NCBI GenBank assembly: GCA_030765065.1
Contig: CM060981.1
Coordinates: forward strand, 230,461,152 to 230,525,151
Origin: Deroplatys truncata
Lineage: Eukaryota; Arthropoda; Insecta; Mantodea; Mantidae
Reading direction: 5' to 3'
DNA length: 64,000 nt
Every line of letters starts with the position of its first letter. Position 1 is the stretch's first letter. The notes beneath the pieces were generated by a model, which made no database searches, was not told where the DNA came from, and saw only the letters and a list, made by a program, of their open reading frames with translations. The translations under genes were made by a program, and so were the position numbers. Positions 1 to 64,000 of the stretch are shown here, piece by piece.

Positions 1-660
1 TTTTGCTTGTCTATTTTTATTGTTATAAATGCCTAAACTTCCGGGCTGCAATTATTCTTTTAGTCACTTTTATTGCTATTTAGCTCGGAACACCTCAAAT
101 ATCACTTCTCGGTCGTTTTTTGAAATTCATTTTGAATAACGACAAATCAGTTATTTCCTTGATGAAATTGCACAATTTTAACTATATTCGTAGTGCTGTA
201 GTACTATGGATAAGCTATAAAATTCTTCAGGTGCTTAAAACATATAAGATCAATAATTACTACATATTGTTTTTGGCGAAAATCTATTGGAAAACAATTT
301 AGTTTAATCTATGGATATTTTTAAGATTATAGCCGCTAATCACTTTATAAGTCACCCTCTGATCCTGCTAATAGGATCTGGTCGTCAGGATATAAAAGAG
401 TAGATAATTTAAAATTATGTATATTAAAACCAATGCCAGTATTAGCTTTCCTAAACCTTATAGTATCATCAAGGTATATATTGAATAATACAAGTCAGCG
501 AACAGCCTTGCGTAAGTCCTTGAGTGGTTGAAATACTGTTTCTGCAAACTTTTCAGTAGTTCTTATCAATTCTGAAATTAGAGCTGCTGTACAGGTTCTT
601 AACGACATTTATTATGTGAAGTGGTACTCCTCTTATACTGAGTACTTCACAGATTAGGTT
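1..660. other. AT-rich sequence, nothing recognised
   Basis: No convincing coding frame, RNA gene or repeat boundary was seen. The only open frames are short and AT-rich. Confidence 0.5.
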
Positions 661-674
661 ATACAACAGAGAGG

Positions 675-1160
675 GACAAACTCGCGCACTGCGACCTACA
701 TGGATCTATTGTTGCTACCATCTTCCAGGTAAAAGGAACCTCAGGAGGCTAACAAGCTGCAGGCAGACAGGCCACAGAGACGCGCGGAAGTGCCAAACAG
801 TTCCAGATGCGACGACCCGTCCCATTGCTGGAGCTCTTAGAGAGGGCGACGGACAAACCCGTTGACAAACAGCCCACTAGTGTCCAAGGAGAATATTCTT
901 TCCTTTGAGCAAGCACCCGCGCCATCTGTCCGGCACCGCCATACCCCACGAATTTGTAGGGTACACCTGAAAGATGAGAAGAAAATGGAATGAAAGGGAA
1001 ATGATGGAAAGGAAATCGTGGTAGATGAGAAACCACCCTGACATCCGCCTACTGACCAGGGAAAACCACGAAAACCCCAAGGTCAGAGTGGGCGGTCGAC
1101 GGTAATCGAACCGAGGACCTCCAGAATGCGAGACTCACATGAACCACCTCGCTCAGTTGG
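675..1160 (+). repeat. Interspersed SINE-like repeat, copy 1
   Basis: This stretch shares its order and wording with 28660-29060 and with part of 51950-52290. Shared blocks are a GACCTACATxGATCTATTG start, a block reading CTTTCCTTTGAGCA, and a tail containing ACCAGGGAAAACCACGAAAA followed by a conserved GACCTCCxGAATGCGAG segment. Open frames on the minus strand are not conserved among copies, so I do not call a gene. The class is uncertain: it could be a SINE or the non-coding end of a longer element. Confidence 0.6.
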
Positions 1161-1204
1161 TACTTCCCGGAGTTTACTCCTATTAACACCGTCGAAAATT
1201 TTCA

Positions 1205-2066
1205 TAAATTCTACAAGCTGTATCATAATTAATAGCCCAAACTGAAACGGCTGAAAGTATATGACAATAGTAGTAAAAAGTTCCAGCAAACATGGGTACG
1301 CAAACAAGCCGTGTGCGAGATTTATTATTGCGAAAATGTGGTTATGAGCCGCCACTGACGTGAATTGCTTGAGGATGTTCCCCTTGAGCAACGTCGGAGT
1401 ACGTGGTACATGCATGATGGAGCACTGCCACATTTTGCTGCTGTAAGAACACATCTAACATGGAGATATTCTCCATGATGGATAGGTTGAGAAGGCCTGT
1501 ACCTTGGCCTCCACGATCGTCTGATCTCAATCCTTTGGATTTTCTCTGTATGGGGTCACATCAAAAGTATAGTGTATAGCACTCTCGCTGATACTGTTAA
1601 AGTACTAGAGCAGAGAAGTTACGTTCTTGTCAAGAATTCCGAGATGATCCGGGGGGTGTTTGAAAGAATTCGGAACTCACTGCAGAGACGAGTGCAGTAT
1701 TGCATCCAGATGCAAGGACGACACTTAGAACACCTCCTTCAGGGAAGAGTGTACGGTATTAATAGCATGTAATATACTAAAGTAGAATTGTATTCTTTGT
1801 TAAGTTAAACTATGAGTGAATTTTGAGGCAACTTAAAATGGCAATTATTAAACGAAAAGTGTACTTTTCAAATTCATTTGTACTAATTATGACGATGTTG
1901 CTTAATGAAGTCAGTGGCGGCTTGTAATCACAAATTTGCAATTATCTCGCACATGGCTCGTATGCGAAACCATGTTTACTGGAACGTTTTTGCTTCCACT
2001 ATCGTATGCTATCAACCGTTTCAGTTTGCGCTGTTAGTTATGATATAAGTTGTATAAATGGTGTAA
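1205..2066. mobile_element. Small mariner-type transposon relic with long inverted repeats
   Basis: About 155 bp at 1208-1362 reappears, inverted and diverged, at 1908-2063. Shared blocks include CAAACTGAAACGG, CATGTGCGAGAT or its variant, and AGCCGCCACTGAC. Between the arms lies the C-terminal part of a mariner/IS630-type transposase on the plus strand. The arms are much longer than the usual 20-30 bp mariner ends. The exact ends and target duplication were not resolved. Confidence 0.65.
1404..1770 (+). pseudogene. Mariner/IS630-family transposase, C-terminal fragment
   Basis: The plus strand reads WYMHDGALPHFA from 1404, the region around the second catalytic Asp. It then reads WPPRSSDLNPLDF from 1505 in another frame, the region around the third catalytic Asp. 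A further frame from about 1572 reads VYSTLADTVKVLEQR and then NSLQRRVQYCIQMQGRHLEHLL, the usual C-terminal tail of this family. The N-terminal DNA-binding half is absent. At least two frameshifts separate the motifs, so it cannot make a transposase. Family assignment is from motif recognition. Confidence 0.75.
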
Positions 2067-2164
2067 TGACGTATTAAACACTTATGTTTCTCAATTATTT
2101 GCTGAATAGTTTGTTTTTTAATTCTATTTCATTTTACGTCGCTTTAACTCCTTGGTTATATCGC

Positions 2165-3725
2165 GACGGATCTGTTTGTGGATATCTCTTTCAACGATAT
2201 GTGATGGACAGTTAGCCTTCTAGGTCTCATTCCTGTAGCCCCTGCTTCATGCTGTGCAGATGACATTAGGCGGACGATTAGAAGGCGGACGATTAGCCTT
2301 CAAGGTCTCATCCCTGTAACCACTGCTTCATTCCGTGCAGATGGCATTAGGGTGCCGTCCAATCTAACCGCCGCCCTCACACAGAAAGGTGGACAATTAG
2401 CCTTCAAGGTCTCATCCCTGTAACCCCTGCTTCATGCCGTGCAGATGGCATTAGGGTGCCGTCCATTCTAACCGCCGCCCTCACACAGAAAGGCGGACAA
2501 TTAGCCTTCAAGGTCTCATCCCTGTAACCCCTGCTTCATGCCGCGCAGATGGCATTAGGGTGCCGTCCATTCTAACCGCCGCCCTCACACAGAAAGGCGG
2601 ACAATTAGCCTTCAAGGTCTCATCCCTGTAACCCCTGCTTCATGCCGTGCAGATGGCATTAGGGTGCCGTCCATTCTAACCGCCGCCCTCACACAGAAAG
2701 GTGGACAGTTAGCCTTCAAGGTCTCATCCCTGTAACCCCTGCTTCAGGCCGTGCAGATGGCATTAGGGTGCCGTCCATTCTAACCGCCGCCCTCACACAG
2801 AAAGGCGGACAATTAGCCTTCAAGGTCTCACCCCTGTAACCCCTGCTTCATGCCGTGCAGATGGCATTAGGGTGCCGTCCATTCTAACCGCCGCCCTCAC
2901 ACAGAAAGGGGAACGATTAGCCTTCAATGTCTCATCCCTGTAACCCCTGCTTCATGCCGTGCAGATGGCATTAGGGTGCCGTCCATTCTAACCGCCGCCC
3001 TCACACAGAAAGGCGGACAATTAGCCTTCAAGGTCTCATCCCTGTAACCCCTGCTTCATGCCGTGCAGATGGCATTAGGGTGCCGTCAAGTCTAACCGCC
3101 GCCCTCACACAGAAAGGCGGACAATTAGCCTTCAAGGTCTCATCCCTGTAACCCCTGCTTCATGCCGTGCAGATGGCATTAGGGTGCCGTCAAGTCTAAC
3201 CGCCGCCCTCACACAGAAAGGTGGACAGTTAGCCTTCAAGGTCTCATCCCTGTAAGCCCTGCTTCATGCTGTGCAAATGGCATTAGGGTGCCATCCAGTC
3301 TAACCGCCGCCCTCACACAAAAAGGCGGACAGTTAGCCTTCAAGGTCTTATCCCTGTAACCCCTACTTCATGCCGTGCAGATGGCATTAGGGTGTCGTCC
3401 ATTCTAACCTCCACCCTCATACAGGAAAGCGGACTTTGCCTTCAAGGTCTCATCCCTGTAACCCCTGCTTCATGCTGTGCAGATGGCATTAGGGTGCAGT
3501 CCAGTCTAACCGCCGCCCTCACACAGAAAGGCGGACAGTTAGCCTTCAAGGTCTCATCCCTGTAACCCCTGCTTCATGCCGTGCAGATGGCATTAGGGTG
3601 CCGTCCAGTCTAACCGCCGCCCTCACACAGAAAGGCGGACAGTTAGCCTTCAAGGTCTCATCCCTGTAACCCCTGCTTCATGCCGTGCAGATGGCATTAG
3701 GGTGCCGTCCAGTCTAACCGCCGCC
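2165..3725. repeat. 104-bp minisatellite array, left part
   Basis: The unit containing GACAATTAGCCTTCAAGG and ending CCGCCGCCCTCACACAGAAA repeats at 104-bp spacing (for example 2491 to 2595 to 2699), about 14 copies. Edge units are more diverged than central ones. The array continues at 18493-18715, after the giant element inserted in it. A diverged relative with about two core units lies at 46180-46490, with matching flanks on both sides, so the array belongs to a dispersed element rather than a local satellite. Confidence 0.9.
3720..3725. repeat. Target-site duplication GCCGCC, left
   Basis: The uninterrupted minisatellite unit reads CTAACCGCCGCCCTCACAC. The left flank of the element ends CTAACCGCCGCC and the right flank begins GCCGCCCTCACAC. 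The duplicated target is therefore exactly six bases. Confidence 0.9.
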
Positions 3726-3735
3726 AGTAGTAATA

Positions 3736-3884
3736 GTCCCGGATGAGCCAATTGGCTTAACGATAATCCTGCCGCTAGGGGCGCTAGTGTCGCTAGTGTC
3801 GCTGCGTGCGACGGCGGCGGCGGTAAGTTTGAAAAGCGCCCTGAGCGGGAGGATTATCGTTATTGCAATTGGTTCATCCGGGAC
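3736..3884. repeat. Terminal palindrome (hairpin-capable), left end
   Basis: GTCCCGGATGAGCCAATTG at 3736 and its inverse CAATTGGTTCATCCGGGAC ending at 3884 form imperfect arms of about 40-50 nt. The arms include AACGATAATCCTGCCGC and its inverse. Between them AGGGGCGCT and AGCGCCCT are also complementary, so a folded strand would carry a second inner stem around a GGCGGCGG loop. The palindrome starts 10 nt from the element's end. Confidence 0.85.
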
Positions 3885-4454
3885 GAGTTAAAAGAATTGA
3901 GGATTAGGGTAAGGTGAAGGAAAAAGAGGAAGTGACGTGGAGTGTTTTGATTGGTTCGTTAATTTGGGTGGAAGATGAAGGAAGGAAGATGAAAGAGTAT
4001 GGAGGTCACGTGATGGAGAGGAGCGGGGTGGCGAGGTGTTGTCTGTGCGGAGGTCGGGACTGAAAGAGGGAAAAGATGGGGAGCGAGGGATAAAAAGTAT
4101 AACAGAAAGTGACGTGTGAAGTTGTGATTGGTGGGAATAAGAAGTGATGTTATTGGTGGAAAGGAACAAATGAAAGTTGTTGATTGGTAAGAATAAGATA
4201 GATTATGATTGGTGGAAAGAAAAAGGTGTGGGAGTGGGGTATGTTGGAGGTGATGGGGAAAGGTAAGTTTTGCTAGCAACAAGATTTGCAAAAGCCTGTC
4301 GTGAACTGATCAGCAATTTTTGAACGTTGGATGGTAGTTTTCTTGAGTGGATAGAGAGATGGGGCGATATGAGATGCGGTGGCGAAAATGGGAACTAAAC
4401 AAGATGGTTGAGACAAGAGGTTTAAGGACGAGGAAATTTGGAGGTTAGTGGTGA

Positions 4455-5459
4455 ACATGGCGGTCGCAAGAGGTGGGGGCAAGGAGACGCGGTGGTGAGA
4501 ATGGGAACTAAAAAGAAGATGGCGGTAGCAAGAGCTTAGAAGAGCAGATTTTGAGGTTAAAATAGTGGGAACTAAAAATGGCGGAGCGTCTGCGACAAGG
4601 AGATGCGGTGAGAACTAAACAAGATGGCGGACGCAAGAGGAGGGAAAGGAGATTTGAGGTTACAGTACCAAAACACGAAAGGATATATTCCTACGCCAAG
4701 CAGGTCCGAAAAATAATTATGCGTGTGGTACTTATCTGTTACCGGTGTGGATGCGTCACCAAAAGAGCGTGATATACCTAGGTTTTTTAAAGCGGTACAG
4801 ACACCCTTTGCAGAGGCGTAATTTAACTATACCAAAAACCTGGTACTGGACCATCGTGATGGTCGCTACCGTACGTAGGAGCAGGGTTCTCATAGCCGGT
4901 CGAAAGCGGTCAAAAAAGTGTACGACGTAGGTGTTCACAGTAGCTGCTGTCGAGTCATCCGTCGATTCGGGTGGAAGATGAAGGAAGGAAGTTAAAAGAG
5001 TATGGAGGACACGTGATGGAGAGGAGCGGAGCGGGGAGGTGTTGTCTGTGCGGAGGTCGGGACTGAAAGAGGGAAAAGATGGCGAACGAGGGATAAAAAG
5101 TATAACAGAAAGTGACGTGTGAAGTTGTGATTGGTGGGAATAAGAAGTGATGTTATTGGTGGAAAGGAACAAATGAAAGTTGTTGATTGGTGAGAATAAG
5201 AGAGATTATGATTGGTGGAAATAAAAAGGTGTGGGAGTGGGATATGTTGGAGGTGATGGGAAAGGCAAGTTTTCCTTTGCTTGCAAAAGCCTCTCCAGAA
5301 TTCATCAGCAATTTTTGAACGTTGGATGGTAGTTTTCTTGAGAGGATAGAGTGAGATGGGCGATAAGAGACGCGGTGGTGAAAATGGGAACTAAACAAGA
5401 TGACTGAGACAAGAGGTCTAAGGACGAGGAAATTTCGAGGTTAGTGGTCAACATGGCGG
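4455..5459 (-). promoter_or_regulatory. Cluster of Pho/YY1-like GCCATnTT motifs, left repeat
   Basis: Read on the minus strand, CCGCCATnTT-type sites occur at 4455-4463, 4516-4525, 4575-4584, 4621-4630 and 5451-5459. The core GCCATnTT is the established YY1/Pleiohomeotic recognition motif. Counterparts lie in the right repeat and before the 407-codon gene. Binding is inferred only. Confidence 0.45.
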
Positions 5460-5499
5460 TCGCAAGAGGTGGGGGCAAGGAGACGCAAGAGTGGTCATG

Positions 5500-5600
5500 A
5501 GCAGTGGATGTGCGTCACGATATGGCCGCTGCGATGAAAGAGGTGCAAACTGCGCGATAGCTTGAAAAATATTGCCGGCGTGACGCATTGCGCGGTGCGC
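5500..5600 (-). promoter_or_regulatory. Outward-facing copy of the promoter-like module, left repeat
   Basis: On the minus strand this reads TTTTTCAAGCTATCGCGCAG, then TTTGCACCTCTTTC and GGCCATATCGTGACGCACAT. The same module precedes the 407-codon gene at 12225-12400. Its orientation here points toward the element's end. Transcription is inferred from similarity to the gene-proximal copy. Confidence 0.4.
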
Positions 5601-5639
5601 GCGCGTTTGCCGTAAACCGTTACAGTTGCCATACTTATA

Positions 5640-5809
5640 TTATGGGTTTTTTTAATTTTTTTTTATTTTATTTTATTTATTTGTTTCTATTTTATTTTAT
5701 TTTTTATTGTTTTATTTTTTATTTTTTTATTTTATTTAATTTTTTTATTTTTTTAATGTTTTTTATTTTATTTTATTTATTTTTTTATTTTTTTTTAAAA
5801 AATAACTAG
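5640..5809. repeat. T-rich low-complexity tract
   Basis: Irregular runs of TTTTATTTTATTTATT-type sequence. The mirror A-rich tract lies at 16328-16490 in the right inverted repeat. The plus-strand open frame through it is all Phe/Leu/Tyr/Ile and is an artefact of composition. Confidence 0.85.
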
Positions 5810-6628
5810 TTTTTCGGGGATTTCTCTGGTTGGTAGACGAATGCAAGCTCTTTCTGCTTTTTCATAGGTTTTCCCTGGTTGGTAGGCGTTTGCTGTAGTG
5901 GTTGACGAAGCCCTTTCTAATTTTCGTGGTTGTCCCTGCCCAGTAGGCAAATGATGAAGTTTTACCTTGTCGGCGCACGGATACTAGGCACATACTCGCG
6001 CGCACACACACACACACACACACACCCGTTGCAGTTGCCATACTTATATTATTCGTCTTTTCCTTTTTTTCTTTTTTTTTAAAAAATAACTAGTTTTTGG
6101 GGGTTTTCTGCGGTTGGTAAACGAATGCAAGCTCTTTCTGCTTTTTCATAGGTTTTCCCTCTTTGGTAGGCGTTATCTGTAGTGGTTGACGAAGCCGTTT
6201 CTAATTTTCGAGGTTTTCTCAGGTTTTTTAGTGGTTGTCCCTACCCGGTAGGCAAATGATGAAGTTTTACCTTGTCGGCGCACGGATACTAGGCACATAC
6301 TCGCGCACACACACACACACACACACACTCACACACATACATTCGCTCACAAACTCTTTTCATTTTTCGGGCTTTTAAAAAATTAAATAGGCACACACAC
6401 ACACACACACACTATAATACTAGCGTATAAAAAAATTTAACAAACACAATCCACACAATCACAAAACTGAAAATGTATATTGCACAAAAAGTGTGCAGTG
6501 CAAAAGAAAATAAAAATTAAAGAGGCACACACACACACTATAATAGTAGCGTATAAAAAATTTAACAAACAAAACCTACACAATGACAAAATTGAAAATG
6601 TATAATATATTTTAACACAAAAGTGTGC

Positions 6629-9600
6629 AGTGCAAACGATTTTCTAGCCCCTAGTGAGTGTAAAATTGCGTTTACTTCACTTCTTTCAAACTGCTTAAAA
6701 ATCATATAAATGGTTGTTTCACGTCATAATAAGCCTATATATACCAAGAATACTGCGTTTTTTAAAAAGTCAAGAAATTGGATTTTCTAGCTCCTAGTGA
6801 GTGTAAAATCGCGTTTACTTCACTTCTTTCAAACTGCTTAAAATTCATATAAATGGATGTATCACCTCATAATAAGCCTCTATATACCAAGAATATGGAG
6901 TTTTTAACAAGTCAAGAAAATCGATTTTCTAGCCCCTAGTGAGTGTAAAATCGCGTTTACTTCACTTCTTTCAAACTTCGAAAAAATCATATAAATGGTT
7001 GTTTCACGTCATAATAAGCCTATATATACCAAAAATACCGAGTTTTTAAAAAGCCAAGAAAATGGATTTTCTAGCCCCTAGTGAGTGTAAAATCGCGTTT
7101 ACTTCACTTCTTTCAAACTTCAAAAAAATCATATAAATGGTTGTTTCACGTCATAATAAGCCTATATATACCAAGAATACTGAGTTTTTAAAAAGTGAAG
7201 AGATTCGATTTTCTAGCCCCTAGTGAGTGTAAAATTGCGTATACTTCACTTCTTTCAAACTTCGAAAAAATCATATAAATGGATGTATCACCTCATAATA
7301 AGCCTCTATATACCAAAAATACTGAGTTTTCAAAAAGTCAAGAAATTGGATTTTCTAGCCTCTATTGAGTGTAAAATCGCGTTTACTTCACTTCTTTCTA
7401 ACTTCGAAAAAATCATAAAAATTGTTTTTTCACGTCATAATAAGCCTATATATACCAAAAATACCGAGTTTTTAAAAAGTCAAGAAAGTGGATTTTCTAG
7501 CCCCTAGTGAGTGTAAAATCGCGTTTACTTCACTTCTTTCAAACTTCGAAAAAATCATATAAATGGTTGTTTCACGTGATTATAAGCCTATATATACCAA
7601 GAATACTGAGTTTTTAAAAAGTGAAGAAATTCGATTTTCCAGCCCCTAGTGAGTGTAAAATTGCGTATACTTCACTTCTTTGAAACTGCGTAAAAATCAT
7701 ATAAATGGATGTATCAGCTCATAATAAGCCTCTATATACCAAAAATACTGAGTTTTCAAAAAGTCAAGAAATTGGATTTAATAGCCTCTGTTCAGTGTAA
7801 AATCGCGTTTACTTCACTTCTTTCAAACTTCGAAAAAATCATATAAATGGTTGTTTCACGTCATAATAAGCCTATATATACCAAGAATACTGAGTTTTTA
7901 AAAAGTCAAGAAATTCGATTTTCTAGCCCCTAGTGAGTGTAAAATCGCGTTTACTGCACTTCTTTCAAACTTCGAAAAAAATCATATAAATGGTTGTTTC
8001 ACGTCATAATAAGCCTATATATACCAAGAATACTGAGTTTTTAAAAAGTGAAGAAATTCGATTTTCTAGCCCCTAGTGAGTGCAAAATTGCGTATACTTC
8101 ACTTCTTTGAAACTGCGTAAAAATCATATAAATGGATGTATCACCTCATAATAAGCCTCTATATACCAAAAATACTGAGTTTTCAAAAAGTCAAGAAAAT
8201 TGGATTTTCTAGCCTCTATTCAGTGTAATCGCGTTTACTTCACTTCTTTCAAACTTCGAAAAAATCATATAAATGGTTGTTTCACGTCATAATAAGCCTC
8301 TATATACCAAAAATACTGAGTATTCAAAAAGTCAAGAAATTCGATTTTCTAGCCTCTATTGAGTGTAAAATCCCGTTTACTTCACTTCTTTCAAACTTCG
8401 AAAAAATCATATAAATGGTTGTTTCACGTCATAATAAGCCTATATATACCAAGAATACTGAGTTTTTAAAAAGTGAAGTCATTCGATTTTCTAGCCCCTA
8501 GTGAGTGTAAAATTGCGTATACTTCACTTGTTTGAAACTGCGTAAAAATCATATAAATGGATGTATCACCTCATAATAAGCCTCTATATACCAAAAATAC
8601 TGAGTTTTCAAAAAGTCAAGAAATTGGATTTTCTAGCCTCTATTCAGTGTAAAATCGCGTTTACTTCACTTCTTTCAAACTTCGAAAAAATCATATAAAT
8701 GGATGTATCACCTCATAATAAGCCTCTATATACCAAAAATACTGAGTTTTCAAAAAGTCAGGAAATTCGATTTTCTAGCCCCTAGTGAGTGTAAAATCGC
8801 GTTTACTTCACTTCTTTCAAACGTCGAAAAAATCATATAAATGGTTGCTTCACGTCATAATAAGCCTATATATACCAAGAATACTGAGTTTTTAAAAAGT
8901 GAAGAAATTCGATTTTCTAGCACCTAGTGAGTGTAAAATCGCGTTTACTTCACTTCTTTCAAACTTCGAAAAAATCATATAAATGGTTGCTTCACGTCAT
9001 AATAAGCCTATATATACCAAGAATACTGAGTTTTTAAAAAGTGAAGAAATTAGATTTTCTAACCCCTAGTGAGTGTAAAATTGCGTATACTTCACTTCTT
9101 TCAAACTTCGAAAAAATCATATAAATGGATGTATCACCTCATAATAAGCCTCTATATACCAAAAATACTGAGTTTTCGAAAAGTCAAGAAATTGGATTTT
9201 CTAGCCTCTATTGAGTGTAAAATCGCGTTTACTTCACTTCTTTCAAACTTCGAAAAAAATCATATAAATGGTTGTTTCACGTCATAATAAGCCTATATAT
9301 ACCAAGAATACTGCGTTTTTTAAAAAGTCAAGAAATTGGATTTTCTAGCTCCTAGTGAGTGTAAAATCGCGTTTACTTCACTTCTTTCAAACTGCTTAAA
9401 ATTCATATAAATGGATGTATCACCTCATAATAAGCCTCTATATACCAAGAATATGGAGTTTTTAACAAGTCAAGAAAATCGATTTTCTAGCCCCTAGTGA
9501 GTGTAAAGTCGCGTTTACTTCACTTCTTTCAAACTTCGAAAAAATCATATAAATGGTTGTTTCACGTCATAATAAGCCTATATATACCAAAAATACCGAG

Positions 9601-10408
9601 TTTTTAAAAAGCCAAGAAAATGGATTTTCTAGCCCCTAGTGAGTGTAAAATCGCGTTTACTTCACTTCTTTCAAACTTCAAAAAAATCATATAAATGGTT
9701 GTTTCACGTCATAATAAGCCTATATATACCAAGAATACTGAGTTTTTAAAAAGTGAAGAGATTCGATTTTCTAGCCCCTAGTGAGTGTAAAATTGCGTAT
9801 ACTTCACTTCTTTCAAACTTCGAAAAAATCATATAAATGGATGTATCACCTCATAATAAGCCTCTATATACCAAAAATACTGAGTTTTCAAAAAGTCAAG
9901 AAATTGGATTTTCTAGCCTCTATTGAGTGTAAAATCGCGTTTACTTCACTTCTTTCTAACTTCGAAAAAATCATAAAAATTGTTTTTTCACGTCATAATA
10001 AGCCTATATATACCAAAAATACTGAGTTTTTAAAAAGTGAAGAAATTCGATTTTCTAGCCCCTAGTGAGTGTAAAATTGCGTATACTTCACTTCTTTGAA
10101 ACTGCGTAAAAATCATATAAATGGATGTATCACCTCATAATAAGCCTCTATATACCAAAAATACTGAGTTTTCAAAAAGTCAAGAAATTGGATTTTCTAG
10201 CCTCTGTTCAGTGTAAAATCGCGTTTACTTCACTTCTTTCAAACTTCGAAAAAATCATATAAATGGTTGTTTCACGTCATAATAAGCCTATATATACCAA
10301 GAATACTGACTTTTTAAAAAGTGAAGAAATTCGATTTTCTAGCCCTAGTGAGTGTAAAATTGCGTATACTTCACTTCTTTCAAACTTCGAAAAAATCATA
10401 TAAATGGA
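6629..10408 (+). repeat. 142-bp satellite array, forward orientation
   Basis: The block GATTTTCTAGCCCCTAGTGAG recurs at 142-bp spacing (6923, 7065, 7207 and on), giving about 26 units. Two main unit types alternate irregularly: one with GGTTGTTTCACGTCATAATA and one with GGATGTATCACCTCATAATA. A block of roughly 0.75 kb starting near 6704 recurs near 9262 with the same private variants, showing a recent segmental duplication inside the array. Open frames across the array (for example 7223-7507 and 9781-10065) are readings of the satellite, not genes. Confidence 0.95.
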
Positions 10409-11186
10409 TGAGCAATACCGATCGATGAAGACACCCGCACATGTGGGCGTCTTGCTCTAAAACTTATATGACGTTAAATAGCACGATTTTTCAGCAAAAT
10501 CCCTATCGCTCCCGTTTCTCACTACAACCGTCTGTTCTTGTCACTGGGTTTTTATAAGTTCGCTTATTGCAACCGCAGTTTCAGCATGCACGTCTAGCTA
10601 AATGCCTCATTAAAATTCGTGACGCCTTATTTCGCCACAACTTGCTAAGTTGTAATCGCAGACATTTCCGTTGCACTTCCGGTCACACGATGCATCCATT
10701 CACCGCTGCACTTTTCCCCACCATCGACCATAAAACCGCATTTAAAAGATTTTCTCGCTGACACGGCCATTCACGCACTGCTGCTTTTGCTGCACATGAG
10801 AATCGATCTTTTTACTGTTTTCTCCGATACTTCGTCAGCAGAACTATAACGCTTGCTACATGATGCTAATAGTGGATGAGCTTGCACTCCCACTAGGGCT
10901 TTTCGCGAAAGGTTAAGTATTTCCGCACGGCTATGTAATTTATTAAGTGCGTGTGGAGTTAAAAACAGTGCCCCGCTACAACTTCAATATCGGTGTCAAA
11001 TATTTAAAACTATGAGTGTCGTGTGTAGTGATTTTGTGTTGTGGGGAGCATAAAATCTGAGAAAACTCACGCACAATCTTTCGACGCGAGCAACAAGTGA
11101 ATGTGCCCTTGTTGCACGCATTGCAATAAACTGTCAAATATGCCCGCCAACCGCACCATCACCAGCGACATCGTAACACTCAATAG
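10409..11186. other. Unique spacer between opposed satellite arrays
   Basis: This 0.78-kb segment is the only non-repetitive part of the left half. It opens with a short hairpin: AAGACACCC at about 10427 and GGGCGTCTT at about 10446, separated by GCACATGT. No convincing gene is seen; a 64-codon open frame at 10567-10761 has no recognisable feature. Its position at the axis of a large inverted repeat could suit an origin or recombination site, but nothing proves that. Confidence 0.6.
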
Positions 11187-12148
11187 AGGTTAGAAAATCG
11201 AATTTCTTGACTTTTTGAATACTCAGTATTTTTGGTATATAGAGGCTTATTATGAGGTGATACATCCATTTATATGATTTTTACGCAGTTTCAAAGAAGT
11301 GAAGTATACGCAATTTTACACTCACTAGGGCTAGAAAATCGAATTTCTTCACTTTTTAAAAACTCAGTATTCTTGGTATATATAGGCTTATTATGACGTG
11401 AAACAACCATTTATATGATTTTTTCGAAGTTTGAAAGAAGTGAAGTAAACGCGATTTTACACTCAATAGAGGCTAGAAAATCGAATTTCTTGACTTTTTG
11501 AATACTCAGTATTTTTGGTATATAGAGGCTTATTATGACGTGAAACAACCATTTATATGATTTTTTCGAAGTTTGAAAGAAGTGAAGTAAACGCGATTTT
11601 ACACTGAATAGAGGCTAGAAAATCCAATTTCTTGACTTTTTGAAAACTCAGTATTTTTGGTATATAGAGGCTTATTATGAGGTGATACAACCATTTATAT
11701 GATTTTTACGCAGTTTCAAAGAAGTGAAGTATACGCAATTTTACACTCACTAGGGGGCTAGAAAATCGAATTTCTTCACTTTTTAAAAACTCAGTATTCT
11801 TGGTATATATAGGCTTATTATGACGTGAAACAACCATTTATATGATTTTTTTTCGAAGTTTGAAAGAAGTGAAGTAAACGCGATTTTACACTCACTAGGG
11901 GCTAGAAAATGCATTTTCTTGACTTTTTAAAAACTCGGTATTTTTGGTATATATAGGCTTATTATGACGTGAAAAACCATTTTTATGATTTTTTCGAAGT
12001 TTGAAAGAAGTGAAGTAAACGCGATTTTACACTCAATAGAGGCTAAAAAACCAATTTCTTGACTTTTTGAAAACTCAGTATTTTTGGTATATAGAGGCTT
12101 ATTATGAGGTGATACATCCATTTATATGATTTTTTCGAAGTTTGAAAG
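11187..12148 (-). repeat. 142-bp satellite array, reverse orientation
   Basis: About 6.8 units of the same satellite as at 6629-10408, in the opposite orientation (for example CTCACTAGGGGCTAGAAAAT). It ends at 12148 within a unit, immediately before the promoter-like region. Together with the forward array it forms a very large interrupted palindrome. Confidence 0.95.
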
Positions 12149-12159
12149 ACGTCTCTGGG

Positions 12160-12466
12160 AAGTTGGTTCGCGCAGTTTGCAGCTCTTTAAAAGACTGCTT
12201 CATCAGGCATCGGTTCACACGGGTCATTTTTCAAGTTATCGTGCAGTTTGCAGCTCTTTAAACGACTGCTTCATCAGCAACCGTTCCCACGGCCATATTG
12301 TGTCACACATCGACTGCTTCATCAGCACACGTTCGCGCAGTTTGCAGCTCTTTAATAGCAGCCGCCATGTTGTGACGCACATCGACTGCTGATTACCAGT
12401 CCTTTTAAAACAGCGTGCCAGGCTTCCCGTCTTCTCACTTAGTCTTTGCTACTGATTTAAGCAGCA
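12160..12466 (+). promoter_or_regulatory. Promoter-like region with three repeated modules
   Basis: The phrase GCAGTTTGCAGCTCTTTAA occurs three times (about 12174, 12243 and 12338), each close to CGACTGCTTCATCAG or ATCGACTGCT. CTTTAAA-like blocks inside it may act as TATA boxes. GCCATnTT motifs lie at 12291-12300 and 12362-12371. The same module, diverged, occurs once in each terminal inverted repeat. The 407-codon frame starts 66 bp after the last copy. Promoter activity is inferred from position and repetition. Confidence 0.5.
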
Positions 12467-13690
12467 ATGCAGCAACAGTTTTATACGTCGCCTTCAACTG
12501 GCAAAATCTACACGGTGGTCAGGAGCCATCCGCTGGACGCAGAGCAGACGCAACAGCAACAGGTCGGCGATCTCCCCGTGCTTCAACACCAGCAGCAGCA
12601 ACAGCTTGAGGACCAGCAGCAGCAGCAGCTGCCGAGTTTTCACGCGACATTTGGACACCTCCAGTCGCAGTGGGCGCTGCTGCCATCTGCCGGCGACCAG
12701 GACTCTTCCGTGGCGGAGCTGCCATCTTCTTCTTCTTCGTCTTCCGTGGCGGAAGTTTTACCGCCCTCTTCATTTTCGATCACCTCCACCGACAGTGGGG
12801 TGTACACGGAGGCGTACATAGACGCCGCAGGTGCTACGCCTCCGCACTTCACTTTACCTTCCTCATTGAACTATTCCCCAGTTTCCGCTCCCTCCTTTTC
12901 CTCCTACTCCGGCATTTTCCTGCATTCACCTTCCACCTTTTACAGCCAGCACTGCCAACCTCCAAACATTTCTTTTTCCCCTTCCTCTTCTGTCCCCGAA
13001 CTCTCTTCACCCCCACGGTACACTTCCACCCCAAAGACTTCTTCCCCCGTTTCCAATTTATCCTCCTTCTTTGCAGATTTCGAACCCGTGTCCCTTCAGG
13101 ACATTTCCGTCCATACCCTCACTCCTTCCACCTCCTCCTCCTCCGTTGTCGTCCTTCCCTTCTCTCCTTCCGAGCATGGTAACCTTTTCACTCCACATTC
13201 TCCTTCCTACCCACCTCCACCATTAACTCCCTCACCCTCCTCCGTTGAAGTCATACCCCTCTCTCCTCCTGCACCCCAACCACCCACATTTACCCCCATC
13301 GTCACCCAACACACCATTTTCCCATCTTCTCCTCTCCTCAACCCTGTATACATCGACATCACACCACCACCCTCTTCCTTAGTGCGGTTGCTATCCTGCC
13401 CGCCCAGCAGGTTCTGCAGAGCTCTGGTGAAACGGAACCTGTTTCCGACGTGGTCGCCGGGGTCCGTGCTGCTTCAGCACAGCAGCGGGTGGTGCTGTTC
13501 ACAGGGTTGTGAACCGGACGGGTTCGACCATCTCCTGGCAGCCCTGCCCGAGGTCGATAACCGCGACAGGCCTCAGGACCTGGCCATCCCGTTCCTGGTG
13601 CCGGTCACGGAGGAGGTTCGGCGGGCTTTGAAGACGAGCCGCAACGCCGCCTCCACGTCGGAGCCGAGGATGAAGCGATCTCGTCGCTGA
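12467..13690 (+). CDS. Gln/Ser/Pro-rich 407-residue protein of the giant element, function unknown
   Basis: An uninterrupted ATG-to-TGA frame of 407 codons. Residues 1-60 are Gln-rich with runs of four and five Q. Residues 75-320 are dominated by Ser and Pro with Thr, Phe and Tyr, including runs of S and PPPP. Residues about 325-407 look more folded, with Cys residues (SCPPSRFC, WCCSQGC) and a basic end KRSRR that fits a nuclear localisation signal. No membrane segment is seen. I recognise no family. Q-rich plus S/P-rich tracts and a basic tail resemble transcription regulators or viral nuclear proteins, which is inference. It starts just after the repeated promoter-like region and is followed by two small Cys-rich frames, suggesting one transcription unit. 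Base composition is GC- and C-rich, unlike the AT-rich surroundings. A 170-codon frame overlapping it in another phase is a shadow. Confidence 0.7.
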   Translation: MQQQFYTSPSTGKIYTVVRSHPLDAEQTQQQQVGDLPVLQHQQQQQLEDQQQQQLPSFHATFGHLQSQWALLPSAGDQDSSVAELPSSSSSSSVAEVLPPSSFSITSTDSGVYTEAYIDAAGATPPHFTLPSSLNYSPVSAPSFSSYSGIFLHSPSTFYSQHCQPPNISFSPSSSVPELSSPPRYTSTPKTSSPVSNLSSFFADFEPVSLQDISVHTLTPSTSSSSVVVLPFSPSEHGNLFTPHSPSYPPPPLTPSPSSVEVIPLSPPAPQPPTFTPIVTQHTIFPSSPLLNPVYIDITPPPSSLVRLLSCPPSRFCRALVKRNLFPTWSPGSVLLQHSSGWCCSQGCEPDGFDHLLAALPEVDNRDRPQDLAIPFLVPVTEEVRRALKTSRNAASTSEPRMKRSRR

Positions 13691-13763
13691 TATGTATTTT
13701 TAACGTGTGCAGTGTTTTTTATTGCTTTTTTTTGCGTGTCTTTTATTTTGCATATCAAATGCC

Positions 13764-14054
13764 ATGTCCTGCTGCCCATTCCGTGCACAAAGCACATCCA
13801 TAGAACCCCGAGAGTGGGTTATGAATCGATTGCCTTATTCCACAAACGATGAACTATTAAATCATTTCATCGACACTGGTGAAAGCTCGTGGTTTCTGGA
13901 CCTTCTAGCTCTTAACAGCACCGTGTACCAACCAGCGTGCTTATTTTGCCAAGCATACCGTATGTGCTTGTTAAGTAATATTAGTGTTCCTTACCGACAT
14001 TTACACACATTCACCTGCAATTGCAGACCTACCCAAGTGCGTCATTTCTTTTAA
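13764..14054 (+). CDS. Small Cys-rich protein A of the giant element, 96 residues
   Basis: The ATG at 13764 opens a 96-codon frame beginning MSCCPFRAQ. The frame is open further upstream without an ATG, and that extension is hydrophobic, so this start is an inference. The second half carries VYQPACLFCQAYRMC, then NISVPYRHLHTFTCNC. The pattern VY-P-CL-CQ-R-C, NI, HLH, C-C is shared with the next frame downstream, so the two are paralogues. CxxC pairs and a His suggest a small metal-binding fold. No family is recognised. It begins 73 bp after the 407-codon gene on the same strand. Confidence 0.6.
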   Translation: MSCCPFRAQSTSIEPREWVMNRLPYSTNDELLNHFIDTGESSWFLDLLALNSTVYQPACLFCQAYRMCLLSNISVPYRHLHTFTCNCRPTQVRHFF

Positions 14055-14081
14055 TACTTGTGTTGTGTGCCAACTTTCAAC

Positions 14082-14342
14082 ATGCATTGCCCAAACAAAA
14101 AAACGTGCAATTTGTGCCTTATCAAGCGGTATGATCAAAAAGTGTTAGAAACTGTACTAAAACTTTATAGCGTTTATACCGTCTGGCATAATGCACACCA
14201 AAACTCAAGTGTATACACACCAACTTGCCTGGAATGTCAATCACGTCGGGCTTGTTTTATTAATAATATTCAAATTGTTCACAAACATTTACATTACAAG
14301 CGTCTATCTAGTTGCCCTAGATGTGACGGTTATGTCCCCTAA
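14082..14342 (+). CDS. Small Cys-rich protein B of the giant element, 86 residues
   Basis: The ATG at 14082 opens an 86-codon frame starting MHCPNKKTCNLCLIKRY. Its second half reads VYTPTCLECQSRRAC, then NIQIVHKHLH and SCPRCDG, aligning with the preceding protein. The conserved spacing of CxxC, CQxxRxC and HLH between diverged sequences suggests selection on a structure rather than chance. It probably binds zinc, which is inference. The frame's first codons are duplicated as a fragment at 15835-15910, beyond an inserted repeat. Function is unknown. Confidence 0.6.
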   Translation: MHCPNKKTCNLCLIKRYDQKVLETVLKLYSVYTVWHNAHQNSSVYTPTCLECQSRRACFINNIQIVHKHLHYKRLSSCPRCDGYVP

Positions 14343-14790
14343 ACGCGTATCCAGCGCTTTTTTTTATTACTATTATGTCCATTTTATGGGCTTTGTAAAC
14401 AATATACTTGCATTTCAATGTATTCCATTTTGTATTTTTAATACACAATTTAAATACATGAATATTTTAAACTAATTCTTTCGTGCGTATTCCTTCCATT
14501 TTTCAATTTTATTGACATTGTGTGTAATTTGTTTGTTAAATTTTTATACGCTACACGCTACTATTATAGTGTTGTGTACCTATTTATTTTTTTGTTTGCA
14601 CTGCACATTTTCAGTTGAAACCTGTTTGTTTGTGTGCTTATTTCATTTCGCCTAAATCCTTTTACCTAGACAGGACTCCTTTCCTTCTCCTTTATTTTCA
14701 TAGTTGTCATAAATACAAATAAAAACTTCCATTTTCGCAATCCATTATATAAAATTAATGCAAAAACTTATGCCAACAACGTATTGCCAT
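14343..14790. other. AT-rich tail after the gene block, with TIR-like segment
   Basis: About 14525-14640 resembles the inner edge of the terminal inverted repeats: TTTTTATACGCTA, CTATTATAGTGT and TTTGCACTGCACA occur here and near 15965-16065. An AATAAA at about 14718 could serve polyadenylation of the upstream frames. No further gene is seen. Confidence 0.5.
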
Positions 14791-14794
14791 GAAA

Positions 14795-15496
14795 AAATTC
14801 TGATGGTTACACTCACATGACTTTCTCTACTCTTGTACAAACTATTTTTACAAACGCTTATTCTCCATCTACTTCATGTTAATCGAGATATCGAGATGTC
14901 AATCTTATTGCTAATTTTCTTGTACATGCAAGGGGAACATGGTAGGTTATAAGCGATAGTCAAATCTTTTAAGCGCTGGTTGCTATGTGGCGCATTCTGT
15001 TCTGTTTGCATATCCAGGACATAAAAAATTGAATAACGAATTTGAGAAAAAGTATAAGTATTGGAAAATTTAAGGAAATAACAAGCAATATCTCGAAAAT
15101 GGTTCACTCAACTAAAAAAATGTATATGACATAAATTGTGTATTTTTAACGCGATCTACATTTTTTGTGTAGTAAAATTTTGTCCATCTCTTATGATTTA
15201 CCAGTTATGCAAAAGTCGTTCACAATAAAGAATACTTTTGGAGACATTCCCAGGAAAATCGAGATATACATTTCATTTGTCTTGAAAGTATCTTGAACAT
15301 ATGATATTTTAATCAAAATCGTTAGAACCATTTTTTGAGAAAATTAAAATTTTCGAAAAATGTTCCATGTAAAGGGTTATCTGGGTTGGGGAGATTTTCT
15401 TGGAAACGTTCGTGTCGCATTTCTGGAAGATACTGAACCTAAATACCAAGTTTGGTGCTTATCCGACTGTTCGTTTCTGAGTTATGCTGTTCACAG

Positions 15497-15527
<31 letters not shown>

Positions 15528-15660
15528 CATGTATCCAAAAATGCATTTTTATTTTTTTTTTTTGGGATCCAGGGGGTCTCAAAACATGTATTTGCGGTGA
15601 AATCTCGGTATCGAATTTTTGGGTGCATTACAATACTTCCCCTTGCTGTTGGCACTGGTA
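14795..15660 (+). mobile_element. 0.95-kb CA-bearing interspersed repeat (copy inside the giant element)
   Basis: It starts near GTTACACTCACATGACTTTC and ends after ATCTCGGTATCGAATTTTTG. It holds a CA run at 15497-15523 and matches 33680-34650 over most of its length. Other copies lie at 19655-20560, 22390-22880, 22905-23470, 29320-30165 and 46500-46760. Complete copies begin ACTTTCTCTAC and end GTAGAGAAAGT, an 11-bp inverted repeat that suggests a non-autonomous DNA transposon. It split the gene-block tail from the right inverted repeat. The GTG/ATG frames across it are not genes. Confidence 0.75.
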
Positions 15661-15699
15661 CCTCTAAACCAAATGCGTTAAAAGCAATATCAACATGAA

Positions 15700-15915
15700 A
15701 TAAGCCGACAAGCTTCATACGCGAAGCACGTGCTGTGTACACTTCGTGCAATCTCTGCGCTAGCAGGAAACCTGGTCGTGGGAACCATGCTGACACAGCG
15801 CGACCCAGCTTGCCTGTACACCAACTTACAACATGCATTGCCCAGTACACCAACTTTCAACATGCATTGCCCTAACAAAAACAACGTGCAATTTATGCCT
15901 TATCAAGCGGTATCG
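15700..15915 (+). pseudogene. Duplicated fragment of small Cys-rich protein B
   Basis: CAACTTTCAACATGCATTGC and the following GTGCAATTTATGCCTTATCAAG repeat the start of the 86-codon frame (14065-14130). A shorter extra copy of the CAACATGCATTGCCC phrase lies just before. The frame then runs into the inverted repeat and is lost. It shows the Cys-rich gene was once present in additional copies. Confidence 0.6.
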
Positions 15916-16544
15916 TTACTATTAAATGTGTGTGTGTGTGCCTCTTTAATTTTTATTTTCTTTTGCACTGCACACTTTTTGTGCAATATACATTTTCAGT
16001 TTTGTGATTGTGTGGATTGTGTTTGTTAAATTTTTTTATACGCTAGTATTATAGTGTGTGTGTGCCTATTTAATTTTTTAAAAGCCCGAAAAATGAAAAG
16101 AGTTTGTGAGCGAATGTATGTGTGTGTGTGTGTGCGAGTATGTGCCTAGTATCCGTGCGCCGACAAGGTAAAACTTCATCATTTGCCTACCGGGCAGGGA
16201 CAACCACGAAAATTAGAAAGGGCTTCGTCAACCACTACAGCAAACGCCTACCAACCAGGGAAAACCTATGAAAAAGCAGAAAGAGCTTGCATTCGTCTAC
16301 CAACCAGAGAAATCCCCGAAAAACTAGTTTTTTTTTAAAAAAAAATAAAAAAATAAATAAAATAAAATAAAAAACATTAAAAAAATAAAAAAATTAAATA
16401 AAATAAAAAATAAAACAATAAAAAATAAAATAAAATAGAAACAAATAAATAAAATAAAATAAAAAAATAAAAAAAATTAAAAAAACCCATAATATAAGTA
16501 TGGCAACTGTAACGGTTTACGGCAAACGCGCGCGCACCGCGCAA

Positions 16545-16645
16545 TGCTTCACGCCGGCAATATTTTTCAAGCTATCGCGCAGTTTGCACCTCTTTCATCG
16601 CAGCGGCCATATCGTGACGCACATCCACTGCTCATGACCACTCTT
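16545..16645 (+). promoter_or_regulatory. Outward-facing copy of the promoter-like module, right repeat
   Basis: TTTTTCAAGCTATCGCGCAG, TTTGCACCTCTTTC and GGCCATATCGTGACGCACAT match the modules before the 407-codon gene. It points toward the right end. Confidence 0.4.
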
Positions 16646-16672
16646 GCGTCTCCTTGCCCCCACCTCTTGCGA

Positions 16673-17765
16673 CCGCCATGTTGACCACTAACCTCGAAAT
16701 TTCCTCGTCCTTAGACCTCTTGTCTCAGTCATCATGTTTAGTTCCCATTTTCACCACCGCGTCTCTTATCGCCCATCTCACTCTATCCACTCAAGAAAAC
16801 TACCATCCAACGTTCAAAAATTGCTGATGAATTCTGGAGAGGCTTTTGCAAGCAAAGGAAAACTTACCTTTCCCATCACCTCCAACATATCCCACTCCCA
16901 CACCTTTTTATTTCCACCAATCATAATCTCTCTTATTCTCACCAATCAACAACTTTCATTTGTTCCTTTCCACCAATAACATCACTTCTTATTCCCACCA
17001 ATCACAACTTCACACGTCACTTTCTGTTATACTTTTTATCCCTCGTTCGCCATCTTTTCCCTCTTTCAGTCCCGACCTCCGCACAGACAACACCTCCCCG
17101 CTCCGCTCCTCTCCATCACGTGTCCTCCATACTCTTTTAACTTCCTTCCTTCATCTTCCACCCGAATCGACGGATGACTCGACAGCAGCTACTGTGAACA
17201 CCTACGTCGTACACTTTTTTGACCGCTTTCGACCGGCTATGAGAACCCTGCTCCTACGTACGGTAGCGACCATCACGATGGTCCAGTACCAGGTTTTTGG
17301 TATAGTTAAATTACGCCTCTGCAAAGGGTGTCTGTACCGCTTTAAAAAACCTAGGTATATCAGTGCGTAGTGACGTTGGTTGATCTTAAAGCTGGTTAAG
17401 CATTTTCAAAAACAGTTTGCTTTTATTTTTTCGCGTCGCGTGAAGCTGCCGCTCTTTTGGTGACGCATCCACACCGGTAACAGGTAAGTACCACACGCAT
17501 AATTATTTTTCGGACCTGCTTGGCGTAGGAATATATCCTTTCGTGTTTTGGTACTGTAACCTCAAATCTCCTTACCCTCCTCTTGCGTCCGCCATCTTGT
17601 TTAGTTCTCACCGCATCTCCTTGTCGCAGACCCTGCACCATTTTTAGTTCCCACTATTTTAACCTCAAAATCTGCTCTTCTAAGCTCTTGCTACCGCCAT
17701 CTTCTTTTTAGTTCCCATTCTCACCACCGCGTCTCCTTGCCCCCACCTCTTGCGACCGCCATGTT
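16673..17765 (+). promoter_or_regulatory. Cluster of Pho/YY1-like GCCATnTT motifs, right repeat
   Basis: CCGCCATnTT sites occur at 16673-16682, 17589-17598, 17694-17703 and 17756-17765, mirroring those of the left repeat. One left-arm site (4575) is destroyed on the right. They sit within degenerate repeats reading TTTAGTTCCCATTnTCACC. Confidence 0.45.
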
Positions 17766-18333
17766 CACCACTAACCTCCAAATTTCCTCGTCCTTAAACC
17801 TCTTGTCTCAACCATCTTGTTTAGTTCCCATTTTCGCCACCGCATCTCATATCGCCCCATCTCTCTATACACTCAAGAAAACTACCATCCAACGTTCAAA
17901 AATTGCTGATCAGTTCACGACAGGCTTTTGCAAATCTTGTTGCTAGCAAAACTTACCTTTCCGATCACCTCCAACATACCGCACTCCCACACCTTTTTCT
18001 TTCCACCAATCATAATCTCTCTTATTCTTACCAATCAACAACTTTCATTTGTTCCTTTCCACCAATAACATCACTTCTTATTCCCACCAATCACAACTTC
18101 ACACGTCACTTTCTGTTATACTTTTTATCCCTCGCTCCCCATCTTTTCCCTCTTTCAGTCCCGACCTCCGCACAGACAACACCTCGCCACCCCGCTCCTC
18201 TCCATCACGTGACCTCCATACTCTTTCATCTTCCTTCCTTCATCTTCCACCCAAATTAACGAACCAATCAAAACACTCCACGTCACTTCCTCTTTTTCCT
18301 TCACCTTACCCTAATCCTCAATTCTTTTAACTC

Positions 18334-18482
18334 GTCCCGGATGAACCAATTGCAATAACGATAATCCTCCCGCTCAGGGCGCTTTTCAAACTTACCGCCG
18401 CCGCCGTCGCACGCAGCGACACTAGCGACACTAGCGCCCCTAGCGGCAGGATTATCGTTAAGCCAATTGGCTCATCCGGGAC
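18334..18482. repeat. Terminal palindrome (hairpin-capable), right end
   Basis: Mirror of 3736-3884, with the same 149-bp length, outer arms and inner GC stem. Confidence 0.85.
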
Positions 18483-18492
18483 TATTACTACT

Positions 18493-18498
18493 GCCGCC
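18493..18498. repeat. Target-site duplication GCCGCC, right
   Basis: Second copy of the six bases duplicated on insertion; see 3720-3725. Confidence 0.9.
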
Positions 18499-18790
18499 CT
18501 CACACAGAAAGGCGGACAGTTAGCCTTCAAGGTCTCATCCCTGTAACCCCTGCTTCATGCCGTGCAGATGGCATTAGGGTGCCGTCCAGTCTAACCGCCG
18601 CCCTCACACAGAAAGGCGGAAGGTTAGCCTTCAAGGTCTCATCCCTGTAACCCCTGCTTCATGCCGTGCAGATGGCATTAGGGTGCCGTCCAGTCTAACT
18701 GCTTACATTGTCTGTAGATGACATAGCAATCGCTATTACCACTTATTTTTCATTTTACTACTGTTTTAGCCTTAAGTTGGAACTTTGGGT
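18493..18790. repeat. 104-bp minisatellite, right remainder and edge
   Basis: Two units of the minisatellite follow the giant element. The edge then reads CATTGTCTGTAGATGACATA and on to TATTTTTCATTTTACT. The same edge occurs after the related copy at 46410-46490, so about 18715-18790 is the end of the host repeat. Confidence 0.8.
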
Positions 18791-18809
18791 CGTGGTATTA
18801 AATATCCAA

Positions 18810-19500
18810 TCCGGTATTTACCTTAGCGACTGAGGAAAACCACGAAAAATCCTCAGACAGATTGGTCGGAACCCGGGCCTCCCGAATGCGGGCTACAGAC
18901 TTTACCGCCTGAGACATCCCGCTCGGTGCTGAATAGTTGTCAATGCCTGAGATTCCTTTTCTGAAATCCCCTGGTTTTATGATTTTAGCAAGTATTTTAG
19001 TGATTACAATATTTAGTAATTAATGTAGTAAATTTTACTGCCTGGTGATGATAAAGTTATTACTCTGTAATTATTGTAATCAAATCTATCTCCTTTCTTA
19101 AAGGCATATTTGACTATGGCAGATATGTATTCTTGAGGTAACGTTTATGCAGAGGCGGATCTAGGATGCCTTTAGGGAGGGGCTAAGAAAAGGTACATTT
19201 TACAGAGGGGCCTCCGCACGGGTCAGAGCACTGCAAGTAGGCAGCAGCGTGCTTCTAACGTGACCTCTAGGGGGGATGAAAGGGATGATATGGAAATTCA
19301 AGGCTCAAATTACCCTATCTAGCATTCCCCTGGCGACCAAGGAAAACCGCGACAAAAGCTCCGGTCAGACTGGCCGTCTCCAGGATCTCCCGAATGTGGG
19401 CCACAGACTTTACCGTCAGAGCCATCCTGGTCGGTTCCAAATACCCACTCTGATGAATAGTATTCCAGCCCAACTTCCACACCTCGGCATATAAGAACAC
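18810..19500. repeat. Decayed interspersed repeats with conserved GAAAACC segment
   Basis: Segments at 18815-18930 and 19316-19450 both carry GGAAAACC(A/G)CGA, a GGTCxGACTGG-like block and CTCCCGAATGxGGGC, the same conserved segment as in 1035-1160. A block at 19190-19270 (GGGGCCTCCGCAC, TGACCTCTAGGGGGGATGA) has a diverged counterpart at 27250-27345. No gene is supported. Confidence 0.5.
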
Positions 19501-19654
19501 TAAAGGGAAAGAGACATACCGACCTCATGATAATCCTGCTTTCCCTATATGCTTGCTACCTCAAAACATGTCATTTTATGTAATTACACATGATGATCAC
19601 AATTGCATTATGCATTACTGTATAATAAAATTATATGAATTAGTAATAACAAAA

Positions 19655-20372
19655 AAATCTTATATGTTACTCCACATGACGTTCTCTACCCACTATCGTT
19701 TATTAATGGGTTAAAAAATTATTCTTGTGAAAGTTTATTTTGCTATTTACTTGATTTTAATTGAGATAAACCTTTGCAGAAATAGCAACATTACACATTT
19801 CGGTTAGGATACAAAGGGAGTAGCGATAGTCAAATGTTTAAGAACTGCTGGCCTTAAAATTCCATACTCTTTCCATGCAATCGCGAGAAACAACTGAAAA
19901 TCGATAGGGCTCTAAAAGAACGGCAAGAGTATTAAACAACTCGAACCATTAATAAACGATATCTCGGGTATGGCTTATGCCACAAAAAAGTTATTTGAAA
20001 TAAACTGCGTGTTTTAAAGATATCTATAGTTTTTGTGTAGTACGTTTTCGTCTTTAGCTTAGCGTTTACCAATTATACAAGGTTATACAAAATTCCTTCC
20101 GAATGAAAAGGACTTCACAGGCTGTTGTCAGAAAATTAAATATGTACATGTTATTTGTCATGTAAATATCTTTAATATATAGTACTTTAATAAAAATCGT
20201 TAGCAATTTTTTAGAAAATAAAAAATTTATAAAAATATTTCCATGAAAAGGGTAGTTTGAGGTAAGAAGATATTCTGAAAATCTTCATGTTGCACCTTTG
20301 GAAGGTATTGAACTTGAATACCAAGTTTGGTATTTATCCAACTTCGTTTTTTGATTTTCTGCTGTTCTCGCG

Positions 20373-20420
<48 letters not shown>

Positions 20421-20690
20421 AGGATCATTTTCTAAAAATCCTTCTTTTTTTATTCAGGGAGTCTCAAAATATATATTTCCGTTGAAATCTCGGTTTCGAA
20501 TTTTTGGGTGGAATGCAATACTTTCTCAAACTATCATGTACGTAGTAGAGAAAGTAAAAATGCTCTTCTTGGCTTTAAGGGGGCTCAAAACATGTATTTC
20601 CGGTGAAATCTCGATATAGAATTTTTGTGTGGAATGCAATATCTTCTCTACCTACTAGGTACGTGGTGGAGAAAACAATAAAACTAGTCA
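19655..20690 (+). mobile_element. 0.95-kb CA-bearing interspersed repeat with partial tail duplication
   Basis: It starts CACATGACGTTCTCTACCC and reaches GTAGTAGAGAAAGTAAAAAT at about 20545. A second copy of the last 120 bp follows to about 20675. The internal CA/CG run is at 20369-20416. It is diverged from the copies at 14795 and 33680 but keeps their order. Confidence 0.7.
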
Positions 20691-21035
20691 AGTTAAACGT
20701 CATGACACGATCAGGTCAAGTGTAGTATCTGGTAATGGTATCGTCCACCTGAGTTCACAGTTTGTTTATCCTGTTTATTTAAAACGGTAGGTCATGGACG
20801 GCATAGTTATCTGTCTTCCGGGAACTGCTTACAGATCTCTTACTGTTGCTAGGTGAGATGATTTGTCCCGCACTGATTTCTCCGGTGTAAAAGTCCAATT
20901 ACTAATCAGCTGTTACTGCGTATTAAGAATTGAACCAGAGGAAAAATCCTGAGCTACAGTCGGCGTTCGTGGATTTGTTAAACGTATACCCATTATTCTA
21001 TATCCAAAATGCCTTTATCAGCTTTCTTTATACTT
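20691..21035. other. No feature recognised
   Basis: Low-copy-looking sequence between repeats. I see no gene, RNA or clear repeat in it. Confidence 0.4.
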
Positions 21036-21113
21036 TCTCTGCCATCTAACTTACAGTACGTAAGAGAAAGGTATTGTATCCCACCCAAAAGTGTCGATAT
21101 TTCACAGGAAATA

Positions 21114-22389
21114 TAGGGTCTTTCAACAAGATCGTCCTATATTGGAACTTACATAAAACAAGTTCTATAAATGAAAGAGGTTTATTTCTTTTTTTTTATT
21201 TTGGAACATAATTAATGCCATTACATGTGGAAGAGACCATCAGTTAAGTGACCCCCGCGACTTCGTTGTGTTGCGCGTATACGGTTGACCCAATTTTCAA
21301 CGACAGAAGAACGTAAATTAGGTCCAACTTCACGAATAACACGCGTGATGTTATTCATAAGACATTTACTGTTTCTGGCTTGTTGATATAAACTCGAGAT
21401 TTAACATAACCCCACAAGAACTAATCCAACGGCGTTAAATCACATGACCTCGGGGGCCAGTTAACCACGGGAAATGATGAAACCTCTGAACTTCTCCTTC
21501 AAAAGATCGATTGTTTCGAGAACAGTATGACATGTGGCACCATCTTGCTGGAACCAGATGTTTCTGAGATCTATGCCATCCAATTGAGGCCAAAAATAGT
21601 CCCTTATAAGAACCCGGTATCTTTCTCCATTGACGGTTAGAGCTTCTCCATCTTCGTCTTGGAAAAAATATGGACCAATGATTCCACCATACAGTAACCT
21701 TTTGGGGATGAAGTGGTCGTTTTTGAATTTGCATTGTATTATGATTGCTCCAATACCGGCAATTTCTTTCGTTAACACAACCATCCATCCAAAAGTGGGC
21801 TTCTTCGCTGAAAATTATTTTTCGACAAAAATCCGGGTCAGCTTCCCATTGCTCCATAGCCCAGTCAGCGAATATATGGCGCAACCTGTGGTCTTTGGGC
21901 TTTACATCTTGAGTTAACACACCATTTTGTTAGTGTGAAACTTCAAGTCCAGATGCAGAATTCGCCAAGTTGTGGTCGGCGAAAGCCCCAGTTCTTGCGC
22001 TCGACGAGCAATTGATTTGTTTCCGTTCTCGCGTACACTCTCACGAACGGCGCCTGTCTTCGTTGGAGCGCTTACGTCGATTACGTACAGGCGTTCTTTG
22101 ATCGCTGACAGAACCACTTCTTTCAAATTTATCTCAAACGCCGAATCGTTCTCTCGCAGGGACGATTATGCACACCGTAAACTTCACGCAATACACGGAA
22201 GGTTTGGCGAACGGATGATCCATTTTGATAATAAATTTTCAAAATTTCTACGCGTTGCTGAATGCTGTAACGTTACATGGCTATTTGTCAATAACAACTG
22301 GAACCACATGAAAAAAATAACTGCTGTAACTCAATAACAACGGCAGCTCTCAAATGTTAAAGATAGGACACTCTTATTGAAAGACCCTA
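21114..22389 (-). mobile_element. Mariner/IS630-type transposon, decayed, TA target duplication
   Basis: Ends are TAGGGTCTTTCAA and TTGAAAGACCCTA with TA on both sides (21112-21113 and 22390-22391). The inverted repeats extend imperfectly to about 28 nt. It is 1,276 bp with one transposase remnant on the minus strand, and is nested in the interspersed repeat at 21040-22880. Confidence 0.9.
21370..22240 (-). pseudogene. Mariner/IS630-family transposase
   Basis: Minus-strand pieces in several frames give an HTH-like N-terminal part (ARRAQELGLSPTTTWRIL), then KIIFSEEAHFWMDG, WFQQDGATCHTVLETIDLLK and a last motif CDLTPLD-stop-FLWG near 21425. The second and third catalytic Asp motifs are present. 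The first motif reads FSEEAHF where the family has FSDEAHF, so the first Asp is replaced by Glu. An in-frame stop follows the third Asp, and frameshifts separate the pieces. It is inactive. Confidence 0.85.
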
Positions 22390-22904
22390 TACATGCTTTG
22401 AGACGCTCTAAATAAAGAATTAGAAAAAGTCCATATGTGTGTGTGTGCGAGTGTGTGTGTGAATAGTATAACTCAAAAGCAAAATGTCATTTAAATACTA
22501 AACTTGATATTTAAATTCGATACCTCCCAAAGATGCGACACAAAGATTTTCAAGAAAATCCCCACCACCAAAATCTATTTATATGGACAAATGTTCGATA
22601 TTCTTGATTTTCTCAATAATTACAAAAATTTTTATTAACATGCCATATGTTGAATATATTTACATGAAAAACAAAATGCAAATTTTGAATTTTACCTTAC
22701 CTATAAAGTTCTCTTTATTCGAAAGTAATTCTGTTTAATTTTGAATAACGGGTAAATCATAAGAGATAGACAAAAACGTACTACACAAAAAATTTTCGGT
22801 ATCTTCAAAACACACAATTTATTTAAAATAAGTTTTTTTGTGGCATGAGCTATTTCCGAGGTATCAGTTGTTATGCGTTTGAACTTTTCAATACTTCGTC
22901 GTTT

Positions 22905-23470
22905 TTACTTTCTCTGCCACGTACATAGTGGGTAGAGGAAGTATTTTGCAATTCACCCAAAAATTCGATACCGAGATTTCACAGGAAATACATGTTTTAA
23001 GGCTCACTGAAACCAAAAAGCATTTTTGAAAACATGTGCATGTGCGTGTGCATAACTCAAAAACGAAAAGTAGATTAAATACCAAACCTCCAAGGATGCG
23101 ACACGAAAATTTCCAAGAAAATCCCCCACCCACAACTACCCTTTACATGGAACATTTTTCGAAAATTTTGATTTTAAACAATGGTTATAACGATTTTTAT
23201 TAAAATACCATATATACATATTAAAGTTACTTACATTAAAAATAAAATGTATATCATGAATTTTCTGGAAATAACCTAGGAAGTCCTCTTCATTCGGAAG
23301 GAATTATTTTTAATCTTGTATCACTGCTAAACGTTATGCGATAGATGAAAACGCCCTACATAAAAAATGTAAATCTCTTCAAAACACACAATTTATTTAA
23401 AATAAGTTTTCTTTTGTGGCGTAAGGTTTCTGAGATATCCTTTATTAAAGGTTCGAATTGTTCAATTGTG
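22905..23470 (-). mobile_element. 0.95-kb CA-bearing repeat, reverse copy
   Basis: It begins ACTTTCTCTGCCACGTACAT and continues with ACCCAAAAATTCGATACCGA, a short GT run and ACATGGAACATTTTTCGAAA. The far end is lost before 23480. Confidence 0.7.
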
Positions 23471-23566
23471 TAACCACTAAACTACGGAGGACATCTTACC
23501 CTTATTTCATCTGCAGATCCTTTTTCCTTCCTTTCCCAAATATAATTTCATTGCATATATCATCAG

Positions 23567-26500
23567 CAGCAGAGTTAGGATTTTTAGGTGTAAATTTCAG
23601 ATGAAAAAAGGAATGGAAAAGGTGCTCAAATAAGGTGGAAAAAGGGACAATAAGGTGCTGCTTTATTTAAGGGGATGCACAACTGAAATTGCTTTTTCTA
23701 AATATCCATTCAATTGGGCTGAAATTTTCACCACATGTCGGTATTCTTTAGATATAATTGTTTTGTGAATTTAAATCTAAAATCTTAATTAGTTTTCAAG
23801 TTATTATTTTCAAAATATAAAATTATGGGTATATGCAAAATGCAATACATGATGCATTTTTCAAAAAAAAATCTTATATTATAATATAATTTTTTATACC
23901 ATTCTTAGTTTAAGAGAAAAAAGTTTTGCAGTTTTGTACTTGCATTTCTTTTTTCGTTTTTTTTTGTATACATTGTTATGTTCAAAAATTAATAGGGCAA
24001 AAACTATTCATTGCACAGAAAAATTATATGACAGTTTTATTTATTTGGGTTTTTGAAATAAGCAAAAAACTGTCAATATGAATGGATGAAAACTACATTG
24101 TGTGGAACATTTTGAATATGCAGACATGCTGAAAATAAGAAACGCCTTAAAATGAAGTTTTAAAAATATAAACAGCTAGCAACCAAATGCGCGAGGGTAT
24201 TTAAAAAGTCTCGTAACGATCCTGAAGCGTTCGCTAGGTCAAAAATAAACGTAGATTGTAAAACTACAAGCAATGGAGAATGTTTTGGGAACATAATTTT
24301 TATTTATTTATTATTATTTTTTTAGATTTTTTGAGATTTTGGGTTAATTTCATGTTCATTCCCTTAACTAATTCAACGATTTCTCTTTCCTCAATTCTAA
24401 TTTATTGAACTACAAACAAGTACATCAAATTATCACTCATCAAAAGAAGGAGAAATCATGAAGCTGTCGTACTTCAAGACATTAAGCATCTCCACATTTT
24501 TAAAAGTAAGTCTGTTTCTATTAGAAGATAGAATGTCTTTGTAGATGCTAACGCTTCTTTCAACATCCACAGAAACCAGTAGGGCAAACCTTGTATTCAC
24601 TCGGAATAGCAACACTACAGATGTGGCGAATTTCTCAATGTCTAGATTCTTCTGAAGACTAGATTCACGTTTGTCTTTGACAAAGCCATCTATCTGCTCG
24701 CTCACGGAAGTAAAAATATCCCATTGTTTATCCTTTTCCAGACCTTGTTCTTCCAATCCTTTAATAGCTGCAGGCAGTACTTGTTAACTATGGACACAGT
24801 ATAGTTCTGTCTGCAAATTATATATTTTCTCCGGTAACAGAAGTTGCTGTGCCTTGGAAATTGCACCTGCGTCGGATGGATCCAAAGAAATCACAAACTC
24901 TTTAATTTTGTCAAAATTCTCACACAACAAGCAGCACACTCAATCCATGATCCCCAGCGAGTAATGCCCGAGAAATTTGGAAGGGAAAGGCCAGTGATTT
25001 CCCTGTAGTAAACAACACGGCTCGGAACTTTCAGTAGAATCTTCTTCAGGGCAGAGATGAATTCATTTGCGATGTCGTATTCGTTCCATATGGATTCACA
25101 AACCTTGTGAAGGGCATGAGCCAAGCATGTCACATGCTTCAAGTTAGGAAATAAAGGTTTCAATTGGTTAACAGCTGAAACCATGTATGGAGCCTGGTCC
25201 GTAACCACAAGAAGAAGTTTTTCAAACTCGATACCAGTAAGCCAGAGTTTTTGGCAGAAGTCCATAATGGATTGCATTATTGTGCTGGCATTGGCTTTCT
25301 GCAGCTCGTACATTTTTAACAACATGGGCTTAACTTTCTCCCCTGCTAAGGAAAAAACTAAAATTTTCAAAACATATCGTTCCATTGAGTCTATAGTTTC
25401 ATCCACATCGCAATCAGACACTTTCTCCTTGATTCTATTCTTTCTATGGTTTCTGGTAAACAGGCTCCATGTAGTTTTTTCTTAAAGTACTCTCATCAGG
25501 CATTGACATCTCTGGTATTTTTCAAGAAATCCCTTGAAGGTTGGATGGTTCACCATATTGAGTGGAATTCCTGCTTGTGTAAGAGCTGCACACAAATCAA
25601 TGTTTAATTCCTTCAAATTTTGGCTTTTTGAAGAACTCTGTTAAAACGCATTTCGTAATAGAGGTTGCCGTGATTTGTTTGCTTGAAGAGTCTTGTTCAT
25701 TTGATGCTTAGAGTTGGAAATGTGTTGTTTGATGCGATTTCGCTGGTGTATTTCATCTAATAAAATTCCTGAATCACAAATAGTACATCGCATAACAGTT
25801 CCATCAGTGTCTATGAAATCTTGTTTGAATTCCTCAGCCAGAACAATAAATCGAGCACTGGACACCTTTGGCATGGTAAAATCTAGCACTAGTACACTCG
25901 TTTGATAATGTAACATAGAGCTAACACTAATTCACTTGTTAACACAATGCGACTGTCACACAACTCACTGTTGCGCCCATTCGCTGTCCACATTCTCTTA
26001 TAACACCGCGACAATTATCAGATGTTCTCATTCATGCTGGAACTTCAGTCTCAGCGATTTCTAGTAGTTTCGAGCAGAACCCAGTCTTAATAATTCTAGG
26101 AACTGGGCGGGTGAGGTTACTACCGTCTCTGCGTGCCCAGCCTTCGCCTCCACGCAAACAGATGACGTCTTTCACAGTAACAAACTCACATTCACGAACA
26201 CCAGGCTACTGCTTCTGGTAGGATGGAATCACTCATTGTCAATTGCATTATTGCGGGCTACTTTATAGCGGTAAAGCGAGAGAAAGAGGTTTTCACGAAC
26301 TCACAATTATTTTTCATTGTTGCGGGTGTGCTTTAAATTCCCGCGCGGCGTTTACTCAAAGAGATAGGCTTACTATTCGCACGTACACAGCAGGCTGAGG
26401 AGACGTTAATTGAAAGTTAAAGAATAAGTTGGAATGAAACTTAAAAGAAAAAAGGGGGGAAAGGGAATTATGGGCATGGTTGGGGGAAAATGGGATAAAG

Positions 26501-26655
26501 GTGCCAAAAAGGGATAAAGGTCCCAAAAAAGGGGAAAAGGTGTGCGAAAAAATGCCTCTTTTCGCAACTAGAAACAAAATTTCACACTGATATCTTTCCG
26601 CACAGCTTTAACTTACCCTAAGAAAAAAGGTGCGCACCTAAAAATCCTAACCCTA
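23567..26655 (-). mobile_element. hAT transposon, decayed, 8-bp target duplication
   Basis: ATCATCAG occurs at 23559-23566 and again at 26656-26663. The element's ends carry AGAGTTAGGATTTTTAGGTG on the left and CACCTAAAAATCCTAACCCT on the right, inverted copies of each other. An 8-bp duplication and a CAGxGTT-like end are typical of hAT elements. The transposase remnant lies between on the minus strand. The 23650-24300 and 26000-26600 flanks are AT-rich or low-complexity non-coding parts of the element. Confidence 0.85.
24433..25916 (-). pseudogene. hAT-family transposase of the CGGBP1-like type
   Basis: Three minus-strand blocks lie in coding order. 25916-25641 holds a BED-like zinc finger (MRCTICDSGILL then HISNSKH), as in CGG-repeat-binding-protein-1-like transposases. 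25421-24891 holds the core: VDETIDSMERYV (first acidic motif), LLLVVTDQAPYM (second Asp), CLAHALHKVCE and TRWGSWIE, the hAT-characteristic CxxH and RW motifs. 24756-24433 holds the C-terminal dimerisation-like part, with VDVERSVSIYKDILSSNR. Stops and gaps lie between the blocks, so it is broken. Family assignment is from motifs. Confidence 0.8.
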
Positions 26656-26663
26656 ATCATCAG

Positions 26664-27234
26664 TATCCACTGCCTGTGGTATCGTATGTAGTAAGAACGG
26701 GTGTTAAATACTACTAAAAAGGATCCTTCCTTTTTCAGTAGAAATCTAGTCAACGCCACGTTTTATTTTCTGCTTCATTCTTTAGCTTTTTAAAAATTAT
26801 AAAATTAAAAAATTACATCGTTACTCATTTCAAAGAAAATAGTAAACCTTCAGCCAATATTTCAAGTATTAATTACTTGTGAAGTAAAATTACTTATGAA
26901 AATTGAAACACGTTCACTGTTAAATGTTACTACACCGCAATCCGCAACACTTTGGTGACATGTATTTAAGGCAGAAAATAAAATGGTTAGGTTTAATTTC
27001 ATTAAACAAAAACACTACGTAAACTTAAACGTAATTAGTGGGGTGGGACTAAAACCCTCTTTGCTCTCCCTGGATTCACCTCTGTCCTAACATACAACGA
27101 AACCTGAGACGTCGAAGAAGCAATTGAGTCCTTTTGAAACTGAGAAGCGCCACGCCAGTGTTTCCCTAACTTCCACAGTAAAATGTGACTTTAATTCTTA
27201 TGATCTTCACAATATTCTCAATTAAAAATAAAAG
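26664..27234. other. No gene recognised
   Basis: AT-rich sequence right of the hAT element. It probably belongs to the interrupted target repeat at first (TATCCACTGCCTGTGG), then nothing recognisable. Confidence 0.4.
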
Positions 27235-27885
27235 ATAAAGGTAGGGACGAAGGAAGGGGCCCTCGCAACTGAGACAGAGCACCACAAGAAGGCCACGTCA
27301 TTCCTTTTTGCTTCCACCGTGACCCCTGAGAGGGAGGGATGAGACGAAGGGCAACCAGATCCGGATGACGACGGAGGCAAGCATGGACGGGGCCCTAACG
27401 TTTCCATATCGAACGCATCCGGCGCAGCCAGGGCGCACCCACAAGTTTAGTTCTGTTCCGACCCCTTCAGCTGCCGTGGTACCGGCGCTGCATATCCCTA
27501 GCACTCGTGGTACTTCTGGCGTTACTAAAACTACGTTGGGCGGAACATCTGAGCCCCTCCCGAAAAGAGCCTTTCGGATTGGGTTGGGTTCGGCTGGGCA
27601 GGTTTTGCGATACCCATGGGAGATTGGGTTCGTCTGGGCGGTAACGCCAAGGCGGGGTTGTGAGATACCTTAATGTCCTGGAGAGCTGGTAGAAGCGTGC
27701 TAGATCGCCGTCGGCCTTGCCAAGTTATCGGTAGTCTTCCCTTCGGGGTAGACGCGCGTAAATGGTGTATCCAGTTCCGATCCTGCGTAAGCGAGGGGTC
27801 CTTTTAAGATTCGGTGGAAAGCCGCACCGGAGGGAGTATCTCCTTCCCCCGGGGGAGTTTCGGTTCCGAGTAGACCTCGCTCAAC
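27235..27885. repeat. GC-rich segment, probably part of a dispersed repeat
   Basis: A block at 27250-27345 resembles 19190-19270. The rest has a raised GC content, including GGGTTGGGTTCGGCTGGGC and an echo of it at 27620, and a stretch with short self-complementary blocks (CTTCCCTTCGGGG; CCTTCCCCCGGGGGAG). Open frames of about 100 codons have no recognisable motif. It could be a structured RNA-derived repeat or the 5' part of an element; I cannot decide. Confidence 0.35.
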
Positions 27886-28655
27886 ATTATGCTTTCATAA
27901 TATTCTTTATTTGTTTATAAATTCACCCTCATATCGTCTTCCAAGTTAACAGCTATGACCTGTTCTTAAACAGAACTTTGTACAAACCTGAACATTTCTT
28001 TTTCGGAGGGATATCCAGTCTAGCACTGAGTGCTGGAACTTCAAACCTCATTCGTTCCTCACATCGATCATTTTCTTCTAGAAAATTTCCTCTCTTCATT
28101 TTCTCTGGACATTTTAATTCTGCTGACTTAAGAACAGAAGGGGCAAAGGGTCCCATTACGCAGTCGAATGAAGTCAACTGAAGCGAAGGAACATTACAGA
28201 GCGGTCTATAACATTCTCTATGTCTCTCGGCGGCAAGCAGGCCTGGCGTCTGTCTGTATTTGTTTGGTCTCTTTTATTTTTTAGGACAGTAAATGTTTTA
28301 AGCCGGCAGGAGATGTTCCATACCGCATATTTGAACAATGAGAAAATCCAACTTATGTAAGCTAAATTTTTAATTGATTATACAGTTAAAACTTTAACTT
28401 ACCATTTCTGAGTAGCATTGAGATGACACGTTAAGAGGAAGTCGTCACTTACTGAGGATTTCCAAGTAATTTATTTTCAGCACAACATTTATCAGCTTAT
28501 AACATGTAATGTCACTGGATAACGGCTTAACGATCAACTGTAATTGGCTGGAATTTTGAAAATCAATTAAGTGTGACTCAATTTTAGGCACCTTTAGGAA
28601 AGTGCCAACCTATTTAAGATCCTAGTATCCCAGGACTCGGGAAGTCTCTCTCTCT
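27886..28655. other. No feature recognised
   Basis: Mixed-composition sequence. Two opposite open frames of about 70 codons at 27953-28181 overlap each other and lack motifs. Confidence 0.4.
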
Positions 28656-28659
28656 TCTC

Positions 28660-29060
28660 TTGGTCGACTCCTCACACACTTAGACCTACATAGATCTATT
28701 GCGGCAACCATCCCCAGAAGGAGGGGATGAAGTGAAGGAATCACAGGAGACTACATGCCGCAGGTAGAGACACGCGGAAGTCCCTAACAATTCCAGGCCC
28801 GAAGAGGCTAAAGCTACCTAAAGAGGGAGATGAACGACCCATCGAACAAGCAGCCATCTAGCGTCCACGTGGAATACTCTTTCCTTTGAGCACGCATCCG
28901 CGCCATCTATCCGGCACTGCCATACGCCACGAAGCACACCTGAAACATGGGAAGGGAACAGAACGAAAGGAAAATGATGGAAAGTAAATTGTGGTAGATG
29001 AGAAACCAACCCAGCATTTGCCTACCGACCAGGGAAAACCGCGAAATACGTAAGGTATGG
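28660..29060 (+). repeat. Interspersed SINE-like repeat, copy 2
   Basis: Same order as 675-1160: AGACCTACATAGATCTATTG, ACTCTTTCCTTTGAGCACGC, GAAAATGATGGAAAG and ACCAGGGAAAACCGCGAAA. Confidence 0.65.
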
Positions 29061-29064
29061 GCGG

Positions 29065-29437
29065 TTGACATCGGATGCATATTATACATTTTATTTTTCA
29101 TATAAATATCTTAAACATGTGATATTTTTATCAAAATCATTAAACTATTTTTGAGAATATCAAAAATAAAGAAAATGTTTCATGTAAAGGGTGGTTTTGG
29201 GTTGGGGGATTTTATTCAAAATCTTTGCGTCGCAATACCAAGTTTGGTATTTATCGATAATTTGGGTTTATGCTGTTACATATACGGACCGATTTCTAAA
29301 AATGTCTTTTTAATTTCTCTACTACGTACCTATTATGTGGAGAAGGTATTGCATTCCACCCAAAACTTCGATACCGGGATTTCACCGGAAATACGTGTTT
29401 TGAGGCATCTGAATCCACAAAAAACATTTTTGGAAAC

Positions 29438-29484
<47 letters not shown>

Positions 29485-30165
29485 CAGCATAACTCAAAAA
29501 CGAAAAGTCGGGAAAATACTAAACTTGGTATTTGCGTTCAGTATTTTCCAAGGATGCGACACGATTTTCAAGAAAATCCTCCACCCCCCCACTAATCTTT
29601 GCATGGAAGATTTTTCGAAAATTTTTATTTTCTAAAAAATGGCTCTAACAGTTTTCATTAAAATACATACATTAAAGATGTTTACATGACAAATAAAACA
29701 TATATCCAAAACTTTCTGGGAATAGCCTAGGAAGTCCTTTTGTATAATCTTGTATAACTGGTAAACGTTAAGCAATAGACGAAAACGTAGCACATAAAAA
29801 ATTTAGATCTGTTTGAAACACACAGTTTATTTAGAATACTTTTTTTTTGAGCATAAGCCGTTTCTGAGATATCCGTTATTAAAGGCTAATTGTTCAATAC
29901 TTGCCATTCTTTTTTTAAGTCCCATCGGTTTTCAGTTCTTTTTCGCGATTGCATGGAAATGGTTGACATTTTAAGGCCAGCGTATAGTGTCCAGTTCTTA
30001 AAACATTTGACTATCGCTGTTCTCTTTGTATCTATAACGATGTGAAGTTTTTGCAAAGGTTTATCTGGATTAAAATTTAGTAGATAGAAAAATAAGCTTT
30101 AGTAAGAATAGTTTGCAGACCCACTAATAAAGATAGAGGGTAGAGAACGTCATGTGAATGTATCT
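29065..30165. mobile_element. 0.95-kb CA-bearing repeat, two opposed copies
   Basis: 29070-29315 is a forward half-copy (AACATGTGATATTTTTATCA to TATACGGACC). 29320-30165 is a nearly complete reverse copy, starting CTACTACGTACCTATTATG and ending GTAGAGAACGTCATGTGAAT, with a GT run at 29439-29481. The head-to-head arrangement makes an imperfect palindrome. Confidence 0.7.
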
Positions 30166-30293
30166 CATTTTTTAAGTTTCAAAATATTCCAACATAGGGG
30201 ACAGTTAATGTACCGGATAGGACATGCATTTAGCATAAATCCGGGACGTCTGGTAACCCGAATGACAGTGGCGTCATAATAAATTGACCACGG

Positions 30294-30299
30294 AGTCCC
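30294..30299. repeat. Target-site duplication AGTCCC, left
   Basis: AGTCCC precedes AGTAGTATATT here and follows ATATGCTACT at 33109-33114. It is an exact 6-bp duplication. Confidence 0.85.
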
Positions 30300-30402
30300 A
30301 GTAGTATATTATTGGGGAAGCTGGGCCACTTTTTGGTTTATATGGGAAAGGATAGGGAAAACGAGGGTAGATGCGACGGTTCAAGGAGGAAAATGCGTTT
30401 AT

Positions 30403-30889
30403 ATGGGAGAGATAGTTCATTCGTTCATTCATATAGTGACAACTGAAGATGTGTACCAGGACAAGCTGCGTTTTCTCGAGCACCTAGATACAGCCGATTA
30501 TCCTACAAGCCATATATGCTATTCAGCTCTAAACAAGAAGGTGCTTGGGAAATTAAAAGATGAGGCTAATGGTAAAATCATCCAGCGCTTTGTCGGATTA
30601 CGACCTAAGATGTACGCCTTAGATATCCACGGCTCAATGATAAAAAAATTAAAGGCATAAAACTTAGTGCTATTAATCAGTACGTCACATTCGAGAGTTA
30701 TACTGACTGTCTTAAAACCAGAGAAATTATCAGAACGCCCATGAATCTGATCCTGTCACGACAGAATGCTCTTGCCACAGTGCAAGTGAATAAAATTACA
30801 TTGACTCCATACGATGATAAAAGAGTTATTGCTGAGGATGGAATAACTACATATGCGTATGGACATTGTCGTATTACAAACAGCGCATA
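30403..30889 (+). pseudogene. Protein-primed DNA polymerase B of Polinton type, C-terminal fragment
   Basis: The first frame (to about 30640) contains DTADYPTSHICYSALNKK, LGKLKDEANGKIIQRFVGLR and PKMYALDIHG. A frameshift then leads to IKGIKLSAINQYVTFESYTD and LTPYDDKRVIAEDGITTYAYG, ending at a stop near 30889. From memory, the order DECNG-GLRPKMY-KGI-TFxDY-DDKR-EDG-YGH matches the end of polymerase B proteins of arthropod Polintons. The catalytic palm motifs lie upstream in such proteins and are missing, so this is a dead fragment. Assignment is by recognition, without a search. Confidence 0.7.
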
Positions 30890-31199
30890 AGAGAATGTAA
30901 GTCGAAGATGAAGGTTTTCTCCGTGAGTCTACAATTTAAAAAAAAAAATGAAAGTTTATCCGTGTGATGTGTACGCTACTAGCAGACACCTGATGAAGAA
31001 GGAAGATTAATAAAAACATGGAAGGGAAGGTGTTAACCCTGCCATTAGGAGCAATCCTAGTGCTAGTCTCAAGCCTAGATAAAGAAGAGAGGCACCTACA
31101 ACGAACTAAAATAAAGGTATGTTGACGCAAAACTTTTCAATTAAGACTCTCAAATAATAAAACCTGAATAAAACATCGCTAAAAGAAAGTCGAGGTTAT

Positions 31200-31740
31200 C
31201 TCTAGTTACGTGGCGTTGTAACGTGATTTTACGTTCCTGGTTACGTCATGTCAAGGGTGTTACGTCATGTTACGCGGTTACATGGTTGTTACGTTGTTAT
31301 ATTTACTGATTACGTTGTTACATTTACTGGTTACGTGCTTATGTTACGTAGTGTGACGTATTGTTACGTAACTATGTTACGCAGTGTTATGTCTTGTCAC
31401 GTGATGTTACGTCTTGTTACATGGCTATGTTACGTCTTGACACGTGGTTACGTACTTATGTTACGTAGTGTGGCGTCTTGTCATGCGGTTGTGTTACGTC
31501 TTGTCACATGGTTACATGCTTATGTTACGTAGTGTGACGTCTTGTTACATGGCTATGTTACGCTGTATTGCGTCTTGTCACGTGGTTACGTGCTTATATT
31601 ACGTAGTGTGACGTCTTGTAACGTGATGTTACGCTGTGTTACGTCTTGACACGTGGTTACCTGCTTATGTTACGTAGTGTGACGTCTTGTCATGCGGTTA
31701 TGTTACGTGGCTTTACGTCTTGTTATGTTGGCTAGGTTAG
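31200..31740. repeat. Degenerate TTACGT-rich minisatellite
   Basis: Phrases such as TTATGTTACGTAGTGTGACG and CTTGTCACGTGGTTACGT recur in irregular units of roughly 50-60 bp. It lies inside the Polinton remnant. Open frames across it are compositional. Confidence 0.8.
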
Positions 31741-31911
31741 ATGATGATAGGATTGAATAGACAATGAGAAGTGAAGGTAGGGATAGGTTAGGGTGTTCGG
31801 TGTGGTTTTAGTTTAGAATACTTCTATATACCTTCATTGTAAACCAATATGCACTTTATCCCTCTCCGTCTCGCACACTAACTGTTTAACATATACCAAG
31901 TTTGTAAGATT

Positions 31912-31913
<2 letters not shown>

Positions 31914-31950
<37 letters not shown>
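31914..31950. repeat. TA microsatellite
   Basis: Uninterrupted AT dinucleotides within the Polinton remnant. Confidence 0.95.
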
Positions 31951-31953
<3 letters not shown>

Positions 31954-32467
31954 TGTTGTAACGTTGGATGAGAAATGTTTATAATCTAATTACTCCCTAT
32001 ATTACTGTGAATACCTGTGACGCTACATCAATTATCTATTAAAATGACTTAAATACCCTACATTCTACCCGAATCATATGAAAATTACATTAAATAGCTC
32101 TGGTACGAATCGCTGCTCTGAATTACCATGAACACTTGTGATACTAACCGGTTTACCCTGCATATACACTTATTTACATTAATCAATCAAGATACATGCG
32201 AAGGGGATACTTCGGTCTGCGTCCAGTCCTTTAGAGGCGCGATGCTGAGACGTTAGCAGTATAAACCCTTGATTCTTTTTTCAATAATGTTAGACAATGT
32301 TATGCATGGACGAACATTAGGATTGATTGAACGCAAATATTTTAAAACTTTGGCGTCGGGGGATTTCACCCTCCCCCCCCCAGTGTCGAGAAAATACCGT
32401 CAAAGGGTGTTAAAACATTTGTAATCTTTAATTGGTGGTGTCTTTGCGGTCTAAACCTCTTCCTCCT

Positions 32468-33080
32468 TTAACTCCTAGCATCTCTCCACGTTTCCCCTAT
32501 CTCTTCCGTATAAAGCGTATTCCTCTCTCCTTCAGCTGTCTAGCCTAGCATCTCTCCTTGGTTTCCTACCTCACCTGTATAAACTCACTTTCCCCTTCTT
32601 CAGTATCTATCTAGCCTAGCATCTCTCCCCGTTTCCCATATATTCCGCATATAAACGCATACTGTACTCCTCAACCTCTATCTAGACTAGTACCTCTCCT
32701 CGTATTCCCTACCTCTCTCATATAAGACGCATTCCCCTACTTCAGCTCCTGTCTAGCCTAGCATCGGCCCTCATATCCCCTATCTCTCGCATATAAACGT
32801 ATACTCTATCATTCAAACCTCCTAGCCTAATACCTCTCCTCGGTTTGCTATCTCTCCCATATAAAGTATTATTCTACCCTTCAAGCCCTATTTAGTATAG
32901 CATCTTTCCGCGTATTCCCTATCTCTCTCGTATAAAGCGTATCCCGCCCTCCTTCAGCATCTGTCTAGCCTAGCATCAGCCCCGGTATTCCCTATCTCTC
33001 CCATATAAACGCATTTTCCTCCTTGAACCGTCGCATCTACCCTCGTTTTCCCTATCCTTTCCCATATAAATGCAAAAAAA
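32468..33080. repeat. 71-bp minisatellite
   Basis: TCTAGCCTAGCATCTCTCC recurs at 32539, 32610 and 32681 and, diverged, onward; about nine units of 71 bp. Each unit also has CCCATATAAA or a variant. The last unit runs into the right inverted repeat of the Polinton remnant. The left inverted repeat keeps only one to two units. Confidence 0.9.
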
Positions 33081-33114
33081 TGGCCCAGCTTCCCCATAAT
33101 ATGCTACTAGTCCC

Positions 33115-33675
33115 ATTATTCAGATCTGCGTGTGCATGGTCGCAATCGGACTAAATGCTACTGTAGTGGTGAACTATTATGTTACTTTGTGTGTTAGTAT
33201 ACCAGGAAACCATAAACGGTTACTCTTTAGCAATTAACATGTGACTAAGGAGGAGGAATCGGCCTGCCTGACAGTGAAGTCTTTATAAACAGTTTTAAAT
33301 GAGAATGAGGCGTGAAATGATTTTGGGCAAGGCTAACGCTAACGAATTTAGCAATGGTCTCAAAATATAATTGTCTATATGCTGTGATCCTGAAAGTCTC
33401 ATCAGTGGCTCTAAAGGCAGACCATGTGAGGCTGTCGCTGTAACAACAGCTAATGCCCTTCTGGGTGTATCCCTCCAGTACTGTTCTCTGTCGTAAAGAG
33501 AAAACAAAAACATCATGATCAATCCTTCCTAATAGCTGACCTCCTGTTTCATTAACGTAATGCATGACTTATGACTAGAGCCGGGATGTTAAGGCAAAAT
33601 GCCTTCTTTACTGGATGGTAATAAATGAAAGATTGTGTAGATATAATCGTGTTTTGAGGTATTTGGAAGTGATAA
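33115..33675. other. No gene recognised
   Basis: A 106-codon minus-strand frame (33245-33565) has no recognisable motif, and an overlapping frame competes with it. I do not call either. Confidence 0.4.
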
Positions 33676-33679
33676 GCAA

Positions 33680-34650
33680 AAAAATCTGATGTGTTACACT
33701 CACATGACTTTCTCTACTCTTGTACAAGCTATTTTTACAAACTCTTATTCTCCATCTATTTCATATTAATCGAGATAAACATTTGCAGAAACGATCTTTT
33801 GACATGCAAAGAGAATTACATTTTACACATAGCGACCAGTTCTAAAAATATTTGACTATGGCTTAAGGCCTACTCAGTTCTCCTTGTTTTGTATTTGCAA
33901 GGGCAATATAGAAATACAGTAGCCTTTAAGCATTCGACACATATCTTAATAGCTGGTTGCTAGGTGCAGCACCATTCTCTTTGCCACAGATTAATACTCT
34001 TTGCATATCCAAGACAAAAAACTGAATAACGAATTCCCATTTGAGAAAAGTATTGAAAAATTTAAGGGAATAACAAGCAATATCTCGAAAATGGTTCACT
34101 CAACAACAAAAATGTATATGACATAAATTGTGTATTTTAACGCGATCTACATTTTTTGTGTAGTAAAATTTTGTCTATCTCTTATGGTTTATCATTTATG
34201 CAATCACAATGAAGAATACTTTTGGAGACATTCCCAGAAAATTCAAGATATACATTTTATTTGTCATAAAAGTATCTTAAAGATATGATATTTTAATCAA
34301 AATCGTTAGAGCCATTTTTGAGAAAATTGAAATTTTCGAAAAATGTTCATGTAAAGGGTAGTCTGGGATGGGGGGATTTTCTTGAAAACCTTCGTGTCGC
34401 ATCTCTGGAAGATACTGAACCTAAATACCAAGTTTGGTGTTTATCCGACTGTTCGTTTCTGAGTTATGCTGTTCACAGACACACAGACACACACACGGAC
34501 ATGTTTCCAAAAATGCTTTTTTTTTAATTCAGGGGGTCTCAAAACATATATTTCCGGTGAAATTTCGGTATGGAATTTTTGGGTGGAATACAATACTTCC
34601 CCTACTTACTATAAGTAGTAGAAAAAGTAGGTAATAAAAACTGGTCGTAT
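33680..34650 (+). mobile_element. 0.95-kb CA-bearing interspersed repeat, near-complete copy
   Basis: Starts GTGTTACACTCACATGACTT and ends ACTTACTATAAGTAGTAGAA. Very similar to the copy at 14795-15660 over its whole length. Contains short CA runs at 34478-34497. Confidence 0.8.
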
Positions 34651-34734
34651 ATTCCTTTTTAAGGTATTAGCGCCCTATTTTAATTATAAATGACAATTTT
34701 TGGATTTTTAAAATCCTCCTTTTTGTTGTCCTAC

Positions 34735-35000
34735 GTGGTGTAGTGGCTACCATGCTAGCCTCTAGTTCCCGAGGTCGCGGGTTCAAGCCCGGCGGAGGGC
34801 GATGGAGTTTTTCGGGCGTAAGAATCCTTAGCAAGGCTTCCTTCGGAAGGGAAGTACAGCCGGTGGTCCCGTGTCTAGATTTGCGGCACGTAAAAAAGCC
34901 TCAAGCCTGATAAAGAGGCCTGTGAGCAAAATTACCGGTCTTTCGCGCTCAACATAGAATGGGACGCTAAGGCCCACATCAGTTAAAGAGCGTCCATGAA
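34735..35000 (+). repeat. tRNA-derived SINE
   Basis: The head resembles a tRNA gene with the internal pol III promoter. GTGGTGTAGTGGCTA serves as A box and GGGTTCAAGCCCGG as B box, at tRNA-like spacing. It is followed by a non-tRNA body containing CTTCCTTCGGAAGGGAAGTA and GTGTCTAGATTTGCGGCACG, and an AT-rich end. The tRNA-like part is diverged and there is a long unrelated body, so I call a SINE and not a tRNA gene. Confidence 0.75.
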
Positions 35001-35099
35001 TAAAATTCGATTTAATTATTAGCTTAACTTTCTTCTATTAATTTTAAATGTTTCTATTACTTGTGTATGTACACATTACATGCATCCGGATCATGCTCC

Positions 35100-36130
35100 A
35101 ATTCCACATACAACAGTGGCAAGGAATGTAAGAAAATTTACTGAAACCGAAAGCGTAAAGGGCTTACAAGATCAAGTCGCCTGAAAAGTGCAACTACGAG
35201 GATACATCATTGGATGTTCTCCTCCGTGCGCAAGAAAATCCAAAAGTATCTACAACAAATTGATATTAGAATCCAATATAAGCCAAAGACCAGTGAAAAT
35301 ACTTTAAAAAAACAGGTTACATCCTTAAAAAATTCGAGTTTTGCCCGAAATTTCAGAGGACAATCTTGATAGATGAATGCAGTTTTGTAAATAATGATGG
35401 AGCCGATTAATAACAATCCGCTTTTTAAGACAAACTATATTCTCAGATGAAGCCATGTTCTGTCTGAATAGATTTGTCAACAGACAGAACTGCCGACACT
35501 GGTCACACGTAAATTCCTAATGGATAAAGAAGAACCGCGTGCAATAAACACAGAAAGTTAATGTTTGGGCTGGTATTGTTGGTATTATTGCTCCCTTTCT
35601 CTTTAGAAAAATGCTAACCTTAATAGATACTTGCGATTGCTTCAAAATCAAGTAGTACTGGCCATTACAAGCTTGTTTCTACATCCAGTCAACTATTGGC
35701 TACCCAAAGATGACATCTTTTCCAACAAGATGGACCTCCAACTCACTTTGGATAGAATGGTCGTCAGCACTTCGATCAGGTTTTCTCCAAACGATGAATT
35801 GGTTAGAGAGCTCACATAGAGTGACCGCAAGATCTCCAGATTAGTTGCCTTTGGACTTCTTTTTGTGGGGTCATTTGAAGTCAGTGACATATCAAAACAG
35901 ACATAGAAGATCTGCAACATTGAATATTAAAACAATGAGAGACATTCCTAAATCCTGGTTAAGTCATTCCTTAAATGGTTTCTGTGGTCGACTATCGAAT
36001 GTCGCATTGTGCTACAAGTTTGAACACAGTATTTTGAAGATGAACTACGTTTATTTTTCTCTTGTTTTGCTTCTTCTTTTATTTTTGCGGGCACTTGTTG
36101 AAAAGCTATTGAAGCGTGCTATCTGAATCT
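35100..36130 (+). pseudogene. Mariner/Tc1-family transposase, decayed
   Basis: Plus-strand pieces in different frames: TIFSDEAMFCLNRFVNRQNC (first Asp motif, about 35435), LRLLQNQVVLAI, an FFQQDGPPTHF region at about 35720 (second Asp), then PLDFFLWGHLKSVTYQN at about 35850 (third motif, damaged by a stop). The N-terminal part at 35100-35400 is recognisable but broken. The 3' end reads ACAGGGTGTAACGTTT near 36145, a common end type in this group. Stops and frameshifts exclude activity. Confidence 0.8.
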
Positions 36131-36543
36131 GTAAAAACATACAGGGTGTAACGTTTAAAATAAGTAACAAAACCGGAAGCTGTAAAATATCGGTAATATA
36201 ATTTTTGAGTTCCCTGTAGGTACATGACTTTCTCCGAGCACCGAAGTTCGTGTTAATCACCCACATGGTTCAAAAGTTATTTAGGTGGTGTGAGACTTAA
36301 ACTAATCCTGTATAATTAAATTATAGGATTCCAGTTACTGATATTTAATTTTAAAATTAATTTACTATCTTAATCTAGAGATAGAGTAACTTATATTGTT
36401 TTGTTATTGGGGAAGTTAAGTTGTGTTATTTATGACAGGACTGATATCACCTTATGAAGTCATACACGTTGGTAATATAATTCAGTGTATAGGCCTTGAT
36501 ATAAAAGGATGCTGATGTGACCTTTTCTGTTACTTAATTTCAG

Positions 36544-36714
36544 GTAAACCAACAAATATTTCCTGTTGAAACATATTCTCGCCTAGTGGAATTGGTTGTA
36601 GTGTTCTTAGTTACTGATCTGCTACGATATAAACCAATTATTATCGTTGAAGGGCTAGCAGGAGTAATAACATGGGTCCTCCTCATCTGGGGTGAAACTG
36701 TTTTCAGCATGCAG
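36544..36714 (+). CDS. SLC19-family vitamin transporter, exon A (of six seen)
   Basis: A 57-codon exon between TTTCAG and GTAAGC, starting and ending in phase 0. It begins VNQQIFPVETYSRLVELVVV and contains TDLLRYKPIIIVEGLAG, then WVLLIWGETVFSMQ. The Y-S-L, FLVTD-LRYKP and EGL motifs match transmembrane helices 2-3 of SLC19 proteins (thiamine and reduced-folate carriers of the plasma membrane, 12 membrane segments). The first helix should be encoded by an upstream exon, which I cannot find between the transposons to the left. Which vitamin is carried cannot be told here. Confidence 0.88.
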
Positions 36715-36999
36715 GTAAGCGTTTATAAAAAGTTAGTTTTATATAAAGTTAAAACTAATTATATGTATAGGCCTTAAAAGTGACACTTCATGTTTCTATG
36801 CTTGGAAATAGGGGAGGGAATAGGAGGGAAAAGAGAAGCTGTTCCAGAAAGAGATAGTAATAATGATGATGATGAATGGATCTTGATATTGCTATATAAA
36901 TTTGGTCAAATATTTAGAACTTTGGACCTCTTGAATGTGAGGGAAATATGCTACCCCACACCACAAAAGCGGGCTTTGTTTTGGATACTATTATCATAG

Positions 37000-37610
37000 T
37001 GGTAATTATGATAGAGGTCAAAGCATTTTTTCTATTGCTTTATCTTCTTTTCTTTGTATCCTATCCACTTCCACCTTCAGTTTCTTACTTTTATTGTAAT
37101 TTCTTTTTGATTCGTTATTTTCCATAATTCTAAATTTGAAATTGTATCCGACATTTTATTCTTATAATTCTTCTTAAACATTTGTTGACAAATGTTTGTA
37201 ATTTGCTAAATTATTTTACTTGTTTTCCACATTTCATAGGCATATAATAAAACTGATGTCACATAACTGTTGAAAATGTTAATTTTAGTACATCTTTATA
37301 CAACATTATATTTCCAGATTGAATATAATAGAACACAAGCACTATTTGCTTTCTTTATTCTATTAGCATCTTCAAGGGCTCCACCATCATTATCAGTTAT
37401 ACTAGCTAGGTATTTGAGTTCCTGAACAGTATCAATATTTTTCTAATCTATTATAGTTTTGCTTGTTTTCTTACTATTTAGTCTCATATCTTTAATTTTC
37501 TTTATATTAATTTTTGTATAAGTCTTCTTTATTACTTCTAATAGAGTATTCACTTTATTTGCATATCATCAAAATTATGGGAGAACAGCAAACATCCCAT
37601 TTGAACATCA
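37000..37610 (-). pseudogene. Non-LTR retrotransposon, reverse-transcriptase 3' part
   Basis: The minus strand gives broken frames with IDTVQELKYLASITDNDGG, EDANRIKKANSACVLFY and YVTSVLLYAYEMWK, the region after the reverse-transcriptase palm in many arthropod LINEs. Several stops and shifts are present. It lies in the intron between transporter exons A and B. Confidence 0.7.
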
Positions 37611-38179
37611 ATCTTGTTCATTCACCATCTGATATGACCTACCTGGTTAAGGCCATTAAACTTCAAGCAAGCAAAAGAATAAAGAAATAAAAATAAAATA
37701 ATAAAATAAAGAAATAAAAAAATAAACCATTTTAAAATTCAAGCATTTTTATTAGTGTAAATGACATATATAATTCCAAATGTACAGTATTGATAAAAAA
37801 GAACAAACCAACAATACAGCACAATATAAATTTTGTTTGGCATGTTGTTTTAAAAGTGAGATCTATAAGCCTAAAACAGTATTTTTCTCTTGAAAATTCT
37901 GGAACTTAATGAGATGTAAGGTTTTAGGTTCACAGACAGTAAGACTACAAGCATACAAATGAAATGATGACACAGATAAGTCCAGAATTTGTCATTTGCA
38001 TCCATCCTGTATTCACCTATTGACCTCTAAAAATATTGGAAAACCTTGCCTAGGGCAACAAGTCCTAACCAAGAAACAGTTCTTGAAGAAGTAGAGGACA
38101 CAACACTATGTAAAAAAAGCAGACTTTCATCATGTATCTTAAATATAATAAGTTTAAATATGGATATATATTTTTCCAG
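37611..38179. other. Intron sequence, nothing recognised
   Basis: AT-rich, with an A-rich AATAAAATAAAG tract near 37690. Confidence 0.5.
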
Positions 38180-38393
38180 GTGATGGAAGCTTTTTTTGGT
38201 TTATTTATTGCTACAGAAGTAGCCTATTACACCTATATCTATGCCCAAGTGGATAGGGATCACTACCAGAAAGTAACAAGCCACACAAGAGCAGCATTTT
38301 TATTTGGTCGTTGCATGACTGGTGTTGTGTCACAAATTCTAATCTCTTTTGAGATTATGGATTTCTATCAGCTGAATTTCATCAGTCTTGCAG
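38180..38393 (+). CDS. SLC19-family vitamin transporter, exon B
   Basis: A 214-nt exon between TTCCAG and GTAAGT, starting in phase 0 and ending after one base of a Gly codon. It reads VMEAFFGLFIATEVAYYTYI, then YAQVDRDHYQKVTSHTRAA and LFGRCMTGVVSQILISF. The ATEVAYYTYIY and YQKVTS-RAA motifs are highly characteristic of SLC19 transporters and cover helices 4-5. It joins exon A in frame. Confidence 0.92.
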
Positions 38394-38885
38394 GTAAGTC
38401 AAGTTACATTAATGACCATTATTTGCACATCATACAATGTTCTCACTTTGAAGCATTATGCCTGGCTCTCATATTATTTCACTTTATGATATGCTTATTA
38501 CTTTCCATATCACTTACCTAATGTAGAGGAAATACTAGATTTCAAGAAATAATTGATATGCCTTGCACTGAGAAAACAAAGCACCGAATGTCTTTTAAAT
38601 TCATAAGAAAAACGTCTTCTCTGTCTATTTATGCACTTATATGTGAAGGAAGTGAGCATCTTTTGGGTATTTTAAAGCACACATTTTCAGAAGAAAACAT
38701 CAGTTTGCTTAGAAGAAATTCCATTACTTATTTGCTCAAAAATATTTAACAATTTTATTTCTGATTGTATGTATTAATGCTTTAAGAGGTAATGCACATT
38801 TATATAGGTAGGTACCAATTTCTTGTATAATATAATTATGACATTCTGATTTTTCTTATGTAACTTCAAATGAATTTGAGATATA
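38394..38885. other. Intron sequence, nothing recognised
   Basis: AT-rich; the read-through of exon B past its splice donor is not coding. No repeat was identified. Confidence 0.5.
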
Positions 38886-38889
38886 TAGA

Positions 38890-39560
38890 AAACCCATCCA
38901 TGAGGACATTTACCAAAGAAAGAAAGAACAATCTCAAATCACACCAAAAAGCAATATTCAACAGCTTTACAGCTTTATCCATAGATTAGTAAACTTATCA
39001 CTCCAAGAAAATGAATACAACAGGGAATATCAACATATTCAGAAAGTAGCCACATAGATTGGATTCAGCACACATATATTGGACAAACTAATACAAAAGA
39101 CAAAAAAAAATGGTAATGGATATCGCCACTCTTTACAACAGAGATATCTCACTGGAAAGATATAGTAGTTTCACATTTCACCCAACAATTTATAACAAAT
39201 TCAATAAACTGTGTCTAGAATATGGCATAAAATTGCCTCTATACAAAAAACTCAACCTCAGCAACTTACATCATCCGCTACAGGGCACTATGCTGAACAC
39301 TAAGAAATCGGGATTTATCAGATTGTTTGTGAAGACTATCACAAAATATACAAAAGAAAAATTAAGAGAAACCTACGAACTAGGCTTAAGGAACAGCTAA
39401 GAAATTTAAAACTTAAGCAAATAGACAAATCTGCAGTAGCCCATTAGTTTTGTTCAGCAGAACATAACATTAAACGGGAAATAAAGCTTTTAAAACATGC
39501 CGAACACCAGCAGAACTGAAAGAATGGGGAAAAATGATCATAGAGTACCTAATGTACTTT
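38890..39560 (+). pseudogene. Penelope-like element fragment
   Basis: Broken plus-strand frames give SFTFHPTIYNKFNKLCLE, YGIKLPLYKKLNLSNLHH and KKSGFIRL, then in another frame KRNLRTRLKEQLRNLKLKQI and DKSAVAH. The order (connector, K-SG-Y start, then RRN-TRLKEHL and DKSAVAxH) matches the GIY-YIG endonuclease end of Penelope-like retroelements. Stops and frameshifts are present. It is intronic. Confidence 0.6.
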
Positions 39561-39789
39561 TAAATTCTGCTGGTAGATGATAGTTACTAGAAGCTAGATG
39601 GCAGTACAACCGACACTAAACTAGAGGATTCCCTTCCTGACACTAGCGGATATGCAGCTGGTGACAGGGACAAACATCTTTGAAATGTGTTCTGAGTGAA
39701 AACTTAGTAAATGAAATTAATGTATACTAATCCACTCCCAATTTCAATTATTAGTACTAAATTACAGTTGATGTATACTTTGATGAAAA

Positions 39790-40175
39790 TGCAGTAGCAG
39801 AGGAGTAAAATAATGATGCAGCCCTAATGCTGCTGACATATTTGATTGTCAGGAGTGTCATCAAAAAAGCCAGTTACAGTGTAAGTGTTGTTGGAGAGGA
39901 TGTGAATCTGCTTCTTAAAGTTCTGACATCCACAGACTGAAGCATATTCTTCTACAAGCTAGGCCACAGAAAGATAAAGCACAGGTGTTTTCTGTACTTA
40001 CCCATACAGACAGATGGCACCCTGAGTCTTCAGTCATGGAATGTCAGCAGAGAAAGCCAAAGATCATCAGCGGTGAAAGCCAAAGTCTGGAGTTAACGCT
40101 GGCACTGATGTTCACAAAATTCATAACTGTTGTTCTGCTTCCTCATGCAACAATAACACAGAAAAGTAAATAATA
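39790..40175 (+). pseudogene. Transposon-derived fragment with VVGEDVNLL motif
   Basis: The plus strand reads ALMLLTYLIVRSVIKKA, SVSVVGEDVNLLLKVL and SIFFYKLGHRKIKHR. A D-D-LIV, VVGEDVDLL, IFFLKPG order is familiar to me from a repetitive arthropod protein family of unclear type. Stops break it. The assignment is weak. Confidence 0.35.
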
Positions 40176-40199
40176 GTATGCCTACCAGTCTATTCAGTT

Positions 40200-41080
40200 A
40201 AACGGTCACTCTCAGGTACTGTAAGTGCCATTGTTCGCTTAAATTGGACTATTTACAAAATTAAAGTTTGCACTACCACTCATTACCACTTCTCTAGCAT
40301 CGCTCAATGTTGTACAAATCCTGTTTGGTTAGCAGATGTAACCTTTCTAAATTGCAAACAGATATTGAGTCTCGTATTTTATGAAGTACCTATAGCGTGA
40401 AAAGGCTTTTTGTTAGCAATATCTGCAGGTATACTGTTTCTTTCATTGTTTTGTCAATCCCAAGTGAGCTAATTCATGCTGGTGACCAACATGAGTCAAA
40501 ACAAATTTGACTTTGCATACTCCATGTTGATCCTAATGATTCTTTATCTTTGCAGGACATACTACAGCAATTTTATTGCCCCCTTGTCTGTCACCTTTGC
40601 TTTTAGAGACAAAATTCCCTAAGCGTTGACATTCATAATAATGTTTTGCAGTATTATCAGCAGCAGTGTAAGAACCAGGATTTTTCACAAAACACGACTC
40701 AGTTTCTTGTTTCCAACTTTTGAAGTCATCAATTGATGAGAATTCCAGTTCTTCCGACTTGACTCATACTTCATGTACCAGTTCCAAGCTTTCATTTAAA
40801 ATACTTTCCGCTGTTCCTTCGTAATCACAAAAGTAGCACATCAGTGATATTTTTGCAGATAGTCCGTCGCCATGATAATTGTGCTGATGATGTTTGAAAT
40901 TATATTCATAATTGAAATTCTTGTTGCAAATTTTACACTTATAGGTGTATGAATGTTCACTTTTTAGGAGAGGTACAATGGCACTTAACTTTTTGGAATG
41001 CACTTTAGAAACTTGTTGCCACAAGTTCTTATTATACTTATATGTTTTCCCACACTAAGAACATGCAAACTGTTTTGTTT
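40200..41080 (-). pseudogene. C2H2 zinc-finger transposon protein, decayed
   Basis: The minus strand from about 41080 reads LWQQVSKVHSKKLSAIVPLL, YKCKICNKNFNYEYNFKHHQ with HNYHGD (C2H2 finger), ESILNESLELVHEV-stop, DDFKSWKQETESCFVKNPGS, HYYECQRLGNF and VCKVKFVLTHVGHQHELAHL. The YYxCxRxG and C-V-THxGH part resembles the FAR1/FLYWCH-like DNA-binding domain seen in MULE-related elements. Three or more stops are present. It lies in the long intron between exons B and C. Confidence 0.5.
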
Positions 41081-41356
41081 CACTCATAATGAAGATAATT
41101 CTCCACTTAAAAATTCATTAATGCACATTAAGAAAACGTTCGCTCAATTAACACATTCTATGCATACACATTAAACAAATCACCATGCTAATAATAACAC
41201 ACAAAATATCCACAATGCTACAGGCCTGGTGGAGGCAGGAACTGTGCATTGTAACCATTAGGACATCTTAGGAGGTCTGAGGTCATAGGACGGCGTCTGT
41301 TTGTAATGCTGTTTTCTGTAAACCAACAGCATAAAGGCTTTAAAGATGTCATACTA

Positions 41357-42040
41357 CGAGGGCTATTATTTTTCAACCTCCGATCGCGCAGGAGCGCAAC
41401 CACACGAGCGGTGGAAACTGTTTGTGCATGGAGAGCGACTGCGCATTCCCCCCCCCCCACTCTACCCTCAGCCACAGCCAACTTCACCTTGCCATTGTGA
41501 GCAGAGTTTTTGGCACGGAAATATGGCCGCTACGACTGACTCTACCGCCAAATGTGAGTTGCGTAGTGTTTATTGCGAGACAGTACGACGACTGCAGAGA
41601 GCCATACAGAACAAACGAAGAGGCTAGCTGACACCTGGGGTTGTCTTGATTCATGACAATGCCCGCCCTCACAGTGCTCCTGTCACTCAACAAATTCTTC
41701 AGGAATTTCGATGGGACATTTTCGACCACCCGCCATACAGCCCTGATTTGGCGCCGAGCGATTTTCACCTCTCCCCTGGACTGAAAAAGTGTTTGGGAGG
41801 GCGGAACTTTGAGAATAATGAAGTCCTTCAAACCAACGTCCGTACCTATCTTATCTCACTGGCGGCAACATACTGTGCGGAAGGGATCGAAAAGCTTGTC
41901 CATAGGTATGACAAACGCCTCAACCTTAATGGCGATTATATTGAAAAGTAAATGCATTTGTACCTAACATTTGGTAATAAATTTATTTGGCTATGTATTC
42001 TTGTCTTTTAATCGGAGGTTGAAAAAAAAAATAGCCCTCG
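41357..42040 (+). mobile_element. Internally deleted mariner, TA target duplication
   Basis: Ends are CGAGGGCTATTATTTTTCAA and an inverse near-copy (AATAGCCCTCG), flanked by TA (41355-41356 and 42041-42042). Inverted repeats are about 28 nt. At 684 bp it is half the length of an intact mariner. Confidence 0.9.
41523..41951 (+). pseudogene. Mariner transposase with internal deletion
   Basis: From the ATG at 41523 it reads MAATTDSTAKCELRSV and then jumps to YCETVRRLQRAIQNKRRG, a sequence from far downstream in intact mariner proteins. After one in-frame TAG at 41625 the same frame continues with VVLIHDNARPHSAPVTQQIL (second catalytic Asp), YSPDLAPSDFHL (third) and HRYDKRLNLNGDYIEK at the natural C terminus. 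The first catalytic Asp and most of the DNA-binding half are deleted. Only the deletion and a single stop spoil the frame, so the copy looks young. Confidence 0.85.
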
Positions 42041-42119
42041 TATTTGCCTATGCATTCACAAGTGTGATATCCTTTTTTTCCGGAAGAGTAAAATAGCAAA
42101 TTGCAAACTGCTGTTATTT

Positions 42120-42612
42120 GAGATATTGTATTCATTAGCAGGCATGTTCAACCATCTAAATTCGGTGCATCAAGAGGAGCAGAAGCAGGACATAGATTTC
42201 TCTTGACTCTGTGTGGAGCTTTCCCTGCTGTAAGGTTCCTCAAATTGCAACGGGTACCATACTGTCACAAAGCCTGTCTCCAATATGAAGCCAGAGCTAG
42301 CATCCCGCCTTCCCAAAGAAGGAACAGCTATGCAAGCCCCATTTTGGGTTTTCCACCAAGTGAAACTTTGGATAGGAAATGAGCTACTAGCTGAACTTTG
42401 CAGTTGAGAGCGTAGGCAAGTTGCTCATCTACCACCTTGAGGCTGTCCTCTACCTCAAATTTTTGAGATACACCACTGGTCATGGAAACAAGTGTGGATG
42501 CAGGAAAATGGGCATTAGTCACACTGCCATCTTTAACCACTATAAATGATACAGAGGGTTGTTCACAATCTATGGTAACAAATTTAAGACCCCTTACCCT
42601 ATGAAAAACCAT
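42120..42612 (-). pseudogene. Unrecognised retroelement or virus-like coding fragment
   Basis: The minus strand from 42612 is open for 94 codons: VTIDCEQPSVSFIVVKDGSV, then FPASTLVSMTSGVS, VVDEQLAYALNCKVQLVAH and SLGGKPKMGLA. It continues after a stop with CNLRNLTAGKAPHRVKR. The DEQLAYALNxKVQL phrase feels like the stem region of envelope-like glycoproteins found in some arthropod retroelements and endogenous viral sequences, but I cannot confirm this and give it low weight. It abuts a Tc1-like transposase remnant on the same strand. Confidence 0.3.
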
Positions 42613-42616
42613 GCCT

Positions 42617-43700
42617 TCACCAGCAGTGATGTTCTATCTGGCAGCCTTTAGCAGGAGATATCAATCTGCAGCACAGTTTCCACTGCAGCAAACTGCTACA
42701 AAATACAGGGATGTCCAGTTTATCCCATTCCTCCTGGCAGCTTTCCAGAGACCATCTAAAGCTCACAGCTGTCTGCTTCCAAGGACTCCTTTCAGTAACC
42801 CAAATGCACAAAATGCATCTGTGGTGCATCAGATGACTTAACACAGATGTCGCTGAAAAGTATTGATTGTATTCCCATTTCTCTTCTATGTTCTCAAAAA
42901 ATTTGTAGGTTGAAGCAGACGTATGGCTTGATGCCTTATCCTGATGCAACCAGACTTTATTTACATCTGCATCATAGAGAGCAGGGATTTCTGTATGGAA
43001 AATTGGCATTAGGACGTTAGTCTGATAATATGCCAAGTTGATTTTCACATTTTTATGTACTCGACGAATGGCTAATTTGCCATTGTGTCTGTACCTTGCT
43101 ATTACCATGAAACCATTGGGGAAAGTTTTGTTAGCTTCCTTATACCAACTTTAGGATCTTTTTTCTCCTCTTGGTTGGTAATGTAGAGCCTAAGGTTTGT
43201 TGCAGTCACTTAGATAAACATATGTCTCGCCTAAAAAGACAACAAACATCCATTTTTCACCAGCTAAGTATCATTCATACTGCTTTCTGCTGTTAGTGGC
43301 ACGTTCTACAATGTGTTTAGGCAACAGCTTATATCCCCGGCTCTTATGGCACTTTTTTAGATTCAAATCCTGGTTGATTGTGGTGTTCACAGTAGTAACA
43401 GAGATCCCTAATTACAGGGCAATGGCCCTCTGAGTTGCAGGATTTGGTCCAGAGGCATGGCCCTTCACCTTCCAAATTTTCTTTGGGGTATAACTGGTAA
43501 CTGGTTGTGGATTTGTTTCTTGCCCTTTGGAATAAGTCCTGATGTGACCTTACCTTTTTTGTTGAGTGCACATGAGATCACTTTCTTGGATATGGTAAAA
43601 CCATGCCTCTTGCACTGCTTAATAATCTTAGAATACAAGTATTTTGCGACAGAAAGGGCAATAATGTACCCTTATCAGAATGGTTCTATTTTTGATGCCA
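42617..43700 (-). pseudogene. Tc1/mariner-like transposase, decayed
   Basis: Minus-strand frames read VNKVWLHQDKASSHTSASTY (second catalytic Asp in WLHQDKASSH), a SPDASPMDFCAFG-like region near 42830 in a shifted frame, and further on KVNLAYYQTNVL-like and RYRHNGKLAIRRVHKNVKIN blocks that precede it. The N-terminal half at 43344-43571 reads QRARNKSTTSYQLYPKENLE in another frame. Multiple shifts and stops are present. It is intronic to the transporter gene. Confidence 0.7.
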
Positions 43701-43704
43701 TTTG

Positions 43705-44706
43705 ATGCACCAAGAACAAGAGCTAACACAGTGATACACTCACACTGCTAAACTTTCATTCGGTTCCACATGTTTCAGCACGGAGCTATTTTGTTCGTCT
43801 GATATTGTTACCATAGATCATGAACAATCATTCGTACCACTGAATAGCCTGACACCAACTGTTGAGCAGAATATTCCAGAGGAAGATGATGTTGATTTCA
43901 ATTTTATTTAATGCTATTTTATATTTGATGTTATATATAGTAACTAAATGGGTAGTAAATTAAGTGTTTGATGTTACACAAAGTATCATGTGTAGTGAAA
44001 ATAATAAATGTTTTTTCTAATAATGTTTATTCTTTTAACAAATTTTCTTCAGCGAATTAAATCACTTTTCCAAAATTTTGTCTTAATCGTTTTTGTAGAC
44101 AACTTTTTTTTAGAACCTAGATCATAATGAAAAACAAAAGTGTCCTATTTTGTGGTGTTGAATGGTCTACCAAAATCAGCTCACCTCCAAATCCTCGCTC
44201 ACTATTAGACCCCACTGAACAAGCTTACAAGGTTTAAAAATTTTGGGATTTTATTTTGCCTGAAATCCTTTTTCGACTGAAGAAAATCATCATCATCACC
44301 TCCTCCTCCTCTTTTTTGTTATTGTTGTTTTTGTTGTTGTTGTTAAGAGCCTAAACTGCTTCACGAAAGCAACAGTAACATATCTAATAATCAGCAACTC
44401 TCTGTTGCCCATTATGCAACAAACTTATATTTTAAATATAAGTTTCTAAGACTTAAAAGGAGTATTGCTTCCTTCTCAAAAGTTATATTCCAAGGCATAG
44501 AAAGGCACCATTTTTCCTTAATAGGATGTATTTATCACTTTTTAGCTGATCTTTTCATGTCTAAAACATGAAAGATCACAGTATAAAGTGAGAGCACAAA
44601 TGAAGATGAGATTTACAGCACGCAGAACCTAAAAAAAAAATTGTGCCTACCATGTGTGTTGAATCTTCTTCCCTTTTTCCTTCTGCCAATCTCCCTCTCT
44701 GTCTCA

Positions 44707-44765
<59 letters not shown>

Positions 44766-45903
44766 CCACCAAAGGTGGCCTGCCAGGTAAAGTAGGTGAA
44801 GAGTTTTTTACCTAATATTTCCTGCTTATACCATTTCTTAATTTGCTTTAAATGGAGCATTTAATAAAAAAAAATCAAACATGTCAACAGTTGTGAAATG
44901 TTTAGTCCAGGTGGTTTAAGAGTTAAAGTTACCAACTTTCTCTTCTTTCATATCCTGACTTCGAAAGAAAACCCAGGACCCCTCTCCAGAGGGGAGAGGA
45001 GGTCACAACAATTCAACCCTCCAGCAATAGAAATATTTTGGCCGAAATACTTCGGGTTCAGTATTTTGCTTGTTTGGGAAGGTTGCCATGGTAACATGAC
45101 ATCATTATTGCTTGACTAGCTATGGAAGTGAAGAACTTTTGTCTTGACACTGAAGTATTTCTTTTGCACCCTTAGATAGCATTTGTAGGTTGTAAGTAAG
45201 AGCTTTAGACGAGTGGTCAATGAGCGAGTAGGTGTGAGCATGTAAACACAGAATACAAGTCAATTTGTATTTAGTTTCCCTCATTTTTGTTTGTTTGTGT
45301 ATGTTTCCAACAAAATAAACTATGATGTCATGTGTACTTACAAGTTGTCAGTAAGTAGTGTGAGCGCTAACACTGAATACAAGTAAATCTGTAACTCATG
45401 TTTTTAAGTTTCCAACCAAAAATGATGTATTTTTTTAGGAATTCCTTTTAATAGATGGAATGATGAACAGAAAGGCCTTTTAATTACTGGGTGGTCAATT
45501 AGTTCATTATAAATCTTCTGAAAGAAAGGAATTAGAAGCTTCAGGAAGTCGTATAATATAAAATGTAAAGACTTTTTTTTTCTGAATTGTGTTGGTTCAA
45601 ATAATAGATAACTTTGCTTCCTTAAGGGACAGTAGGACTGACTTAATCTAAAGAAGTAAGGCGAGGAATATTAATATTTAATTTCTAGCATGCATTTGTT
45701 TTGCTTACAGCATTTTTCACCTGTTTTCTACACCACTAGCTGCCACTGACACACACAAACACACACAGAGCAAGTGGTCCATATCTACCCTCAAGTTCTT
45801 ATTGCATGCCTCATGGTTTCATGATATTTCATAAATGGTAATCTGTTATGTTTCTTCCCCATTGCATTCATTTCTGAACTGTGCATTTTGCATTACTTTG
45901 CAG
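43705..45903. other. Long intron remainder
   Basis: A short plus-strand frame near 43780-43915 (ending EEDDVDFNFI-stop) looks like the acidic end of some element's protein but was not identified. A CA microsatellite lies at 44709-44763. A TTG-start frame at 44898-45119 has no motif. No other feature was recognised. Confidence 0.45.
44709..44763. repeat. CA microsatellite
   Basis: About 27 uninterrupted CA units. Confidence 0.95.
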
Positions 45904-46014
45904 CTGTAAGCATAGCAACAGTGTGGGCTTTTTTCTTACCCCCAGCAAAATCAAGCATCTATTTTCACAGAGAAAGCAGCAACAGTATTAAACTGGAAAG
46001 TGAATCTACTACAG
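45904..46014 (+). CDS. SLC19-family vitamin transporter, exon C
   Basis: A 111-nt exon between TTGCAG and GTAGGT, starting in phase 1 (completing Gly/Ala from exon B) and ending in phase 1. It reads VSIATVWAFFLPPAKSSIYF, then HRESSNSIKLESESTT. VSxAxAxxLPxxxxSxYFHR matches helix 6 and the start of the cytoplasmic central loop of SLC19 proteins. The Ser/Glu-rich end fits that loop. Confidence 0.88.
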
Positions 46015-46179
46015 GTAGGTTAACTATATTGTGTAACATATTGTATTTATCTATGTTTAGAATTTTGAATTATTTTGCATAGGCAGGCATATATTTAAAC
46101 ATTTTTTTTAAACTTTCTTGAAAGAGGTATGCTTTTTAATTTGTTTTTTCCTATTTATTATTAACATCGCTTTAAGTGT

Positions 46180-46490
46180 GTGGTCATATCACAGATGAAT
46201 CTGTTAGGAGATACCTTGTGGATCAGTATGTGGCAGACAGTTGGCCTCCTAGATCTCAACCTGTGCCACACCATCTTACTTTGTCACATGTCCAGAGAGG
46301 CATGTATACCGCAACTGTACTCATTGGGCAGTTGGCAGCCTCAACACATGTCCTTAGAAGTATGTGTTCAGCAACTGTACCTCTGCTTCCACATGTGCCA
46401 GGCAGATGGCATTAGAGTGACATCCAGTCTACTTGTTTTCATTATCTGTGATTAGATGGCAGAGCATTTGCTATAACCATCTATTTTCAT
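46180..46490 (+). repeat. Diverged relative of the 104-bp minisatellite element
   Basis: Both edges match those of the element around 2165-18790: GATxTGTTxGxxGATA on the left and GATGGCATTAGxGTGxCxTCCAGTCTA then GCTATxACCAxxTATTTTCAT on the right. It holds only about two core units. Frames of 79-91 codons across it are not genes. Confidence 0.65.
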
Positions 46491-46499
46491 TTTTACTTT

Positions 46500-46760
46500 C
46501 TCTAAGTAGAAGTAGGGGAAGTGTTGCATTCCACCCAAAAATTTGATACCAAGATTTCACCAGAAATACATTTTTTGAGGCACCCTGAATCCCCCCCCCA
46601 AAAAAGCACTTTTAGAAAAAGGTCTGTGCTTGTGTCTGTGAACAGCATAACTCAAAAACGAAAAGGTATTTAGGTTCAGTATCTTTCAAAGATGCAATAT
46701 GAAGATTTTTAAGAAAATCCCCCCCCCACTCCAACTTTCAGTTGGCATAGTTTTTGATAA
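46500..46760 (-). mobile_element. 0.95-kb CA-bearing repeat, truncated reverse copy
   Basis: Begins CTTTCTCTAAGTAGAAGTAG and holds ATTCCACCCAAAAATTTGAT and CAGCATAACTCAAAAACGAA. It stops soon after the CCCCCCCACTCCAACT block. Confidence 0.7.
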
Positions 46761-46862
46761 TGTCATCATGAAATGGCTACCTTCCCATTAGGTACAGTGC
46801 TGTTTCAATTACTGTCTTAAAGAATAATCTATTAACCTAACATTTTCATTATAATGCACTAT

Positions 46863-47288
46863 TTAAAGACGTGAATTTTCTTTTAGAACATCATGAATTG
46901 TATTCTGATTTTTCTCTAGTTTTAATTCCAGCACACATTTGAGATGTTCAGCAGAATCTGAATGTTTATGCAATGACTGATTGATATTCGGAATGTTACA
47001 AAAGCCATCATAACTCCACACCATTTTCTTTATTTTAAGTAATAGACAAGCCCAGCAAAATAGCTTATGTAAATAATTATTAATCCACAACCACTCATAC
47101 TCACTATACCACAAGCTTTTAAGATGTCTGATATAACTTATAGCACCGTTCCTTTCATTTCTATGTGCTGACACACTAAGCATTGGCTTAGGTTTACCAG
47201 TAAATATCACCTCTCTTTTATCGTCTTCAGTCCACTGTGTAAAAGATTTTTGTAACATACAACACACTATGTAATTTTGCAGATTCAT
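46863..47288 (-). pseudogene. TTF-type zinc-finger fragment of a ZMYM/hAT-like transposase
   Basis: The 141-codon minus-strand frame reads YSEYEWLWINNYLHKLFCWA, CLLLKIKKMVWSYDGFCNIP, and NINQSLHKHSDSAEHLKC. The W-x-KLFCWxCLL, W-GF-N-LNxxxxKHxxSxxH pattern is the TTF-type zinc finger that precedes the transposase core in ZMYM-like hAT proteins. The core is not found, and the upstream part ends at 47288. An adjacent 64-codon minus frame at 47343-47537 may be a further scrap. Confidence 0.6.
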
Positions 47289-47539
47289 TGCAAATTGCCA
47301 GTGGTTTACTGTTTTTAAGATAAACTTGTTGATACTTTTAATTCACACTAGCGAACTTCCAAGACTATACGCATGACAGTAATTGCTACATACACACTGT
47401 TTCTGCACATGAACTGAACTAATACTGAAAGACCGAGTCATAAAGTTTGAAAAGTGATTTGGGAGAGAAAACACTCCATTATCTAAGGGAAGGAATGTTT
47501 GCAAGTCTATAAAAGATTTCATAGTGTCAATGACCACTG

Positions 47540-48139
47540 AATAGCCTCTACAAGGTACCTTTCTACTGCAAAAATATCCAGAATTTTAGCTTCACTGTAG
47601 TCTTGAAGCAGGAGGTTTGTGTAAGTACTGCATTCATACAGTCCAAGCTTGAGTTAGTTGTCATGGCAACCAGACATAAATTGTGCAATGAACATTCCAG
47701 AACTGAGAGTAGCTGCACCAATCCTCTATACATTACAGTTTTCCCATTTTGCTCACTTATAACCTATTTTTCTTATTCTCTGCTACTGCCGCAGTAACAA
47801 TTTGGAATGGACAATTTTCGCTCTTAAAACAGTGATTCATAAAATTATATTCCTATATGTGAGTAGTGGAATATTAAAATATAAAGTGTTTAAAACAGAG
47901 ATAAAATTATATTCAAACACACCTAGTTAGAAAACAGCTGAAGCAGTGCTTCATTGGCTTCACCTAAAGAACCACCCCTGCTTTACACGTTTTTTGAACC
48001 TGCAAATCTAAAAAATTTAATGTTACAAAGTTATAATTAATTATAGCATAAACACTACAATGAATAGTTAAGTTTGTTGTTTCCTTTGTCTTATTAGCTT
48101 TTTAAATTAGATATTAATATAATTACTTTCTCTCTACAG
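47540..48139. other. Intron sequence, nothing recognised
   Basis: AT-rich sequence ending in the polypyrimidine tract TTTCTCTCTACAG before exon D. Confidence 0.5.
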
Positions 48140-48306
48140 ATGAAACTGGACTAAAGGAACAAGTTAGAAAAAAGAATGTATCATTTGTTGGGCGTTGTAG
48201 AACAGCATATTACTATTTATGGAATGATTTTAAGACAGCTTACAGCAATATGCATGTTCTGAAGTGGTCCTTTTGGTGGGCTGTGGCAACATGTGGGTAT
48301 GTGCAG
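48140..48306 (+). CDS. SLC19-family vitamin transporter, exon D
   Basis: A 167-nt exon between CTACAG and GTAAAT, starting in phase 1 and ending in phase 0. It reads ETGLKEQVRKKNVSFVGRC, then YYYLWNDFKTAYSNMHVLKW and SFWWAVATCGYVQ. LW-DF-x-Y and KWSxWWAxATxGYxQ are conserved in SLC19 carriers, marking the end of the central loop and helix 7. Confidence 0.92.
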
Positions 48307-49345
48307 GTAAATATTTATCAAAGATAGTTATCAAAGATGGCATTAAAAGCTTTCAGAAGAAATTAGTATATCTAATTACCTATGTTTATATGGTATTTCC
48401 TATGCTACCAGAGATAACAATATAGGTACTGTATACATAATAATGCTGTATATTTGGTTCAGATTTAATTCATCCATTATACATGTTTTAGGACTTGAAA
48501 ATGGTAGATAATGTGATATTATGTATACAGTATAATACAACTAAAAGATTACAACAATCAGAACATTAAATTTAATTATTATACATATGATTGCCACCTA
48601 TTCTGATTTTGTCGGGATCCTCCTTACTTTTTTTAACTGTCCCAAGTTCCAACATGAGTATGATGAGATACCCAAATGTCCCTACTTTTCTGTTTTTAGG
48701 TTACAAATAGAGTTTTATTATTGAGTTTTCTTAAGGTTTTATGTCAAATAATATTTGTTACAATATTAGTAATATCTTACTTTCTTTAAAATGCTACATT
48801 TAGTTATCTTGAATACCGTATAAATTTAGATTTATCAACTAACGAAAAATAGGTACATTGTTTTAACAAATCGCTGGCTCAGTATTACAAGGTTGTATGT
48901 AATAGCATGTAACTTTTGAGAAACAAGAGAGTGAAATTTCAGATTATGAGTGAGCAATGTGTTGGTATTATCCAGCCATTATTTTGTTTATCTCCTAAAC
49001 AAATATAAAAATATACATTATACATACTATTAACTTCATAATATTATTATTTTTGAAGAAGTTATTTAATGTTATATTTCTACATAGAACCTTGTAACAC
49101 AAACCATAACATATAACTGAAACAACAAAGTTGTATGTAAGCATTCTACATTAATACTCTGAGATAATACTATAGGATTATAGAGGATAAGTAGGTAAAA
49201 TAAAGAATTTGTTCATGTTATATATATTTATTGCATAGAAAATATTATAACACCTTTTGCTTTAGTTATTATCAAGTACAGTCTAAAATAACTAAACTTA
49301 CTCAAGAAATTTGCTGAAAAATAATCAGCTCTGCTTTCAATATTG
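48307..49345. other. Intron sequence, nothing recognised
   Basis: AT-rich, without a recognisable repeat or coding remnant. Confidence 0.5.
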
Positions 49346-49357
49346 ATTTCACTTTAT

Positions 49358-49360
49358 TAC

Positions 49361-49442
<82 letters not shown>

Positions 49443-49455
49443 ATAATAATAATAG
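49358..49455. repeat. TTA microsatellite
   Basis: About 30 TTA units followed by a short TAA run. The poly-Asn frame on the minus strand is an artefact. Confidence 0.95.
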
Positions 49456-49889
49456 TTCATATTGTGACCCAAAGACAACATGGAATCATATTTTAATAAT
49501 ACCAGTTTCAATATAATATGTTGACACAAAGTGAAAAATAATAAAAAATAACATCTCAACAAGCTGACTCAAGTAAGCTACTTAGGAATTCTGCTCTTAG
49601 TAATACTTGAAAATAATATTGTACAGCATTATCATAATACAATCATTAATTTTTAGTAATGTGAAGTGAACATACATAGTAAAATAGCTTCCCCATCCTT
49701 ATAAATTTTACAGAACTAAAGAATAACACAGCTATTCGTTCAGAAAATAAAAAAAAACAGCTTTCAATAGTGTTGGTTTAACTAAATGTGCTAAATTGAT
49801 AACACAAAATGTGCAAATGAAGTATAATATATAATTATTATTCCCATTCTGAACAAAAATGCTTTTATTGCATATATTTTCTCTTGCAC

Positions 49890-50285
49890 TCATTCTCTTT
49901 GGCCTCTTCTTAATAGGGCTTCAAAGAAAGACCTAGCAACTTCAGACATAAACTTCAGCATTGCCTTGAAAGACCTAATCTTGTTTGGTGGGATTGTTAA
50001 GATTTTGGATCGTTTTGGTATTGGTATTTCATCAAATTCTGTGGACTTCCTTGAAATGATTAATAAATATTTCAAATTAACGTTATTATATTCTTTCTTG
50101 CTGTGACTCTGTTTCCATTGTAAGCATGTGAGTGACTGAGCGAATTTAAGGGATGTCACTTTTATAAATGGCACACTTTTATAATTGAAAAGCTTGGAGC
50201 AAACTTGAAAGTTATAAAAGTTATGGGGTTGCATCTGCAAAATGTTGTATGGTTTCCTTTTACATGCTGATTTGAGTAGGCGCAA
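49890..50285 (-). pseudogene. Possible transposon protein C-terminal fragment
   Basis: A 131-codon minus-strand frame with HNFYNFQVCSKLFNYKSV, then EIPIPKRSKILTIPPNKIRS and KFMSEVARSFFEALL. The layout (short K-rich linker, then a final 30-residue helical piece ending FF-x-L) resembles the end of repetitive insect transposon proteins. I cannot name the family. No start context is convincing. Confidence 0.3.
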
Positions 50286-51890
50286 CAGGGAAACTGGTGA
50301 ATAAAACTCTCTTTTTGATAAACTTCTTTCTAGGCAGCTGTAAGCAGAGTCAATTTCCAGGAGTACAGAATTTCATAGTTATGTTTTGGATCTTGCTAGC
50401 TTGCTTCTCACACTTAATAAACCTTTATATTATTTTAAGGAATGTGCAATTACCATATACATACAACTTTGTCAATTCATCACACAAACAATTTATTACT
50501 ATAGGATTCTAAGTATATATAGAACTTTGAAACTCTCAGAGCAGAACAAAATCCACATACAACAAATTTAAAACACCTGCTATGTTTATACCAACAAGTA
50601 CTGTCACCTTCTGATAATTATGAAGTACAGCTCAAATCATACAACCTTTTAGCACTAAAACTTTAATTTCTGAATTTTCCTGACATAGAACCTTATAATC
50701 TTGAGCCAGTGAAATATGCAGCCTCTAACTTACTAAAAAGAATAAAATTTGTGTTCTTTGTTCTTGTGTAATGCGCAAGTAGAAAGGTTGTTTTCTTTAA
50801 TAAAAAACTTGTGATCAGAAGAAAGAAATAAACTTCATGTAAAATCTGTGGAAAGTGGATCTCTAGATAAAATAAACAACTCACAGCTGGCAAGGTGCAG
50901 GTGCTGTCTGTAGAGTCTTTACTTCTCTTTCAATTGTCTGCTGGCAAGGCAGGCAGCATTATAAAAATGATTTATTTAATTGTAAGTAAAAAGAATGGAA
51001 AATTAATAATGAATATGATATAAAAAAAGACGATTTTATGCTTTTACCCTGCAAATAATTGATACCTTCTTTCTCACATCTCAGTATAGGACACTTTGTT
51101 GTAGATGTAGGATAAAGTTGGTACTTATGATTTGCATGTGCCGCTAAGATAAGTCATGTCAGGTACTAACTGGCACAGATATGGGCTATCCTCTTGCCCC
51201 TCCAATACCCGCTAGAGTCCAGACTGAAAGAGTAGAGTGCTATAAATTTGTACCAGGACAGAAGTGCCATGGATCCATAGAATAATAATATAACACAGTT
51301 ACAAACTTGCAATTTACAGTTGCTTCCTTCAGCTTGTATGGTTTTCTATTGTCAGACAAGCCATTGCATTGCGCCTTTTAGAATAATAAGCATGGCCATG
51401 TTCTTGATGTAATCTTAGAGTATACAAATAATTCGAAATACGTATTTCTTCATTAATTAAGGTAGTGCCATGGCACAGAGGCACTACCCTAGGAGCCGCC
51501 CCTGTTTAAAAATCGCATCCTAAGCAGCATTTTTTATAAAATACTTAAATTTGTGTTTTAAAATACATACAGGAATGACTGAACATATATGTAGGTCCTA
51601 AACTTCACAATCACACTTCTTTATACAGACTTAAGAGGTAGTAAAACGATTCAAAATGCTCAGTAGTGTACTTTGGTTTATGGAAAATTCACAGATCAGT
51701 ATTATATTACTCTATCATTATTAGATACAAAATTGGGAGTTTAACTAGTGTAAATGGAAGGCAGAAATGTAATGGTGCATTCCCTTGAATACTTTGAGGA
51801 TCTCTCCTGTAATAAGATATCATAACTTTTGGAGGCATGAGCTGAGAAAAGTGATTAAATGCATTTGCTTAGGTCTTTCAGAATTGAAAA
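50286..51890. other. Intron sequence, nothing recognised
   Basis: AT-rich; scattered 60-70-codon frames lack motifs. Confidence 0.45.
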
Positions 51891-51894
51891 CTAA

Positions 51895-52290
51895 GATAAA
51901 AATCTGATGTATTAAATTCACATAACATTCCCTACCCTCTGTCACTTGTTTGAAGACCTGTCTTACAGCTGGAGCTGCCAAGAGAGGGCAATGAATGACC
52001 CACCAGTCAAGCAGCCCTCTCATGTCCACAGGAATACTCTTTCCATTGAGCACAGCCATGTACCACGAAACGTACAAGACACCTGAAAGATGAGAATGAA
52101 ATGAATGAAAGGGAAATGATGGAAAGGAAACTGTGGTAGAGAAGAAACCACACCAGCATTTGCCTGCCAAGCCTGTGGAAACCATGAAAACCCTATAGGT
52201 CATAGTGGGCAGTCATCAGGGATTGAACCTGGGACCTCCCTAATGCAAATCGCGCACATTACATGTTACTACTGCACTCAGTCTGATGTT
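51895..52290 (+). repeat. Fused scraps of two repeat families
   Basis: 51895-51945 matches the start of the 0.95-kb repeat (AAAATCTGATGTATT, TTCACATAACATTCCCTACC). 51960-52290 matches the SINE-like family of 675-1160 (CTTTCCATTGAGCA, GGGAAATGATGGAAAGGAAA, GAACCTGGGACCTCCCTAA). The same junction order occurs near 29060, suggesting a recurrent composite. Confidence 0.55.
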
Positions 52291-53100
52291 CATGAGAATT
52301 TACTACTAGGTGTCAACAAAATGCCAAGGTACGGTTCTGCATGCTCCCACCATTAATCCTACCACTTCTATCTCCTGCAGATGATATTTTGATTTATAGC
52401 ACAGTAAAGTGGGTTTATAGATTTTCTTTTTTTCCTAATTCACCTCTTCAGGTTGATCAAGTATAGTGTCCAAACTGGATCTAAAATGAATCCTATAGAG
52501 CGTTCATTTTTGAAGGCGATGATATCTATTCTGTGTCAACTGCATTAACAGCCACTCCACGGATATCCTCATATATGTCGAATTCTTTCTTCCTTAGTTC
52601 TGAAGAATTTTCAAATAAAATGGAAAACAAGTTCAAAGCTACAATAAGTTAATTTATAATCTTTGGATGAAAGTAATTTTATATTATAACAAATGATGAC
52701 TCCAATTGCTGCCGAACAACTTTATTCATCACTTAGATGCTCAACGTAGTACAACTTCTTCGCTGCACTCACATATTGACTGCACTTGACTGTCTCTCTT
52801 ACTGAACTCAACACCTCCATGCAAGCAGTTCCCTTATATATCCCCATAACAAAGTGGAATGTTTTCTATGGGGCGGCTTCTCAAACCTGCTGCCAAGGAA
52901 ATTTCCAGAAAGGCAGGGAGCACACATAAAGGGTTTGTTGCTTGGGCTATTATTGTGCAGGCCATTATTGCACAGACCATTTGTTCTTAAGTGGCTAGCC
53001 AAAGATGATAACAATTGGTAAGCACTGTTGCCTCCCCTTTTATATCAAAACGTTTATTTGGTTTATCAAACAATTCATTTGGTTTATCAAAAAATTTATT
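52291..53100. other. Intron sequence, little recognised
   Basis: Near 53045-53105 three near-identical phrases TTATTTGGTTTATCAAA follow one another, a short direct repeat. No gene is seen. Confidence 0.45.
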
Positions 53101-53109
53101 TGGTTTATA

Positions 53110-54190
53110 TCATCAAAGCATACGAGGGTTAAAGGATAAAGTAGAGGAGCTAAGCTTACATATTCAAGAAATAAATTATATCACAGTAATGTGCACAACA
53201 GAGCACCACATGACAGAATCAGAGCTTAAAAGTGTGAACTTCAGTAAGTACACATTATGTTCCAGCTTTTGCAGAAGTAGATTAAATTGTGGAGGAGTTA
53301 GTATATTTGCTAAAAGCACGATAAAGTTCACCTGCATAAGTGTTGCATCTTTTTGTGAGGAAAAGGAATTTGAATCTGTTCAGTAAAAATAGGATTTGGT
53401 AGGGAGACATACATCATTTTAGCAGTATATAGAGCTCCCACAGGGAACTTCCAAGGATTTATAAATACATTAGAAAGCACCATCTTATACATTTACACTC
53501 AAAATGCTATAATAATACTTTGTGGAGATTTTAATGTTAACATGCTTAATGACAGTGAAATGAAAACTCATCCCACTTCCCTATTACATACATTTAATTT
53601 AGAATATATGGTTCACTTTCCAACCAGAACTCATATGAACACTGCAACATCTATAGACAACATATTTCTACACTTAGAAAAATTTCAAATTATACCATAA
53701 TTCCTATTGTAAATGGCATGTCAGATCATGATGCTCAGGTATTGTGTGTGCCTGTCATAGCTAGCAAACAGATTGTTAATACAAAAAGTAAAATTACACA
53801 AGAATAATTAGTGATGACTGATGAACATATCAATAATTTTAAATGGTATTAAAAAATGATAAGTCGACTTCTGTCTATTCCAGCGCTCAAGTAAATGACA
53901 AATTCGATGAATTCCTTATTTAAAGCTATTTTTCCTAAGAAATCAATAACCTCATCGCAGGTAACAAAGGTCAAACTCTGGATTACTTTCGGTATAAGGA
54001 AGTTCTGTGTGAATAAAAGAAATTTGTTCTTACTGTATCGCACAAGTAATGATTCAAACATTAAAGCACACTACAAAACATATTGTAAAACACTTAAAAG
54101 AGTAATTAATGAGGCTAAAAGAAAGTATTACTCACTAGCCATTGATGATTCCAATAATAAAATAGAAACATTTTTGAATTCATGTTAATT
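53110..54190 (+). pseudogene. Jockey-like non-LTR retrotransposon, endonuclease part
   Basis: The plus strand reads GLKDKVEELSLHIQEINYIT, VMCTTEHHMTESEL and CGGVSIFAKSTI, the start of an apurinic endonuclease domain, with TEHHMT in place of the catalytic TEHWL-like motif. Later broken frames cover GDFNVNMLNDSE-like, ISDHDAQVLCVP-like and VKLWITFGIRKFCVNKRN, then YKTYCKTLKRVINEAKRKYY, the linker before reverse transcriptase. It ends 64 bp before transporter exon E. Many stops are present. Confidence 0.75.
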
Positions 54191-54253
54191 AGATACTGTA
54201 TTAGGAAACAAAGGATGCAGTAGGATTTAAATCTATGTTATTTATATCCACAG

Positions 54254-54362
54254 GTTCTCATATATGTGCAGCTAATATGGGAGAATATTATAAAGGAAAA
54301 CCATTCTAGTGGCAACTATGATTTATATAATGGAGCAGTGGAGTCTTTGTATACTATCCTTG
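54254..54362 (+). CDS. SLC19-family vitamin transporter, exon E
   Basis: A 109-nt exon between CCACAG and GTAAGT, starting in phase 0 and ending in phase 1. It reads VLIYVQLIWENIIKENHSS, then GNYDLYNGAVESLYTILG. YVQxLWxxI and YNGAVExxxTxxG are SLC19 signatures, covering the end of helix 7 and the start of helix 8. It joins exon D in frame. Confidence 0.92.
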
Positions 54363-54466
54363 GTAAGTTTTTGAAAGGAAAATCGAGTGACATGTTTGTG
54401 TCCATCATTGCTTGCTTGTGGCTATACATCCTTTTTTCAAATGTGGGAGGGGAGGTTTATATGTCC

Positions 54467-54472
<6 letters not shown>

Positions 54473-54521
<49 letters not shown>
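54473..54521. repeat. GA microsatellite
   Basis: About 23 GA units, followed by a G run and a GT/GCAC-rich stretch. Confidence 0.95.
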
Positions 54522-54527
<6 letters not shown>

Positions 54528-54529
54528 AG

Positions 54530-55040
54530 AATATGTGTGTGCATGTGCACGTGCACGTGCGTATGCGTGCTTATGCAGCATTTCCACAACTTGAGGGTGG
54601 GAGAGGCTAAGGAAGTCAGATGTTGTGCTGATGTTTTACAACCCTTTGCATGAATATCAAAAAAAGTTTCACCTTTTGTTAAGAATAGCTGGAGCTGTAT
54701 AAAATTACCATTATAAGGAGTAAAGGTGACGATATCTCAAGTTCATCCTGTATACTAAGACACACATGTAGATACCCTGTATCTGTAAAAGTAAGTTTAT
54801 ATTTTCAGAATAAAATATCTGATATGACAGACTCAGTTAAAGGACATTAAACCATTAAAAACTATATGTTTATTTATAATATTTATACACTATTGTACTC
54901 AGTCTTTTATAACTAAATTAAAAGGTTTATGAGGTGATTAAATTTCAAATAAGTTAAAAGTTAAATGTGTGCATATTTTGGCAATAGCTACATTCTTGGT
55001 ATAAAGCAATCTAGTAGGTACAGATAATTAAGTGTATTAA
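54530..55040. other. Intron sequence, nothing recognised
   Basis: AT-rich, no repeat identified. Confidence 0.45.
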
Positions 55041-55044
55041 GAAT

Positions 55045-55725
55045 TTTAACAGTAGTTATAGTTATAGTTAGTTTATTGTGCTAAGAGTTTTACAGTTTGA
55101 TTGCCTACTGCACTTTGACCCTGGTCACTCATTCAGTAGACAATCACTACAGTTTATTTACATTTTACAATTTCCCGTCAACGCATTCTGTAGACAACCA
55201 CTATAGATTATTTAATTTTACCATTTCTTGTCAATAAATTATCTTGCTTTTTTGTTTTTTTATTCAGTTCTTTTTTTTTCATGTCCCATTTCCACTTGTT
55301 TTTCACTTTTCATTTATTGATTACTTAACCATCACACATTCACTATAGTTTTCCATTCAAAGTAAGATGCACTACCTCTTACTTTTCTCTTTCCACTGTC
55401 CAAAGCCATTTATTTTTTACTTTACACAAAAACTGTCCAATGCTCCTCGTGTCCTTGTATATCATTTTGATCATAAGTGTATTTCTATCCCCCTTCAACC
55501 ACTTCTTATTAAAAAATTCTTTTCTCCAATTTTCTGTTCCTTGGCATTTAAATACTATGTGTTCAATGTCTTCATTACCACCACATATCGGACGTTGATT
55601 CTGAGGAATACCCTGTCTTAACCCTCTTAGCCTCCATGCTGCGGTTCTTACCCATGCAATAGATTCTCTCTCTTCTTTATTTACTATGTCTATATTAAAA
55701 CTGTTATGCAGTTCGTCCATCACAA
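55045..55725 (-). mobile_element. 5'-truncated LINE copy, reverse orientation
   Basis: The minus-strand frame 55723-55379 contains INKxIVNKEERESIAW-like, GLRQGIPQNQRPICGGNEDI and EHIVFKCQGTENWRKEFF, closely matching the end of the LINE at 57510-59957. The 3' untranslated part (TCAGTAGACAATCACTACAG, complement) also matches. The element ends in an ATAGTT-type run at 55056-55070. It is truncated at about 55725. It lies in the intron between exons E and F. The first Cys of CPICGG is Arg here. Confidence 0.85.
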
Positions 55726-55979
55726 TTAAGTTTATTTAATGAATGTTCTACAGTATTAATAATTGTGATAAAGCATAATGAAGGACCGAATTAGTTAAAA
55801 TAATTCTTTTAGTTTGTATTGGCAATTGTCAACAATTGAATTCTAAGTCCCTGGAAGATGTAATCCAACTTTCTCAAATCTAGTTTGCTTATCATAAAAG
55901 AAGAACATTGATGAGAAAGATTTTAAGCTTAAAACATTACATATTCTGCAATATAATGTGTGTTTGTTGTTTTACACAG
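55726..55979. other. Intron sequence before exon F
   Basis: AT-rich, ending in the acceptor TTTTACACAG. Confidence 0.5.
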
Positions 55980-56172
55980 GTGCCTTGATGTCACTTGCAT
56001 GTGGTTGCCTGCAAATAAACTGGGAAGCAGCAGGTGACATTGTACTTGCAATAGCCTCGTTTCTTGAAGCCATATCATTGTTTGGACTAACCTGGACTAA
56101 CTCTATGCCTCTGGCATATTTCTGCTTCATTGTTTTTGGAGTAATCTACAACACTATGATTACAGTGGCCAA
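55980..56172 (+). CDS. SLC19-family vitamin transporter, exon F
   Basis: A 193-nt exon between ACACAG and GTGAGT, starting in phase 1 and ending in phase 2. It reads ALMSLACGCLQINWEAAGDI, VLAIASFLEAISLFGLTWTN and AYFCFIVFGVIYNTMITVA. The xVNW-x-GD/E block and the following two helices match helices 9-10 of SLC19 proteins. Helices 11-12 should lie in one or more further exons, which I do not find in the remaining 7.8 kb. Confidence 0.9.
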
Positions 56173-56329
56173 GTGAGTAGCTTACAAATTATGTTGTGTA
56201 GAGAAAGATCTGATACCTCGTTAAAAAAAAAGGTTAAAATATGAAAATCAAGAAGTCTGGTGGTTGATGAAAGGGATCTTGATGTCTTGCAACAAAAAAA
56301 GGATTACTTAGTCACATAAACAAAACCAT

Positions 56330-56620
56330 AGTTAATGATATTTAAAAAATACTACAGAGCTTATTCATCCTTGCTTAGAAAAGTAATCAATGATGCCAAA
56401 AAACATTACATCAGTAGGTTCATCTTAAATGCACATAATAAAAATAAAGCCTTTTGGTAGGCAGGTAGTTAGACAAAAAATGGGAATGATAAATTAAATA
56501 AAATTAATTTAGCAGTGAATAACAGTAGTGTCCAAAAGTCAGGAAATGTTGCAAACACTTTTATATATTACTTTTAAATACAGGTGAACATCCAAATTTT
56601 TCTGCATCTGCATATAAATA
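56330..56620 (+). pseudogene. Non-LTR retrotransposon scrap
   Basis: The plus strand reads YYRAYSSLLRKVINDAKKHY, then ISRFILNAHNKNKAFW, the same linker region as at 54060-54170 but from a different element copy. Stops follow at once. Confidence 0.55.
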
Positions 56621-56624
56621 ACCC

Positions 56625-57505
56625 TAATAAGTGCGGTTGTTTTATGATGAGGCCATGGATCATGCATATACATGCTCTGTATACTCTCTATTAAATTGGG
56701 GGTTTTCATTCCATAACTCCTGCTTTACTTACTCATAAGTGATAGCAACATGATCATAGTCATATTTATTCACCATAATATTCTTTACAGAATTAGGTTT
56801 TGTCAGGTATTGGTTACAATAATAGAATACATATATTTACATAACTTGGATACATAAGAAAAACATACTATTATTTACAATTACATGGTTTACACTTTTG
56901 ACAATTATTGCTGGAGTTGTTGAGGTGTTCAAGAACTTTTTTGTTCTGTAGAAGCAGTGTGATATTAAGAATTTCTTACTACATGCTTGAATCGTTTGCA
57001 TTTAGGTTTGTATTTTTTTATTATTGTATGGTATAGTAGAATTCCTGTGTGAAAAATTGGCTGATGCTTCTTAGAAGTTATATTATTTTCTATACAAATC
57101 TGATTACAATTACGAGTAAAATGAGTATGAATTTCACAGTTAAAATTAAACAGGTGAATATTTTTTGTATAAAACAGATGGTTTCTAAGGTATAAATACA
57201 TGGCACCATCATTACTTCAAAGTCAATGAAGTAAGGTATACAATGTGTGACCTTACTTACATTCGCTATGATTCACATTATTTGTTTCTGCATGGAGAAA
57301 TTTCTATTAATTCTGTACTACAACCCCATAAAATAATACTCTACATTATTATAGATTTCACGTGTGCACTATATACAACTAGTAAAGTTTTTGTATTACA
57401 TATTTTTCTTAATACTTTAATTGCATAAAGAGTCTTGTACATTCTGTTTTTTGTGTTGGTGATGTGTGGTTTCCAACTTAGAGAGCTATCTGCATAATTA
57501 ATTGT
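56625..57505. other. Nothing recognised
   Basis: AT-rich; frames of 60-80 codons lack motifs. Confidence 0.45.
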
Positions 57506-57519
57506 TAGAGCAAAAGAAA

Positions 57520-59667
57520 AATGACTGGAGGGAATGCAATGAAAGGAATTTGATAAAATGTCTAAATGAAAATAATGTTAATAAGGTATGGCAGGTTCTT
57601 AAGTCGACCTATAATAAATGTGTAACTAAACCCAATGTTGAGCCAGGACAATGAATGGAGTATTTTAAAACATTATATGGGGAAGAAAGGAGTATAGGAA
57701 GTACGGAATTTTTGGAACTAAGGAATGTTTTTGTAGAGATATTGGATGGTGAAATTAGGAGTGAGGAAATAATAAAACAAGTTAAGTTACTGAAGAAAAA
57801 TAAAGCTACTGGAATTGATGGCATCCCAACAGAGTTTCTTAAGGAGTGGTGTAATGAAACAGGGAGAGTGAAAATTTTACTAGATTTATTTAATGTAATT
57901 ATTAGAAAGGGTTATGTACCTAAACGATGGAGAGAAGCTATCATCCATCCTATATATAAAGGCAAGGGCAATGTCGATAAACCTAATAACTACAGAGGTA
58001 TTGCATTATTATCAAATATAGGAAAACTTTTTGCGGGCATTTTGGCAGCGAGACTACAATTTTGGGTTGAAGAATATAATATCCTTTCAGAATTCCAGAT
58101 GGGCTTTCGCAAGGGAAGGAGAACAATTGATAATTTATTTATTATAAAGACATTTGCAGACAAATATTTAAAAGAAAAAAGGGGTAAACTGTATATAGCT
58201 TTTGTAGACTTAGAGAAGGCTTATGACCGAATTGAGCTACAACTTCTGTGGCATAAATTAGTGTGTAAGGGAGTAAGTCAGCAATTGGTGAATATTCTAA
58301 AAGCACTGTATTTTGAGAACACCTTCTGTGTAAGGGTGGAGACAGGCTGTGTAACAAACGAAATTCCACAAAAGAAAGGCCTTCGGCAAGGATGTAAGCT
58401 AAGTCCAGTTTTATTTAATTTATACATAGATGATATCTTACTAGAAATTGGAAGGAATAATAACTGTGCACCAGTAATTAACAACATCCAAATTCCAGGA
58501 CTTCTTTTTGCAGATGACTTAGTGGTAGGATCTATTACAGTAAGTGGTTTAAAACAGTCATTACAAGCAATTGATGTATATTGTAAAGAATGGAGGTTAA
58601 AAGTGAATCAAGAGAAAACAAGATTGTGGTTTTCAAAAGGGGGGGAAAATTAGGCAAATATGAAAAGTGGAAGGGAGAGAATAAAGATTACAGGGTAGTG
58701 CGTGAATGTATCTATTTAGGAGTAAAAATAGATGGAGGTAATAAATGGGAGAAACAAAACAAGTTTGCATTGGCAAAAGGTAAAGGGGCGATGGCAGCAA
58801 TTAGAAGTTGCAAATATAAAGTACCTAATATAAATGTTAAATGGCTGGAAAAAGTTTATGAGATGGTTGTGGAGGCAAAAATGATGTATGGTATAGAAAT
58901 ATGGGTATTAGATAGAGGATGGGAATGTATAGATGTGGTGCACAGGATGTTTTGTAGAGAAATACTAGGGTTACCGAAGTCAATTGTAAGACAGGTAGCA
59001 CAATTAGAGATGGGCAGGGTGCCAACTAAGGGGAAGATAATGGAAAGAGCTTTGAAATTTTGGTTCAGAAGTTTAAATCTAGGAAAAAGGTAATGTGTTA
59101 AGACAATGTATTGAATACCAAGAGAAGAGCTTAATGAATGATGGATGGGTAAGTAAATTACGGAATATTTTGGAGAAAAATGGGTTAGGAGATATATGGA
59201 GAAGGAGAGAAAATAACGTAAAACATTTTTGGAAAAAGGCAAAGAAAAGACTGGAAGATATAGAAATACAAATTATGTTCAGTGAGATTGCCGAAAAGAG
59301 CTCATTAGTTTATTATAGGCCAATGAAAAATACATGGGGTAGGGAAAAATATATAGACATAGTAAATAAAGAAGAGAGAGAATCTATTGCATGGTTAAGA
59401 ACCAGAGCATGGAGGCTAAAAGGGCTAAGACAGGGTATTCCTCAGAACCAATGTCCGATATGTGGTGGTAATGAAGACATTGAACACATAGTATTTAAGT
59501 GCGAAGGAACAGAAAATTGGAGAAAAGAATTTTTTAATAAGAAGTGGTTGAAGGGGGATAGAAATACACTTATAATTGAAATGATATGCAAGGACGCTAG
59601 AAGCATTGGACAGTTTTTGTGTAAAGTAAAAAATAAATGGCTTTGGACAGTGGAAAGAGAAAAGTAA
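57520..59667 (+). pseudogene. LINE reverse transcriptase, nearly intact but frameshifted
   Basis: An upstream piece reads CNERNLIKCLNENNVNKVWQ up to a TGA at 57652. Then comes a 332-codon frame (57655-58653) with ATGIDGIPTEFLKEW, PIYKGKGNVDKPNNYRGIAL, FQMGFRKGRRTIDNLF, AFVDLEKAYDRI, KKGLRQGCKLSPVLFNLYID and the catalytic FADDL at about residue 283. A shift near 58620 leads to ECIYLGVKID and WLEKVYEMVVEAKMMYGIEI (58590-59093), then to a last frame (59095-59667) with CPICGGNEDIEHIVFKC, a zinc-binding-like end. One stop and two frameshifts break an otherwise well-kept protein. The minus-strand frames in this region are shadows. Confidence 0.88.
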
Positions 59668-59906
59668 GAGGTAGTGCATCTTACTTTGAATGGAAAACTA
59701 TAGTGAATGTGTGATGGTTAAGTAATCAATAAATGGAAAGTGAAAAAAAAAAAAAAAACCTGAAGAAAGAAAAAAAAAAGAGCAAGATAATTTAGTGACA
59801 AGAGATTGTAAAATGTAAATAAACTGTAGTGATTGTCTACTGAATAAGTGACCAGGGTCAAAATGCAGTAGACAATCAAATTTGTAAAACTCTTAGGACA
59901 ATAAAT

Positions 59907-59957
59907 ACTATACTATACTATACTATACTATACTATACTATACTATACTATACTATC
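59907..59957. repeat. CTATA pentamer repeat at LINE 3' end
   Basis: About ten tandem pentamers directly follow AGGACAATAAATA. Confidence 0.95.
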
Positions 59958-59959
59958 CC

Positions 59960-60660
59960 TAAAAGCTTAGTTTGTTCATTATACTTAATAACATTATTTT
60001 TTATGTTTATAATTGGTAATAGCCTATTATTATCATTATTGCGAGTATTGAAATACATTCCCACTAAGTTTTTAATGTTCAGTACTAGTTTATTATTTGT
60101 TAACCACACCATAAGTGTTTCAAGTGAATTATTAATCTGAATTTTTAATTCATTAAACTCTTTCCCTTTAAATATCAAATTTGTATTATCAGCAAGCAAA
60201 ATGGTTTCATTATTTGAAAGGTTTAATGCCAAATCATTAATACATGCTAAAAATACAAGGGACCAAGGTTCAATCCTTGAGGAACTCCGCAATTTACAGT
60301 TTTGATAGTTGATTTAGTATTATTTATTATAATCATTTGTTTTCTGTCAGAGAGGTAGGACTTAAACCATTCATGATACATTTCTCTTATTCCACAGCAA
60401 TCTAGCTTTGCTAAAAGTATATTATGGTCAACTAAGTCAAACGCCTTACTGAGATCAACAAATATTGCAATTGTCTTTTCATTCTTTTCTATTCCTTCAA
60501 TGGTATTTTATATGAATTTATAGAATGCATGTGTAGTTGACTTATTTTTCCTTACCTATTTTGAGTGCTTGATAATGTATATTTCTCAAAAAATGGGGCA
60601 ATTTGATTATACATAACACTTTCTAATGTTTTAGAGAAACCGAATAAAACCAAACCAGAT
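59960..60660 (-). pseudogene. Jockey-like LINE reverse transcriptase, decayed
   Basis: The minus strand from about 60490 reads IAIFVDLSKAFDLVDHNILL, AKLDCCGIREMYHEWFKSYL, then VNCGVPQGLNLGPL. After a shift it reads INDLALNLSNNETILLADNT, NLIFKGKEFNELKIQINNSL and LVLNIKNLVGMYFN. The order AFDxVDHxIL, GVPQG, FADDTN is the reverse-transcriptase palm. The catalytic FADD reads LADN, so one catalytic Asp is lost. It abuts the CTATA tail of the preceding LINE, tail end first. Confidence 0.8.
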
Positions 60661-61485
60661 AGAGAAACCATCTTGAAGGTTCTTCATGCACTATAATGAG
60701 TACTAACCTTGTTATAAGTTGTGTCTGTCTGTATGTAGACACTCCTGGCATCTCTGGATGAAATTTCTATTCACACGCATAAGTTCTTTTTCGTGTAATG
60801 TTCATAATTCTGTTTTTATATTGTCCTTAAGTTTGTATATGGTGCGAGTTCCTATAAACTTTAATTTTTAGGGTTCTGTTAGAACATCTCATTTTTGCTT
60901 CTTAGATTTAGTGTTTAGTGATCCCATTGTCCTAAACCTTGTAACCAGATGTCTTAACAGTTTCTCTACTGGAACTGAAATTCCAGGAAATTTCTCCTGA
61001 AATTGTCTAGAACCCATCTACATGATTCAGTTTTCACGTATGTATTGTACATAAAAATTCATTGCTCAAGCATGAATTTATCGACAGTATTGCAGTGGAC
61101 TAATAAAATACATTAACACTCTTAAGCAAATCACAAAAAACACAAATGTCTGGAATAAACTTTCACCTTTGAGATGCACAACTGTTTTTACAGCACGAAC
61201 ACAAAGCAGCGACTGAAGCACAGCTTGTAAAGATAACCTTGAACATGTCATGCACCGTCAGTTGCGCATCAGAAAAGTACAGAGGTCACTGTAGTACAGC
61301 ATGTTTTGCATATAGCCGGTCTGTGGCCTCACCTTAAAATGACCAGACTGTACATAGTAAATAAAATAGAAATTCAATTTCTCTGTGGCCCTTAACTAAG
61401 TGAACTAATTAGTATTATGAAAAATCTGAAAAACAAACATTTATATGGAGCTGATGATACCAGACTCAATTTTTAGGGTTTGTGC
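60661..61485. other. Nothing recognised
   Basis: Mixed AT-rich sequence. I looked here for the missing last transporter exon and did not find it. Confidence 0.45.
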
Positions 61486-61489
61486 AGCT

Positions 61490-61850
61490 TATATCACTGA
61501 GCCCTTTGCACCTCTTGAAAGTATTGGCACTTTTTCCCAGGTACTATTTAAAATAGCCAAAGTGCAACCTATCTTTGAAAAAGGATATACACAAAACCCT
61601 GAAAACTAGAGGTCTATCTCATTGTTCTGTGTGCTCTCAAAAATCATTGAGTGAATTATGTACAGCAAATGGTATCATTTCTAGAAAAATATATGCTTAT
61701 CCACTCCCAATTTGGTTTCTGATAAGAAAAGTGAATTAGCAAGGCTTTGCATTTATAGTAGATGACATCACCAAAGCAGCAGAGCAGAAATGGAAAACAG
61801 TTCATCTTCTTTTAGACCTCACAAAGGCATTAGAGGTCTACACAGAGCTG
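61490..61850 (+). pseudogene. LINE reverse-transcriptase scrap
   Basis: The plus strand reads FPQVLFKIAKVQPIFEKGYT, QNPEN-stop-RSISLFCVLSKII, then STPNLVSDKKSELARL and HLLLDLTKALE-like pieces in shifting frames. It is the K-x-P-xF-KG, NYRPISLL, SKxxE and F-DLxKAF run of reverse transcriptase, heavily decayed. Confidence 0.65.
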
Positions 61851-62129
61851 GATCTAGGCCTGGCTTGGGCTTGAAAATAAAGATGAAAAAAATTAATTTA
61901 TCACATACAACATAGCATTTTATTTGTCATGTAAACATTTTAAGTGTATGGTATTTCAATCAAAATAACTAGTGCCATTTTTGAGAACATCAAAATAACA
62001 AAAGCTTTTCTATATAAAGGGAAAATAAATATGAAAAACATAATTTGCCACATAACCAGAAAATTGAACCTGGGGATCTGATGCAGCAGCGCTTCATGGA
62101 CTAACAACAACAATAATAATAATAATAAT

Positions 62130-63085
62130 CTCTTTTTCCACATACAGATACATTTTGTGTCCAGTGCTTCCTTGGACAGCCTCATATAAATAAGTTAATG
62201 GATTATATAAAAATTACATTATTAAATTTTACACAATAAATAAAATTAAAGCAGTAACAATTTTAAAATCAGAAACTTATTAGTACAAAAAGAATAATTT
62301 AAGCAAAACAAAACCAGTGGTCTTCTGCCCCAAAAGAAAAATGAGAGATCTCTTCTGAATGGGCGATAATGTAGCATGACTTTGGGAACTCTATCTGAAC
62401 TCACTTGTTGCAAATGATTCATCCAGTTATTCTAATATTTTTGTATATACTTGATGACTCGTTTTAAGTGTAATTCCTTCATCACATCATCATTGCATTT
62501 ATAATCCCACATGGTGTATCCTGCTGTGTATCTCATGAACCTCATTTCATTAGCATTTGTTTTGCTTTCCTCTCTTGTCCATAAAGTCTATGTCTCATTG
62601 CCACAGCAAAGTGTAGGTCTTGGTAATGTTTTGTATAAGCATACTATGGTATCATATCTCTCAGCATTAATAAAGGTTTCATCATAGTGTTTATTATTCA
62701 CAACAGGCTTTTATTAAAATTAATAATTTTGTTTGAGATATATACTTCACCAAAATATGTTACTGTATATTCAAGAGAGGTGAATAAATTTACTCTTTCC
62801 AATATTTTTTAATGCAAAACAATTTTGCTATGTACAGGGTATTTTCTATAAAATGTTATTTTTTGTTTTTTCTGTATTAATTTTCATATCAAACTCGATG
62901 CCAATTTTGTTGAAATTATGTACCTACTGAATATTGTAATTCATCCTCTGAAGGTGCCACTAACGCTACATCATCTGCAAAAAGTAACATGTCTGATTTC
63001 ATGTTTTTATGTAATTATATATATCCACGGGGTTGCTCTTTCCATTCCCTATCTGATTCACATATAGGATAATAAATAAAAGTGA
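62130..63085 (-). pseudogene. LINE reverse-transcriptase fragment, reverse orientation
   Basis: The minus strand from about 63005 reads MKSDMLLFADDVALVAPSED, ELQYSV, then MPLLMLRDMIP-like and KHYQDLHFAVAMRHRLYGQE in broken frames. LLFADDVALVAPS is the catalytic FADD region. The following parts match the post-palm region of the same LINE type as at 37000-37610. Many stops are present. Confidence 0.65.
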
Positions 63086-63089
63086 TGGA

Positions 63090-63405
63090 TTTCCTTTCAT
63101 TGAGATAATTTATTTATTCCTCTTATTGCAATTAAATTTAATTTGAAAGGATATGTTCAATAAAATTTGTTGGAAAACCTGATACGGTAATTTGTATCAC
63201 AAATTACTTAAAGGTAAATAATGATTGTAATATGAATATGTATTTTTATGTGACATTGATTTCAGAGGTTTATTAATTGTAATTATTATTGGTAAATAAT
63301 AATATACGGCTTTACTGAAACTGTCAATAATAACGCAATAATGCAGCAATGGGGTGAGTTGTTTATCATTACCGGGAACAAGGAAGTTACGTAATGTTTC
63401 GCGCC
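63090..63405. other. AT-rich upstream sequence
   Basis: Nothing recognised; it forms the upstream flank of the promoter candidate. Confidence 0.4.
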
Positions 63406-63409
63406 TTTT

Positions 63410-63585
63410 CGGTAGAAGCTTCTAGAACATTTCCTAAAGCATATGTATTCGTGGTTTTCATTGGATATTAAAATAGACGCTAATGTTGGCGCATTTTATT
63501 AGCCAATAGTAGTTCATTTATAATCTTTAGGCATGTCGAGGAGTGGGAGTATATAAGCCAGGTCCGTGGTAGATCGCCCCGCAGT
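63410..63585 (+). promoter_or_regulatory. Promoter candidate with heat-shock element and TATA box
   Basis: 63414-63433 reads AGAAGCTTCTAGAACATTTC: three perfect alternating GAA/TTC blocks at 5-bp spacing plus a fourth imperfect one, the binding site of heat-shock factor. GTATATAAGCC at 63549-63559 is a strong TATA box, 115 bp further on. About 25-30 bp after it, CCCGCAGTTCAAC resembles an insect initiator. CCAAT at about 63502 adds support. A heat-shock-type gene, or a retrotransposon LTR that uses such an element, would start here and run off the window. Confidence 0.6.
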
Positions 63586-64000
63586 TCAACAAAATTCTCA
63601 ATACCTTACACGTCGGTCCCTCAGTTCATCAAAATTTCGTTTACACTACATGTCGTCAGTCAGTCCTTCATTTCGTCAAGTTACGCGCAGCAGAATTACG
63701 AGAATTATTATAAAGTTAATTCTACACAAAGTTGAAATACAGAGTTAAAAGTGATAAGTAAGAAGTTATTACAAACAGTTTCAGTTTGGCGAGTATCTAA
63801 ATCAATTTGTAAAAGTGTTAGTGAACGTGTTTCGACAATAAAAATTATAAAACCAATTTTCTTCATTAAGTATAATTTCTGGATAAAAGATTCCTTTCCG
63901 ATTCACACCCTGCAAGAGATACAAGTTCTACCAAGATAAGATGATAGCTAGCCGGAGGACAATATACAAAACTTTAAATTCTTTCGAACCCTAATTGATA
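63586..64000 (+). other. Probable 5' untranslated region or leader
   Basis: Downstream of the TATA box. It contains two related phrases, CAGTTCAACAAAATTCTC and CAGTTCATCAAAATTTCG, about 40 bp apart. Open frames of about 60 codons lack motifs. No coding start was chosen. Confidence 0.4.

Follow-up and report, generated by a model that had tools for sequence, protein, structure and literature searches.

Structure and gene content of the element

The window, a stretch of 64,000 nt from the genome of the mantis Deroplatys truncata (4.29 Gb), contains a 14.8-kb element (positions 3726-18492; Table 1) inserted into a 104-bp tandem array, with junctions reading GCCGCC/AGTAGTAATAGTCCCGG...CCGGGACTATTACTACT/GCCGCC. 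Because the target is a tandem array, the 110 bp flanking the element are identical on left and right, and the array remains in phase once the element and a single GCCGCC are excised. Taken alone, this copy is also compatible with a 4-bp duplication and C...G ends, a reading excluded by sister copies in unrelated flanks, which place the ends at AGTAGT//ACTACT and make the duplication 6 bp long. The 6-bp duplication and AG...CT ends noted in a first-pass annotation of the sequence are thereby upheld, the latter more precisely as (AGT)2//(ACT)2.

Table 1. Features of the element and its insertion site (window positions)
Feature	Position	Strand	Basis
104-bp tandem array, target site	2282..3725, resumes 18493-18699	.	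Repeat analysis, self-comparison
Target duplication GCCGCC, left	3720..3725	.	Junction reading
Left inverted arm, begins (AGT)2	3726..6022, weaker pairing to 6551	+	Self-comparison, arm alignment
Terminal palindrome, inside 10-nt unpaired tip	3736..3884	+	Mirror copy 18334-18482
Direct repeat unit of ~530 bp within arm	3962..4490	+	Second unit 4965-5486, 92%
142-bp satellite array	6637..10407	+	Repeat analysis
Spacer separating satellite arrays	10408..11175	.	10550-10688 matches C11 Polinton
142-bp satellite array, inverted	11176..12149	-	Repeat analysis
69-bp sequence upstream of QSP	12333..12401	+	Repeated in both arms
QSP gene, 407 aa, Q/S/P-rich, basic C-terminus	12467..13690	+	Open frame, shuffles, homologues
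C1 gene, 96 aa, Cys/His-rich	13764..14054	+	Conservation
C2 gene, 86 aa, Cys/His-rich, C1 paralogue	14082..14342	+	Conservation
Dispersed host repeat within element	14794..15643	.	86% to L062:6876-6006
Partial duplicate of C2 start	15850..15913	+	vs 14070-14132, 95%
Right inverted arm, finishes (ACT)2	16115..18492	-	Self-comparison, arm alignment
Target duplication GCCGCC, right	18493..18498	.	Junction reading

The arms pair in an outer block (3726-4769 with 18492-17450, 99.0%) and an inner block (4770-6022 with 17362-16115, 97.9%), with 87 bp of the right arm (17363-17449) lacking a left counterpart. The initial description of long inverted repeats stands, but their near-identical part measures only 2.3-2.4 kb; the 2.6-2.8 kb originally given arises because weaker pairing (87%) extends to 6551/15914. 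The alignment has 2391 columns with 18 mismatches and 107 gap columns, and its 18 differences over 2284 aligned bases (0.8%) suggest a fairly recent insertion but give it no age, as replication itself may equalise the arms. Each end carries a palindrome (-59.2 kcal/mol for 3736-3884, z -12.8, matched by 0 of 200 shuffles), in agreement with self-inverted matches at element positions 11-159. Open frames in the arms are not claimed as genes: mismatches between arm repeats number 17, 15, and 8 by phase, and no family was matched at its cut-off.

The interior holds the large satellite arrays already recognized in the first pass, two in number and sharing a 142-bp unit, the second one inverted. Part of the spacer (10550-10688) is 72% identical to a segment of the C11 Polinton described below (L049:4284-4147), where it lies on the far side of QSP, and the 69-bp sequence upstream of QSP recurs in the arms at 5489-5557 and 16575-16643 (85.5%). 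The match of the dispersed repeat at L062 is located outside the C11 Polinton end.

Three frames are open, corresponding to the intact Q/S/P-rich protein and two Cys-rich paralogues originally proposed. When the interval 12400-14400 was shuffled 500 times with dinucleotides preserved, no ATG frame as long as QSP arose, whereas 304 of the 500 shuffles had a longest frame of at least 97 codons; the lengths of C1 and C2 alone are thus not unlikely, and we regard both as genes because they are conserved. Their proteins share 32% identity, and C2 has a poor predicted fold (mean pLDDT 45.9). The QSP-C1-C2 module belongs to a large gene family in this genome, many members of which contain stops. No relative of QSP, C1, or C2 was found outside the genome in the protein libraries searched, nor of C1 and C2 by alignment search, of C2 in viral contigs and phages, or of the element's proteins in Pfam, PHROGs, and PDB (by sequence). 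Weak rows for reovirus sigma-2 (E 0.02), a pancreatic lipase-related protein, a CTD kinase subunit, DUF7045, and phrog_21763 were taken as chance. We infer a regulatory role for the module.

The core genes of Polintons were reported missing at the outset, and our scans agree. In the regions translated for the Pfam search (all six frames for 3726-6640 and for 12150-16111, four of the six for 10400-11177, with X at stops), PolB, RVE integrase, packaging ATPase, protease, and capsid had no match, and tblastn with Polinton frames likewise gave no match to PolB or integrase in the element. The sole Pfam row, DUF2207_C (E 0.31), fell below its cut-off. Likewise, the element matched none of 24 frames of at least 200 aa from PolB-bearing pieces, a set that excludes shorter protease frames and in which capsid and ATPase identities were not assigned. 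Neither an Rfam family nor a tRNA was detected in the window, and the terminal 24-mer had no match in viral contigs.

Sister copies and polymerase-bearing relatives

A search of the genome with the element's end recovered full sister copies with the same ends and 6-bp duplications. The 40 ends that were scored are 98-100% identical, and seven copies were read with both ends: six have a perfect 6-bp duplication and one matches at 5 of 6 bp. One end of the C5 copy departs from the end motif and reads AGTACT. The family is thereby shown to insert with 6-bp duplications at (AGT)2//(ACT)2 ends. Five of the seven copies lack the QSP-C1-C2 module and nonetheless bear target duplications, and some gene-less copies are near-palindromic. 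In the C10 copy, QSP is broken and the C1 and C2 proteins are identical to those of the window element. Relics related to the PolB C-terminus were detected by tblastn in four of the seven copies; at E 1e-4 there is none in the window copy, C10, or C4. No copy among the seven combines exactly this end type with PolB. The first-pass annotation had named two findings that would count against its reading, a different transposase class between identical ends and arms created by misassembly; no other transposase class was seen among the seven copies (for the six sisters, by listing ATG frames of at least 85 aa and by tblastn with Polinton frames), and the copies represent seven separate insertions.

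PolB-bearing Polintons are present in the same genome. The C11 element, known here from one end, its PolB frame (1270 aa, no stops), and its module, has an end that matches that of the window element at 36/40 nt and at 70.5% over 540 bp (235 bits, versus at most 37.4 in 100 shuffles); this end is a relative and not one of the same type. Adjoining this end are homologues of QSP, C1, and C2 at 31, 41, and 55% identity (E 8e-16, 1e-24, and 6e-30), in the order and on the strand relative to the end seen in the window element. By sequence comparison, then, the end and three-gene module of the two elements are shown to be homologous. By coordinates, the module also adjoins PolB at C3:26.58 Mb. A C3 Polinton read at both ends terminates in AGTAGT, is flanked left and right by GTTAAC, and carries genes for PolB, an rve+Chromo integrase, and a dUTPase. 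Among eight PolB-bearing elements examined, C1/C2-like genes occur in three and QSP in one. Of the 40 C11-type ends that were scored, 27 are accompanied by a homologue of C2 located 1.6-2.9 kb inward, and all 27 of these read toward the end. Neighboring C2 pairs 3.4-13 kb apart point outward in 21 of 23 cases, inward in none, and the same way in two.

Between the window element and C11, C2 has a dS of 1.42 and a dN of 0.38, and dS is saturated for C1. In some near copies, silent changes do not clearly predominate (C2 of L058, dS 0.038 and dN 0.025; C1 of L061, dS 0.148 and dN 0.119).

Origin and mode of movement

Taken together, we consider it very probable that the element derives from a Polinton/Maverick (adintovirus-like) lineage resident in the same genome and is non-autonomous. 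The derivative has kept a conserved terminal accessory module, gained satellite arrays, and bears one terminal region at both ends. The non-autonomous, Polinton-type interpretation offered in the first pass is thus borne out by the sister copies, the C11 element sharing its end and three genes, and the PolB relics in four of seven copies. Core genes would have been lost from a Polinton ancestor, and the opposite end would have received a copy of one terminal region (the end plus its accessory-gene flank), for which the simplest route is copy-back or template switching in the course of protein-primed replication. Such duplication is supported because the left arm runs into sequence found behind C2 on the right (6488-6598 versus 14611-14500, 76%) and because C2 pairs mostly point outward. 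Since core genes are missing and insertions are repeated, the polymerase and integrase that act on the element's ends may come in trans from helper Polintons, and the element probably moves with the help of polymerase-bearing relatives. QSP, C1, and C2 would be accessory proteins of the kind encoded by early genes, QSP as a disordered nuclear factor and C1 and C2 as small proteins that bind metal, perhaps kept because they favor the element or the cell state that it needs.

The strongest competitor to this account concerns function rather than descent and may be compatible with it: the element could be a Polinton that suffered internal deletion and persists as a passive fossil, its module genes being remnants without function for it. 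The broken QSP of the C10 copy, the many module copies with stops, and weak or absent constraint in several near copies fit this view, but the three open frames of the window copy, the identity of its C1 and C2 proteins with those of C10, and the recency implied by the 0.8% arm difference argue against it, and we hold it to be possible but doubtful. Much less credible is a new type of virus-like replicon that is self-sufficient, with QSP, C1, and C2 as unrecognized replication or integration proteins. The module is widespread with open frames, and none of its proteins had an outside relative in the libraries searched; however, it lies next to the open PolB frame of C11 and, judged by coordinates, next to PolB at C3:26.58 Mb, and five of seven family copies were mobile without it. 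The virus-like replicon with its own replication genes, raised in the first pass, is not needed because the cargo is the accessory module of a PolB-bearing element.

More improbable still is a foldback or other cut-and-paste DNA transposon with captured genes. The internal repeats of the long arms and the near-palindromic form of gene-less copies are reminiscent of such elements, and 6-bp duplications are usual in IS3EU/GingerRoot, but the ends of the latter are TA..TA and occasionally TG..CA (PMC10045372), whereas those here are AG..CT; moreover, end and module match a PolB-bearing element, and PolB-related relics occur in four of seven copies. Finally, long inverted repeats are prone to misassembly, yet seven copies with unrelated flanks, matching 6-bp duplications, and different interiors leave an assembly artefact a negligible chance.

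Relation to known systems

The element resembles Polintons/Mavericks (adintoviruses in animals) in its inverted arms, its size near 15-20 kb, and the end and accessory module that it shares with a PolB-bearing element found elsewhere in the genome, as well as in its (AGT)2//(ACT)2 ends and 6-bp duplications. Among vertebrate Mavericks, no end motif is more common than (AGT)2//(ACT)2, and insertion likewise duplicates 6 bp (PMC8097293). The element differs in that the window copy has no PolB, integrase, or other core gene and contains two internal satellite arrays, and in its arms of 2.3-2.4 kb, versus 46-1447 bp in intact vertebrate Mavericks (PMC8097293). The rve integrase with a C-terminal chromodomain that serves as a criterion for adintoviruses (PMC11071296) is absent from the window element; the C3 Polinton carries one. 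Tetris and other foldback elements, likened here by description, similarly combine long inverted arms with a link between transposon and satellite DNA (excerpt of PMC4079207), but the ends, duplication length, and genes of the present element point to Polintons. A search of an open-licence literature collection returned no paper on Polintons described as non-autonomous, satellite, or miniature, which does not imply absence elsewhere.

Virophages are satellite viruses with genes of their own, including capsid genes, that depend on giant viruses. The idea of a gene-bearing element dependent on a helper is common to both systems, the dependence here being inferred; virophages have kept their capsid genes, whereas no capsid gene was found in the element. 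A bolder and, in our judgment, unlikely extension is that the element represents a Polinton satellite virus lineage that retains and spreads an early-gene module steering host chromatin or the helper, with helpers providing polymerase, integrase, and perhaps capsids, and with terminal copying behind the likeness of the two ends.

In this one genome, likely helpers coexist with relics and with derivatives that either carry or lack genes, and the similarity of their ends lets one ask which sequences polymerase and integrase require. The palindromic ends bear on how replication of these linear genomes starts. An abundant QSP-C1-C2 family, with no relatives in the libraries searched, is tied to Polinton ends. 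If the satellite reading is true, this animal genome would harbor viruses and their satellite viruses as two tiers of one system, a situation comparable to that of virophages or satellite phages.

Ends, target site, and sister copies

The junctions, arms, 142-bp satellite arrays, and open frames of the 14.8-kb Polinton-like element lie where the first-pass annotation had placed them. The element is inserted in a 104-bp tandem array, which comes back into phase once the element and one GCCGCC are excised. Because the insertion sits in such an array, the length of the target duplication is ambiguous on this copy alone (a 4-bp reading also fits), and other copies were therefore needed. When the first 400 bp of the element were searched against its own genome (4.29 Gb, 818 contigs), all 40 scored ends (of 1917 candidates) match across query positions 1 to 400 at 98 to 100% identity. 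Both ends are present for seven copies among these 40, located on contigs C7 (our copy), C10, C16, C12, C4, C2, and C5; they are 8.6 to 18.5 kb long, differ in their flanks, and carry the duplications GCCGCC, GACGGG, ATCATA, TATGGC, GCTGTT/GTTGTT (5/6), AGGGTC, and GGTGTG. These differing flanks and individual duplications define the ends as AGTAGT//ACTACT (the exception being AGTACT at one end of the C5 copy) and fix the duplication at the 6 bp originally proposed.

The module, comprising the Q/S/P-rich protein QSP (407 aa) and the Cys/His-rich paralogues C1 and C2, is present in two of the seven copies: ours and that on C10, whose C1 and C2 proteins do not differ from ours and whose QSP carries a frame-shift. 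In the other five, no DNA match to 12467–14342 was found and, in lists of ATG frames of at least 85 aa, no QSP, C1, or C2 frame. Some gene-less copies are nearly palindromic: arms of the copies on contigs C4 and C2 match at 98 to 99% over 2.2 to 2.4 kb, extending to 4.2 kb in C4; in the C12 copy, the match is restricted to the first 999 bp. Relics related to the C-terminal part of polymerase B (PolB) occur in four copies (C16, C12, C5, and contig C2; 31 to 93 aa, 30 to 61% identity, E of 4e-13 to 9e-5), and the same search with 24 Polinton query frames found no PolB-related stretches in our copy, C10, or C4. As a positive control, these frames returned 31 rows on three PolB-bearing pieces, of which two share lineages with the queries (locus L046 overlaps a query locus), so that L049 supplies the independent rows.

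Features of the window and of related loci
Feature	Position	Remark
QSP	12467–13690	
C1	13764–14054	
C2	14082–14342	
69-bp sequence, upstream of QSP	12333–12401	
69-bp sequence, in arms	5489–5557; 16575–16643	85.5%
Partial 69-bp match	L049:4008–3947	upstream of C11 QSP
Left-arm continuation	6488–6598	76% to 14611–14500
Variable end positions, our copy	3726–3736	
Satellite array	2282–3725	
Integrase with chromodomain	L041:3206–4288	C3 Polinton
LINE-type reverse transcriptase	57655–59667	RVT_1, E 1e-37, several frames
Inverted piece of this reverse transcriptase	55296–55695	
DUF659-like frame	24891–25481	E 1.6e-7, below cut-off

Elsewhere in the window are LINE-type sequences and a DUF659-like frame, the latter probably a host transposon remnant.

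PolB-bearing relatives in the same genome

A profile search with PF03175 scored 76 of 11882 candidates and yielded 152 matches. PolB open frames reach up to 1350 aa, and most of the listed rows are free of stops; none of the 14 control genomes matched. The key relative for comparison is an element on C11 (L049 and L062), whose PolB frame spans 1270 aa without stops. Its end, located by similarity to ours, is AGTAGTATTGGTCCCGGATTAGCCAATTGGATTA, versus AGTAGTAATAGTCCCGGATGAGCCAATTGGCTTA in our copy: 36 of the first 40 positions are identical, with 70.5% identity over 540 bp and a score of 235 bits (best of 100 shuffles, 37.4 bits). Behind it lie homologues of C2 (55%), C1 (41%), and QSP (31%; an open frame of 442 aa between stops), ordered as in our element and, in both, all reading towards the end; further inside, 138 bp match our inter-array spacer at 72%. 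On the evidence of module order and spacer, our element's right half and the terminal region of the C11 element are thus colinear. A C2 homologue is listed 1.6 to 2.9 kb inside 27 of the 40 scored C11-type ends (of 1246 candidates), in every case reading towards the end. Judged by coordinates, a second such element, at C3:26.58 Mb, holds a C11-type end, C2, and a PolB frame of 1151 aa, all within 7.5 kb.

The C3 Polinton (L041), whose end was confirmed via its inverted copy and duplication, was read piecewise at both ends (AGTAGTATATACCCC), with GTTAAC on either side and arms of ~147 bp (98% identity), and encodes a dUTPase and an integrase that carries an rve and a Chromo domain. This chromodomain would be a candidate guide for insertion into satellite arrays such as that at 2282–3725. 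On the PolB-proximal side examined, C1/C2-like genes occur in three of eight PolB-bearing elements (L044, L045, and L049) and QSP in one (L049), all at E below 1e-3. The ends of L044, L046, L047, and L048 were chosen by an AGTAGT search and provide no independent test of that motif. Upstream of PolB, L046 to L048 have an unrelated frame (about 420 aa, starting MYVFILMMVALTSASEEG, in L046 and L048) at the position next to the end that C1/C2 occupy in others, and accessory genes thus seem exchangeable.

Terminal structure and proposed growth of the arms

The left arm of our element runs on, weakly, into sequence directly behind C2 on the right, and the left end therefore resembles a duplicate of the terminal region on the module side. 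Neighbouring C2 pairs 3.4 to 13 kb apart are outward in 21 of 23 cases (none inward, two in the same direction), as expected if elements frequently carry C2 in both arms; together with the near-palindromic gene-less copies, these pairs suggest that terminal duplication is common here. Copy-back in protein-primed linear genomes can yield such duplications, and copy-back during protein-primed replication would be a candidate route. The 69-bp sequence common to both arms and the region upstream of QSP is perhaps a shared control site; part of it has a match in the C11 element.

Among 20 fetched ends and the left end of the C5 copy (L001–L020 and L028), positions 5 to 10 are variable (AGTAGTAATAG, AGTAGTATAAG, AGTAGTAAAAG, AGTACTAAAAG) and the next 60 nearly constant, a pattern that also sets apart the two ends of the single C5 copy and would be compatible with slippage as terminal replication begins. 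The first 147 to 164 bases form a palindromic fold (z of −12.8 in ours, −6.7 in C3, and −8.8 in C11; 0/200 shuffles each), with the stem starting at nt 11 to 12 behind an unpaired tip in ours and C3, and the main stem further inside in C11. In calculations without shuffles, folding is less favourable for the end stretches of L044, L046, and L047 (−14.2, −25.4, and −29.0 kcal/mol) and favourable for that of L048 (−48.6 kcal/mol), so a palindromic end is shown for only some of the lineages.

The module and the standing of the element

Genome searches recovered 150 matches to C2 (150 scored of 808 candidates) and 142 to QSP (102 scored of 847), both with many open frames and many with stops. QSP lies within 1.5 kb of C2 (E below 1e-3) at eight of 12 fetched C2 loci (L050–L052, L054–L056, L058, and L060) and was not found at that distance and threshold at L053, L057, L059, and L061. 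Between our copy and C11, C2 has a dS of 1.42 and dN of 0.38, and C1 a saturated dS and dN of 0.64; near copies are mixed (dS and dN of 0.08 and 0.01 for L054 C2, 0.038 and 0.025 for L058 C2, and 0.148 and 0.119 for L061 C1). The C-terminal portion of QSP is conserved in the C11 homologue, and the protein has a basic tail. C1 and C2 have in common NS[TS]VYxPxCLxCQxxRxC and an HLH stretch, which suggests metal binding. No relatives of the module proteins outside this genome were found in the libraries searched.

Of the 150 C2 matches, 71 lie on contig C16 (707 Mb, 16.5% of genome bases), as do 25 of the best 36; C16 may be a chromosome on which elements of this kind survive. QSP copies recur every ~80 to 86 kb at C16:654.54–654.80 Mb and on small contigs C756–C759 and C773, often with an inverted partner ~1 kb away; this perhaps reflects a large tandem repeat into which a portion of one such element was incorporated.

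No papers on non-autonomous, satellite, or miniature Polintons were found in the open-licence library searched; PMC8097293, PMC10045372, PMC2836005, PMC6431247, PMC4028283, and PMC11071296 were consulted. Core genes were sought in our element and not found, in keeping with the initial description of an element with no visible replication genes, and it is therefore not an autonomous Polinton. Whether a selected satellite or a passive passenger, either of which it may be, the element is marked by its ends, duplication, common module, and relics as a non-autonomous derivative of a Polinton lineage resident in this genome.
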